This document shows positions 1 to 64,000 of a DNA stretch of 64,000 nt, one piece after another (positions within the stretch are counted from its first letter, which is position 1; every line of letters begins with the position of its first letter). Origin of the DNA: Symmetrospora coprosmae (Eukaryota; Basidiomycota; Cystobasidiomycetes; Symmetrosporaceae); contig VUYT01000013.1 of the NCBI GenBank assembly GCA_008802785.1, positions 186,001 through 250,000 on the forward strand, in the 5' to 3' direction. Made by a program: the position numbers and the translations under genes. The notes beneath the pieces were generated by a model. The model did no database searches. It was given only the letters and a program-made list of their open reading frames with translations, and was not told the DNA's origin.

Positions 1-1059
1 TGTAAACTTGGCTTCGATCTTCTCGGCAAAGAAGGCTGATATGAGATCAAGGAAGTGCTGACGGCGAGACGGCTCCGTCAGAAAATCGTAGTAGTTGGTG
101 TCCCGCTGCGAGATGGCTGAGGGAATCGCGAAATGCGAAGCGGTCCAGCTTCAGCAAAGCGCAACAGAGAGTAGCACTGAGCTTGATCTACCTATGAGTC
201 TGCGACCGCGTACGAAACACCGGAATTCATGTGATCTTGGCATAGCGAACCACTTCTTGAGGACCAGCTGGTATTCAGGTGACCGGACATCCCCCAGATC
301 AGCATCCTCGCAGTCGTCGTACGCGTGATCAAGATCGTGAGTGACAAAGTCGGATGATTTGAGGAGGAGGTACACGTCGTCCACGGTGGTGCACTTCAGA
401 GGCGGACCCGCAACCATCCAAGGTGCATCCTGTGATTTTGCGGCGGGTCAATAACTGTTCTCTGTACAAGGCTCGGCTGTGGAGACCTGTGATGTACCTG
501 CGGACTGGACCAGTTGAGCTTTGGGAAAACTGCCCCATATTCGTCGATGACCTCTTGGATGCGTGCGCTGAGCTCGGTGAAGTCGTACGTTCGCCGGGGC
601 GGCGAGTCTTCCTCATCTTCGCTTTCAGATGCGTCCGGGTCGATACCCGCGTCTCTACGAATCGCAGGTTTGTATTCACAGCAGACGAGTCAGTCGGATC
701 CGTATGAGCAAGTCGGGAGCGGACATGCGGCGAGCTGTGCCTTACGACCCGGAATCTTCCCCATTGGTCGGCAGAAAGACCCCATCCGCGTGCAAGTACT
801 CGATGAACTGCGCAGTGAGCGGTATCGTAGTAGCTTTAGGCGATACCCTACGGAAGGTCGGATACCAGGAGGGAAAGGCGCATGCGTCCACAGCTCTTCT
901 GGTCAGCGGGGGGAACCGAGGCGCATCGGACAGCGTGAGCGAGTTGAGATCCGTTGTCTCCATGTCTGCATGTGACTGGCGCTGGATCGTAGGAGGAGAT
1001 AGTCCCGGCATGGTGTTGGCGAAAGGTTGCAGACTGGCGGACCTGCTCCGGACGGACAT
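1..1059 (-). CDS. CDC123: Cell division cycle protein 123 (eIF2 assembly chaperone), 3' end outside the window
   Basis: CDC123 is a cytosolic ATP-grasp-type protein that helps assemble the translation initiation factor eIF2. Four exons can be read: 746-1059, 498-654, 192-429 and 1-116, with phases that match. Family motifs appear in order: FPSWYPTFRRVSPKATTIPL and FIEYLHADGVFLP in exon 1, an acidic stretch ending in FPKLNWSSPQ in exon 2, DAPWMVAG, DVYLLLKSSDF, LVLKKWFAM and EFRCFVRG in exon 3, then LIAISQRDTNYYDF across the last intron. The first ATG of the open frame near the conserved region is at 1059; a shorter start at 963 is possible because the residues between are not conserved. The C-terminal part lies beyond base 1. 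Identification is firm; the start is less certain. Confidence 0.93.
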
Positions 1060-1422
1060 GATCACAGGACGGTCGCATTCAAACGCTACTCGCGAATGAC
1101 AATACCGCGCAATCTTCGATAGATCGGGTCCATGTCGGAAGCGCTGATCAACAACATGAATGCAAGGCGAGAAAGGGTCTCGGGAGCGCTCGATTACTGC
1201 AGCAGCCCGGGGTCCGCTATACCGAAGGGACACACATAAATACAGGGTCACACCGCACACATCGTGTCTAGAGAGTACCGGAGCCTTTGAACATGGTGCC
1301 TCGGAAGACGGATATCCCGCTGCGCCGGCTGGAGCCGGACGAAAAGCCACCATGCTCGGTCAGTCTCTCCCTGTACGCCGGGGGAGGCGACGCAGCTCGG
1401 ATGACGGCTGAGCGCGAGAGCA
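1060..1422. other. Intergenic, no gene seen
   Basis: A 363-bp stretch between the start of CDC123 and the stop codon of the upstream minus-strand gene. It must hold the CDC123 promoter and the 3' UTR of its neighbour. Open frames here have no codon structure or family resemblance. Confidence 0.5.
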
Positions 1423-2843
1423 TTAGCTCGAGCACTCTGATGAGTATGAGCGGAACAGTTGTGACTCACTGAAGCCAGCTGGAAGCCGCGACGAGTCCAG
1501 CGAAGATGCTTCCCTTAGGCGTCTCGTCATCTCTACCTTTTCGAGCGGGTCAAAATCATTATCGTGGCCTGAAGCTGGTGCACGAGACGGGCCTTGCACA
1601 GGGGGTTCCCGCTCGCGTGACAGGGAGGTGTGCTCAGGTCGGTAGAAGAACTCCTCTGTCGGACCTCCTTGGTCGTTTGGCTCATCCCAGGGCGCAGCTA
1701 GGGTGCGCATCGTTGCTGCCGAGTTGTAGTGCGATGGATTCGCCGACGGCAGCATCCGCCTCGAGCTGGATGCACTGGATGCCGTATCTGGACCGCCCCT
1801 GTACTGCTCTGTAGAGGTGACGAGCGGGTGAAGCATTCTCGCTCTCCGGATGGCTTCAGGATCGCTCATGTCGACCGTCTCTGTGATGTAGGATTGACCG
1901 CCGTGATGTGTTACAACTACGGGCGGTCGTTCCACGAGCCACTCCTGATGCGCTTGATGCGCATCCGTACCGCTTCGATTCACATTCACGAGAGAATGTT
2001 CGCTTTGTGGGTAGCTCTTGCGCATCGAGTCGGACGCTGATGGTGCACGTTCCAGCGTGGTCGTGCTGGCCGTTGCTTGCACCGCATTCTGACGCTTCCG
2101 CTTGCGATACAGATAAATTGCAAGAGCTGTGCAGGCCAGAGTGGCTGCAGCTCCGATCACCAGTAGTGCAATGTTGCGAGCGAAGTCTTTGCTGCTTGGC
2201 GATAGTGCCGATGGCGAGGAGCCTGAACCGGAACCTGGTGAGTCGGAACTGGACGTGTAGCTGGTGAGACATGGCTGTCAGTCAGTGTGTTACTTACGCG
2301 TTCTCAGGGAATAGCTCATGACGTACATGAATGCGTTGATGCTCAACTCGATGCCCGTGGTTTCCGTTTGCGTGACAGTGATCTTGTGCTCGCCGTCCTT
2401 GAGTGACACAATGCCCCAAACCACGCCGGTATCGAGGGTGTTTGCCTTCCCGCTGCTATCGATCTTGAAGTCGGTGCCATCCAGATTGATGGTTGCCACT
2501 CCATGCGTGGTGGCACGAACAGTCTGGAAATAGATTGCGGTGCCTTGCGTGTGCAACATGGCGCATCAGCTCGGCCGCTGAGCGCACCCAGCACCGTGAT
2601 ACACTCACCCGTAAAGGTCAACGACACGCTCGCCCCGTTCTGCGTCGTCACCTTTGCAGTCCCGTCGCCTATCGCCCCCGTCTGTCCTGTCCGCACCTGC
2701 CAGGCTGCGTCCGGCTGATAGTCTAGAGAGGTATCGCTCGCTGCTATCGACACGTTTCGTGCAGCGAGGGTGCCACCGATCCAGCTGCTCACACAGAGTA
2801 GCGCTGCAAGCCAGTGGACGTGTGCTTGTATTGGTGCCAGCAT
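1423..2843 (-). CDS. Secreted-type single-pass membrane protein with N-terminal beta-sandwich-like domain
   Basis: Three exons (2609-2843, 2298-2543, 1423-2234) give 430 residues. The first 27 residues form a signal peptide (MLAPIQAHVHWLAALLCVSS then WIGGTLA). The extracellular part has the layout of a common fungal surface-protein domain: RNVSIAASDTSLDY, then SVSLTFTGTAIYFQTV across intron 1, a Gly/Asp-rich strand pair and DGEHKITVTQTET. A short Gly/Ser linker leads to one transmembrane helix (IALLVIGAAATLACTALAIY) with a YRKRKRQ stop-transfer signal. A roughly 240-residue Ser/Pro-rich cytoplasmic tail follows. The start at 2843 was chosen because it places the signal peptide at the N-terminus; an in-frame ATG at 2885 would bury it. 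The function is unknown; a cell-surface sensor or adhesion role is only a guess from topology. Confidence 0.82.
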
Positions 2844-4060
2844 CGTCCCCCTGTGGCAGGTTTGCCCTTTCAGACCTGACGTCAAGGAGTCCCTCTACAA
2901 TCGACCAGAGAACGGCACTTGCAACAGGTGGACTGTGCCGAGAGCGGCTCGTACCAGCAAAGCCAGACTGTCCGGCAGGATGGGTCACTGAGTGTGGATG
3001 TGTGTCGATAGGAAGCGCCAGGCTGGTCCGTGCAGAGCATCGAGCTGAGCGAGAGGGCTTGATGCCGAGCGCAAACCATGGCTTTGGCACGGAACTGCAA
3101 CTGATCCGGCTGTATGAGGGTACAAGGGTGTTGTGTGGGAACCACTCGTCACCGCATAGAGGCCAGGCGCGCAGTCAAAGGGAGCATCTCGTTGCGGCAA
3201 GCGGGCGATCTGAAGCAGAGGCATGGATAGTGCATGGTAAAGAAGTAGACGGAGTGAGTAAGTGAGCAAGCCACAAGCAGAATAACGCTTCAAGGCGCAA
3301 TGGGGTCAGTGGAAATCAACGATCCCGGGTTGCCAGCGGATGGGGTGCCCGAGGCGACAGGGCCTCGATTGAGACCGGCTCCACGCTGAGCGAGCACGAA
3401 CGACGGATCAGACGCATTGCCATGTACTGCAGCCGGCTGCTGCTGCTGTGTGTGCCTGCTGTTGTGTAGCCAGTCCTGCCTCTATACCGTCCGATCAGGT
3501 CGAGCGTACGCACGCGGGCCAGAGGTGGGCGAGGGAGAGGAGCCTTCTCCGAATTTGAGCCCCCCCTCTCTGCCCTCTCTTCCACCGCAAGCACACCAAC
3601 CCCCTCAAAACGTGAGTGTGGCATACACAGCAGACGACAGCAGCAGCAGCAATGGGAGAATGGCAGTCGTGTGCTGCATGCCTTGCCGGTTGGCGATGGT
3701 AGACGGGCAGGGAGAAGCACGGCGAGAGCGGACCCCGGGCCAGGGCGGGAGCGAAAGTTGGAAGGACGTGCAGGAGGAGATGGAGGAGCGGCCTGCAACC
3801 CGGTTTGCCCATGCCCTTGGAGGCGCATCTCGGAGCAGGCACGGCAGTTGCATGTGCCTGCGTGCGTACCGCGCTGTCGGCACCACCCGCCGTCTCCTCG
3901 GTCAACGCTCAGATGACCCCATCGCCGCTGCTGCTGTCGCTGCAACCCGATCGAGCTGGAGACACGCCCCAAACCTCGTTGGACGCGCATTGACAAGTTT
4001 GACTGATGTTCCATCGCTATACGCTTGCTCCAGCTCCCTCTACTCTTCAACTTCATCACC
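2844..4060. other. Divergent intergenic region upstream of RPS21 and the membrane-protein gene
   Basis: About 1.2 kb with no supported gene. The plus strand carries pyrimidine-rich stretches (for example near 3555-3605 and 4015-4050), typical of fungal promoters of strongly expressed genes, and a CAG-type run near 3636-3650. The long overlapping frames on both strands here show no recognisable protein features. Confidence 0.45.
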
Positions 4061-4490
4061 ATGGAGAACGATCAGGGAGTCGTCGTCGACCTTTACGTGC
4101 CGCGAAAGTGTCAGTCTCGGCGCTTCCTGCAAAGCGTTTGACCGTCAAAACCCCCCGAAGCTAATACTGAGACCTTCTCTCTCTGTCCTGCAGGCGCTGC
4201 CACCAACCGCCTCATCACGAGCAAGGACCACGCTAGCGTCCAGCTCGCCATTGCCTCCGTCGACGAGAACGGCCGCATGATCAACGGCCAGAACACGTCG
4301 TACGCTCTCAGCGGCTACGTCAGGCAGATGGGCGAGGCCGACGACTCGCTCAACATGCTCACCACCCGGGACGGTCGTGAGTGCAAGGTCATCATTCTGG
4401 CGGGGGGGTAGTTCCAATGTACTGAGCCGGATCACAATATTGTTCACACACACGCAGTCCTCAAGAACGTCTGGTCGTACGCCAAGTAGA
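4061..4490 (+). CDS. RPS21: 40S ribosomal protein S21 (eS21)
   Basis: A small structural protein of the 40S ribosomal subunit, needed for 18S rRNA maturation. Exons 4061-4109, 4194-4376 and 4459-4490 join in phase to give exactly 87 residues, the usual eS21 length. The N-terminus [17 protein letters not shown] is the family signature. [10 protein letters not shown], the [14 protein letters not shown] segment and a C-terminal [10 protein letters not shown] follow. The first intron falls inside the Cys codon of PRKC and uses a GTCAGT donor. The ATG at 4061 directly begins the conserved N-terminus and follows a pyrimidine-rich leader. Confidence 0.97.
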
Positions 4491-4794
4491 TGCTTCCGCC
4501 GCAACTAGTACTACCAAAACACTGCGCAGATACGGCAGCGTTGGAAAGTAGGCAGAGCTAGTCGCAGTCGCGGGTACATGTAACTCCCCAATCTGGCAGC
4601 TCCTGTCCCATCTCCCATGCAACCATGTTTCGAGCACATCCTGCTGGCGTCACCGCCCCTTGTCGAGGGCGGCGGCCCCTGCGCCTGATTTGCTACGATC
4701 TATCGGCGTCCTGAGTTTCTAGGTGTGCTACAGTGCATGCCCTGATGGGCGTCTATCGCTAATGTACAAAAGGATCGTCTCGACCAGCCTGGCA
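4491..4794. terminator. Convergent 3' region of RPS21 and the MFS gene
   Basis: A stretch of 304 bp between two converging stop codons. It must contain both polyadenylation regions; no discrete signal can be assigned with confidence and no coding frame is supported. Confidence 0.35.
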
Positions 4795-6993
4795 TTATGG
4801 CTTTTCCCGGCGCGCCCTTGCCCTCGCATCGGCTTCTCTCTCTTGCTCGAGCTCCTCCATTTCCTTCGCGAAACGCGAGCGTGCCCTCAGCCTCCCGCCG
4901 TACCGTACAATGAGGAAAGGTACGAGGCCCAAGAGGGTGGCAAGGCCGGCAATCAGGGATCCTGCGCCGTGAATGCCTAGAGCGCTATACACTTGCGAGC
5001 CAAAGAGTGGCACAGCGGCACCGACGGTGTTTCTGCAGTAAGATATGTGTCATCAGCACATTTCTCCGAAGGAGGGCTAGGCACACGCCTTACCGGCAGA
5101 CGTTCACTAGCGGAGATAAGTGAGAACAGGTCAGCGGTGAGCATCTGGCGCGGGCCAACGCGTTACTTACTTGCGGAGAGCGCGCTCGCCGCGTAAAGTT
5201 GGTACGAGTCGGCTAGGTAGTTGAAAGCCGTCAGATAGATGAGGAGGAGGCCGCAATAGAGGAGAACAATGCCAATCAGGGGGACCAGCCAGTGAACGCT
5301 TGCCCAGCTGGTCCAGGCAAACTCCCAGCACTGATGAGGGGACGACCGTAAGCCGGAGACTCGCAGGCACCTGGCAACACCTTGACATTCGAAACTCACC
5401 CCGACTGCGAAGAAGATGCCGCCCACGATGCCAGCGTACATCCGAGCTTCCGGGCCCATCCTCCCGACCCGTTGGTGGTAGACCTTGTCGCAGTAGAGGG
5501 AGATGGGCACGGCGGCGAAGGATCCGATAATCTGAGCGATGTAGCACAGGCCAACTTGTCCCAGGTTGAATTCGTAGACTTGCATAAACACGATGGGTAT
5601 CGATACCAGAAGGAGATAGAGGACGCCCCATGCAAAGCTGACGTATGCGGTCCAAGCCTGAATCACGGGCTCGGTGAAGAAGAGGCGGACGGGCCTTGTC
5701 AGGGCGATCTTGAGGATGGACGATAGTGACGCCCGCTCTTCGTCTGCTTGCGCCACGAAGCGCTGGTCCCCTGTCTGCGCACGGAGCTTCTTGGCTTTGC
5801 GCGAGAGCAGTACACTCTCGCGCGTTTCGTGCTGTAGGAAGATGACGCCGATCGTGAGGAGGCCGGAGATAGCGAAGACGAGCCAGAAAACGAGGCGGAA
5901 GCCTCGGAGCATCGCGACGTATCCGCCAAAGACGGGGCCGAGTCCTATTTGTAGGTGTTAGCTCGCTGTCCGCTATATACCATCGCAAGAGCGTTGAATT
6001 CACCTGTAGGCGCAAAGGCAGCAAAGCTAAAGCAAAGCATCGGTAGCCCGCGGTGATCGTTATCGTATAAATCTGACAGAGTGCCTCCAACTGGAGGCAT
6101 ACAATAGTGTCAGTGCAGGTTCTCGGGAGTCTGGGCGCGGGAGAGCTCACCAAGAGCAATGGCCGAGCTTCCGCCAATGCCGCTGATGAAACGTGCCACA
6201 AGCATGGTCTGGATGTTCGGAGCGAGCGCTTGTGGTATTTGAAAGATGGTGAATAGTATAGCGGAAGCAATGTAAATCCACTTGCGTCCCCAAACTTCCG
6301 ACATTGGCGCGAGTATGAGAGGAGCAGCTCCGAAAGTGAGCGTGAAGAGACTGTGCGGCACCAGGATGTGAGAAAAGCAAGCGAAACAGGTTGTTAGAAG
6401 AGCAGGCTTCGCTTGCGTGGTGCGGGCGAGACCCACGAAATTCCGGCAAGCGCTAGAAGCCGGGAGCACCCTAATTCTTCCTGGATGACAGGCACGGATA
6501 TCGAATACGCAGAAACGGTGATGGAGACCGTACTGCAAAAGGAGAAGCCGACGATGGAGAGTATCCATTTGCGCATTGGCTTCCAGTTGCGCGGGCTGGC
6601 AGGGTCGTCCGGTCCGTCCCAGCCGACATAGATGACCTCGATGCCCTTGGGAGTGATGGCACGGGTGAGGTCCGTCATTGGCGCTTTCCTCTGATCCTCT
6701 TCCGAAAGCGCGAGGCTCTGGCCTGGCTGTTTTGATGGCTTTTCTTGCTGTGGCGGATCCGCAAGGGTTTCTCCCGAGTCACCTCCACGGTTCAAGCCGC
6801 ACTGGGCTGCCTTGTTAGCAGCCGTCGGTGACCTTGCGACTGGCGCATCTTCTCCATCTAGTCCTTCGAGCGGCACTCCGCCCTCTGGCTGCTCTGCGCG
6901 CCTGCTGTATGCCATCCCTCCTTCTCCGACGGTCGCAGAGCTGCCAGTGCTGGCATCCGACTGCCGGGCCGGCGAGTTTTCCCTAGTTGTCAT
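4795..6993 (-). CDS. Major facilitator superfamily transporter, DHA1 (multidrug/polyamine H+ antiporter) type
   Basis: Seven exons (6437-6993, 6151-6350, 6004-6090, 5400-5944, 5171-5330, 5094-5106, 4795-5032) sum to 599 residues. A hydrophilic N-terminal tail of about 170 residues ends in the family's DPASPRNWKPMRKW. Then come the first helix, FGAAPLILAPMSEVWGRK (motif A region after TM2), ARFISGIGGSSAIALG, GPVFGGYVAM, and a large central loop with HETRESVLLSRKAKKLRAQT. The second half includes FFTEPVIQAW and YLADSYQLYAASALSAMNVC. The last helices end in an Arg/Glu-rich tail. Exon 6 is only 13 nt but is needed to restore the conserved AMNVCRNT reading. The substrate is unknown. The start at 6993 is preferred; 7059 is not an ATG. 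A close relative lies at 57116-59799. Confidence 0.9.
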
Positions 6994-7428
6994 TGCGGCG
7001 CTTCCTCCTGACGAGCCCAGCAAGTAGCGCTGGTGTGGGAGGCGAATGTGCGCTTCCAATCCATCAGCAGAGCTTGAACGGGGCAGGAGGAAAGGAGAAT
7101 GGCCGACCTGGTCAATCCTCCGTGCAGGAACCCCGCCAGCCGGTGGGTGCCGATGCCGATCGCGCCCTGCTTATGAAAGCAGTTTCGGCACAGACGCGAC
7201 CCGCAGGCACATGTGCAGGCAGCGGGGAAGCAGAGGCACAGCTGCAGGCCGATTCGTGAAAGGACAAAGAATGCATACGTGGCCAGGACTCCGCCTTGTC
7301 CCCGCATATTGCGTACATGCGGACACACTTTTGTGGCGAACCGCTACCCTTCGTTTCACGCCAGGCGACTTTTGCTACATGGAATCAAAACGAGACCCTC
7401 TCTCTTCCCTTCGTGTCGGGCTCCTAGA
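6994..7428. other. Intergenic between SND1 and MFS gene
   Basis: 435 bp between the SND1 stop codon and the MFS start, both on the minus strand. No coding frame with family features is seen; it should contain the MFS promoter. Confidence 0.4.
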
Positions 7429-10400
7429 TCAGTCCTCATCATCACCAAGGATATCACCCATCTCGAAGGCTCCCGCTCTCGTCCTCTTGGCCTCCGTCCT
7501 TGCCTGCTCGAGCGCCTGTACAACCTTCGGGCATGCCGATCTGAGCGGGCTCCTCTTGTCGATTTTTGCCAGACCATACTTGACGAGTTCGACATTCAGC
7601 GAGCTCGTGGGCGTCTGCGACTGCTTGGCATCCGGGTCAAACAGTGTGAGCGAGACGCTGGTCTGATCTCGGCGGTCGATGTTGGCCACGAGAGGTCGGC
7701 CCTCCGCCAGGTCCCGGAACAGAGCAATCGAGTCGGACCCGTACTCCGTATCGCTGCCGAGCAGCTGGATGAAGGACAGCGTCGCCTCCTTTGCCTGCGG
7801 CGGCAAGGATCGGAATCGCGGATCGAGAGGGCGGAGGCGGTCGAACGAGAGCGTTTCGGAGTTTCCGTAACTGCAAGAAGAGCGGCCGTCAGCTTAGTCT
7901 GAGCACCGTCGGCAGGCAGTACGGAAACGCACTCGTAGAAGGATACTTCCGCTTTCTTGGTCGCCGGGTTGGCGCGCTTGACTCGCGCACGGTACCACTG
8001 GTTGTCTGCGGTGAAGCGGGCGGAAACGTGGTCTCCAGAGCGTGGCGTCAAGGGCTGGGATGCAGCGGTGCGGTGAAACGCGGCAAAGTCGGCCATCAGC
8101 TTCTCCAGTTCGGGGAGACGCCCTGCGGCAGTTTATCACTTTTAGTCTGGCTGTATCACCAGAGTATTTGGCAACACCCTTGGCACACTTACCGCCTGGC
8201 TGCAAAAGCTGGACGGCGAAAGAGAAGGAAGGCTCCGTGCGGATATCGCTGACAATGACATCGACATACTCCTTGCGCGCAGTGACGCTGTTGGCTCCGC
8301 CATTGCTCGATGGCTGCTCGTCGGCCTCCTCGTAATCGTGCCAAATCTGGCCATCGACGAGCGGAGCATGTCAGCGACACGGGCGAGATTCAGGGCAGTA
8401 CAATAGCATTGTAGCTCACGTTCTTCTTCTCCTTCTTTGCAGCCTCCTCTGCGCTCTTGAGCTCGTTCGTCGCATTGTACTCGTCCGTACGAGCCAGGCC
8501 TTCCTGAACGAGGGCAGCTGCTACGTTTTCGCGCTCGAGGTAGAGCGCGCCAATGAAACCGCCCACTTTGTCGGTAGCCGTGACTTCGACCTCGGCATCG
8601 CGCTGGAAGCACCGCTTAGCCGTAAAGTCCTGTGCCTCCGGGCCGTACGGCTCGGACTTCTCGCCCGGGTTGCGCGCCGTTCGTGGAGCTCGGATGCCAC
8701 CGAGCACAAGGGTGATCTTGACATTCTGCTTCGGAAGGACGAGCTTGAAGCGAGAGCCGGACGCAACGTAGTCGACAACACACGGGATCCTGCCCGCGCG
8801 CTTGAAACCCGCAAGGAATGAATTGGCTTTTGCCGCGTTTTCGGACGCGTCGGCAATTCGCGGAGCAGGGAAGTCCTTCTCCGAGTGCATTCCTTTCTTG
8901 TCTGCGATCGCCTTTGCCTCGACCTCCATAAGCTTGTCAATCTCGCTCGATTTGTCCTCGTCGCCCTGTCGGTGCCGGATCACGCTGGCGTAGCCTCGCT
9001 CGACCAGCGCTTCGGCCAGGTTGGACCCGCTCGCCAGCTTGACAGTCGCCATCTCCTTCGCCTCGAACTGCTCTTGCTTTGGCTGCGAGTACTCGACGAC
9101 CACGCTGACGTGCTTGCCAATGGCGCGCTTGCGCAGGAACTCCTGAGCCTCGATGCGCAGTCCGGCCAGCCGGGTATCTGCAGCCCTGCACGACGAGAAA
9201 GACCATCATTGGAGACGTCAGTAGACGCTTAGCAGGGAGAAACGTATTGTACACGCACCTCGGCTGTCGTATGCTCGCCAGAAACACCTTGACCTCCTTT
9301 CCCTCGCCGTGCTTGCCCTGTCTGATGCTCAGGCTCTCCGCGTTCCAGATTCGGCTGACGACTCCCTCGAACTCCTTGTCCAAGCCAGTTGGAGTCTTGT
9401 TGGAGCTCTCTGTCGACCCGGCTGCACCCTTGCTACTGCCTCCAGGAATAATGGGCTGCGCTGGCAGGCTGGACCAGATCCCGGCTCGATTGTTCTTGGC
9501 TTGCTTTTCGGCGTTCCTGAGTCCGGACATGCCCTCTGCTCCAAGGAGCGCAGCATGCTGGTCGACACAACGTGCGAATCCGTTGGCGACGAGCAGCTGT
9601 GCAATGTTGCCAGCAGGGTGGAGAACATGGCCGATGAAGAACGTAGGGCCGGAGCCAGCCGCAGAAATGGGCGTCGGTGGCAGGGCAATGAGCTGAACCT
9701 GGATACTCCGCTGTAGGAGGCGCGTCTCGGTGAAGAGCCTGGCCTCGTCACCGAAAGGCTCGCTGCTATCGTTGGCAGCCGCGCTATCTGATGAGTTGAG
9801 ATAGCGGGCTCGAGGAGCGCGAGCTCCTGCCATGCTGTTCCACAATACGATTCATCTGTCAGCGGTTGCTCTCAGGCTGGACCGGCTGCTTTGACTTTTG
9901 GACTCACGCAACATTGACAATCTGGTAAGCGCCAGGTCCGACCTGCAGCCTGACTCGCACGGTTGTGCCATTGTTGATGCCCTCGACGACGGCGTCCAGC
10001 TTTTTGCCTTTGCCGTGCTCTGCGAGGAAGGCGTCTGGGTCGTCGGGCATGCTAAAGTTAACGTGTGGCCGCTTGAGGTCATCCTGCCAGAGTCCCTCTC
10101 CATGGGCACGAGCGCTCTCCTCGGCCTCGCGCAGGGTCTGCTTCCTCGTTTGCTCGCTGGCTCCTTCCTGTTCGACGTTCCTGCTCTCGCGGACCTTCGA
10201 GGCGCCCGCAGCCACGACTGCGAGCGCGACATCGACCGAAGTGCCGTCCGGTCGCTGGAGCACGACGTCGCCGAACTCCATCTGGGGCGAGCCGGTTGAG
10301 GCATTGCCAGGGACGGTGTAGACAATCTCGAACGAGACCTCCTTGCCGACGAGCATCGTGCGGAGGAAGTCGCGCGCCTCGAGCGAGTAGACCTCGTCCG

Positions 10401-10638
10401 CCCGGTCGCGGCTCCCGGGGCGTGGTGCCTGGAGGTGAGCGAGGTGGAGTACGCGCTCCTTTGGTGCCTGACCGGGAGCAGGAGCTGCTCGCCCTTTGAG
10501 CACCAGGGTATCACCAGACTGGATGGACTTGACGATGGCTCGCAGTGCCAGAGGGGCTGGTCCATTGCCATTGCTCTCACGCACCACTGGGGCGGCGGCG
10601 GCGGCGGCGGCAGGGGCGCTGATCTGGCTGTCGGACAT
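7429..10638 (-). CDS. SND1: Tudor staphylococcal nuclease (SND1/p100 family)
   Basis: Six exons (9908-10638, 9259-9834, 8420-9185, 8193-8346, 7933-8122, 7429-7870) join in phase to 952 residues, close to the family norm of about 900. Four staphylococcal-nuclease-like repeats are followed by a Tudor domain with a split fifth SN repeat. Visible marks are LRAIVKSIQSGDTLVLKG at the first repeat, EGVVSRIWNAESLSI at the third, GRIPCVVDYVASGSRFKLVL at the fourth, and Tudor VSARFTADNQWYRARV followed by VSFYDYGNSETL at about residues 765-825. The aromatic YDYGN motif is split by an intron. The family binds RNA and dimethylarginine proteins, cleaves hyperedited RNA and works in transcription, splicing and stress granules. 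MSDSQ at 10638 is the start used; the frame stays open further upstream but is not family-like. Confidence 0.94.
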
Positions 10639-10854
10639 GGCTGCTATGGCTGTGCGGGTGCTACAAGACGAAGAGTATGTGAGACTGATTGCTATGCGGT
10701 TGCTGCGAGTGCGGCTGTGATTGCTGCTGATGCTGTTCTTCCTGTTCGGAGTCCGTGCAAGCTGTATTGGAGGGTTCGAGCGGCCTCCCGCTCTCCCTCT
10801 CCTCACCAGCTTGGACAGGAACGGACGCTTGCAGAGGATACTGTACTCAGCAGA
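10639..10854. promoter_or_regulatory. Divergent promoter, SND1 / HIRIP3-like gene
   Basis: Only 216 bp separate the two divergent start codons, so the genes must share promoter DNA. No specific operator could be recognised. Confidence 0.5.
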
Positions 10855-12960
10855 ATGGCGTCCCTCTCTGCAGAGGAAGTGAAAGCAGCCAAGCACGTCG
10901 TCCGTAAGGCTATCGCAGACGGCGAAGGAGGGTGAGTCGACTCGTCCATGCACCTCGACGGCGAAAACGCGCGCCACATAAACAGGCAGACGCGTCTGTG
11001 AGGATGTGCCTTTCTCGGGGCAGAATGCGGACAGCACGGCGGTCATGAAGATGCTCGCAGACGCAGTATCAGCGTCGCACCGCATTTCATAGGCTAACGC
11101 TGACCCCGTGGCTTCCTCTGGCCCATCCGCAAAGCATCATCACCAAGAAACTCCTCGTGGCCGGCGTCTCAAAGGCCCTGAAGCTGGAAGACGGCCACTT
11201 CTCAAAGCTACAGCAGAAGGAGCTGGCCGATATAGCAACGGAGATCCTGGTGCGCCAACGCTTCAGGCTTCGTGGGCGCGCCAAAAGGGTAAAGTAAAAA
11301 GACACGTGTCTGACGTGACGCTTGCCTGTATCGCCGCAGGATGAGGACGAGGCAGCAGAAGAAGAGAAGAGCTCGCCTGTGAAAGCCGAGCCTTCAGTCA
11401 GTCGATGCGCCAGCGATTTCAGAGGGGCACTCACTCGGCAAAGGCAGCTGATGGACCGCTCTTTGCCCGCTCCTAGTCGCCTCCACCCCGACCTGTGGGA
11501 TCCAAGAAGAAGGTCAGTCCGCTTGTCCATCCGGTGCTCGCACAGAAGCGATAACACTATTACGTTGGCACATCATTTGCGCGCAACAGCCTGGAAAAGT
11601 GGGGAAGGTGCCCGCCCTCTGTTCTCAGGGCCAGCTGCGCTGACACGCGAGAGACACATCCGTCGTCCCGCTGGGCACGCCCAGGCGGCAGTATCTGACA
11701 GCGAGGAGGAGGATAATGCACCTGCAAAGCGGAAGCCGGAGCCAAAGAAAGTGAGTATCTGAAGCTATGTGTCGTCCGCGAACGCTCCACGCTTTGTGGC
11801 TGAGCGCTCCGACACTCACAGAAGGAGAAGACAGCCGTGCCGCAGAAACGCAAGTCCGAGACCAAAGGGAAGGGTTCGACCAAGTCGTTCCGCACAGCCG
11901 ATACGATCACGTCCGATGTGAGTGCTCGCGCTGACTGGCAAAGTGACTCGCAGTCTGACCGCCTCTTCCGCTGGTCCAGGGCGAGCCCGCAGACGCTCCC
12001 ATCGAATCAGACGGGAGCGGGAGCGAGAGCGAGGTCAGAGGGTCAGGGAGCGATAGTGAAGATGCCCGACCTGCAAAGAAGGCCAAGAAGACAACTGACA
12101 AGGCGCCGACCAAGCCCAAAGCGAAATCTGCCGCCGCTGTCAAAGCGCCAAAGGGAGAGGTGGGCCTGCCCCGCTACAGCAGCTCTCTTGCAGTGGCTGA
12201 GCTGTGGCAGATGCAGAAAAAGGCACGAGCTCCTAAGAAGGCCGCCGAGCCTCTCGATTCCGAAGAGGAGGAGCTAAAGAAGCTCAAGGTGCGCCTCGGA
12301 TGATGCTATGACGTATTTGGCGTCGTGCAGGCTGACGATATTCCTCCGCTCACCCATACACACGCAGTCCTTCGTCGTGGCGTGCGGCGAGCGCAAGATC
12401 TGGTCCAAGGAGTTTGCCAAGCGCGACCTGACGACGGTGAAGGCGCAGCAGCGTTGGCTGCGGGACCTGCTACACGAGCTGGGGATGCCTTCGCGGATGT
12501 CGCTGCAGGCCGCAAAGGAGATTGGGGAGAAGCGTGCGCTGGACAAGGAGGCGAGAGAGCTCGGCCTCAGCAGCTTTGGCGTGAAGGCGGCGCAGGAGGA
12601 GGTGGACGCGGACGTGGAGGAGCCGCGCAGGGCCAGAAGGGCGGCCGCGCAGAGGAAGCCTGTGCAGCAGCAGGATATTGACTTTGGCAGTGATGACGAG
12701 TCGCAGTCGGATAAGGAGGATAGTGGCACTGCAGAGGAGTCCGACGATGACGAGGGGGCAAAGCCGGCTGCGGTCAGTCAGGACAGATCAGTGAGACTCT
12801 TCTGCGGAGAAGCAAGCTGACGACCGCTCTCGACTTTTCACAGAAGACGAAAGGCAAGGGCAAGAAAGGCAATGCAGACTACGAGGCCAGCGGGGACGAG
12901 GATGACGATGGGGAGGGATCACCGTCAGAGTCCGAGTTTGAAGGCGACGACAGCGATTAA
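10855..12960 (+). CDS. HIRIP3/DEK-C-like acidic nuclear protein (putative histone chaperone partner)
   Basis: Nine short exons (10855-10931, 11135-11249, 11340-11396, 11477-11512, 11685-11750, 11822-11917, 11980-12288, 12368-12772, 12844-12960) join in phase to 425 residues. The N-terminus resembles a DEK C-terminal-like helical domain (IITKKLLVAGVSKALKL, then LADIATEIL). The middle alternates acidic and Lys-rich blocks. Around residues 250-340 a conserved segment matches the C-terminal region of HIRIP3-type proteins: ACGERKIWSKEF, LRDLLHELGMPSRMSL, EIGEKRALDKEARELG. The tail is strongly acidic and ends FEGDDSD. The family is linked to HIRA and H2A/H2B handling in chromatin; that role is inferred here. 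Exon boundaries in the lysine-rich middle are the least certain because those residues are not conserved. Confidence 0.75.
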
Positions 12961-14092
12961 GAGTAATTTGGCATGTAGCGAACTAGGACAGATGAGCGCT
13001 ACTCGCTGCCTCGTTGCGCGCTGATTCAGTAAAGGCTGTTGTTGTCAGAAAAGGACCCGTGCCTGAATCGCCACTGAGTCGCAGCCGACGCGCATTGAGA
13101 GAAACTGCGCGAGCTCCGCATTCTCGGGTGACATCCGAGGAGGACGAAATGCTTCGAAAGGGGGATCAGCAGCTGCAAAGCTGGATGCTTCGCGTGTAAG
13201 CTGCCGCGTACCCTGTCTGAACCCTGTTGCACGTCTGTTAGCATGTAATCCGAAGCCTTATCAGTTCCGGCTCGAGAGGAGACATCATCCGCCACAATCC
13301 GACAGTCGCGACTCCATCTCCTGCCAGCGTGCGTGGTTGCGGACACGGGACGCCTGGCTGAGCTCGTAGACTTAGTAGATACGATCGTCCTCTTGAATTC
13401 CGGTCCTACTATCTACGGGGTGTTCCACGTAGCCGCCTCGAGCATCTGGCCGTGCAGGCGTCAGCGAGCTCGCGGGGAATCGCCGCCCTCCGAGAGGTTC
13501 GTTCTCCTCCCACCCAAGAACGAAAGGCGATCCAACAGACATCGCAGCTCGACAAGCCCGGCCCAGCAGGCAGCGCACAGGAAGAGGTCAGTGCCACTCA
13601 TCCTCCTTGCGGAACGAATTATTCTGCATTTCGGAGAATCGAATTCGGCGGCCGCGCCAGGCAACGAGGGCCTCCCAGCCCTTCTGGCGAGACGACCGCT
13701 TGCTGACATGCCTATTTCGCGCCTGGAAAATACAGCGCTCGTCCCGCTTTCTCTGCGGTGCTCGTACTCGGCTGCTCTGCACTCGTCTCTATCGCGGAGG
13801 CGTTTGCATTCGGTCAGCGCCGGATGTCTACGCCGCTTGTGTCGACAGGCGTCAACCAATTCTACTCGCAGGCGACGAGCGTGTCTCGAAGTGGCCAGCA
13901 GACATCGAAAGGGCAACGCAGAGGTGTGCAAATGTGTTCTCGGACCTTGCGCGTCACCCGAGCAGACTGCTCACATTTTACAAAGGTTCGACTGGCGCCG
14001 CCTTGGGGGCGTCACCAGATCTGAAAGGCGAAAAGAACGCGCAGCCAAGTGAGCAAGGTAAGATAACCGGTACGCTTGGATCCAAGAGGATA
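12961..14092. other. Intergenic, 1.1 kb, no supported gene
   Basis: Lies between the HIRIP3-like stop and the start of the AT-hook gene. Several open frames exist on both strands (up to about 240 codons) but they overlap one another, are Arg/Ser-rich in the way of GC-rich non-coding DNA, and show no family motif. Probably the promoter and leader of the AT-hook gene. Confidence 0.4.
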
Positions 14093-17000
14093 ATGCACGC
14101 TGCCTTGTCGAGGCGGTCCGACTCGCTTTTCCGCTCCGTGCTGACCTCTGGCCTTTCAGCCTCACCCGTTGCCACTGCACGCTCGCGCTCGCCGCTGCCA
14201 CCCGCAAGCGCGAAGAGCTCGGACCCAGTCCCGACAGAGGGCGAGAAGGCTAGAGAGATGCTACATGTGCGTAAGGCGATCTAAGGCATCTGTACAGCGT
14301 CATATGCTCATGCCAGCAACCCTGGTGGCAGGCCCCAATGTCGACGTCGGCCTCGACCTCGACTTCCGCGTCAGGCACTGTGCGCTCGCCCCTGGCTTCG
14401 CCAGTACCCCGCATGCGATCACCTCTCGGAGGAGGAGCCGCAACAACCAGGGAGGAGGAGGAGGACGGCGGCGACGACCGCGACAGCAGACGCACAGACC
14501 GCGTCGAGCCAAACATCACTCCCGCCCATGCACAAGGGGATCCGACCAATGCGGCAACGGAGCAGCCAACCCTTCCTCCGTCCAACATCGCTCAACTGCA
14601 ACTAGGAAATAATTCGGCCGCGGGAGGGGGAGGAGCTGGCGCAGTCTACGCCGGCAGCAGCAAAGACACACCTGGGTGGCCGCCCGCCTTCACTACCAAA
14701 CCTGGACCGCGAGCCACAAAATCGAAAAGGCCCGGAGCACTCCCGGCGAGCACGGCGTCAGCGGCGGGGCCGTCCGGCTCGGATTCTAGTACATGCCCCG
14801 AAAACAGCAAAGGGCGCCCGAATCGTGCCGCCGCTGCTGCCAGGAAGAAGTTGCTCGCGCCTGTCGACGGGCTGGCTGCGGCCTCGTCGACGTCGATGGC
14901 GCGAGATGGGTCGAACGCGTCGCGCACCAGCACACGCTCACAGAGGTCCGCCACTGCCCGAGCCGACAAGAGCGTGTATCTCGAGTCTTCCGATGAGGAG
15001 AAAAGCTCGAAGCGCGCGACACAAGCAGGCCCCGAAACGAAGATATACTCTTTCAAGGGCAAGGAGCGAGCGAAACAGCCGGTAACGAAAAAGCCGATGA
15101 CAAGGCAACTCGCTGCACGGTCGGAGAGCTACGATCACGAGGATGAGCAACAGAGAGCCTTGGACGACGTCGATGGTCTGTCTGGAAGCTGGTCGGATGC
15201 CTCGACCCATGAGGACATGCCAGCGGCTGCCCTTTCAGTAGGGGGGAGCGCCGGACTCGCTCAATCAGCGAGATCAGGTTCGGTCCAACCGCTTTCGGCA
15301 GGTGGTCCTGCCGCGGCGACCAAGCGAAAGACGCGCCAGACAGATGTTGCAGCTACCTCGCCTGCCATCCGTCTCGATCGTCGAGCTGCAACTCCGCCCG
15401 CTTTTGACAGCCGTGAGCCGATTCCAGTACCTCCGAGTCGAAAGCGAAAGATTGTCGACTCTTCCAGCGAGAGAGGGGAATCGCCGGCTCCGCAAGTTCA
15501 GTCGTCGGCCAAGAAGAGGAAACCGCCATCCGTCCTCAGTCTGGACGGCAGCAAGGGCGATGAGTCATCTCCGGAGCCTTCGCTGTCCGATCAGCCGAGC
15601 ACTACGACAGGCGGAGACGACGTTACTCGGAACAGCGTGATGCAGCTCGAAGAAGACTCGAATCTGCCCTTTGTTCTGCAGGGCTTAGTGAAGACGGAAG
15701 CGGTCGAAGGCGCCGAACTCGACGATGCCAAAGAAGTGTCGCACAGTGGTGATGCCATGGCGCCAAGTCGGGCGGGACTTCCGATCCTCAACGTCGAAAA
15801 TGCTCAGTCAGAGACGATGGACTGGCGGGAGGCCTCGGTATCGCACACAGAGAATGTCAGCCCTCAATCCAGCCCGCCGCCGGATGCGGGACCAGGCGTA
15901 GTGGATAAGCCCGCCAAGCGGGGCCGTGGCCGACCTCGCAAGTATCCGCGGGACGGTTCAGGTATCTCTCCTGGCAAGAAGAAAAAGGGCGCTGTCAAGA
16001 CTCGCGAGTCAACGCCGCTTTTGAACGGAGTGCTCGGGGCAGATCTTCACCATCTGCCGGGCCCGGCAGCCAGCTCCCGGGCAGGAACACCGGCACTTTT
16101 GACGAAGGCGCCCCTCTCAGAAGACGAGGCGTATGCCCTGGCTGAGCACTTACAGAGGTGAGCTTGCCGTTTGATGTCCATCGCTAATCAACGCTGACGG
16201 GTAAAGCCTGTCGTCCTCCAGAGCCGAAGCCACACTCGCAGAGGAGCGCAGATTGGTCGAGACAGACAGTCATCCGCTCTTCTTGGAAGCACTGACAGAG
16301 TGGACTGCTCTGCGGAATTCTCGCGTTGCGCAGATCACGAATATTTTTCAGGCCAAGGAGGGTATGAAGCGTCGGAGTCTAGAAGCTGCCGAAAAACATC
16401 AGTGGACGCAGTGGGAGGACGAAAAGCGAGAGATCTGGGTGGACATGATGGAAGATAATTCGAGGCGAATCAGGCGACTCGAGCTGGAGTGGGGCGACAA
16501 CGAGTACAGTGAGTCAAGTCCGCTCTGACTAGCCAGGCTGTGATTGTTACTGACTTGCATCCTGCCCAGCCGCCGTCATGTGCCCTTTCGTTCCGCTCGA
16601 ACGCCCTCCAGCAGTGCAGCCAATGGTGCGCCTGCAGGTGTTGGACGACATGGGAGGAGGCGAAGTCACCTTCGTCCCCTTTCCCGAAAAGGTCGCACAG
16701 CATCGAGTGTGGGATCCGATGCAGCATGACGTGGACACCGATATGTGCTTGATGGGTCTTCGCTCGGCCGATGCGCTCACCAAATCAGCGATCGTTAAAC
16801 CTGGTCGGCATCGCTCACGTGGAAGGAGCGCGTACATCAAGCCGTTCCCGCTGGGTCCCGGGCCAAACGCACCGGAATCGGACACCAACGATGAGCTCGA
16901 ACTTCTTCCGAAGGCCCGCTTCCTTGGGTCGTCGCATCCTCTCCGTCAGGCACTTTCCCAGGAGGCCCTGGCGCCCGCGCCAGCGCCCGCATCAGCCCGC

Positions 17001-18320
17001 CCGGTGATGCCGCCCCCGCCCCCGCCAATGCGGACGGTGCCGGGAGTCTCGTTTGATGGCGGCTTCTCCCGCGACAGTGCTATTGTCGTTGACGACAAGT
17101 CATCGCCGATGGGCGCGCACGTACCGTTGCCGGCCTTCCCTCACCCTGGTGCGATGGGTCGGAACGGGATGGACGGGCCGCTCATGTCGCATCAGATGAT
17201 CGCCAACTACGAGCGGGACGAGGCTGTGCGAGCGGCCAGATATGGTCAAGTGGCCGGGCAGACGTACACTCAACGACCCAATCAGCGATCTCGCCCGGAG
17301 CTCGAGTACTTTGAAAGTCATGCCGCGGCCGAGGGCTACGACCACGGGATATTGCAGCAGCGAGAGTTCGAACGGCAGGGACCTGACGGGCAGGGTCTTC
17401 GAGTTGGCGATTACCAGACTGGCAGATCACCAGCCCAGGCGAAGGCAGTTCTGTCCAGCCAGAATGCCCGGCCGGCCACTCATCGAGCCGTGCATGCCGC
17501 TGCTCCCAAGCGGGAGTTTGATGCGCCAGTCCGCCTTGTTGGGGGCAGTGCCCACAGCAGCAAGCTTGATGCACAGATGGCTCGCAGGGACCACATGCCT
17601 GCTCGAGAGGGCTTGCCGCCCGCATCTCGCTATCCGGCATCCTACACAGCCGAGATCGCGCGCGACCCCAGGTCTCCCCCGATCTCTCATCATCCTTTCC
17701 CAAGGGACGATGCACGGCGTTACACCGCTGTGCCGCCGCCACCTCCGGGCTACCTCGCGCCGCAGCAGCCCCATTATGTGCACCAGCAACAGCAGGCTTT
17801 CCGGAATCGCGCGCCACTTTACAGCGAGCAGTCGACTCGAGACGGAAGGTACGCTCCACCCCCGCCTCCACCCCCGCCGTACGAAGACCAGTACGCATGG
17901 CAGTACGAGCAGCGCTACGGCCCGCCGTCAGGCCATCCACTCGGATATGGCCATTACCTACCAGGAGAGGCGTCTCCTCCGCCTCCTCCACCCCGGCAGG
18001 TGGCGCCTGCCCGACCGGGCTACTCCCCACCCCAGCAGCCTGGCCATTTGTCGAGCACTGCAGGGTACCCGCCGCACGCTGCACCTCAGCCGCCATCGGC
18101 TATGCATGTCGATACAAGGGCCCGAGACAGCCCTGGCGGTCGGGCCAAACGTGCGGCCACGACAAGCAAGCTCGCCTCCGCCATGTCCTCGTCACAGGCC
18201 CGCGTGGCGAGCAGAAGTGTCAGCCACGCTCATGCACAGAGTCAGCCGTCGCCCCTGTCCGCAGAGAACCTCGCTAGATACGCTGCCGAGCTGGAGACGC
18301 AGGGCCATGCTCGGCGGTAA
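14093..18320 (+). CDS. Large AT-hook protein with Sds3-like segment and Pro-rich tail (putative Sin3/Rpd3-type chromatin regulator)
   Basis: Four exons (14093-14266, 14332-16157, 16207-16508, 16570-18320) give 1350 residues. The first 660 residues are low-complexity, Ser/Ala/Pro-rich with basic clusters. An AT-hook core KRGRGRPRKYP lies near residue 590. Residues about 670-770 form a charged helical segment (LAEERRLVETDSHPLFLEAL, RNSRVAQITNIFQAKEG, REIWVDMMEDNSRRIRRLEL) that resembles the Sds3-like domain of Sin3-Rpd3 histone deacetylase complexes. A conserved-looking block follows (TAVMCPFVPLERPP to VWDPMQHDVD). The last 450 residues are Pro/His/Gln-rich with polyproline runs. The first exon was added because its GTGCGT donor and a CAG acceptor at 14331 join in frame across a 65-nt intron; a start at 14338 is the alternative. 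The Sds3 assignment is by pattern, not proof. Confidence 0.75.
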
Positions 18321-18835
18321 TATGGCAGGGCTCGGCGGAGCGAGCTAGCACTCTCCTTTCATACGACGACAGACGTCACGACCTCGCCACGCTCCCTCTT
18401 GCTGTCCATCAAGCAGCCATCACATTCGCATTACCAAGTCGCAGCAGTAGCAATAGCAGTAGCAGTATTAGGCCGACAACTTCGCAGCCGCCGCAGTGTT
18501 ATCGCGGTCTCGGCACTGCCCTTCTTGCAAATAGCCATAGGCCACTTATCGACTGCATCGCAACGAGTGTAAATTATCGTTATGCATATGCTCGCGCTTC
18601 GCGATCGTATTCCCGACAACAACAGTACTGAAGGTCCCTTCCGCCCGGGCAATTCACACGACCTGCGCAGAGCAATGGCTACAGATTTTCTGACCGTGAT
18701 GAACCCATGTAGTGTCTGTCTAAGTTAGACGAGAAGGGTCTGTTCAGCCCATGTCTGCAGAGCACTTGCCGTGCAGCCCTGAGCTCACATTCTCGTCGAG
18801 ACTCACCCGGAAGCTCGGACTTGCCAGACGGCGCA
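18321..18835. terminator. Convergent 3' region
   Basis: 515 bp between the stop of the AT-hook gene and the stop of the Hsk3 gene. It contains a short AGCAGT-type simple repeat near 18438-18463 and no supported coding frame. Confidence 0.35.
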
Positions 18836-19210
18836 TCATGGAGTGGCTCCTTTTGAAGCTCCGTGCTGATCCTGCTGCTGAGACGGCTCTTCTGTCATTA
18901 CGCGGGCTGCCGCCATGAACCTGGAGGTGCGGGTAGGGAGGGTGAGGAAGGGATGTGCGATCAGTCGCGGAAGGGACGTAGCGAGGTGACAGCAGAGCTC
19001 CATCTTCACGCACAGAGCGGCGTGCTGCCCTCCGAGCTGCCTCATCATCTCTGCGTGCTGGCTGGCGACGACGACCTGCCTGTCGAGCCCTTCGAGGCGG
19101 TTGCTGAGCTCCTGCAGTCTTGACGCGAGATGGTGGATCTGGCGCTGCTTGATGGCGGCCGAGGAGGAAGGCTGACCGCCCGTCGGATACAGGGACTGTC
19201 TGGTGGACAT
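18836..19210 (-). CDS. HSK3: DASH (Dam1) complex subunit Hsk3
   Basis: Two exons (19014-19210 and 18836-18920) give 93 residues. Hsk3 is a small helical subunit of the DASH/Dam1 ring that couples kinetochores to microtubules. The family pattern is clear: KQRQIHHLASRLQELSNRLE, then a second helix with QHAEMMRQLGGQHAAL and FMAAARVMTEE across the intron. The 93-nt intron (GTGCGT to CAG) has no stop in frame, so an unspliced message would encode a 31-residue insertion. Splicing is preferred because it joins HAALFMAAARVM, which is the conserved reading. The ATG at 19210 is used. Confidence 0.85.
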   Translation of the reverse strand: MSTRQSLYPTGGQPSSSAAIKQRQIHHLASRLQELSNRLEGLDRQVVVASQHAEMMRQLGGQHAALCVKMELCCHLATSLPRLIAHPFLTLPTRTSRFMAAARVMTEEPSQQQDQHGASKGATP

Positions 19211-19620
19211 GGCGGATGGACACACCGTGAGTTGTTCGACTGATCCAGGGCCCTTACTGGTACGGTACTCGGGAGCTGGTCAAGCTGTGCGACGGAGGGC
19301 GCTCGTTCCCTTGCAAGGAAGAGCAAGTGTGACGCATACAGTCGCGAAGGTGACGCCTCGACACGGAGGGTGTAGCAGAGCAACAAACAGCATAAGTGGT
19401 TCACTACTACAGTGTGCTATGGGCTTCCCTGCCTCCCTGCACGCACAGGCCTGACCTCGCTCTCTATCTCCTAACGCCGCGACGCGCGTACGGCACGTGC
19501 CTTTGCTGTTCTGACGGCATCGAGCCGCTCTCTCGATGGCCAGAGCTTTGGACTGGCTTTTCCTCCTTCCTTCCATTCATCCATCAGCTCGTGCTCCGCC
19601 CTCGTAGTGCGCGTACAACA
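19211..19620. promoter_or_regulatory. Divergent promoter, HSK3 / NIT2
   Basis: 410 bp between divergent start codons. Pyrimidine-rich leader sequence precedes the amidase ATG. No specific site was recognised. Confidence 0.45.
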
Positions 19621-20946
19621 ATGGTCCTCGCAGCTGTCGCCCAAATATGCTCGCGCAACAACCCGGCAATCAACCTCCTCGTGTGCAAGAGCGTCATCAA
19701 GCGAGCCGCTGGGCGTGGCGCCGAGTTCCTATGCCTGCCCGAGGCTGCAGACTACATCGCGCCTAGTGATCAGGGTGGGCTGAAACCTCGGCTTATCGTA
19801 ATGTGCGGCCAAGCTTCTGACCTCGTCGATCCTCGCTCCCCCTCCCATTCATATCCGCTGTTCTCCCTCACGCCTGCCTGCCTCCTTTCCTGTTACCGCC
19901 ACTGCCTCCGACAGTCCTCAGTCTCGCAGAGCCTCTATCAAGCTCCAGCTTCCTTGCCGGCATCCGCGATGCTGCTCGCGAGCACTCGATCTGGGTCTCT
20001 GTCGGCATCCATGAGCTGCCAGAGTCGGCGGCAAGGTCAAAAGCGTCTTCGAATGCTGAAGACGGCACCCGCTGCTACAACACGCAGTGCCTTATCAACC
20101 CCAAGGGAGAGATTGCGTCCGTCTACAGGAAGCTGCACCTCTTCGACGTTGACTCGGAACAGATGAAGGTCAAGGAGAGCGGAACGACCCTGAGAGGGGA
20201 CAAACTGCCGGATATCACGCCAACTGCAATCGGAAAGGGTGCATAACATTTCGCTACATGCGAGTAGTCAACATTCAGCTGACACCGGATGTGACGTCTG
20301 ATGTACACAGTCGGCATGCTCACCTGCTACGATTTGCGCTTCGCCGAGCCGGCCCTGCTGAACCGGGAGCGGGGAGCGGAAATCATCACCTACCCTTCCG
20401 CCTTTGCCACGAGGACCGGGATGGCACATTGGGGTGAGTCTGCTGGCGTGCTTCCCTCTATGTCTCTCTGGATCCTTCCTAACCCCTCACTTCGCCCAAC
20501 GACAGAACCGCTCCTACGGGCTCGGGCGATAGAGACGCAAACGTACGTGCTGGCCGCCGCACAGGTCGGATCGCACCCTCCCACGAGCCGCTCGTCATAC
20601 GGAGCGGCGTGCATCGTCGATCCCTGGGGTAGCATCCTGGCGCAGGTAAGTAGTTGCGATGCCTCCCGGCCCCTGCTTTGCGGACCTCAGCTGATGCATC
20701 GCTCCGCATCCCGCAGTGCAATGACAACATCTCAAGCTACGAGAACAGCGAACAAGATGCGGGCAGCGGAAGCTTCTGTATCGCAGAGTGAGCCTGCTCA
20801 CTATAGGCAAACAACGAAGCTCGCAGACTGATCACCCTATTCCGTATATATGTAGAATCGATCTCGATTATCTACACAAGATCAGAAAGGAGATGCCCCT
20901 TTGGGAGCAGCGCCGGCCGGAGGTGTACAAGCAGCATCAGGGTTAG
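19621..20946 (+). CDS. NIT2: Nit-type carbon-nitrogen hydrolase (deaminated glutathione amidase)
   Basis: Six exons (19621-19774, 19915-20238, 20311-20433, 20506-20645, 20717-20787, 20856-20946) give 300 residues, normal for the family. The Glu-Lys-Cys catalytic triad is visible: Glu in [10 protein letters not shown], Lys in YRKLHLFDV and Cys in MLTCYDLRF. Other matches are [37 protein letters not shown], and a C-terminus like mammalian NIT1 and yeast Nit2 ([16 protein letters not shown]). These enzymes hydrolyse deaminated glutathione made by transaminase side reactions, a metabolite-repair task in cytosol and mitochondria. The assignment to this subgroup rather than omega-amidase rests on the C-terminal match. 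The ATG at 19621 starts the conserved beta strand VLAAVAQ. Confidence 0.93.
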
Positions 20947-21108
20947 AGTGCAGCTTCGCACATGTGTGACACGGGCCATACATGCTCCCGTTACATCAGT
21001 GCGATCGCCGTGAACGTTTGCAGATGATACATGTTGCCACGGCCAGAGATACGTTATGGAAGGCTGGTACTGGTAGAAGGCGAAGAACAATGAGGAACAC
21101 GACGCGCC

Positions 21109-22983
21109 CTACACCGCCTTGTAGTCCAGCTTCCCCTCGTGCTTCTTGCTCTCCTGGAGCTTGCGCACTGCCTTTTGCAGGTCGTCCTGCACAATGTAGT
21201 CCCTGTCTTCGCGTATTGCTAGCATGCCTGCTTCGGTTGCGACTGGAGGCCGACACAATGGTGAATCAGTCAGCAGATGCCGTGGGCAAGTGGGTACGGC
21301 CAGACTCCAGACTCACCATTTCGCAAGTCTGTCCACCATCAAGCAGCGTGATGGAAGGAGAATTCCAGTCAGCGTGGGTGTGCGATAGCATATAAGTGTG
21401 CGGCGAGCACAAACGCACCAGCGCCATTGAAACCCTCGCTGAGCTTGACGATTGCCTCGTAGTCGATCTCGCCGGTCTTCCTGATGGGGTTGAGGTGGAT
21501 CTTGAGAATCTCTGTCCTCGAGACCTCGTTCGGCAAGGGGATCTCAATCTTCCTGTCGATCCGTCCGGGACGCATGAGGGCCGGGTCGAGCGTGTCTGGC
21601 CGGTTGGTCGCCATGATGATTTTCGTCTTTCCGAGATAGTCGAACCCATCCATCTGGTTGAGGAGCTCCATGAGCGTGCGCTGGATCTCGCGGTCCGCCG
21701 ACGTCCCCTCGCTGAACCGCCGCCCGCCGATGGCGTCGATCTCGTCCATGAAGATGATGCATGGCTCGTGCTCCTTGGCGTACGCAAACATCTCCCGCAC
21801 CAGACGCGCCGACTCGCCAATGTACTTGTCGACAATGGCCGACGACACGACTGTTACAGGACGGGGGCAACACAGCATCAGTTGGGTTCAGCGCCAACAA
21901 AAAGGGAGGAACGTTGCTATCGCTCACCCTTCAGGAAGTTGGTTCCCATTGTGCTCGCCACTGCTTTCGCCAGAAGCGTCTTGCCAGTCCCTGGCGGTCC
22001 GTAGAGGAGAACGCCCTTTGGCGGCTTGATGCCCACGCGGAGGAAAAGCTCTGGGTTCTGCAGCGGCAGCTCAATGACCTCGCGCAGTTCCCTGATCTGG
22101 TCTCCTAACCCTCCGATCCCTGCGAAGGACACATTGCCAGGGTCCTCGATGGACATGTTGTACACGAGCGGGTCGACTTCGCGTGGCAGGACGCTGCGGG
22201 TCGCAAGGCGCATCAGCACGCCGCTTGGAGTAGAGAACATAGATAGAGACAGGTATACACACCGCATGACGGTGAGAGTGGTCATGTCGAGCGAGACTCG
22301 CGTGCCTGGCTTGAGCTTGTCCCGGTTGACGTTCCCTCGGCACCCGACGACATACCGTGGCCCGGACGAGGCCTTGACGATGACTACGCGCGGAACGCAG
22401 AGACAAGAGGATCAGCCGCTGTCTGAGCCTGCATTCCTGCTGTGGCCCAGCCCGGTGTCCGGGCCGTCGACCGAGTGCCGCCCCGTCACTCACACCTCTC
22501 CTCGTCGAGCTGCCGCGTCACCTCTCCGATGATCTGGCCCACGCTCTGCAGCGCCTTGATGTCATTCTCTGATTTCTCATAGTCCTTTTCGAGGTTCTTG
22601 ATATTCTGTCGGACTGTTCATGGTTGTGCGCGCGAGCAGTGCGTCGTCATCGCCTCAGCCTGCTGCACGCGCCCCAGCCCCGGCGGCAGCGCCAGTGCAG
22701 AGCTGGCCTAGCTGCAGACGCGGGCGACCCACCCGTCTTGAGCCTCTGCCCTACATCCTCGTGGTCCTTGATTTTCTGTGTGCTCAGTATCGAGTATCAG
22801 CTGTGCCCTTCTCTGTGTGTGCGCGTGTGCTATGTGTGCTGCGTGGGTCGTGCCTGGCAGGCAGCGAGCGAGCCAGCGCCGCGCACTCACCCGCTTGTAG
22901 GTGGCCAGCGCCTCTGCGCGGCGTGAGTCCTGCGATGAGGACTCCGCTCCTGCTCCTGCTGATGTCGACGCTGAAGCTGACAT
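21109..22983 (-). CDS. RPT4: 26S proteasome regulatory subunit 10B (AAA ATPase Rpt4)
   Basis: Eight exons (22891-22983, 22733-22775, 22494-22613, 22263-22383, 21928-22193, 21419-21850, 21317-21328, 21109-21242) sum to 406 residues. Rpt4 is one of six ATPases in the ring of the 19S cap that unfolds substrates. Visible are an N-terminal coiled coil ([20 protein letters not shown]), the OB-fold region ([19 protein letters not shown]), [12 protein letters not shown], Walker A GPPGTGKT, Walker [13 protein letters not shown], the [20 protein letters not shown] loop, arginine fingers in RPGRIDRK, and sensor 2 FNGADLRNVATEAG. The C-terminus is KLDYKAV. Exon 7 is just 12 nt but is required for the invariant ADLRN sequence. 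The gene converges on NIT2 with about 160 bp between the stops. Confidence 0.97.
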
Positions 22984-24138
22984 GGTGGATGCTCACTGGA
23001 TGGTCCTCTGACAGAAAGCGAGTGAGTGCGCGGCGTCGTCCGTCGTCAGCGGGCTCGGAGCGCGAGCCGAGAGCAGGCAGGGGGGCCGCATCGCTTCACT
23101 TCACTTCGAAAGACCTTGCTTGCAATGGCTCATACACGATATGAGCGATACCTGCACGGCTAGCAATGGCAATGGCCAGCTCATGACGCACAGAACAGTA
23201 CCTGGGCCGCTACGCTCACGGAAACCTTGCGCGGGGCCATGGAGTCACGAAACGACTTGGAGACTGTCGTCGGACCATCCGATGAACCCTCGAATCCTTC
23301 CAAAGCCTCCCTCCGGCATTCGTTCCGGAGTGGAGGGATGCGGAGTTGCACAGAGCGGAACACCGACGCGCTGATCCCGGTTCATGGCCGGTAGCTCGCA
23401 TCCTTCCAATTTGGTCAGGGGCGTCCGTCGTGTCAGTCAATGCAGACCGGATCCTCCCAAAACCCCGACTCACGGCACCGCACAAGCGCGATTATCAGCG
23501 AGGTTGACGACGGGTGCCACAGCTGCTTCAACCGTGCGAAAGAAACCCAAAAGATCAGCGGCTCATTTGGAAGGAGCCCGAGCTTCGGACGTTTTCGATC
23601 AACCTCGAGCTCCGTCTCACTTTTACGTGTGTATCGGCGCGGAGATTCCTGCCAGGCTGCACGCCCAGCATGCTCGTCCAGCCGGTGAGGGTATCGGGGC
23701 GGGCGCAGGGGGGCTGCGAAGTACTAAAGCCCGTCGTGTCCGTTGCGTTCCTCTCTCTTCTCTTCTCTCTCTTCTTTTCCATCCGATATCCATCACTCAC
23801 TTCCTGCCCCGCCCTCACTGAGTGAAGCTCTCCCACGACTGAATCAACGATAACGCCTGCAACGAACACGAAGACGCCAACGCAACGCTCTCAACGAAAG
23901 AACGCTGTCTGCTGTACTCCAACAAGGCTCACCTGACGACAACAGCGTAAGTCGAGTCGCTCTGTCCATAGCGCATACAAGCTTCACACATGCCCGCACT
24001 GCACTGCCTCTGCCCCTTGATGACCATGCATCAGCTGCTCCTCCCGCTCCTGGCCACGACCCGGAGGAGCGCAAGAGCCAGAGGACCCGAGCTGAGCAGC
24101 TGCTTCGTGTCCGACCTGAACAGCAGCTACGACGAAAC
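22984..24138. promoter_or_regulatory. Divergent intergenic region of 1.15 kb (RPT4 / Ser-Asn-rich gene)
   Basis: No gene is supported. A CT-rich tract at about 23747-23800 and A-rich leader sequence after 23840 suggest a strong plus-strand promoter. A good donor (GTAAGT at 23947) with possible acceptors before 24035 may mark a 5'-UTR intron of the gene starting at 24139. Confidence 0.45.
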
Positions 24139-25620
24139 ATGTCCCAATTGTCCAACACGCACTCTATGGTCTCGGCGATGCGCTCGAGCAGCGGACACCA
24201 GAACGATGAAGGAGAGCCGCGCCGCTGCCCCATGCTGCCCCTCTCGTCCTCTCCGCCCCCGACTGCTACCGGTACAGCAGCTTTCTCGCCCCAGTCCTCG
24301 CCCGTCTTCCTCAGCCCCGTCGGCGCGCCGTCCAGCGACTTCATCCCGTCCTCCACCCCCCTCGCCTCCATCCCTACTGCCCAGCTCTTCGGCAACGGAG
24401 CACCCTACCACAGCTTCCAGCCTCCAAGGACCGGACACGCGCAGTATCCCGCTCCAGGACTCGGCACCTCCTACTCCCACTTCAACCGCAGGATGAACAC
24501 GGTGACGTACGCCACGCCGTTCCAGCAGCAGCCCAACCAGCTGCAGATTGGCTTTGCCAGTAACGCTGCTCAGGGCTCGGCGGCTCAGGAGAATGGCCAG
24601 ACCTTGGCTGTCGACAGCATCTGTGTAGCTTCACCTCAGGGCAGCACTGGTGACAACAACAACATCACCTCGAGCACGTCGGAGTCGCTCTTCTACCGCG
24701 GCCTCCCCGCCTCGTCCAATTCGTCCAACCTCTACATCCAGGTCCCTTCCTCCGAGAACGAGGCTGGCGTCAGTACGGGAAGCGCTTTCTGGGTCACCGT
24801 CCCGTGGGACAAGGTCTCGGAGAAGGTCTCGCAGCACCACGACGTCATTTTTGATGTTCTGTCGCACGTCACCCGGGACCCTGTCCTGAAGCGCAAGGCG
24901 GAGCAGATGCTACAAAGCTCTACCGCCCCGGGTGGCAGCGAGGTCAGCGGCGAGCGCCGCATCAAGAAGAGGAAGCAGGACGCTGTCGTCCTCCAGACGC
25001 CCGCTTCCACCTCATCTGCCGATTTCAGCGACACCTCCTTCTTGGGTTCTGGCGACTTTAACCTCCCCGCCTCGCCTGTCTTTGGCGACGACGGTACCGC
25101 CAACACATCGCTCGCTCGTGGCACTGGTCCCTTCACCGCCGGAGGCGCCCTCTTCTCCCCCGCTACTGCTGCTTCGTTCTGGACCAACAACAACAACATC
25201 AGCAATAGCGAGCAGCAGAGCAACAACAATGGCGGCAGCGGCTACGACTCGTCCGCGTCCAGCATCAGCTCGCCCAACATCAACAACCGAGCCGGAGCTC
25301 TCTTCGCCTCGACGTTGTCGTCGTCGTCCTTCGTCGGAGCCCCAGGAGCCATGCCCGTAAGCAGCTGCCTCTCCCTTTCCTTTACTCCTATACAATCTCC
25401 GCTCGTGATCCGTGTGCGCCGGTTGGCTGGCGCACAGAGTCAGACCAGACCGTCGGCCAGCCGTTCCCCTTTCACCGCTACATGGAGCCTGTCGCAGCAC
25501 CGCCCAGTTCGGAGGTCGCGCGTGCTGTCTCCTTTGTGCGTGTGCAGAATTGGGACAGGCGCGTCGGACGGCGGGGACCCGCTACTTCGCCTGCCGCAAC
25601 CATCAGACGCACATTACTGA
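24139..25620 (+). CDS. Ser/Asn-rich low-complexity protein of unknown function (3' end uncertain)
   Basis: An ATG at 24139 opens a frame that looks coding at least to 25356 (406 residues). It is rich in Ser, Asn, Thr, Pro and Gln, as in many fungal transcription regulators. Only two segments look folded: FWVTVPWDKVSEKVSQHHD with DVLSHVTRDPVLKRKAEQML at about residues 215-260, and the basic patch GERRIKKRKQDAVV. After ATGCCC at 25356 a GTAAGC donor appears. The frame reads on to a stop at 25620 if unspliced. If the intron ends at 25439, the frame joins that of the next gene without any stop, which would make a single 859-residue protein. The C-rich sequence at 25640-25980, however, resembles a new promoter and leader. 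I therefore list it separately. No known domain is recognised. Confidence 0.6.
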   Translation: MSQLSNTHSMVSAMRSSSGHQNDEGEPRRCPMLPLSSSPPPTATGTAAFSPQSSPVFLSPVGAPSSDFIPSSTPLASIPTAQLFGNGAPYHSFQPPRTGHAQYPAPGLGTSYSHFNRRMNTVTYATPFQQQPNQLQIGFASNAAQGSAAQENGQTLAVDSICVASPQGSTGDNNNITSSTSESLFYRGLPASSNSSNLYIQVPSSENEAGVSTGSAFWVTVPWDKVSEKVSQHHDVIFDVLSHVTRDPVLKRKAEQMLQSSTAPGGSEVSGERRIKKRKQDAVVLQTPASTSSADFSDTSFLGSGDFNLPASPVFGDDGTANTSLARGTGPFTAGGALFSPATAASFWTNNNNISNSEQQSNNNGGSGYDSSASSISSPNINNRAGALFASTLSSSSFVGAPGAMPVSSCLSLSFTPIQSPLVIRVRRLAGAQSQTRPSASRSPFTATWSLSQHRPVRRSRVLSPLCVCRIGTGASDGGDPLLRLPQPSDAHY

Positions 25621-25682
25621 CGCTCTCACGCTGTTTCCCCCCTCTCCTCCGCTTAAATCTTGCGCATATCGACTGCCCAAAC

Positions 25683-26931
25683 ATGCCGCGCTATACTATC
25701 GACCCTCCGTTGGCACCTCGCTCCCATCCCGCGTATCACGTCCATGCCCGCCCTGTCTCGCGTCCTCTGCCGCTGCGATGCGCTACCTCGACCTCTTCGC
25801 CTCCATATCACGACACGCATGCGGGTACCTACCGCTCGCGCTCCCGTTCCCGCTCTCCCTACCGCACTCCCTCCCCACTATCGCACCGCTCGCCTCCGCA
25901 TCATCACAATCGCTCCTATTCGTCGCCGACATCGGCTCGGCGCCGCTTCTTCCCCTCTCAGGATACCCCGCCCACCCCTGCCATGACGGATTTCAGAGGC
26001 TCGGATGCGTCCTCCAGCATTGCGTCGACACTCAAGCCATGGGACCTGTCGCCCTCTCAGCTCAACAGCTTTGTCGGAGCATCGGGCGACGCCAAGCTCG
26101 GTCCATTCATGCCGCCCGCCTACCACCAAAAGCCAGTCCCGGCAGCCATGTATCCGCACCAGATGCAGCGCCCCGGCTCGTCCTTCGGTGTGGCCGCCAC
26201 CGAGTTCGTGCGGCCCATTGACACCAAGCCGCGCAGTATCAGCAACTCCGCCTCGATCGGACACGACGTCCTCGTCGGCGGGACCGGGGCGGTCCTCGTT
26301 GCTGCGCCTGACACGATCGACCCGTTCCTCCTTGCCCTGCCGGAAGTGCAGTCCAACTCGGCGACAGCAGAGTACGTCTGGTCGCCCAACGAGGTCTCGC
26401 TCTACGATGTCAACACGCCTCAGGGCAGGCAGGTCGTCAACGAGGCTGGGGCAATCAGGATGTCCTTCCCACCTGGCACGATGATCACGGCCTTTGAGAA
26501 GGACGGCACCGTCGCCTCGCCAGCTCACACCGCGCTGCACTCGCACAGCAATGAATGGTGGGCATCTCTCGCTGGGTTTTGACAAGAATGGTACGCTGAC
26601 ACCTTCTTATCCCCATCTCAATAGGCTCAAGGCTCAGGTCTGCCACCACCGCTGCCCGTACCGAGCGGGAACAGCATCTCTGAAGCGCCCAAAGACCGTC
26701 CGGGAGCACTTCCGCAAGGTGAGGCACTCCCACACCTTCCTCATTGTTGAATTGTATCTGACCGTCCTATCTTGTCTACAGTGTGTCTACCTGGACGAGA
26801 GACACCCGTTGAAGGTCCTTTCTGCGCTCCAGCTCAGCGTCCTCGAGCGAGAGTCGCAGGGTCTCCTGCCTAACCGGCGGCGAGCTCGCTACGGCCGCAT
26901 CGTGCCTACTCACACCAGGGCCCAGTCATAG
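25683..26931 (+). CDS. Uncharacterised protein, paralogue A of a tandem pair with C-x3-C-x17-H-x3-C motif
   Basis: Exons 25683-26557, 26625-26718 and 26782-26931 give up to 372 residues; an ATG at 25983 (MTDFRGSDASSS) may be the true start, because the sequence before it is C-rich like a leader. The N-terminal part is low complexity. The core starts at VAAPDTIDPFLL and continues through EYVWSPNEVSLYDV, FPPGTMITAFEKDGTVASPA and HSNEWLKAQVC, then YRAGTASLKRP, REHFRKCVYLDERHPLKVL and QGLLPNRRR. It ends 18 residues later. One intron splits the Trp codon of HSNEW (phase 2); another lies between FRK and CVYLDE (phase 0). The Cys/His spacing and the basic C-terminus suggest a zinc-bound nucleic-acid or protein binding module, but no known family was recognised. 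Its sister gene is at 28644-30983. Confidence 0.72.
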
Positions 26932-28643
26932 CGCTGAGTCTGGCAGGGGGCTCCAGCTCAGGTGACGCACCATTGACCAGACCAAAATGAGCCATCCTTC
27001 GTGGCCCCGCTCGTGCGCGCCCCACAATCCCCATTCTCCCCCCGACCCACAAGGATCGCGCCTCTTCCCACTTCACCTTGTAGCCATTCTTGTCCTTCCG
27101 CATAGACACGCACTCGCTTCCGCTTGGACCATTGAATCCGCTTTCACCATAGGACCCCCCTCTCAAGTCATGCCATGCAGCCTGTTTCTAGTCCGCAGAC
27201 CCCAGCTCCGTAAACTTGGTCATGACGTGCGCCATGTCGCTTGTCCATAGCATGTGTACTGCAGAATCCCTTGCAATGATAGTCAACCACGAGACCGAAT
27301 TGCGTCACATGCATGCCCGTGCCTGTCTCGAGCACTTCTGCACGGTGTGCTCTCAGTTTTGAACATCCCAGCATGACTTCGGAAGGGCACGCCTACTTTG
27401 GCTCAGCGTCATCTGAGGTCAATGCGATACATCACGCGCCCGCTTCTCCTGCTCCTGTAACGCTCCTGGCAGTATGGCCTTAGCTCCGAAGGCGCCCGCG
27501 CGCCCCTGGCAGCCAGGATGCTTGCTCCCAGACTGATGGCACGAGCGCCTCAATACAAGCACGCGCTGAGCTGCCATTCGTCGCACTGGTCGAATAGGCG
27601 CATTACTCTGTCTGTGTGGCCTTCGCCAGCACAGGCTGTCGTGTTGCGCAACGCGTCCTCAGCCCACGAGGTATACGTACCTGACAGGCCGTACTCGATA
27701 TCCGGGGTCATGCTTCGAGCACATCAAAGCCTACATACAGTAGTACCCAACCCAACAGCTCGTCAAGGATCCATTACGGCGTCAGCACTCGTCAGCCTGC
27801 GCTCACGCCCATGTTGGAGGTACCGTAGCTGCCGCTTTGGGAGCTCCCAACCAGGCCTCTCTGCGCCAGGCATTGCTGGCAGACTTCCTTGACCACTGTC
27901 GTAGCAGGAGGTTATCGCCGCCGTACCTTCACTCAGGGCCACCAGCAGCTCGCCCTGAACGATTTCCCTTTCTGTCGTGCCGGATGGAGGCCGATGATTG
28001 GGTACGAGGCGGCCACAACGTCCGATGCCTCGAATGTCTAACTGGCCACTCTGCATCCAGAGCTTCGGTCTGTCCCTGCCGAATACGAGTCTCAGCCAGC
28101 CTGGACTCCGCTAGAGATGCCGCGCACAACAACCAGGATTCCTGCCAACCAGCGATCGGCCACAAATGATAACTCGTCTGGAGAGGCCCGGAATCCTCTC
28201 GCTCGAGACTGTACAGCAGGAAGTGCCGCCTGGGGCAAGGCAGCCTGTCTTGCAGGGCTTCCTATGAAGCAAAGCTCTCAGCGAAGTTCGCCGGGCTACG
28301 TGGCTCTGAGCGCAAACCGTATCGCAGTCGCCTGGTTGGCGTCACAATCTCCCTTTCACGCGTCACGCATCACAAGACCAAGCGATCTACACCAAGGCAG
28401 AGGCAGGAGCCTCTACAGCCATCACGCCACCGGCCGAATGCTCCGCGAGAGGCACAGCCACGACTGTACCATTGACGGCCATTTAGCAGGCCCCTGTGTT
28501 CTCTCCCCTACCTGGCCACATTGCACCAGATCTTGCCGCCCTCGAACGTTGATGAGTCCCGCTCCGGCTCTCTCTCCCTCGCACCACAAGTCTATCAGCC
28601 CGTCCAGAAACCCGCTGTCTGCCACACGTCTAACCCGCATATC
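26932..28643. other. Intergenic between the tandem paralogues, 1.7 kb
   Basis: No frame here resembles the paralogues or any family. The frames of up to about 200 codons are short and overlapping. The sequence just before 28644 stays open in the frame of paralogue B back to 28521 but has no ATG there, so an upstream coding exon cannot be excluded. Confidence 0.4.
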
Positions 28644-30983
28644 ATGCTCGCATCGCAGCCGTACTCAATGCACATGCCTGCTCCTTGGATGCAGACCGAG
28701 TCAGGCAGCATGCACGATGGCGACAACAGCCGGTATATAACTGCTGCGGGTCCGCTCGACTATCGGCAGTATCAGATGCCCGATGACTCGACTGGCCCCA
28801 TGCCCGCCTCCGCTGCACTCCCACACCAGCCCAATCACTTCCCTCGTCTCGCCATGCAGCACTATGCCTCAGCGCCTGCCGTGCCGACGCTCATCGAGAC
28901 GTCCGCCAGCCCCGTCAAGAGCTCCGTCGCTGTGCGTCACATGCACGACTCAATGAGCGGGCTCTCCTCCGGCTACCCATCCATCATCGTTGCGCCGCCC
29001 GACACCATCGACAGCAGCATCGTAGCTCAGGTCGAGACCAACATTGGCACTGAGGAATACATCTGGTCGCCCCAGGACGCGACGCTGTACGAGCTCGGTA
29101 ACGCTCGGGCCCAAGCAGCAATCGGCGTACCGGGCGCCATCAAGCTGGTCTTTCCGCCAGCCACTGTGAGTTGGCGGTGTTGCGGTAATTCACTCGTAAC
29201 AACCTCAGCTGACTTCGCACTCACCCAGATGATCATGGCCTGGGAAAAGGATGGCAGTCTGGCCAGCCCCGCCTTTAGGCCACTACACCCACACTCGAAC
29301 CAGTGGCTCAAGGCACAGGTATGCAATAATAGCTGCGCCTACCGCGCAGGAACCAACTCGCTCAAGCGACCCATCACGATACGTGATCACTTCCGCAAGG
29401 TGAGCCCCATTGTAGTCCCCGTGTAGGCGGTGCCCCTGCTGACCGAGTCCCGACACCGCGATCTCCAGTGCGTCTACCTCGACGAGCATCACCCTCTGAA
29501 GGTCCTGTGCACACTCGAGCTAGCTGCACACGAGCGAGCTGCGCAGGGACTGCTTCCCAACCGAAGGCGCAGCAAGGGCAGTCGTGCCCCTAGCATTCCA
29601 AGGACCGTGAGTTGCGGTTGCGCCGCCCAATCTGCTGCATGCACACTAAATCCCGTACCTCTTCTCTCGCTATGCAAGGAGCCCGCCTCACCTGCTGCCA
29701 GAGCATCCTCCCGACGTGGCTCAATGGCTCGCAGCAGCAGTGCCCTCAGCACCGATGACTCCGCCTCCAATCGCTCGGGCGACTCTGGCGAACCTCGAAA
29801 TGACCAGCCGTCAGAGAGCGCTGGCGGTCTTCAGGTCCTCGGTGGAGACGACTTCAACCTTGGCGGCAGCGAAGAGGACATGTTCAAGACCCCGCCGACC
29901 GCCAACAAGGCAAGGCGCAACAGCCACATTGCTAGCTCAACGAGCAGTGGACAGGCGTCGGTGAGTTGCAGTGCCACATGCAGCTTCCCCAGGGTATACG
30001 ACGACACTGACCTCGTCCTATCGTTCCCTATTCTATTCTGACAGCAGCCATACCGGTCCTTGATGGGCGGCGCTTCCAGTCGAGCAGGTCCCTATCGCAG
30101 CGGACACGCCAGGCGACACACCCTGGCCGATATCCGAGAGATCGCTCCCGCTACCGAATCTGCTCAGCCCTGCGATGGAGGGATCTTTAACATGGACCCG
30201 CAGTTCCTGGCGCAAATGGCCATGCCGGCCACGCCTGCTATGCCTCTCTATCCTACGGTCAATGGCCAGCAGCACCCTCAGATGTACTTCAACGCCTTCA
30301 ACACCTCGGCCTCAACTGATGTAGGCCATACCCAGGACTATGGTCACTTGCTCGCCAACCTGGTGGGCTGCGGGGACCCGACCCTGTCGCTCGCATCGTC
30401 GACATACTCGCACTTTGGCCAGCGACCGCCGTCGCGAGGCCTTTCCGACGTCTCGTCCGCCACCTCATACTCGAACATGTCTGCAAGCGCTGATTCGAAC
30501 GATGCAGCGACTGGACATGAGACTGCTCAGCCTGCTCCGGCCTTCAGCTTCCCGCCCATGCCGGAGCCAGACTATTCCTGGGAAGGGGGGATGGGCGGAG
30601 TCGCCTTTGTTGGCGACCAGACTGGCTTCTTGTCCGCCGGAGGCTTCGACACTTCCATCTCGGACTACCTGCAGCACCGCCGTGGAAGCGTCGCTTCGAG
30701 CATCGGCGGCGATAGTGCGGTTGGCGAGGGGGAGGACATGAACATGCTCTTGAGTGGCAAGACACCGAAAGCCCGAGCCTTCTCCACGTCGTCCTCGCAG
30801 GCCTCATTCTCGACCACCTCATCGTCCTCATCGGCAATGGTTGATGGCGAGTACGACACGCTGGGGATGCAGCCTGGGCTCGATGGGTTGGCCAGTGACC
30901 TCAAGCTGGAGTCAGAGATGCTGTCGACCTCGCACATCCCTACTCCCCGTTTCCCTACCTTTCCATCTTTAGAGAGTACGTAG
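28644..30983 (+). CDS. Uncharacterised protein, paralogue B of the tandem pair, with long low-complexity C-terminus
   Basis: Five exons (28644-29165, 29229-29399, 29469-29606, 29679-29960, 30045-30983) give 683 residues. After about 115 variable residues the shared core begins: IIVAPPDTIDSSIV, EEYIWSPQDATLYEL, VFPPATMIMAWEKDGSLASP, HSNQWLKAQVCNNSC, YRAGTNSLKRP, RDHFRKCVYLDEHHPLKVL and QGLLPNRRR. Unlike paralogue A it continues for about 400 residues that are Ser/Ala/Gly/Met-rich with acidic patches, ending in FPTFPSLEST; this looks like a disordered regulatory tail. The phase-0 intron between FRK and CVYLDE is shared with A. The intron inside HSNEW of A is absent, and B has its own intron before MIMAWEKDG. 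No function can be assigned; a transcription-regulator role is plausible from the composition only. Confidence 0.75.
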
Positions 30984-31541
30984 TCAGCTTCGACAAGTGT
31001 CATGGCTTCGGTATTGTCCTTCCTGTCCGTACACAAAAGATAGTAAGTCGTTGATGTAGCCCTGCCCCGCATCCTAGAGCATATCTGAGCCATCCTGCAC
31101 GCTGGCCATCCCCGAAATATCACATACATTGACACATCTTGCGTGACTGCTTCTTTGTAACTGGCTCCTCGAGTTCTGTCTCTATAAGTGAGCCTTGTAC
31201 TCGAGACGCCTGTGATTGTCCTGTGCCTGACCCTGTGCCCCGCGGTGCGCCCGAGCGAGGCCCTCCTCCCCGTCAGCCTGCGCCGTGTTGGAAGGTGACC
31301 ACAACCAAAGCGGCTGGGACTTGTCAGGAGCAGTTTATCGCAGATCAAGGCAGAACAGCGACTACCCAGGAGAAGGAGAGATTCGAGAGAAAGCGCGCCC
31401 CGCCGACGCCGACCCCGCCGCCGCAGACCCACCCACCCAACGCGCGCCTGTCGTGCGCACCTGAGTGGGAACAGACAGAGACAGAGCAACGAGAGGGCAG
31501 GATATCAGACCAGAGCAGTCACTCAGTAGGAATCAGCCATC
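30984..31541. promoter_or_regulatory. Intergenic, clathrin heavy chain promoter
   Basis: 558 bp containing the 3' UTR of paralogue B and the promoter and leader of CHC1. A C-rich tract (near 31400-31440) and a purine-rich leader precede the ATG. No coding frame is supported. Confidence 0.4.
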
Positions 31542-34500
31542 ATGGCAGACAGGTATGCGTCCTGTAGCTCCCCCCTGTACCGCTGCGCTGGGTGCTGGGC
31601 GCTGGACTCTGGACTGACGCTGGCTGGACCATGCGCGCCGCCGCACTCACAGGCCCATCCAGTTCACGGAGCACCTGCAGGTGGGTTGCTCGCTCAGCGG
31701 CGATGACGACAACGGCGGCACAGATAGCCGCATACGGGCATACCAGTGCTGACCTCTCGCCCTCTTCCTGACGCAGCTCTCGGCTGTAGGGATTCAGCCG
31801 GCTTCCATCGGGTTCAACACTCTGACGATGGAGAGCGACCGCTTCATCTGCGCCAGAGAGGAGGTGCGGATGCGTCTTCCTGCGTGTTGAGATTGCCGCC
31901 TTCCTCTGGGTTGACGCTGATCCTGCGCGCACCCCTGCCTGTTGCGTCCTGCACTGCCTTGCCTTGCCTGGCCCGCCCTCGACCCCATCACCAGAACGCA
32001 GCCAAGAAGGAGGTGGTCATTGTCGACCTGAGCGATGCCAACAACACGACGAGACGGCCCATCAGCGCGGAGAGCGCTATCATGCACCCCACCGAGAAGA
32101 TCATTGCGCTTCGAGGTGAGCCGACGATGTTCTGCGCGCCTTTTCGCTGTGTGCCTGGCTTGACGCGCTGAACCCGTCCGTCCGGAACCGCACCTGCTCG
32201 CCTGCTCACAGCACAAAGACAGCTCCAGGTGTTCAACATGTGTGTCTCATCAGTCTGCGACTACTCGCCTGCACTCAGCTAAGTCAGTCATTCACCTGCA
32301 GTGACCAAAAGCAGAAGGTCAAATCGCACCTGATGCACGAGGTGCGTTGCCTCTAGCCTGGGTCGACTGCAACGGCGCGGTGGGACGGTGCTGACCCACT
32401 CATATCTGATCACAGGACGTCTCGTTCTGGAAGTGGATCTCGCCCGTCACGCTCGGCATTGTGACCGAGACAGCCGTGTACCACTGGCCTGCCACTGGCG
32501 AGGCACCGCCTACAAAGGTCTTTGACCGCCACGCCAACCTTTTGGGCCACCAGATCATCAACTACCGCGCCTCGAGCGATGAGAAGTGGCTCGTGCTCGT
32601 CGGCATTGCGTCCAACCCGTCGCCGGACGGCTTCAAGGTCAAGGGATCCCTCCAGCTCTACAGCACAGAGAGGAAGGTCTCGCAGCCCATCGAGGGTCAC
32701 GCGGCTGCCTTCGCCAATATCAACATCGATGGCAATGCGACCGAGAACAAGCTCTTCACCTTTGCCAACAGGACGGCCACCGGTGCTAAGGTGTGTTGGC
32801 GGTGCACGCCCTAGTCTGCCTCAGACAGCCTCTGACGAGGAGTATGCTCTATCTCGCAGCTACACATTGTCGAGATTGACCACGCCGCAAACGCGCCTGC
32901 GTACACCAAGAAGGCCGTCGACGTCTTCTTCCCGCCCGAGGCCACCAACGACTTTCCCGTCGCCATGCAGGTCTCGCGACGCTACGGCGTCGTATATCTC
33001 GTCACAAAATACGGCTTCATCCACCTGTACGACCTCGAGTCTGGAGCGTGCGTCTACATGAACCGAATCTCTGGCGAGACCATCTTCGTCACCTGCGAGC
33101 ACGAGGCGACGAGCGGCATCATTGGCGTCAACCGCAAGGGACAGGTGCTCTCCGTATCTGTCGACGACGAGACGGTCATCCCCTACATCTTGCGCACGCT
33201 CAACAACACCGAGCTCGCCATCAAGCTCGCCTCGCGCGCCAACCTGCCGGGCGCCGATGACCTGTACCAGCGCCAGTTCCAGCAGCTCTTCCAGAGCGGC
33301 TCATACTCGGAGGCTGCGAAGGTTGCCGCCAACTCGCCCCGGGGCATCCTCCGTACTCCGCAGACGATTGAGCTGTTCAAGGGCATCCAGGTCCAGGCCG
33401 GCCAGATGTCGCCCATTCTGCAGTACTTTGGCATCCTCCTCGAGAAGGGCAAGCTCAACAAGTTCGAGAGTCTCGAGCTCGCCAGGCCAGTCCTGGTTCA
33501 GGGCCGAAAGCAGCTGCTCGAGAAGTGGCTCAAGGAGGACAAGGTGGGTGTCTCGCAGGCTGAACATGGGAGGCGCTCGTGGCCTGATGTCGCTCGCCTC
33601 GCGTGTTCCAGATCGACTGCTCGGAGGAGCTCGGAGACATTGTCCGTGCCCACGACATGACGCTTGCGTTGTCCGTCTACCTTCGAGCCAATGTGCCCAA
33701 CAAGGTCGTCTTGTGCTTCGCCGAGACCGGACAGTACAGCAAGATCATTGTCTACGCACAGCGCGTGGGCTACACTCCGGACTACTCGACCCTGCTGCAG
33801 CACATTACGCGCTCAAACCCAGAGCAGGGTGCCGAGTTCGCAAAGATGCTCGTGCAGAACGAGGGCGGCGCGCTCGTCGAGCTCGAGCGGGTCGTCGACA
33901 TCTTCACCTCGCAGAACATGACGCAGCAAGCGACGTCATTCCTGCTCGAGGCACTCAAGGACAACCAGCCTGAGCAGGGGCACCTCCAGACCCGTCTGCT
34001 CGAGATGAACCTCAACAACGCGCCTCAGGTCGCCGATGCCATCCTCGGAAACGAGATGTTTACGCACTACGATCGACCAAGGATTGCAAACCTGTGCGAG
34101 AAGGCGGGGTTGTTGCAGCGGGTCAGTCTGCTCGCCACCTCTGTCGAGATGGCGACGAAAGCTGACTCGAGTTTTGTCACCGGCGACGCAGGCCCTCGAG
34201 CATTACGACGATCTGAACGACATCAAGAGGGTTGTTGTCAACACGAATCTCATCAACCACGACGTGAGTTAGCTCCATCCGAACCTGCAATGACGTACTG
34301 ACGCAATACTTTCTTTTCGACGCGATAGTGGCTCGTCAACTACTTTGGCAGGCTGACGGTCGAGAACACCCTCGAGTGCTTCAAGGAGATGCTCCGCGTC
34401 AACATTAGGCAGAACCTGCAGGTTGTCGTCCAGGCTGCGACCAAGTACTCCGAGCTCGTCGGCCCAGTCAGGCTCATCGAGATGTTCGAGTCTTTCAAGA

Positions 34501-37500
34501 CATTCGAGGGTGAGCCGAGACCGACTGTGTCTACCTAGTCAAGGAACGAGCTAAGGCAGATCCCGCAGGTCTATACTACTACCTCGGCTCCATCGTCAAC
34601 ATGTCGACGGACTCGGAGGTGCAGTTCAAGTACATTCAGGCAGCCACCAGGACCGGACAGATCCGCGAGGTCGAGCGAATCTGCCGAGAGAGCAACCACT
34701 ACAACCCGGAGAAGGTCAAGAACTTCCTCAAGGAGGCCAAGCTGCAGGACCAGCTGCCCCTCATCATCGTCTGCGACCGATTCGGCTTTGTGCACGACCT
34801 CGTCCTCTACCTGTATCAGAACGGCCTGCAGAACTTCATCGAAGTTTACGTGCAGCGTGTCAACTCTGCCCGGACGCCTCAGGTCATCGGCGGTCTGCTA
34901 GATGTCGACTGCGACGAGAGCACCATCAAGCAGCTTCTCGGCTCTGTCACTGGGCCGATGAGCATCGACGAGCTTGTCGAGGAGGTCGAAAAGCGCAACC
35001 GCCTCAAGCTCATCCTGCCTTTCCTCGAGAGCAAGATCGCTGCCGGACAGCAGGAGCCGGCGTTGTATAATGCTATCGCCAAGATCAGCATTGACAGCAA
35101 CAACAACCCCGAGTCTTTCCTCAAGGAGAACAACGTGCGTCTCTGTACGCTTGCGAGGCTTCGAGCTCGACTGACTCGTCTGTGGCTGCCTCTTGCAGAT
35201 CTATGACCCGCTCGTTGTCGGAAAGTACTGCGAGAAGCGAGACCCTTACCTCGCCTACATCGCCTACGCCAAGGGTCTGTGCGACCAAGAGCTCATTGCC
35301 ATCACGGATGAGAACTCGATGTTCAAGCACCAGGCTCGCTACCTCGTCAAGCGGAGACAGCTCGATCTGTGGACGTCTGTTCTCAAGCAGGACAATGTCC
35401 ACCGGCGTCAACTCATCGACCAGGTTGTCGCCACAGCCGTGCCAGAGTCTATCGACCCTGAAGACGTTTCCGTTACCGTCAAGGCATTCTTCGCAGCCGA
35501 TCTGCCGGGCGAGCTTATCGAGCTGCTCGAGAAGATTGTTCTCGAGCCTTCCGCTTTCAACGACAACGCCAATCTCAAGAAGCTTCTCCTGCTCACCGCC
35601 ATCCGATCCGACAAGGGTCGCGTCATGGCCTACATTGACAAAGTCGAGGGCTTTGACGTCCAGGAAATTGCGGCCATTGCCATCGAGAATCAGCTCTACG
35701 AGGAGGCGTTCACCCTGTTCAAGAAGAACAGCCTGCACCTTGATGCAGTCAACGTCCTCGTCGAGTACATCGTCTCGATCGACCGGGCCTACCAATTTGC
35801 TAACAAGGTCAACGAGCCTGCCGTCTGGAGCCGTCTCGGTAAAGCCCAGCTGGACGGTCTTCGTATCAAGGATGCCATCGGTGGGTCGCTCTTTCGCCTT
35901 ACGGGCCGAGATTGCAGCGGCTAATGGTTTCCTGCCGGCTTAGACTCGTACATCAAGGCTGGCGACCCGAGCAACTATGGCGAGGTCATCGAGACTGCCG
36001 AGCGAGCTGGCAAGCACGACGACATGGTCCGATACCTGCAGATGGCCCGGAAGACGTTGCGCGAGCCGAAGATCGATACGGAACTCGTGGTCGCGTACGC
36101 CAAGACGGACCGCTTGTCCGACATGGAGGAATTCCTGGCCATGACGAATGTTGCGGACCTGCTCACTGCCGGAGAGCAAGCATTCGAGGCCAGCCTGTAC
36201 GAAGCCGCCAGGCTCCTATTCTCGAGCATCTCCAACTGGGCTCGGCTCGCCACTACGCTCATCTACCTCGGCGAGAACCAGTCTGCCGTTGATGCTGCCA
36301 GAAAGGCCGGCAACACCCAGTGAGTTCCTTCGTCGTTGGGGTGCACCGCTTCCGAAAGCTAACACGGCAAGGTGCCGCCTACCAGGGTCTGGAAGCAAGT
36401 CAATGCCGCGTGTGTTGACAAGAAGGAATTCCGACTGGCGCAAATTTGCGGTCTTAACCTTATCGTTCACGCTGAGGAGCTTCAGGCACTTGTCCGCCTC
36501 TACGAAACTCAGGGCTACTTTGAGGAGCTCATGTCTCTGCTCGAAGCCGGACTTGGCCTCGAGCGGGCGCACATGGGCATGTTCACCGAGCTGTCCATTC
36601 TCTACGCCAAGTACCGGCCGCAGGCATTGATGGAGCATCTCAAGCTCTTCTGGTCGCGGGTGAACATTCCAAAGGTCATCTCCGCTACCGAGAAGGCGCA
36701 CCTCTGGTCCGAGCTTGTCTTCCTCTACGTCAAGTACGACGAGTTTGACAACGCTGCACTGCAGATGATGGAGCACTCTGGCGACGCCTTTGACCACAAT
36801 CAGTTCAAGGAGATTGTAGTCAAGGTCGCCAACATCGAGATCTACTACAAGGCTCTCAACTTCTACATCGAGCAGCAGCCTCTTCTCCTCAACGACCTCC
36901 TCTCTGCCCTCAGCCCTCGCATCGACCACTCCAGGGTCGTCAAGCTCATCATGAAGCACGATCACCTCCCTCTCGTCAAGCCGTATCTTATCGCCATCAA
37001 ATCACACGACCTCGAGGCCGTCAACAATGCCTTCCACGATCTCCTTATCGAGGAGGAAGACGCTGCGACACTGCGAGACTCAATCGACACCAACACAAAC
37101 TTCGACAGTCCCGCTCTCGCTGCACGGCTGGAGAAGCACGAGCTGCTCGAGTTCCGGAGGATCGCAGCGCACCTGTACAAGAAGAGCGGGAAGTGGGACG
37201 ACTCCATCGGGCTCAGCAAGGCCGACAAGCTGTACAAGGATGCCATGGTTACGGCTGCAGAGTCGCTGCAGCAGGAGCAGGCCGAGGATATCCTGAGCTA
37301 CTTTGTTTCGCTCGGGAACAAGGAATGCTACACCGCATGCCGTGAGTGGCTTGCTGCTGCTTTCCTCCGCGCGGTCTGCACACAAAAACCTGATGCCCTT
37401 CCCTCTTGCTGCCAGTGTACATCTGCTACGACCTCTTCCGCCCTGACTTCATCTCGGAGCTGTCGTGGAGACATGGCCTCAACGACTTTACGATGCCTTA

Positions 37501-37717
37501 CACGCTGCAGGTTCAGCGCGAGCAGTACACGCGCGTGACTGCGCTCGAGGAGCTAGTGAAGAAGCTGTTGGCCAAGGACGAAAAGAAGGAGAAGGAGGAG
37601 AGCGAGGCCCCCATCCTCGGCGGCCTTGGCGGGCGGCTGATGATTGGCAATGGCCCGGTCAACGGCATGGCGCCGCCACAAATGCAGATGCAGACAGGGA
37701 TGCCTGGGTTCTACTGA
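31542..37717 (+). CDS. CHC1: Clathrin heavy chain
   Basis: Sixteen exons join in phase to 1672 residues, the normal length: 31542-31552, 31653-31680, 31777-31863, 31995-32115, 32212-32239, 32302-32341, 32416-32790, 32860-33543, 33612-34121, 34192-34263, 34329-34509, 34569-35134, 35199-35880, 35944-36319, 36386-37341, 37416-37717. Clathrin heavy chain forms the triskelion legs of coated vesicles at the plasma membrane and trans-Golgi. The N-terminal propeller starts [14 protein letters not shown] and includes [20 protein letters not shown]. The CHCR leg repeats follow, for example [20 protein letters not shown] and [13 protein letters not shown]. The trimerisation region has [20 protein letters not shown], and the disordered C-terminus ends QTGMPGFY. 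Introns are crowded in the first 900 bp and include a first coding exon of only 11 nt. Confidence 0.98.
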
Positions 37718-38207
37718 TCGTTTAGCATGCCGAGGCATGAAAAGATTTGCCAGATGCCTTTCTTTACGACTTTGTGATATCTAGACAGCCGTTGTTTCCG
37801 TTTCTCTAGGCTCGTTCCCGCAACGACAGTCCATGCAGTGCATCAGATCGTGCTCCGACCGACGGCCCACAGACAGGAGCGATCGGGGCAGACAGATCGG
37901 CGTGACACTATACCACAGCGCACATTGCGCGGTTGCGGGAGCTCATGTCGAGGCATGACATGCATGACAAGGCAATGACCGTTGAACACCTGATGCTGGA
38001 TATGAATGCTAAAGATTGCTAGACACGAATTTGAAGCGCTAGATATGAATTACGGCTGTGTGGCACAGCACTCTGGGAACTATCAGGTCTCTTTGTGCCA
38101 TCGTTTCTCGACGTATTTCATCCGGATCAAGCCAGCGCTGGAGGAAAGGCGAATGACAGGGAGGAATCAGTCGCGTGATATTATCGCCCGAAACAAGCAG
38201 TGGTCAC
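37718..38207. terminator. Convergent 3' region of CHC1 and the ArfGAP gene
   Basis: 490 bp between converging stop codons, with AT-richer sequence around 37730-37810 and 38000-38060 as expected for polyadenylation regions. No coding frame is supported. Confidence 0.4.
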
Positions 38208-41200
38208 CTACGCATCAGTCCTCACTTCAGGCGGCAGTTCTGGCGGCTCCCATAGCAACCGTGCCGCCTCGTTACCTCGCTCTCTCATCCGTGAAAGCTG
38301 CTCATCATTCCAGTCATCAAGGTCCACGCTTCGTACCTTGGATATCTGTGGAGGAGAGGCGTTCTGCGCTCAGCAATTCTTGCCCGTATCGATAAGAGCT
38401 CGGTGGACTCACATGCGTCCCGAGCGCCCGATGCAAGCCAGAACATCGGATGCAGATGAAGATCCCAATATTCCAAGAGGCCCATCTTGGATCTCTCGCA
38501 AGACAGTCCGCGCAATGCCGGTTGTCCGGCAACTGCAGCAGTTCCAAGAGCTCCCTGTGATTCCGGTCTTTCGACTCGCGGGTCTGCTTCCCCTGCTTCA
38601 CAGGCCCAAAAGCCGAGTCGACGGCAGTGGCAATGCTCTGGTCGAGCTCGGCCTCGGTCGTCGTTGGACTTGCGTATGGCACTGGCTCGGTTGCGCCAAA
38701 CTCCGGCGAACGGACGGGTGCATGTTGGCCGGGACGGTCCATGCTGCTCGAAGCGTACTTAGCGTGTGCCGAAGGGTTTGGGCTCCTGGCATCGCTAAAG
38801 AAGCTCGCCATGCTTTGACTCGCTTCCAGGAGGGTCGAGAGCGGCTGTCCCGAGTCCTTCTCTCGGTCCCTGTCCTTGTCCTTCTTGCCGCGTGCGTTGG
38901 CAGCTAAGTTTGAGACAAGGGCAGATACGCTATCCCGCTTGCGGTGACCCGATGACGTTCGCCGCTGTAACGGCTTGTTGAGCTTTGCCAGAACGGCCTT
39001 CATACCCTCAGCCGGGCCATTATTGCTCGTCTCTCCACCATGAGCGCCACCTCGGCCAATAGCGGAAGCATACATCCCGTCGCCGGTACTGCTGCCGCTT
39101 GCACTGGCTCGGTTGTTCCCGGCAAAGATACCCAGGCCAAGCTCTCCAGCTTGACCCTGATCTTCTGTTCCGGGACGGACAAAGTGGCGGACAGAGGAGG
39201 TGCTGCAAGGCCAGCATTCATTAGCTGATGTTCGCTGAAAGACTGAGTGTAGCGACGTCAGGGCCAGCACTCACCCGTCGAGCAACGACTGTATCACGTT
39301 CGCCACAGTCTGCAACCACGACTGTGCTTCTTCCGTCGATGTGGCCTGATAGATGCGCCGCAGCGAGGGTGTGATGACCTCGAACGCAAAGCGTCTATCC
39401 TGCGTGCGCGCCTCTCGCACGGTCGCAAAGCGCAGGTTGATTGGCTGCGCAGCGAGCTCGAGCTTGTCATCCGCGTATTCGCAGAGCTGCCCGCCGGCGA
39501 GCACGACCCAGCTCTTGTGCCAGTGCTTCACGGCGTCCACGTTGCCTTGATGCGAGATAGGCCGCGTATTCGCCCACAGGAAGCCCTCCTTCCGCCGGAG
39601 CTGGGCGGATAGGTCGTTCGTCGGAGACGAGCTCTCGCGGCCAGCGGCGGGCGTCGGCAGCGGCGAAGGCGGCTGCAGCCACGGTCCGCTCGAGCCAACA
39701 TTGCTGTCCGGCGATACTGACAACGCAAGTCCTTCTGTGCTACCGTTCGATGCAACCCGCATGCGCCGGTTCGGCGCGCCAAACCCCGTCGGCGGACTGA
39801 GATGCTCGCTCGCGTCTAGGGAAGGGCGCGACGCCTGGAACTGCTGCTGTGCGCCAATCCCATCCGGCCGTTGCATCGCGAACGACATCTCGAGCGTGCG
39901 CCGCTTCGTCTCAATCTCCGTCTTTTTGTCTTCGATCTCGGCGGACAGCGCGTCAATCCGCAAATCGAGGTCGTCGAGGGCCGTCGTTGTGCCGTCGAGG
40001 TCCCGCCCGGACGCGACGGCGATGTCGTGCATCGAGTGTACGTAGTGCGCGAGAGTGGCCAGAGTCGCACACTCTTTGAAGACGGCCAGCTCCCTTAGCG
40101 CGTTGTAGTACTCCAATCGAGCCAGAGCGAACTTGTCCTTCTTGATCTTGTGCTTGTCATCGGCTGCTGTTATGCGGATCTTGCCTTCTGAGGAGCTGGT
40201 CTCCTTCTTGACATTCAGGTACTGCACTCGGTACGGTGGCACAACTGGTCAGATGATGCCTGGGACATGCGTAGGATGGCATTCCATCCGAACGCACCCG
40301 ATGGACGTGGTCATAGAAGGCTTTGGACTCGGCATCGTAGATCTTCTTCTTGATGTCGGCCGCCTTGAGCATGCTCGCTATCCGCTTGAGGGGCTCAATG
40401 ACCAGCTCCTCGAGGCGAAGCATCCCTTCCTTCCTCGCAAAGCCCTGTATTCTCCTCGCCGAGTCCCAGTATGCATCGTTGAGGGCAGCGACGGCGTTTG
40501 GGTTTGAGCCAGACAGCTCGTGCAGCGAGTGGTCGAACGAGTACTCCGCGTCGTCCAAGAGGCGCAAGGCACTGTACACGCCTCGGCGGACTTGATGAGC
40601 TGCTTCAGCGAGCGCCGGAGGTAGTACGCGCGTTCCTCCATCTCCTTGCAGTGCGCCTTGAACAGCGGGCCATCCTCCGGGATATCCTCGATGGGCCCGA
40701 GGATTGGTAGAGGAGTGGGGTGGTACAGCTGCGGCGAGCTGGATGGCGGATGTGGGCCTGGTGCCGCGGGTTGTGCGAGCTGGCTCTGGCCGACCGAGGA
40801 CGACATTGAGGCCTGGCGGACTTTGGCGTGGCTCAGCGCGTCCTGGCTTAGCACGGGCGACGTGGCTGATCGCTGTGGTGCAGGGCGCTTGTAGCTTGCG
40901 GCATGCTGGAGCTGCGACCAGGCAGGCGCAGAGGCGTGTCCTGCCGCAGAGTGCCCGTCAGACCCGTGGCCAGGCGAGCCGGAGCGCGACACATCGCTCT
41001 GAAAGCTGTAGCGCTTTGCTCTGCCGTCGTTCGCTCTGCTGGCGCTAGGCGTCTGGAGGGATGATTGCCAGCTCGTCCGCCTGATATTGGCTGATGTAGG
41101 GTACATTGGCCGCGGGGAGAGGTAGTCGGTGCTCGGGGTCGCATGCTGTGGGAGGACGGCATACTGAGTCGGCGGCGAGGCGTATAAGTGCGAAGGGAAG

Positions 41201-42190
41201 AGGCCAGTGCCTGGCTGGGGACTGGCCGAGCGGAGGGGCGCGGATGTTGCTGTCCTGGCCTGTTTCGCAAGGCTCGGGCGGACGTCGAGCCAGAAGGAGA
41301 AGGCTGCGAGAATGTGGAAGGTATCGGAGTCTGGGAGGTAGGAGAGAAAGGCACAATGCCGCTTGCCAGAGTCGCCGAGCGGCGCTGGATAGGTCCAGAC
41401 AAAGTCGAGCTGACCCGTGGCGCGGTCGGGTCTGGTGTGGATGGACGTCAAGGCAGGGTGATGTTGGAGCTGTCGGGAGGGAAGAAGAAGCGCCATCTCA
41501 TGCCCAGTCAGTATGGGACAATGGAGCGCGTCAGAATCAGAGGTGCAGTATGCGACCCACCCCGGCGCGCTTCCTCTCTGCCAGGACGCGCTCGAGGGCG
41601 ACGGGCGACTCTGTACACGCGAACGCGAGCGTCGAGGTGGCGGCGGTGTCCGAGGCGTGGTCGTCGTCCAGCGGCAGCAGGCGCGTCCTGAAGCTGAACT
41701 GGAGCTGCTCGTCGTGCTCAGACACGGATAGGCGAAGCAGCGACGTCGATGCCGTCTTGCGGGCTGCTGCAGGGTCGCATATCCATGTCACTGCGGTCGC
41801 GACTGCCTCCGGCGAGGGTGAGCTCGTGCCCGCCTCGTATGCCAGCGCGTCGAAGGTGAGCTCGCCATCGTCCTCCTGCACCATTCGAAGCGATGATGCT
41901 GTGGCCGCTGCTGCTGCTGCTGCTGCTGCTGTAGTGGCCTCTGACCCGTCATTATTGCTGCGACCACCCTCTTCCACCTCCTGTGACGCTGCGACTGCGC
42001 CCTGAGCCTCCTGCGCCGCAATTACCGACACCGAGATGCTGCGGATGTGCAGCCCATCCTGGTGCAGCCTGTACTGGTCGTACACTTGCTGCGCACTTGG
42101 CGTACTCGCCGAAACGCCCATCGAGGCAGCGGAGCGGCGTGGAGGGAGGCAGAGGACACGCGTAAACAACCTCGAGAGCATGGACAGCAT
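38208..42190 (-). CDS. BAR-PH-ArfGAP protein (ASAP/ACAP-like Arf GTPase-activating protein), with an apparent frameshift
   Basis: Exons read as 41561-42190, about 40577-41469, 40298-40579, 39275-40221, 38413-39202 and 38208-38345 (about 1220 residues). The N-terminal domain includes [15 protein letters not shown] and a poly-Ala run. Next comes a BAR helix ([20 protein letters not shown]) with further helices to [21 protein letters not shown] domain follows ([35 protein letters not shown]), then a Ser-rich linker and an ArfGAP zinc finger CADC-x16-CIRC with the arginine-finger context [11 protein letters not shown]. Such proteins switch off Arf GTPases during vesicle budding and sense membrane curvature. 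Near 40577-40580 the BAR reading must change frame by one base: SAEA in one frame is followed by [10 protein letters not shown] in another, and no GT-AG intron fits. This is either a sequencing error or a damaged allele. The start may be 42190, 42181 or 42121. Confidence 0.85.
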
Positions 42191-42585
42191 GTACAGCGAT
42201 GCACAACTCTCATGGACAAGCAGCAGCAGCAGCAGCAATGGGAGATGCGCAACTCGCTTCGCGCTCTTCCGTTTCCTGCTGCACGCAGTCAGTGTGATGC
42301 AGCAAACGCGTGACGTACGCTTCGTCTCCTGCAGGCTGAGCCCACAGCCTAGAGGTGTAGCTAGGTAGGGCGAAAAGCAATGCATGCAAGCATTGCTGTG
42401 GTGTTTGTGCGTACACGGGGTGGACTGTTCTGCCTCATGCAATGCATCCTGTTGCGATTGTCAGAAGGAGAAGCGGCGGCCGCCTGCCCCATCCCATCCA
42501 TCCTCCAGGCCCCTTTTGTCGCCATGCTTGCGTCCGACTATCGCCAACCATGACGGCCATCTGATACAGCACACACACACCATCC
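42191..42585. promoter_or_regulatory. Divergent promoter, ArfGAP / formin
   Basis: 395 bp shared by two divergently transcribed genes. It contains an AGC repeat (about 42217-42236), a perfect 8-bp inverted repeat with a 6-nt spacer at 42376-42397 (arms AGCAATGC and GCATTGCT), and a short CA run just before the formin ATG. No proven factor site. Confidence 0.5.
42376..42397. repeat. Inverted repeat in divergent promoter
   Basis: Arms of 8 bp are perfectly complementary around a 6-nt centre (ATGCAA). The ATGCATGCAA core makes it partly palindromic at a second register. Could be a dimeric factor site; no function shown. Confidence 0.6.
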
Positions 42586-45500
42586 ATGTCGACACTGTTC
42601 GGGCGGCATCGCAAGGGGAGATCGCGCACCATCAGCTCGGGCGATGGGGATAGCAGCGAGGGAGGAGGGGGAGGAGGGATGACCACCAGCGTACCGTACA
42701 GCGCGACGGTCGCACCCGCAGTCCCGCCAGTCCCTAGGCAGGCACAGGCAGAACCGCCAACAGCATCAGGATTGGGATTGGGATCAGGATCAGGCTCAGG
42801 CAGCGGAGCATCGGCACTGCGCTCCTCCACCTACTCTGTGTCGTCCCCTCGACCGCCTCCGCCGCCGTCGTTGGTCCCTGCGTCGGGTGCAGCACCCGCG
42901 TCGTCGTCGCGTGCCCGCTCCTCCCAGCAGCAAGGGACAGCAGCTGACAGCAGCCATCTGCTCAAGCAGCAGTCGCAGCCATCGTACCAGCGTCATGCTG
43001 CATCGCAGCAGATGCACGGGCCGGGCCCGCGCGATATCACCCCGCCCGTGCACCTCATCCCGGAGCGCAGGCCCTACGAGGACGCGCACAACCGCTCGCG
43101 CACCCCAGATCTAAGGCGACAGCACAGCTACACGTCTACCACCACCACCGACGAGAGCAACAGCAGCATACGCTCCGCAACGTCGTCGTCCCGCGGGAGC
43201 AGCCGGAGAGGAGATGCTGCTGGAGAGGACCCGTGGCTGAGTGCCACTGCGCTCGAAGGTAGTGCAGGAACGGCCAGGTCTAGACAGGACAGCACCGCGA
43301 GCAGGGACTCGACGGCCTCCAACACCACTTTGGCCGTGAGGCGGCACCATGGAGATTCGCTCTCGGCGTCAGCCGCCGCATCGTCCACATCTTCGTCAAG
43401 CTCGCACCACCCTGCCCAGAGGAGCAACAGCAGCAGGAGCTCGAGATCCGGTGGCATCTACTACCCTCAAGAGATGGGTTCACGGTTCTCAACGACCAGT
43501 TCGAGGGGTGGAGGCGGTGGAAGCGGTGGCAATGCGGATCTCTCGCGCCAGGACACAGTCTCGTCGACCAGGTCATCTTCTCGCGCCGACAGCTCCATGA
43601 CCAGCACATCCCACGCAGCGCCTTCGTCTCCGCCGCTCCGCCATACCAACTTTGCCCAGTACCCTTATGGCACGCCGTCCGCCAGCGACCGCTCCATGCG
43701 CTCATCGCAGGCGTCGAGCCACTCGATGCACTCGCAGAAATCGTCCACCTCCCTGAACAGCACGCACAGCACGAGCATGACGACGCCGACCATGCCGTCG
43801 CTCTCCACTCCGTCCCTCACATCCTCCGAGTTTGTGTTTCCGCGCCCAAAGAACGAGCAGGACATCGAGTACCTGTTCCAGGACCTGCTCGAGCGTACCA
43901 CCGTACCCCTGAATCGCCGCGACGAGATGGCGCGGTACCCGACAAACAAGAAGTGGGTCATGGTCTACAACGACAAGCTGCAGGACTGGCAGCAGGCCCG
44001 CAAAGCGCTCGGGTCGGGCTCGGACAACCGGATGAGCCTGAGCGTGCACGGAACGCCCACCATGCTTTCTGTCGGCTCGTCCGCCGCGTCGGCCGCCGGC
44101 TCGTCGGGGCATGGCCACGAGCATACACACACGCCCATCATCCAGCAGGCCGTAAACGCACTCGCGAGCATTCCGTCCGCAAGCACGGCCGCCCGGACGC
44201 GCGGCAAGACAGAGACGCCAGAATGGTACCTTACCAAGTTCATGGACGGGAGCATACAGCCTGCGACCGTGTCGAGCTTGCGTGTGGCGCTGCGGACGTA
44301 CGAGATTGCGTGGGTCGACACGTTCGTCGTCAAGCTGCAGGGGCTGTCCGTCCTCACGAACGCCCTGGCCAACATCACGCGGCTGCCGATACCGCGCAAG
44401 GAGCAGGATCTGCACCTCGAGCTAGAGATTGTCAAATGTCTCAAGGATCTCCTGCAGCGCAGTCAGGTGCGCACTACCATCGCAGCTGTTGCGAGCGCCA
44501 AGCCAGACAGGCTGACATGCCTGTGCCTCTCTGCAGATCGGCCTAGACGCAGCTCTCCACTACCCGCACTGCATCTTCAGCATTGTCCTCGACATCTCAT
44601 CCCCGCACATCCAGGCCCGCAAGCTCGTCATGGATATGTTGATCTTCCTGGCCTATCAGACGAAAGAGAACGTCACGGGGCACAACTACGTCCTGCGAGG
44701 CCTAGACAATCTGATGAATGTCAGAGGGGATCACGGCCGCTTCGACGCATGGTTCACCATCCTTGAGACTACCCTGGATGGGCGGGGCAAGATGGGAAGT
44801 CTCGTCGGAGCCAGTGACGAGATCAAGACGTTGCGCGGCCGAGAGGCACAGATGGCCATGCAGGCTGCCAACGCCGCTGATAGCTCGGGCGAGGGTGCCT
44901 TGGTCGAGTACTGTGTGAGTACTTCTGCTCATACTGCGATTGCCGTGCCGTCAGTTGCTGAAGCGGGTCCCATCGCAGCTTTCCAACATCCTCTTGATCA
45001 ACGCGATAGCCGTGATACCTGAGGAGCTAGAGATCAGGCTGCATCTACGTCAGCAGATGGAGGCTTCCGGCTTGGGTCGGATTCTCGGCAAGATGCGCGA
45101 CCTCAAGCACAACGAGATTGAGCGACAGCTCGATGCGTACGAAGAACGAGCCGACAGCGATCACGACGAGTTTGTCCGGCACTTCAAGGAGGATACTCTG
45201 AAAGACTTTCAGAACCCCTGGGACGTACTCCGAGCCATTCTATCGTCTGTCGAAGGGTCCCGCGCCTACGACTTTTTCGTCTCATCATTGCAGCACATGC
45301 TCTTCATCAAGCAGGAAGGCGAGGCGAAGGTGCGATACTACCAGATCATCGACAGCCTCATCACGGCCATCGTCTTCGATCGCAAGCCTGTCGACAAGGA
45401 CTTCTCCTCCGTCGTCGGGACCAGCGTGGCCACACTCGCTGCAAAGTTTTCGGACCAGGCGCGCCTGCAGGAGATGGAGGAGGAGCTGACCGTCTTCAAG

Positions 45501-48500
45501 CAGGTCAACAACAAGCTCAAGCGCGAGAAGAAGGAGCTGCAGGAGGAGGTCGGGCGGCGCGAGGAGGGACTCGTGGGGGAGCTCAAGACGCAGGTCTTTC
45601 GCGCCGAGGAGGACCTCGTCGTTTCGCGCCAGGCGAGCGAGATGCTCAAGACTAAGCTGAATGAGGTCGAGAAGTCGCACAGGGATGCCATGGCTCAGCA
45701 GGACCTGCAGATTCGCGAGCTCTACAACATGCTCAAGGAGGCGCGGACGCTTGAGAGCGTGCAGGACGACGATGGCGTCCTCGACCGCCGAGAGCTGATG
45801 GCGCTCACGCAGAAGAAGATCGAGCGGGCCAAAGCCATTCAGAGGCTCGAGGGCAGACACATCAGCCGGAACGGCAGCGGACCGCTCGATGCGAGTCCAT
45901 TTCCGCGCAAGCCCGCTGTGGCATCGCCTGCGCAGTACGATGCTGCCGGTTCTAGCTCGGACAAGAACACGCCCGGCAATCGCGACACGCGCAAGAGCAT
46001 GTTTGAGGATGCCGACGACAATGCTGTCCGGGAGCACATTGAGCAGACACTGGCTGCGGGATCAGCGCATCTCGGCTTGATGCCGGATGGCAGCAGTGCC
46101 ATGTCGCCGCAGCAGAGCACGCGGCTGCGAGACCGGACCAGAGGAAGCCCCTCGCCCTCAGCCACGCGGCAGATGCAGTACTCGCCCTCGACCCCTCTCT
46201 CGAGAAGCGGCAGCAAAGACAACACTCCAGTGCCTTCGAGAGCACAAACGGAGATTGCGAAACTTCAGCAGGCATCTCCCACGCAGTTAAAGCCCTCCGT
46301 GTCTGCGAACAGTGGCCGCTTTGGTGCCAAACAGCTGCCAGTTAATCTCCTCGCTTCCATCAAGGCACGCAACTCGCCCGCCCGAGACGCGGAGGACGAG
46401 AGCGAGAGCACATACACGCGCGAGTCGAGCAGTTTCAACACGATGCGCTCGGACGATACTGCTCTCACATCGCTTCACTCGCGGCAGGACTCCGGCGTCT
46501 CGACACCGGAACGACCGCCCAAGTCACACAGGCGCACGCCGACAGGCGAGAGCCTCGAGCTGTCGGGTTCTGCTCAGCCAAGCTCGCCATCTTTGCGGGT
46601 GTCGATTGATCCTGTCATGCGGGGCCCATCGCCAACTTCGCCCCTCGCGCAACATAGCCTTTTGCCAGGTGTGCCGATCTCTTCCGAGCCCAGCTCGATG
46701 CTGGCCAGGACCGCGCCATCGGCTAGTGGCCCACCTCCACCTCCACCACCTCCGCCACCACCTCCTCCACCTGCACCCGGCTTCAACAGAAGCTTGTCAG
46801 CTCCTATTGGCGCATCATCTGCGCCCACTCCTCCACCGCCACCGCCTCTTCCAGGCTCGTCTTTCCCCGCGAGGCCATCCATGCCTGGTGGCTTCCTCTC
46901 CGAGCTCAAGCAACCCCGTCGCTTAGTTGCTCTCGGTGACAATGCGAAGATTGTCGGCAAGGATGATATTGTCGGGCCCGCAGGCAGCCACATCACTTTG
47001 CCCGAGAGGGGCGTCTTTGTTCCACCGCCACCTGCACCACCCCGGGCGCCCGGCGCACCTGGCGCACCCAGACCTCCAGGCCCCCCCTCTGCGCCTAGCT
47101 CCGCGGCGATGACGCCGAACCTTAGCGGGCCTGGTGGGCGGCTGCGGAAGGAGATGCCCTTCATGGCCAACATCCAGATGAAGCAGGTCAACTGGGAGAC
47201 GATCAGTCCGGACAAGCTCGATCATACTATCTGGGCAGCAAATGACGTGGATGAGATGGAATGGGCACAGAAGCTCAAGGAAAAGGGCATCTTCTCGCAA
47301 ATGGAGGACGAGTTCAAGGCGAAGCAGATTGTCAAGGCGGCAGCCTCGAAGAAGAAGAAGGAGTACGTCAGCGTGCTGGAGCCGAAGGCCCAGGAGAGAA
47401 TTGGTGAGTTCGATGGCAGCTTTGCAAACTTTCGCAAGTATCGTCTGAGTAAATGGCCTCCTGCTGCAGAAATTCTCATCAAAAAGATGTCGAACGAGCA
47501 GGACATGGTCAAAAAGCTGCTTGCCATCGCCCACGGCATCTACGCCTACGATGAAACGCTGTGTACCGAGCACTTCTTAACGGAGCTCTTGCCGATGCTA
47601 CCTAACCCACAGATGCAGGGCAAGCTGAATCAGCACAAGACGGAAGACGAAGCTTCGTTGGCGCTGCTCCACCCTGCAGATCGTTTCTTGGTCGAGCTCA
47701 TGAAAATTGAGCACCTGACCATCAGGGTCAACGGAATGCTCTTCCGCGGCACTTTTGCCGAGAACTACTCTGCGCTTGTCCATGTGAGTAGTTGGGTAGA
47801 GAGATGTTCAGATGGGAAGATGGACGCTGACGGGTTCTGCAAACGGTCAGAACGCTTCTGCCATTGCCCAAGCTTCCGAGAGTCTTCGAGAGGCACAAAA
47901 GTTCAAGCGTCTGCTCAAGTTTATCCTCCTTATGGGCAACTACAATAACGGTATCGGAAGGAACGGTGGAGCCTTTGGCTTTAAGCTGGCCAGTCTCAAC
48001 CGGATCGTCGACACGAAAGCAGCAAGCGGAGGCACGTACCTCCATTTCCTGCAGAGGACTATTCAGGAAGCCGAACCCGATCTTGAGGGTTTCGTTGACG
48101 AGATTACACAGCCTGCCGAAACTTATCGCCGTAAGTGGCTATTCGTGCCGATGATCAGCGTGCAAATGGGTATCACTGGAGACTAACGGTCGGCCTGCGT
48201 CCGCAGTGAGCCTCGCCGACACGCGGAAAGGCCTCAACGAGCTGCAAAGCAAGCTTCTTGTGGTCTCGAGCGCGCTCAAGCGGTACTTTGAGGACGCGCT
48301 GGACAACGACAACGAGGACGGCTATGCGATCAAGATGTTCAAGTTCGTTGGGCAGGCCAGATCGCAGCTGCAGTCGCTTGAGGACAGAGTGACGCTCGCC
48401 GAGTCGGCCTTCTCGAGCGTCTTGACGGCATTTGACGAGAAGTCCGACACGCAAACGACGGACTTCTTTGGGCACTTGAACCAGTTCCTGGCGTCGTACA

Positions 48501-49434
48501 AGCAGGCACAGACGGACAACATCAGCCAAGCCGAGGCGAAAGCATTGGCAGAGCGGAGAAAGGCCGAGCGGGAGAGAATGGCAGCGCCTGCTCCAGCCAA
48601 AGAGGGCAGGCAGCCTGGGGCAGCCGGAGCGGACTCCGGCGCCCGCGTCGACGACTTCCTTGCAAGCCTGCGCTCAAAGCCGGACCTCGGCCGGCGCGCG
48701 CAGCGGAGAGCTGGCAAGCCAGCAGGGCGCGAGAAGCGCCTTTCAAACGTGGCGAGCCCGACTACTCCTGCCTTTACGACACGGGAGGGCGACCCTGTCG
48801 ACAAGGCTAAGGGCTTGCTTGCGCAGCTCACAGGGAACGAGGTGAGCGAGCGTCCTCATTTCGGGCTATGGCTGAGCGAAGAAGCTGATCTGTGTTCGCA
48901 TTGCAGCTGGACGACCTGCCGCTCAGTCCGCGAGTCCGACCAGAGCGACGGCAGATCCGCTCACTAAACATGAGCACGGACAGTCCGTCTGTTGCGGACT
49001 TCCCGTCGACGATAGCAGAGCAAGAAGGGGACGAAGTGGCACCGGCTGACCCCGCAGAAGGTGGACAGTCAGCCGCTCGTTCCACCTTAGCCGCAGAGCG
49101 CAAGAGGGAGGAGGGCCTTGACGACGCCTCATCGGACGGCGGCAAGCAGGACGGTGGCGTAATGGATGACGAGGGCGACATCACGATGCGGCTCAAGGGC
49201 ATCATCGCAAGCGAGTTCAGTCAGCCAGACGACAACGATGCCGCATCCGAAGACGGCGGCCTGCCTTCCGAGGATGGCGCTTCTGGAGCAGAAGGACTTT
49301 TGCAAGGCGAGGAAGAGAAAGGCGACACGACGGCGCGGCAGAAGCCTAGCGATGGATATGATGACGATGATGACGATTACAGATCCGAGCTGTCAGAAGA
49401 CGAGGCCGTGGCTGCTAGCCTGGCCTACGCCTGA
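42586..49434 (+). CDS. Diaphanous-type formin (actin nucleator; Bni1/SepA-like)
   Basis: Seven exons (42586-44466, 44537-44914, 44979-47403, 47470-47783, 47851-48130, 48207-48841, 48907-49434) give 2146 residues. About 410 low-complexity residues precede the GTPase-binding/FH3 region, which starts near FVFPRPKNEQDIEYLFQDLL and includes WYLTKFMDGSIQP and LLINAIAVIPEELEIRLHLR. A coiled coil (LQEMEEELTVFKQVNNKLKR) is at about 915-1010. FH1 has a 13-residue polyproline run at about 1340 and further Pro blocks. FH2 runs from about 1470 to 1890 with MKQVNWETISPDKLDHTIWA, the lasso/knob region, and FILLMGNYNNGIGRNGGAFG. A DAD-like motif VDDFLASLRSKPDLGRRAQR follows near 1905, then an acidic tail of about 240 residues. 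Formins nucleate linear actin for cables and the cytokinetic ring and are opened by Rho GTPases, fitting the RhoGEF gene next door. Confidence 0.95.
42764..42800 (+). repeat. Short imperfect hexanucleotide repeat in formin exon 1
   Basis: Units of GGATTG and GGATCA encode a Gly-Leu/Gly-Ser run (GLGLGSGSGSGSG). The unit matches the longer repeat in the RhoGEF gene at 49991. Confidence 0.7.
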
Positions 49435-49921
49435 CACGCAAAGGGCTAATACCTACACACGACCGCAAGAACCAGACTCCCGTGCGCAGTACCCCATTCG
49501 TCATTCGGTAGCAGTTATGCCAGCAGTATGCAGGTTCTTTGTCGTCATGCTGTTGTAATCTTGAGCGGTCGCAAATAATCATGAACGATGCACGGGCACA
49601 GCAGCGGACGCTACGGTGCACAGTGACTGTTGGAGGGTTGTGTAGCCCCGCCGTCATTGCATTCGTCATCTCATCCCAGCTGGCTTTGGGCACTCTCAGC
49701 GGCGCGGCTTACCGAACAGAACGCCGGTGCTGCTCCCCGCGTCGGTCAGCGTTGGGCTTCATCGCACTTGGCCTACAGCAGCGAGGGAACGACAGCGCTT
49801 CAGACCTGGCTAGAATACGTCGCGATAACCTGAGGGGCGCGCCCGGATAGCGAAAGTCGGCGCAGGAGCAACAGCAGGCTGCTGGGAGCCCTTGGCATCC
49901 CTGTCCGCGGAGGAGTGGGCC
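49435..49921. other. Intergenic, formin 3' end to RhoGEF start
   Basis: 487 bp in tandem orientation. No supported coding frame. The frame of the RhoGEF stays open upstream of 49922 but without an ATG. Confidence 0.4.
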
Positions 49922-52900
49922 ATGTCGGGATACCAGCTCGGTGGAGCGTACGGAGGACGCAACGGTTCCAGCTATGCATCTGGGTCAGCTTCAGGATCAG
50001 GATCAGGATCAGGATCAGGATCAGGATCAGGATCAGGATCAGGATCAGGATCAGGATCAGCATCCGGGTCGAGCAGTGGTGCTCGCAGCAACGGGGCCAT
50101 CAAGGGCAGCTGGCAGGATCCCAGGCTGAGACAGCATCAGGCACCCACGCTGGATCCGCCATTCCAGCACTATCCTGCGCAGCACCAGCAGCAGCAGCAG
50201 TGGGGATATGCAGGTGCAATGAACAATAGCAGCGGTGGCGATCAGCTTGTCCAAAACGGCTACGCTCCAAGTCCAAAGCGTGAGTGGAGAGCGGTGCTCG
50301 GTCGCGCGTCGGTACACGCGCACGCGCACGGGAGGATGCGGGAAGCTGACAACCGTGTGCTCACAGACGGCGATGATGGCTATCGCTCGCAGCGCCATGA
50401 TTCTCCGCTGCAGCAGTCAGCGGGCAGCGCTTACACCCCGTCCGCGCCAGGCTACCACCGCTCAGCGTCAAGCGCCTCGACGGCCGACTCGCCGACCTTG
50501 CCCGCACTGCAGACGTCGGCGACCGGAGCAGGCTTCAGCAATCTCTTCCAGCAGCTCGAGGAGCAGATGGACGCTATCCAAGCCCGCCACAGTCCGCTCT
50601 CGTCGCCCATCACGCCGACACAGCGGAATGCCAGCGGAGCTACCAGCAGTTCCAGGACGGCAGCGGATGCAGGGGGCGCCAGGAGCGACGGCCTGGCAAG
50701 GGCTGCCACCTTGCGCAGTAGCGGGAACGATGCACTGCGCCCTTCGTACGCTACAGAGAATGCGTCCGGCCCTAGCAGGGAGTCCGCTTATGGCGCAGCC
50801 GCCGGCATCATCTCCATGTACGGAAGCCGGACACCTTCGCCTCAGCCTGCTGCCGGGGATATGGCTCGCTTGTCCGGCCCAGAACCACAGTTGCAGCAAA
50901 GCTATCGCAATCATCGGCCGCCGCATCGATTGCAGTCCGCAGGCAGTGCGGAGGGCAGTTATCAGGCTCAGCATGGGTACGGCGACGCAAACGGCATGGC
51001 CTTGCAGCCTGCGATGTCGTCTCCGGATACCTACGAGGAGACATTAGCCCGGTCAGCGTCGTATACCGGCTGGCGTGGCCAAGAAGGCCTCGCGCAGGCG
51101 TCACGGCCAGAACTGCAGACGGCCCATACGACTCTTAGCTCGTCACATCGACAGCCAGTGACGGCTCCTTACGCCCCACGGGGTCGTACAGCGAGCAACA
51201 ATACGGTGGCAACTGTGGCTTCCATGAGTCGCGTCGAGCCGCCGCGCAATGACTACGCCCGCTTTCACGATCCCGCGGTCGGGCACGATCAGCTGTACAG
51301 GCCTCAGCCCGCGTCGCCGTACACGCCTTCCTCCTATCCTGCATCATCGTCCGCGAACAGCACAAGCAGCTACGCCACAGGGTCCAATAGCTTTTCGCCG
51401 CGGCCATCACAAGATAGCGCGAATAGCTACAATGACGGCTACTTGGCGAGCAGCTACATCAGCGGTAGCATCGGGACAGCCGCGCCCCGACCTTCCATGT
51501 CGAGCGCTCACAGCACGCAATCCCTGCCCAACCCGCCAATGCGAGGAGTACGCCCGCTTCCCACACCGACCGAGGAGGACGACAGTCAAGGCGATGCTTC
51601 CAGCTTCTCGACCTCTTCGATGACCACGTATGAAACGGCTAGCACACTCTCGAGCATAGGCAGTCAGAGTCATCAGTCTGACTTCGCCAAGGAGTTCTAC
51701 GCGTCTGGTGGTTTCGTACCGGACGAGCTGAAGAATCAGGGTAGCGTGCGAAGACCGCGGCATCGAAAACCGCCGACCGTGACACCGTCAAGCAGTACAA
51801 GCTCGGGTGGATTACCCGTCTCGTCTTCCTCGTCGTCTTATTCCGATTCCATCAAGAGACAGAATATGACAACGGCCGCGCAAACCGGCCGCCCTGGCAG
51901 CTCGGGCCAGAGCGATAGCTACCAGCGGTCACGGCCATCTGCCAGTGGAGCCTCCTCTGTATATCAGGACTACAGCTCGCCATCCTCTAGCATGCCTCAA
52001 CTGGCCGCTTCGCCATCGGCATCGCCGCAGCACGCCTTTCAGATGCTGCCAAGCGTGCAGCCGCCCGCCATTACCCACTCCAACTCTGACCCTATCGCTC
52101 ACGCAAGAACACCACACTCGTCCCTGGAAGACCGCGTCTACCATACACCATACACTACCCCTTCTCGACAGCACACGATAAGCGCAGCTACCGCGCCTGT
52201 GCCCTCGTCCTCGTCAAGTAGGGGCAGGCCCAATCTTCCTATGGCACCGACGCCCGTTGCGTCATCCGCCTCGAGATCTGCGTCCTTCTCAGTCCCTTCA
52301 ACGTCGCCTGCGAGCGACAAAGCCGGCAAGTCTCGCAATGCTTCTTTCTCTCAGCCCGCCCGGGGATCGGGTGGAGCTCGCGTACGCAAGGCTAGCTATC
52401 CGAGCGCGACGCCCCCGCTGCCTACATCACCGTCCATCTCGCTGTCGCCTTCACTCGACGCAGGGTCCGCACCCTCTATGACGTCGAGATACGGCAGTCT
52501 GCACTCATCAACGTCCACGGCCATGCGGAAGCAGCCCTCGCTGTCTCCCTCGGCGTTCTCGCTCTCAGTCGACGGTAGCTTCAGGAGAGATCCTGAACGA
52601 GAGAAGCGGAGACTCAATGGTCTCGGCTTGCAAGACCTCAACCCGGCTCTGCTCAGTAACCTCGCCAGCACTTTGGGAGACCGCGTGCCTCGTGGCCTCA
52701 ACATCAAGGGCGCCGTGCACTACCCTAGCAGCTTCACTGCCGATCAGCTCATCGGAACGCTAGCGGAGATCCTCCCGCTGCCGTACACGTACGATCGGCG
52801 GATAGCTCTGGCAATAGCGAGGACGCTGCATCAGAACATCTTCTTCCACGAGGTTGAGTGGGAGGTGATCCGCATCCGAGACTCGGCAGAGCAGGTCTTC

Positions 52901-55900
52901 TGCTTCGAAGAGGGCGAGGACCGAGCCACTTTCGACTATCTCGATGCTTCCGCTGCTACGAGTGCCGGCCCATCGCGATTGGTAGACAGGGCAGGCCGAA
53001 GCCAGGAGGATCTGCCAAGCGGCGTCATTACACGATTCACCAAATGCTATTCACCGTTCTGTGGCATGGATGGCATGACAGGAGCTTGCTACTCTCTCTA
53101 CTGTCCGAATGGAGCGAATCCGGTAAGTGGCCGTGCCGTCTAGGCCGTATCGTCGGAGCTCGCTGACTGTCTCATCAAACTTGTAGCTCGGCCTCAAGCG
53201 CAAGCCCTCATCAGTGTCTCTGGCGCAGTCAGCGGAAGAAGCTGCGCCGCCTGAAGCCTGGGCATCAACGGCGTCAGCGGAACTTATGGAGCAGCTTGGC
53301 CCAAAGGAGGTGGCTCGGCAGAACGTCATCTACGAGATCATCACGGGAGAGCAAGCTTACAAGAAGGATCTCGATATGCTCGAGACTGCCTTTCACGAGC
53401 CGCTACGCCTGGCCGACCCGCCCGTCGTGCACCCCGTGCGGCTTGTCGAGTTCACCAATCAAGTCTTCGCCAATTTGGATGAGCTGCGCACGCATTCTGG
53501 AAGGCTCATCGGTGCTTTCTTGGTCAGGCAACGAGAACAGAACCCAGTTGTCCACTCCATTGGCGACATCATTCTCGATGCTGCCCTGGAATGGGGCCAG
53601 GCTTACATGGACTATGCCGAGGCCCAAGTGATGGGAGAGTATCTGGTCAACGAGGAGAAGAACCAAAACTCGGCTTTCTCAACCTTTCTTGCTGTGCGTT
53701 ACCTTGTGTTGGGTCTGACAGCTTTCACAAGACTGACCTGCCTGTCTCTGCCCGGCCGCGTCCTCGCAGTCCCGACGTGAAGCATTCGGCATTAAGCAGG
53801 ACTTCCGTCACTACCATTTGCGGCCAACGATCCGACTGCAGCGATATCTCCTTCCGTTGGCCGAATATGTCAAGCGGACACCCGAAGATCATCCAGATCG
53901 CGAGAACGCTCAGGAAGCTATGCGCATCATTCGCGAGCAGTGTGCCGCTTGCGACGCCTATGTCGCGACTGCGCAGCTCAAGCTAGCTTGCATCCGCTAC
54001 GATAAGCTGATCGAAAAGGATGCCAACTTTACGGTGCGTGATGCCTCGGTACTCACGGATTTGTACCTGCCGGCTGATGGCTTCCCTGAACTAGAACGAC
54101 CTCGATCTACGAGACCCTGTACGCCAGCTCTTCCATCACGGCAAGATGTTCACAAAGCCAGAGGGCACCCTTGCGGAATGGACAGAGTACCAAGTTATGG
54201 TCTTCGATAATTACCTCTGCATCGCCAAGCCGCGGCGCACTGTCGAGGGCTTTCGCCTCATTCAGAAGCCAATCAGGCTCGAGATGCTCACCCTGTCCGG
54301 GTGGGACCAGCCATCTCAGCTGCGGTCTTCTGGCTTCCACCTGCGAAGCGTGATAGGCTCGTCGAGCGATCGACGCGAGGCCAGCTCCAATGCAGCCGCT
54401 GCTGCCGAGACACGGATGTGGCCGATTCAGTTTCAAATCGCTGGTCGGTCGGGAGGCACCCTTACTCTCTTCGTTGAGTCGCCGCGTAATGAGAAGGATG
54501 ACAAGGTCAGGCAGACGTGGAAAGTCAAGACCGAGCAAGCGATCGCAGTCCGCAAGGCCGAACTCGATGCCAGGAAAGTGTTCCAGCTCAACCTGCTCGT
54601 TGATCCGGACTTGCGCAAACCTTCGCCAACGGGAACACCACATCCAAATATGGGGGAGGTCCTATCCTCTTGCCCGTTCAACGGTCCATCGGGACAGCCT
54701 CTCATCGCTGTTGGCACCCGCAATGGTCTCTTTATTGCGGTTCGACGTGATCCGACAACGCTTCGGCAGATCCTGCAAATCCCGACCTCGCAATGCGCCG
54801 TCCTGCAGGACTTTGGCCTATTCCTCGTGCAGACCGAGGGCCGCCTACTTGCCTACCTTCTCGAGACGCTTGTGCAGTCCTCTTCCTCCAGTGAGGCTAA
54901 GGGGCAGCAAGGACCACAACAAGTCTCGGGCCAGAAGGAGGTGACTTTCTTCAAGGTCGGCAGGGTCGGTGAAAGGACGCTCGTGGTATACGCCAAGCGG
55001 GATGGAGTCAGCTCGACGGTTCTGAAGGCGATGGAGCCCGTGGCAGGCATTGAGCGATCACGCGTGCAGCAAACGAGATTCCTCGGAATGGGAGGCAAGA
55101 AGACGGAATGGTTTAGGTTGTTCAAGGCGAGCGGCCCATCTATGGTCTGGTACATCCACATCTGCCGTTCAGTGTTCTGACAGGCTGTTGCTCCCACCAG
55201 GACGGAGGAGTGCCGACGGCAGTGTACACCCTATCCTTCACGCGAAGCAAGCTTGCGCTGGTCTGCGCACCGGGCTTCGAGATCCTCGATATTGAGACTT
55301 TGCGGTCGGGAAGCGTGAGTCACGTCTGTTCAGGCCCGTCCGCACCGGGAGATGGCTCACGCGGACAGATTCATTGGTCGTCCTAGTTCCCGGACTGGAA
55401 TATGATCAAGACGAACCCGAGCAAGTACGATACGAACATGATCGCTCTGCAGCGCAGATGCTCCGTTTCGCGTGCGATCGCCCTGTTCCGCATCTCGGAC
55501 AGCGAGTTCCTCTTCTGCTACGACAGTGAGTCCAAACTCCCCTGTCTCTACATTGCTGAAGGAGTCCTTATGCTCACGCTGTGCACCTGCTTCCAGGCTT
55601 CGCCTTCTTCGCCGACCGGCACGGCGACCCGCTCAAGGAGAGAATGAACGACATCATCGAGTGGGAAGGACGGCCCGATACGGTCGTATTTTACCGTCCA
55701 TACGTGTTGGCCTTTGACACGCGCTTCGTCGAGATCCGTGATACATCGCAGCGCGGCAAGCTGGTCCAGGTCATCAACGGCAGCAACATCCGATGCAGCT
55801 ACGACGGGCAGGGCGTGCCCAGTAGCGAGATTGAGCTGCGAGTTGGCGGAAGTCGAGATGCGGAAGAACGCAAGCCGCACCTAGTGATGCGGAAAGGCAA

Positions 55901-55940
55901 TGTCGACAAGATCTACGAAATTGCACCCTGCTCTGCTTGA
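49922..55940 (+). CDS. Rho guanine nucleotide exchange factor (DEP-DH-PH-CNH, Rom1/Rom2-like)
   Basis: Exons 49922-53122, 53187-53693, 53770-54033, 54095 to about 55144, 55201-55314, 55387-55525 and 55597-55940 give about 1872 residues. The first 890 residues are Ser/Gly-rich and carry a (GS)n run. A DEP domain lies near 900-1000 (RVPRGLNIKGAVHYPSSFTA, HQNIFFHEVEWEVI). The DH domain begins EVARQNVIYEIITGEQAYKK and holds FRHYHLRPTIRLQRYLLPLA. A PH domain follows (GKMFTKPEGTLAEWTEYQVM, VFDNYLCIAKPRRT), then a C-terminal CNH domain (LVCAPGFEILDIETL, FAFFADRHGDP, FYRPYVLAFDTRFVEIRD). This is the architecture of Rho1 exchange factors of the cell-wall-integrity pathway. The splice near 55145 uses a weak GTCTGG donor and is uncertain. 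The start is the ATG at 49922. Confidence 0.93.
49991..50060 (+). repeat. (TCAGGA)n hexanucleotide microsatellite in the RhoGEF coding region
   Basis: Nearly 12 perfect copies of TCAGGA over 70 bp encode alternating Ser-Gly. The six-base unit keeps the frame whatever the copy number, so length alleles would be tolerated. Confidence 0.95.
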
Positions 55941-56518
55941 TTGTGCCGCCTTGTGTCAGTGCGGCTCTACGTGCCCTCTAGAACGCCTTGTTGTCTGTAG
56001 TATCATGCCGTACATGCAACAGCTTCGGATTGGATGCATGTGCGCGTTTGTATGGAGCTTGCCGACGCAGCTGTCGATGCGATGATGCATTGAGTTCGCC
56101 CAGTGCATGTCCGGAAAAGTGCCGAGGGGTCGAGGCGTCGAGACACCTTCGCTTTCGACTCATCAACGAAGAGGACAAGTCAAGATGGCGAAGGGAAAGG
56201 CTCGGTGCATATATCAGTCTCGAATATTACGGACGCTTCCCCAAGCACGCGCTGACGCTTCCGCTTGCCTTCCCGCAGCGTCCACATCATCAAACTCATT
56301 TCCACGGCCGGGACGGGTACGGACGATTACCCTCGTGTTCGCTGGGCCGGCGGGCGTACGAAGCGTTTAATCTAAAATGGTCTCCTTCGCGTATACTCGC
56401 AGGCGTCTTCTACACGACCACACGCCTCCGGGCAGCACCTGAAAAGCTCCAGCGGATGAAGTACGATTGGGCAATCCGGAAAGTGTGTCACTGAAGGCGA
56501 CCTACGACGGCGGCGCTA

Positions 56519-56803
56519 CTATACGACATCGAGCTGACCTCCCAGACGTGCGGCCTTGTCCCGCTCCCGCAGCATGTTCTCTTCACTGAAGGCAAGGTCC
56601 GGTAAAATCCAGCCTCCAGAGGCCAGCTCCAGGCCTTCGGGACCCATCCGAACGCTCTCCCGCAAGATTCCAAGCGCGACCACCCGCTGCGTCCATCTAT
56701 CCAGATACACCCTTCTCAGCTGTTGCGTCTGTATCAGCGTGTTGTGGCTTCTCCCTGTCGAGCAACGGGCTCCCGTTACTGTGAGCCTGAGGCTTCGGCC
56801 ATC
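56519..56803 (-). CDS. Candidate terminal exon of an unrecognised small minus-strand gene
   Basis: A minus-strand frame is open for about 94 codons to a TAG at 56519 and follows a good acceptor-like sequence (AAGGCAG before 56803). It has no internal ATG at its beginning. Its translation has an ordinary globular composition, unlike the Arg/Ser-rich shadows elsewhere: LRRVYLDRWTQRVVALGILR, then SVRMGPEGLELASGG, WILPDLAFSEENMLRERDKA and ARLGGQLDVV. Possible upstream exons between 56860 and 57095 are ambiguous. I do not recognise the family. It could be a real short gene facing away from the MFS gene, or a remnant. Confidence 0.35.
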   Translation of the reverse strand, partial: DGRSLRLTVTGARCSTGRSHNTLIQTQQLRRVYLDRWTQRVVALGILRESVRMGPEGLELASGGWILPDLAFSEENMLRERDKAARLGGQLDVV

Positions 56804-56953
56804 CTGCCTTCTCTACCTCGACCACGTATGAACATCATCGCTCGAGTATCTGCTGCGATTGCGCGTTACGCCGGCCTCAGTTTGTCGTCTCTATTGCACT
56901 ACTCCCGGTGCTGTCTTGCGCACTCTCGCACCCGCGTGGGCATCTTATCGGGG

Positions 56954-56975
56954 CTTGCCGAAATGCTTCGGCAAG
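56954..56975. promoter_or_regulatory. 9-bp perfect inverted repeat upstream of the MFS gene
   Basis: Arms CTTGCCGAA and TTCGGCAAG flank a 4-nt centre, about 140 bp before the MFS ATG. The inner CCG and CGG triplets face each other eight bases apart, the sort of symmetric element bound by fungal Zn2Cys6 dimers that control transporter genes. Binding is inferred only. Confidence 0.5.
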
Positions 56976-57115
56976 GGTGCAGATCCCGCGCCTCGGCGAC
57001 CACGGGGTCCTTCGGAGAGGTCCATTCCGAAGGTGCTTTATGAGCGAGTCAGCGGAAGAGGCATCCTTGCCCTTCGTCCTGACACAAGCAGCTTCGAAGA
57101 CATCTGATCGATAAT

Positions 57116-59799
57116 ATGCACGATCTCGAGGCGGCGCAGCGCTCTACAGGAGAGCAGGCAGAAGCGCACCAAGCCGAGGAGCCGAGATTGGGATGGTCCA
57201 AGGAGCAAGGTCGATGGATCCCTGGTAGCAACGACGAACCCCTTCAACGGCAGCGTGCAAGCAGCACATCCGATAATTCGTCGTCTCTTGTCGAGGAACA
57301 GCTCACCAGCTCTTCCCTATCGCGCAAGTCGCGAGATCCGCAAGAAGGGGCTGCAACCCATGGATCCGGAAGCCATCCTACAAGGGGCATCTCTACGTTG
57401 TCCAATGAACCCATCTACGTGCAATTCGAGGACGACGATCCAGAGAATCCCTTCGAATGGTCCAGACGGCGGAAATGGATCATCACAGGCATTGGTGCGT
57501 CACGGCTCGGCCTTCGATGTAGTACGAGAAGCTTGGTTCCTGTGTTGACGCACTTCCTTTGCTCCGCACCCGTGCGTCCATTCAATGCACGGCGGACGTG
57601 TTTTTTCATTTGGCAGGTGCATGGCTCACTACGCTCGTTGCTATCGCTGGCCCGGGCTTCAATGCCGGCGTAACGCCCATGCAAGCGGAACTCGGTACCT
57701 CTCACGTCGTCAGCTCGATAGCCTTCGGTGTTTATCCGCTGGGCTTCGGCGTAGGACCCCTGCTCCTTGCGCCTCTGAGCGAAGTCTACGGGCGAAACCC
57801 CATGTATCGAGCCTCCTTCGTCATCTTCACGCTCCTATACCTGCCACTCGCCCTCTCTTCCAGTATAGCCGTTATCTGCGTGTTCCGCTTCCTTTCGGGA
57901 GTAGCTGGGAGCGTAGGCTCGACGATGGTGGGGGGAACGATCGCAGACATTTGGCAAGCCAAGGAGAGAGGCCGCCCAATGGCCCTCTTCTCAATCGGCG
58001 CATTTGCTGGTACAGTGAGTAAATGCCTATCTACCCTATGCTCTGACTCGATGTTGCCTAGCAGACCGCTAACGCAAACTTACGGCTGCCAGGGTATCGG
58101 ACCGGCGGTGTTCAGCTATGTAGCGCAAGAGATCGGATGGTGAGCGCGCTCGCAGGTATCTACGGCCGTGTCCGCTGACAGTTCTGCTCTGCAGGCGATG
58201 GATCGAATGGATTCAAATGATGATGGCAGGAGTGACGACTGTCGTAGTGCTGCTTTTCTTCCGCGAAACGCGAGGGAATGTCATCCTGTCGAAACGCGCT
58301 GCAGCCCTCCGGAAGAAGCACAACGACGACCGCTATCAATGCCGTGCTGATGAGGAGCGGGCTAGTATAGCTGTCCTCATGAAGACTGGAGTCTCCAGAC
58401 CGGTATACTTCCTCTTTACGGAGCCGATAGGTAAGCCGAGGTGGACCTGGCGCGCAAAGCTGAAATGAGGGGAGCCGATCGCTGACATCTCTCTACAGTC
58501 ATGTCTCTGTCCATCTGGGTCGGATTCGCTTGGGGCTGCATGTATGGCCTCGTACAGGCTGTACCTTTGGTCTACCGCAACGTCTATGGCTGGACACTCG
58601 GTCAGAGTGGTCTCGCATTCATTGCTGTTATCGTCGGTGCTTTCTTGGGATATGCGCTCAATAACGTTCAGGAGGTCGCATACAAGAAGTACCGTGAGTT
58701 TGAAGCATCGCTGCTATGCTGATGTATTGCTGAGGACCCCTTCCGCGCACTCTCGTAGACCCCACCAAGGGAATGGAAGCCCGGCTCTGGGGCTCAATGC
58801 TAGGCGGGCTCACCTTTGCCGTCGGTAGCCTGATCTTCGCTTGGGCAATCAAGGGCCACTGGATAGGTTAGTCTGGCGGACGTGTGCCTTATGCCGTGTG
58901 CCGCGCGCCGCTGGAGCTGTGCTGACGGCTGCGCCGCGACTGCCAGGCCCGCTCATCGCCCTCGCCCTTTTGATCAGGTGAGGCCGCGCTCAGCCCTTCC
59001 CTTCTCCTGCTTATGCTCGTGCTGAACTCCCCTCGTCTTGCTTCGCAGCGGTATCTACGCAATATACCAGGGAGGTAAGTCATGCATCCCTCAGAACGCT
59101 CGCCCTGCTCTGGTGCCGCCGACCTGACGCTCCCAATGCAGTCTTTGTCTACCTGGCGGATGCCTGTGAGTCCGCAGACATTCGGCTTCCACCCGCAGCC
59201 GCTGCTCATGCTGCCTATTATGTCGCACATAGACACGATCTATGCATCCAGCGCCATGAGCTCCCAGTCGTTCGCACGGAATCTCAGGTGAGTACGCGAG
59301 AACAAGCGTTGATCATCGGAACCAGCTAAGTATCTCATGTCGATTTCGGCCTTTTCAGCGGCTTTATTTTCCCGCTCTTTACTGTTCAGATGTGTGAGTT
59401 CGCTGTTTGCGTAAGGAAGCGCCGCCGTCGGATGGTCAGCTAATCCCGCTTGCCTCGCAGATAACAACCTGGGGTACTCCTGGGCAGCGTTCCTACTATC
59501 CATGATTGCTTTCCTTCTATCGGTGATACGTGAGCGCGCGCACATGGATCTATGGCTGGTGGTCCGCCTTCCGGCCAGACTAATCCGCTCCTCCTCCGCC
59601 GCCGCTTTCAGCCTTCATTCTGTATCGGTACGGCGAGAAGATTCGAGCACGAAGTCCAGCAGCTATCGCCCTTGCACTACAGCTGGAGGAAGCCGAGCGC
59701 AAGCGCGCAGAGCGGGCGGCAGCGCGAGAAAAGAGGGCTGCAGCGCAGAGTGCAGGCGCGGGCGGGGTTATCAATAGCACGCCGGCGAAGGCCGAATAG
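57116..59799 (+). CDS. Major facilitator superfamily transporter, DHA1 type (second copy)
   Basis: Thirteen exons (57116-57494, 57617-58014, 58093-58139, 58195-58430, 58499-58693, 58759-58866, 58947-58977, 59049-59074, 59142-59165, 59233-59287, 59359-59393, 59461-59529, 59612-59799) join in phase to 596 residues. After a hydrophilic tail ending DDPENPFEWSRRRKW come twelve predicted helices. Marks include GVGPLLLAPLSEVYGRN (motif A region), FRFLSGVAGSVGSTMVGGTI, the central loop RETRGNVILSKRAAALRKKH, FFRET, and the C-terminal YASSAMSSQSFARNLSG. The closest relative in the window is the MFS gene at 4795-6993, with similar length, loop and tail. Five exons at the 3' end are only 24-35 or 55 nt long. 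Substrate unknown; drug, polyamine or metabolite efflux are options. A palindrome lies about 140 bp upstream. Confidence 0.9.
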
Positions 59800-60109
59800 C
59801 CATATCATATGCAGTGGCAGTATAGCAGTTGAATAGAGGCAGCCGCTGGACCATCATGAAACGAGGGGTCCTGTATGTGCTACGCGTCAAGTGGCGTACC
59901 ACCTGGGCCTGGCCAGTCTGCTCATTCTCCGGCCTGACCTCCTTTTTCCCCGGCATCGGCCGGGTGCGCTCGTCGCTCTCGCTCGTTTCTCTTCTTCTGA
60001 TTACTGCTTCTCTTGTTCTGCTTGAGGTCAGCGTACATCAACGCTTGGTCTCCGTCTAAGGATCTCCGCTTGGTCTCCGTCTAAGGATCTCCGCCTCCGC
60101 CTCGACGCA
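59800..60109. other. Intergenic, MFS 3' end to LRR gene start
   Basis: 310 bp in tandem orientation, with a 25-bp direct duplication directly before the next start codon. No coding frame is supported. Confidence 0.4.
60042..60091. repeat. 25-bp perfect tandem duplication
   Basis: Two adjacent identical 25-bp units (beginning CGCTTGGTCTCCGTCTAAGG) end 18 bp before the ATG of the LRR gene. Each unit contains an in-frame-neutral CTCCGTCTAAGGATCTC core. It sits in the 5' leader or core promoter. Confidence 0.9.
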
Positions 60110-61627
60110 ATGCCCTGCCCGGACCTCCCGACATTTCCCGCCAGCCGCAGCACCAACGCCGACTGCAGCAACTACCCGCCCGTCCAGAGAGCCGTCAACA
60201 ACATCTATGCCAAATTCGAGGATGTCGTCGGAATCCTCCAGACCTCGGAGATGAACCGCCAGCCTGGTCGTAGCCACCACGCCCTCGGACAGTCAGGCGC
60301 CCGGGAGGGCGGAGCTGCAGGCAACGGCGGCAGCAGGATCGTTGCACGCTCGTCAAAGTCTATAGAGCTACTGAACTCGGAGAACTCGCCCTATGGATGC
60401 GATGAGACCGTGCAGAGCCTCGGGATGAAGCTGTGGGGATATCAGGCGGGCTTCGCGAATTCGCCCTCCCTGGAAGACATGGTCATCCAGTACCTCCCCA
60501 TCCCCCTGCGTCATTCAGCTCAGAGGTTCCTCGCATGGGATGATCCTGAGACGCTCATCGAGCAGCTGGGCGAGAACGGTGAGCCTGTGCTGTCTGTCTT
60601 GGATGTGTTTCACCTGCCACAGTAGACTGATGGCTATACACTCCTGACAGGCCTTATCAACGCCGACATCCTCTGGGTCTTTCGTGCGCTTGGCATTGAC
60701 GCGCTCAACCTCAGCAACTCACACTCGCCTGACCCCGTGAACAATAGCAAGGCGCTCTCCTCGGCTGTCGCCTGCAGCACGCTCGCCGTTTTTGCCCTTC
60801 CGAACTCGTTCAAGCAGCTCCGATCGCTCTGCTTGAGGCGTATTCCGTTGCAAAACTCGGACGTCGCCTTCTTGAGCGGGCTGGAGAGTCTGCACACCCT
60901 CGACCTCTCTCATACCGGCGTCGGCTGCGAGGCGACGGCACATCTGGTGACGCTAAAGCAGTCCCTTGGCTGGTTGAGCCTGGCTTACAATCCGAAGATC
61001 AGACACGCTTCAGCGTCCAACGCGAGGGCACCCGTCTGTCCCGCTGCGTCTTGCGTTCCTGACCCTTGTTGCACTTTCTTCACAGCTGTCCTACCTGCGA
61101 AAGCTCGAGACCCTTCATCTCGCTGGTACAGGGGTGAAGCTCTTGAGCCTGAGGTATCTTGCTCAGAAGTACGGAGGTTCGAAGCAGCGGATGGCCATGA
61201 CTGTTCCGGGTGAGTCCGCCATTCTACATGGAGGATCGACGGTGAAGTGCGGCTGAAATCTGCCTTGACACCCGCTCTTAGCGACCTGTCAGAAGACGCT
61301 CGAGGGCGCAAACAGGAGATATGTCAATCTCATTCCGGATCCTTACGTCCCCGTCCACAAGGTCGCCTCCATCGATGTCATGGTCTTCGCCGAGCTTCGC
61401 AGGAACCTCGAGTTTCACGCACAGGCCGATTCCAGCTTGAGTCTCAAGGGATGTGCCGATGAACTTGCGAAGAGGTTGAAGAAGCATCTCAAGCGAAGGT
61501 GAGGGTTGGGCTGCCTTGTACCGAGACTGGGCAAGAGTGCCGCTGATTCTCGCGCTCGTTGGACTGTTCCGGTAGGGATGCGGACCTGAGCCTACGGAAG
61601 TGGGTACAGGCCGCAAAGAGCGCCTGA
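60110..61627 (+). CDS. Leucine-rich-repeat protein of unknown function
   Basis: Exons 60110-60578, 60651 to about 61035, about 61083-61209, 61282-61498 and 61576-61627 encode roughly 415 residues. The N-terminal third has no known domain. The centre carries leucine-rich repeats of the ribonuclease-inhibitor kind: ALGIDALNLSNSH, LRSLCLRRIPLQNSDVAFLS, LESLHTLDLSHTGVGCEATA, LGWLSLAYNPKI and YLRKLETLHLAGTGVKLLSL. A charged C-terminal helix (ADELAKRLKKHLKRR) and KWVQAAKSA end the protein. No F-box is visible, so a ubiquitin-ligase adaptor role is not supported. The donor of the second intron is uncertain because no good GT lies at the expected place. The ATG at 60110 opens the frame. Confidence 0.75.
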
Positions 61628-62053
61628 AGCTCTCGAGAAACCTCTCTCTTTCGTCCTGACTGGGAGAGACAGAGGGGAACCTTTCCGCTCGAAGTTTAGT
61701 CCCATCGAAGTGCAGTTTGGGTTCCGCAGGCCGTCAGTCATCCGTTGCATTATCGCACTGTTGTTACCATAGTGATTGTTACGAGCGCGCTCTTGCTCGA
61801 CGTAGCAGTCTTATCCATTGTGCACGCCGACGCTTTGTCCGAAGAGCAACCCCTGTTGGCCCGCTCTGCTGTGCCAGCCTTTCTCGCGCGGGTCCACGCG
61901 ACTCGCTCTTTGCCCTCTGACGGCCTGCTGTACATAAACTTGTCCGCACACGCACTCGCAGCACCAGCAGTTCACAGTACGGAGAAAGTGTGCAGGAGAC
62001 GCTACCTCCCGGCCTGCTCCTTGTGTGCTGCGACACCGCTGCAATCCTCCGCC
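61628..62053. other. Intergenic, LRR gene to CWC27
   Basis: 426 bp in tandem orientation. The frame of CWC27 is not usefully open upstream, and no other coding signal is seen. It should contain the CWC27 promoter. Confidence 0.4.
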
Positions 62054-63810
62054 ATGGCGCAGCCCGTGACCGTCGAGCCCGTCACTTTGGGACGAGCGAC
62101 AATCAAGACGACAGCAGGCGATATTGCCATCGAGTTCTGGCCACGCGAGGCGCCGAAAGCCGTGCGCAACTTCGTGCAGCTCGCCCTCGAGGGCTACTAT
62201 GAGGGCTGCGAATGGCACAGGGTCGTCCCTGGGCTGCTGGTCCAGACGGGAGATGCCACCAACACGGGAGAAGGAGGGGAGAGCATCTACGACGACGTGT
62301 ACGAGGACGAGATCAGCCAGCGGCTGCTCTTCCGCCGGCGAGGGCTGCTCGCAATGGCAAATGCAGGCCGTCGGCACACGAACCTCTCCCAGTGCGTTCC
62401 TGCCCAGTCCATCCACCTATGCTTCGTTGCCAACAGGCATAGACAGCGCAGCTGACTCAGGTCACTCCATGCTTCGCCCCGCCTCCTAGGTTCTTCATCA
62501 CGCTTGACCGCGCGGATGGTCTGCAGAACAAGCACACCATCTTCGCCACTGTCCGAGGCGACACCTACTTCAATGTCCTCGCCATCTCTGAGTCCGAGCT
62601 ACACCCAGACTCCGACAAGCCCGTCTATCCGACCATTATCAAAGAGATCGTCATAGATGAGAACCCGATGCCCGACATCGAGCCGCGCATAACGGGAGCG
62701 GAGAAGCGGCAGCAGGAGAAGGCGCGCAAGGAAGCACGCAAGAATGCTGCAAAGGGTCGGCGGAAAAAAGAGGGCGTCAAGAATAAGAGCTTGATGAGCT
62801 TTGAGGAGGAGGAAGAGGCGGGAGGGAGCGGGGCCACCGTCAAGATTACAAGCGCGCACGATGCTCTCAACGATCCGAGCTTGAGCAAGGAGGTTCTCAG
62901 CAGACGTGGACTTCCTGGCGCCATGCCCGAAGGTTTCGGGGAACGACCGTCACAGCATGATAGTTTGACGCAGAAGCGGAAAGCAGATCAGTTGGACGGT
63001 AGCAGTAACGGTCAAAGGGCTGGGTCGGAATCGGCGAAACCGTGGGATTCAGCAGCTTTTGCTACGAAAGTCGATCGCAACGGTAGCTCTTCCTCAGCAG
63101 CGACCAAGCAGCTCGAGGGCTACCTCGCCGGGAACAAGAAGCGCAAGGAGTCTGCGACCGGCCCGACGAGCGAAAGCGACCGAGTCCGGGCGGAGATCGC
63201 GAAAGTACAAGCGGACTTGAAGAAGATGACGCGGAAAGACAAAGGCTCGGATGACGAGGATGGAGCAGCCACCAAGAGCAAGAAGGCAAAGGAGAGCGGA
63301 GCAGCGCTGCTCGCCGCTGAGCGAGCAAAGTATAGCCAGGGCGGGAGAAAGCTAGGGAAGGCCGGGGAAGGCAAAGGCAAGAAGCGGGCTGAGGAGGATG
63401 AGGACTTAATGAGCATGCTGGATGGCTTCAGGTCGCGCGTGCGCGCAGCTGTGGTGGAAGGCGTTCAGACGTCAAGCGAACCGGCAACGGACGCCGCGGC
63501 GGCAACGGACGGCTACGCTGGTGAAATACTGGAGGAGCAGTTCGACGACAACGACGGCGGGTGGCTCGGACACGCCCTGCAGTTCCGCAAAGACGCCACG
63601 ATGGACCAGCACTCGATTGACGAGTACGAAGTTGTCGATCCCAGGGAGAAAGGCATGACACTGGAGGATGCAAAGAGGGAGGACGAACGGCGGAAGCGGA
63701 AAACCCAGCAGGGCCGAGGCGATGGCGGGAGAACGCGAGATGCAGAACGTCAGATTGACCGGAGAGATAGGGGAGGACCAAACAGCAACCGGGCAAGGGA
63801 AAGGTACTGA
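62054..63810 (+). CDS. CWC27: Spliceosome-associated cyclophilin CWC27
   Basis: Two exons (62054-62391 and 62490-63810) give 552 residues. CWC27 is a cyclophilin that joins the activated spliceosome with CWC22 and is usually a poor isomerase. The cyclophilin fold spans about residues 10-170: IKTTAGDIAIEFWPREAPKA, HRVVPGLLVQTGDATNTGEG, LLAMANAGRRHTNLSQFFIT and KHTIFATVRGDTYFNVL. Active-site Arg, Gln and His are present, but the Trp of cyclophilin A is Gly (RADGLQNKH) and Phe60 is Leu, as expected for a weak or inactive member. The rest is a long Lys/Glu-rich disordered tail with nuclear-localisation-like clusters (KGRRKKEGVKNK) and a conserved-looking end (GWLGHALQFRKDATMDQHSI, DEYEVVDPREK). 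MAQPVTVEP at 62054 is the start. Confidence 0.93.
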
Positions 63811-63910
63811 AGAGCGGTCTGTGCCACCGATAGCTCGACCAAGTCCCCGGTCCATATCGCCTAACCCACGCCATGCTTGCTATAATCCTCGCATACAATG
63901 CCATGCGCGT

Positions 63911-64000
63911 CTAATCCTCTATCTTGCCCTCTACTACGTTATCGCCCGACTCGTCGAATGTGACGGACTTGGGATGACCGTGGCTCTTGCCGATGAACTT
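63911..64000 (-). CDS. 3' end of an unidentified minus-strand gene
   Basis: Reading from the window edge, the minus strand encodes KFIGKSHGHPKSVTFDESGD then NVVEGKIED and a TAG stop at 63911-63913. It converges on CWC27 with 100 bp between stops. Too short to identify. Confidence 0.5.
   Translation of the reverse strand, partial: KFIGKSHGHPKSVTFDESGDNVVEGKIED

Follow-up and report, generated by a model that had tools for sequence, protein, structure and literature searches.

The window, i.e., the whole stretch of 64,000 nucleotides of Symmetrospora coprosmae DNA that was analysed, harbors a tandem pair of plus-strand genes (hereafter gene 1 and gene 2) whose products share a core that is split by introns in both copies. 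The existence of the pair had been predicted beforehand, and both genes and the shared core are indeed present: in the alignment of the spliced proteins, 95 of the 172 core columns (55%) are identical (E 1e-64), and all the motifs quoted in the original prediction can be read in it. One part of that prediction, the start of gene 1 at position 25683, is probably wrong. Both genes are supported by a codon model for which six ORFs of the window with Pfam domains served as the training set: gene 1 scores 0.207 and gene 2 0.193 bits per codon (training ORFs, 0.135–0.43); the intergenic region 27000–28350 contains little coding signal, with a maximum of 0.197 over the six frames in windows of 150 nt. 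Just these two loci encode the core in the 20 Mb assembly; a putative third copy on another contig (C8, E 0.68) failed to realign (best local score 26) and was discarded. The size of the genome (20.05 Mb), the short introns, and genes such as those for clathrin and formin agree with a fungal origin.

In gene 1, the N-terminal half of the core is encoded by the exon 25962–26557, delimited by alignment, coding signal, and splice sites; it is followed by a short exon running from LKAQVC to HFRK (26625–26718), which carries the two leading Cys of a putative zinc site together with its His, and by the last exon (26782–26931), from CVYLDE to QGLLPNRRR and the stop codon. Gene 2 encodes 683 amino acids, with the core near the N-terminus and a long disordered tail, and consists of five exons: 28644–29165 (the exact start codon being putative), 29229–29399 (core up to FRK), 29469–29606 (end of the core and an RRR cluster), 29679–29960 (Ser-rich tail), and 30045–30983 (disordered tail, towards the end of which there are acidic segments rich in Leu, Met, and aromatic residues). 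Two introns interrupt the core in each gene, one of which, in phase 0 between FRK and C, is common to both.

The two halves of the core have a different composition. The first one is acidic, with 45 of 96 columns identical; the second one shows 50 identical columns out of 71, 13 invariant K/R and 5 invariant C/H residues, and a strong excess of basic residues (K+R 17 and 14 versus D+E 5 and 5 in the two copies). The flanks are unrelated, as had been claimed, the best blastp match between the N-terminus of gene 1 and the flanks of gene 2 reaching only E 0.69. Gene 1 as originally delimited stops 10 residues past the aligned core and gene 2 runs on for 413 residues. Residues 636–665 of the gene 2 tail have a net charge of −6 and include 10 W/F/Y/L/M residues out of 30; these acidic and hydrophobic patches resemble an activation domain and may act as one.

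A candidate 605-nt intron in gene 1

The first 93 codons of gene 1 as previously delimited (25683–25961) are almost devoid of coding signal (−0.081 for residues 1–50, 0.045 for residues 51–100, and 0.22–0.39 afterwards); they are probably intronic and noncoding in the main transcript. Upstream, a frame-0 ORF of 406 codons (24139–25356), encoding a disordered sequence with a basic RRIKKRKQ cluster, has a coding signal of 0.15–0.47 bits per codon over 24150–25350, which is lost afterwards. Since this signal stops at position 25357, where the only GTRAG of the region 24100–26000 is located, gene 1 most likely starts at 24139 and is a single gene encoding 685 amino acids, with 24139–25356 as its probable exon 1 and a probable intron of 605 nt (25357–25961, phase 0, GTAAGC...CTGAC...CAG). 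The junction between 25356 and 25962 is in phase 0, restores the frame of gene 1, and introduces no internal stop, so that the ORF 24139–25356 joined to 25962–26931 would yield a protein of 685 residues whose C-terminal part is the core.

The most peculiar trait of this candidate intron is a run of 354–355 nt without any AG (25606–25959). With 355 nt, it is the longest AG-free run on both strands of 264 kb, the second one being 186 nt long and the longest GA-free run, used as a control, 213 nt. The interval contains no AG versus eight GA, with 8.4 AG expected, and none of 20,000 shuffles was AG-free. The sole CTRAC of the region 25357–25961, the CTGAC at 25617–25621, lies 11 nt into the run, which closes at an in-phase CAG acceptor; a CTRAC followed by at least 100 AG-free nucleotides ending in YAG occurs nowhere else in the window, on either strand. 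The interval is AG-free from branch to acceptor, has a branch motif at its 5' end, and is consistent with donor and phase, as in an AG exclusion zone. It also folds worse than 99 of 100 dinucleotide-preserving shuffles, which fits an open tract. The resulting branch-to-acceptor distance is 341 nt versus 16–34 nt in the six other introns of the pair, whose lengths are 63–84 nt. The spliceosome would take the first usable AG past the branch, and the interval would have been kept free of AG accordingly. If the intron is kept, the frame-0 ORF ends at a TGA, and the putative branch adenosine (25620) is the last base of this codon.

Some observations speak against the splicing of this 605-nt intron, which we infer from the above signals. 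The donor GTAAGC is unlike those of the six other introns of the pair, all of which start with GTG, and the same donor could be joined to 25449, 25461, or 25548, giving shorter frame-restoring introns, none of them containing a CTRAC. Twenty-seven AG-free runs reach 120 nt or more; a CTRAC occurs in the first 30 nt of only four of them and a CAG or TAG at the end of 16, indicating that long AG-free runs are not generally intron ends in this DNA. The probability of such an AG-free run is 1e-9 on the basis of the window-wide rate of G after A, but only about 1e-4, a far less striking figure, if base composition alone is considered. Pyrimidine-rich leaders are also poor in AG.

In a different, rather unlikely organization, gene 1 would stand on its own, with a promoter, a 5' leader intron ending at 25961, and an ATG at 25983, and the upstream ORF would be another gene, ending near 25620. 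The ATG soon after the acceptor and the coding signal beginning there would agree with this arrangement, and the upstream ORF could reach 25620 by read-through or by means of short introns ending at 25438, 25444, or 25498; however, the region 25357–25606 offers no other GTRAG as a leader donor, but only the looser GTRNG at 25412 and 25536, and the stretch 25357–25620 (88 codons) has no coding signal in frame 0 (−0.084 and −0.241 in the windows at 25350 and 25500). It is quite improbable that translation starts at 25683, as initially supposed, with an Arg/Ser-rich segment of 93 residues being translated, perhaps in an isoform from an intronic promoter: that ATG is preceded by CCCAAAC within a sequence rich in C and T, and no stop interrupts frame 2 over 25209–26582, but two of the three frames are stop-free inside the AG-free run because of its composition (no AG means no TAG), and the above coding scores of residues 1–50 and 51–100 amount to almost no coding signal. 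The single gene with a 605-nt intron remains the most likely structure.

The core, known families, and a putative zinc site

The suggestion that the core belongs to no known domain family was corroborated at the sensitivity used: it matched no Pfam family up to E 10 (with the sensitivity of the HMMER filters), no NCBIfam family, and no PDB entry by sequence. A profile search of PDB retrieved six matches (E 0.38 to 1.2), to catalase-peroxidases and neuropilin, which were rejected; the likeness to the C-terminal segment of catalase-peroxidases is a weak ungapped match over core columns 34–82 (E 0.38), which is not significant, and the pair lacks a haem-peroxidase context, so it was taken as a chance match. 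None of 32 pattern stretches from viral contigs was related to the core. One of 94 from prokaryotic genome contigs (49 residues, 35%) is antisense to an intact Bacteroides ORF, presumably encoding an IspD-type protein, and was likewise attributed to chance. The core family and the intron were undescribed among the matches listed for the literature on such factors, on the assembly, and on distant fungal branch points; judging by title, none of the papers retrieved with the core motif strings concerned a fungal regulator.

The confident compact fold that had been anticipated was not obtained from AlphaFold2 models of core pieces, which were poor and uninformative, with mean pLDDT values of 50.6 and 52.0. 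The value of 50.6 refers to gene 2 exon 2, a piece from which the last Cys is absent. In the model of the first half of the core, strands and one short helix are seen, and the pLDDT rises to blocks of 64–79 at residues 31–70. The better core-piece model had no PDB match below E 1.3, and not one of the 144 Foldseek matches obtained up to E 10 was at 0.001 or below.

Both cores share the Cys/His pattern C-x3-C-x17-H-x3-C (C105, C109, H127, and C131 in the gene 1 core), whose helix spacing is similar to that of C2H2 fingers. When the aligned columns were shuffled jointly, the pattern appeared in both rows 22 times out of 200,000, a frequency to be read in the light of the fact that the pattern was defined after viewing the sequence and the test uses that same pattern. 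The overall spacing of C2H2 fingers is C-x2-4-C-x12-H-x3-5-H/C, which the core does not match. A search of the genome with the Pfam zf-C2H2 model listed 18 places, none of them in the pair; a profile built on 12 fingers of the same genome gave 0.5 bits for gene 1, a score that 107 of the 3084 scored shuffles (5000 made) attained as well, and no match for gene 2. From its sequence, the core thus does not appear to be a classical C2H2 finger (PF00096). It resembles C2H2 factors in the two Cys followed by hydrophobic-x5-hydrophobic-x2-His as in the C2H2 helix, in its basic surroundings, and in its disordered flanks; it differs from them in the last ligand (Cys), in a second Cys lying five residues farther from the helix, in having a single site and an invariant N-terminal extension of 95 residues, and in failing the profile tests.

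Possible function and significance

It is likely that the products of the pair are two regulators that act in the nucleus, bind nucleic acids, and have a single atypical Cys/His site, and the label of "regulator" originally given to it is plausible. These old tandem paralogues would bind DNA (or RNA) through their common core of about 165 residues, the basic second half of which would hold one zinc site, whose fourth ligand might instead be the conserved later His, H138 in the numbering of the gene 1 core as aligned; zinc binding, nucleic-acid binding, and activation are all predicted activities. Taken jointly, the intron model of gene 1 and this interpretation of the core constitute the best explanation, to which we assign an even chance of being correct.

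It is somewhat unlikely that the core serves for protein interaction or metal sensing, without binding nucleic acids, and that the two proteins are scaffolds, not transcription factors; the DNA-binding profiles, all without a match, and the acidic first half, with its modelled strands and short helix, would be in agreement with this, but invariant Cys/His residues and a strong basic character mark the second half, which is the better conserved one. An unlikely elaboration of the regulator interpretation combines a core representing a new zinc-binding, DNA-reading domain with a 605-nt intron acting as a regulated switch, whose AG exclusion zone of about 341 nt, far in excess of the branch-to-acceptor distances usual in this genome, would slow splicing or make it controllable: if the intron is kept, translation would stop at the TGA that includes the branch adenosine, giving a protein of 493 amino acids without the core, and, if it is spliced, the 685-residue protein with the DNA-binding core would be produced.

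The pair had been described as duplicated and diverging, which agrees with an old duplication under constraint: in the core, dS is 1.739 and dN 0.338, i.e., a dN/dS of about 0.19, which was computed without an outgroup and is not assignable to a single branch, and 39 of 52 fourfold sites differ between the copies, so that these sites are near saturation and the protein has been held. That one of the copies is a decaying duplicate, as the large differences outside the core might suggest, is very improbable in view of this ratio and of the intact frames maintained by both over three to five exons.

Distant branch points and long AG exclusion zones have been described for introns of human MBNL1, CLK1, HTR4, and other genes (PMC2991248); these introns share with the gene 1 candidate a branch motif 5' of a long AG-free, pyrimidine-rich tract ending at the acceptor. 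Among the human examples considered, the largest AG-free zone is 291 nt (PMC2991248) versus the 341 nt from branch to acceptor found here. The candidate differs from the human introns in belonging to a short-intron genome and in being a predicted intron. Should the intron prove real, the branch and the acceptor would be separated, in a genome of short introns, by over ten times the distance seen in the neighbouring introns, and AG would have been purged from the whole interval, providing a natural test of the search range of a fungal spliceosome for the 3' splice site; gene finders would wrongly split gene 1 into two genes, which is a caution for annotation. If the core binds DNA, the pair would represent a family of regulators missed by domain-based catalogues of transcription factors.

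Gene Pair and Shared Core

The assembly containing the window amounts to 20.05 Mb in 77 contigs, and the G+C content of the window is about 60%. Gene 1 and gene 2 are consecutive and both lie on the plus strand. Gene 2 (exons 28644-29165, 29229-29399, 29469-29606, 29679-29960, and 30045-30983) encodes 683 aa, while the originally predicted part of gene 1 (25683-26557, 26625-26718, and 26782-26931) encodes 372 aa; the introns of both models are GT-AG and 63-84 nt long. As the original prediction held, these adjacent genes share a core (95/172 residues identical, E 1e-64) with unrelated flanks: outside the core, the N-terminus of gene 1 has no significant match in the flanks of gene 2 (best E 0.69), nor does the upstream ORF, which opens in frame 0 at 24139, match gene 2 (E 0.72). 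Only the phase 0 intron at FRK|C is common to both genes, the remaining introns occupying unshared positions. The cores show a dN of 0.338 and a dS of 1.739 (NG86, 167 codons), and of 52 fourfold sites in codon boxes common to both copies, 39 differ; the duplication is old, the core having been retained since.

Six-frame, exon-by-exon protein searches of the genome gave six matches in one run and seven in another, recovering both copies; scoring was limited to the best candidates, among which no third core was found. The sole match outside the pair, on another contig of the assembly (C8, E 0.68), was rejected since realignment does not support it. In the same contig (98471-101734, 3.3 kb), a similar peptide, CAG.GCAAYP.DLS..PFVRFVL..TEADG, recurs in several reading frames, a pattern as of small tandem paralogues. 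The window also harbors clathrin heavy chain exons (32836-37535; Pfam Clathrin, Clathrin_H_link, and Clathrin_propel), a Diaphanous-type formin (42565-47945; Drf_GBD, Drf_FH3, and FH2), and a gene with PH_5 and CNH domains (54095-55177), presumably a Rho exchange factor.

Family Membership and Cys/His Site of the Core

No Pfam family was retrieved up to E 10 with either whole protein (gene 1 as originally predicted, and gene 2) or with the longer gene 1 model, no NCBIfam family with either core, and no PDB sequence with the gene 1 core; PDB matches to a two-row core profile were at chance level and were discarded. This agrees with the proposal that the core lies outside recognised families, as far as clear membership is concerned: since HMMER filters discard most weak matches, remote membership is not excluded. 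The confident compact fold that had been expected is instead unsupported, because single-exon pieces of the core were predicted with low mean pLDDT (50.6 for the 57-aa finger exon of gene 2, which does not include the last Cys; 52.0 for 98 aa of gene 1 that make up the N-terminal half of its core) and Foldseek returned nothing at or below E 0.001 (best 1.3). In the model of this N-terminal half, blocks of residues 31-70 reach 64-79, with strands and a short helix.

Both cores contain C-x3-C-x17-H-x3-C, whose last ligand is preceded by hydrophobic-x5-hydrophobic-x2-H, the same spacing as in the C2H2 helix. The pattern, which had been picked post hoc from the sequence itself, occurred in both rows in 22/200,000 joint column shuffles (82 for the gene 1 row alone). 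A profile of 12 classical C2H2 fingers taken from this genome did not recognise the site, and the 18 places listed by a Pfam zf-C2H2 search of the genome all lie outside the two genes; thus, the putative site is placed outside the C2H2 family, although it may work in a zinc-finger-like manner. Conservation is higher in the basic second half of the core (50/71 columns identical, 13 of the 50 being K/R) than in the acidic first half (45/96). Segments that are both acidic and rich in Leu/Met close the gene 2 tail and resemble an activation domain.

Start of Gene 1 and the Candidate 605-nt Intron

Gene 1 is probably a single 685-aa gene starting from 24139, its protein nearly equal in length to that of gene 2, with the core C-terminal in gene 1 and near the N-terminus in gene 2. 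Frame 0 carries a strong coding signal between 24150 and 25350; beyond that no frame has any up to about 25950, where the signal reappears in frame 2. Where the frame-0 signal stops, GTAAGC at 25357 is the only GTRAG between 24100 and 26000, and a CAG acceptor at 25961, preceded by CTTCTTCCCCTCT, joins the gene 1 frame in phase 0. The only CTRAC of the interval (25617) lies 11 nt into a run from 25606 to 25959 where AG never occurs. This run (355 nt) is the longest in 264 kb on both strands, the next being 186 nt and the longest run free of the control dinucleotide GA 213 nt. It contains eight GA and no AG, against 8.4 AG expected from composition; none of 20,000 shuffles lacked AG, and the analytic probability comes to about 1e-4 from base composition, and to 1e-9 when the G-after-A rate of the window is used. 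From this CTRAC to the acceptor there are 341 nt, versus 16-34 nt for the branch-like motif of the pair's six other introns (CTGAC in five, one of the introns having an additional CTGAC at 3 nt from its acceptor, and CTAAA in one). The zone also folds worse than 99/100 dinucleotide-preserving shuffles, and on neither strand of the window does another CTRAC precede an AG-free stretch of 100 nt or more that terminates in YAG. Taken together, these sequence signals match the layout of an AG exclusion zone. Such zones are described in human introns whose branch points are distant; the branch point there tends toward the 5' end of the zone, and long distances accompany exon skipping (PMC2991248). 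For yeast introns, AG depletion from branch to acceptor is stated as data not shown (PMC11651659).

Several observations speak against this intron. Its donor is unlike the GTG donors of all six other introns of the pair. Acceptors at 25449, 25461, and 25548 also reach the gene 1 frame from donor 25357, without CTRAC. Long AG-free runs are not generally intron ends, since 16 of the 27 runs of at least 120 nt end in CAG/TAG and 4 carry CTRAC in their first 30 nt. Pyrimidine-rich windows have a median of 3 AG on the plus strand (n = 25, many overlapping the zone) and of 14 on the minus strand (n = 70, minimum 8). As to length, 605 nt is long but would not be unheard of, since introns of Ustilago maydis reach 1,899 nt, the means being 170 nt for this species and 69 nt for Cryptococcus neoformans (PMC2219887).

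If gene 1 were a separate gene with its ATG at 25983, an intron in its leader would use the AG-free zone equally, a reading that we consider unlikely. That the originally predicted start (25683) is correct seems more doubtful still: two of the three frames are stop-free within the zone, so that an intron would have resembled a gene start.

If gene 1 does start at 24139, retention of the intron, conceivably as a switch, would stop translation at TGA 25618-25620, a codon that ends on the putative branch adenosine, and would yield a 493-aa protein without the core.
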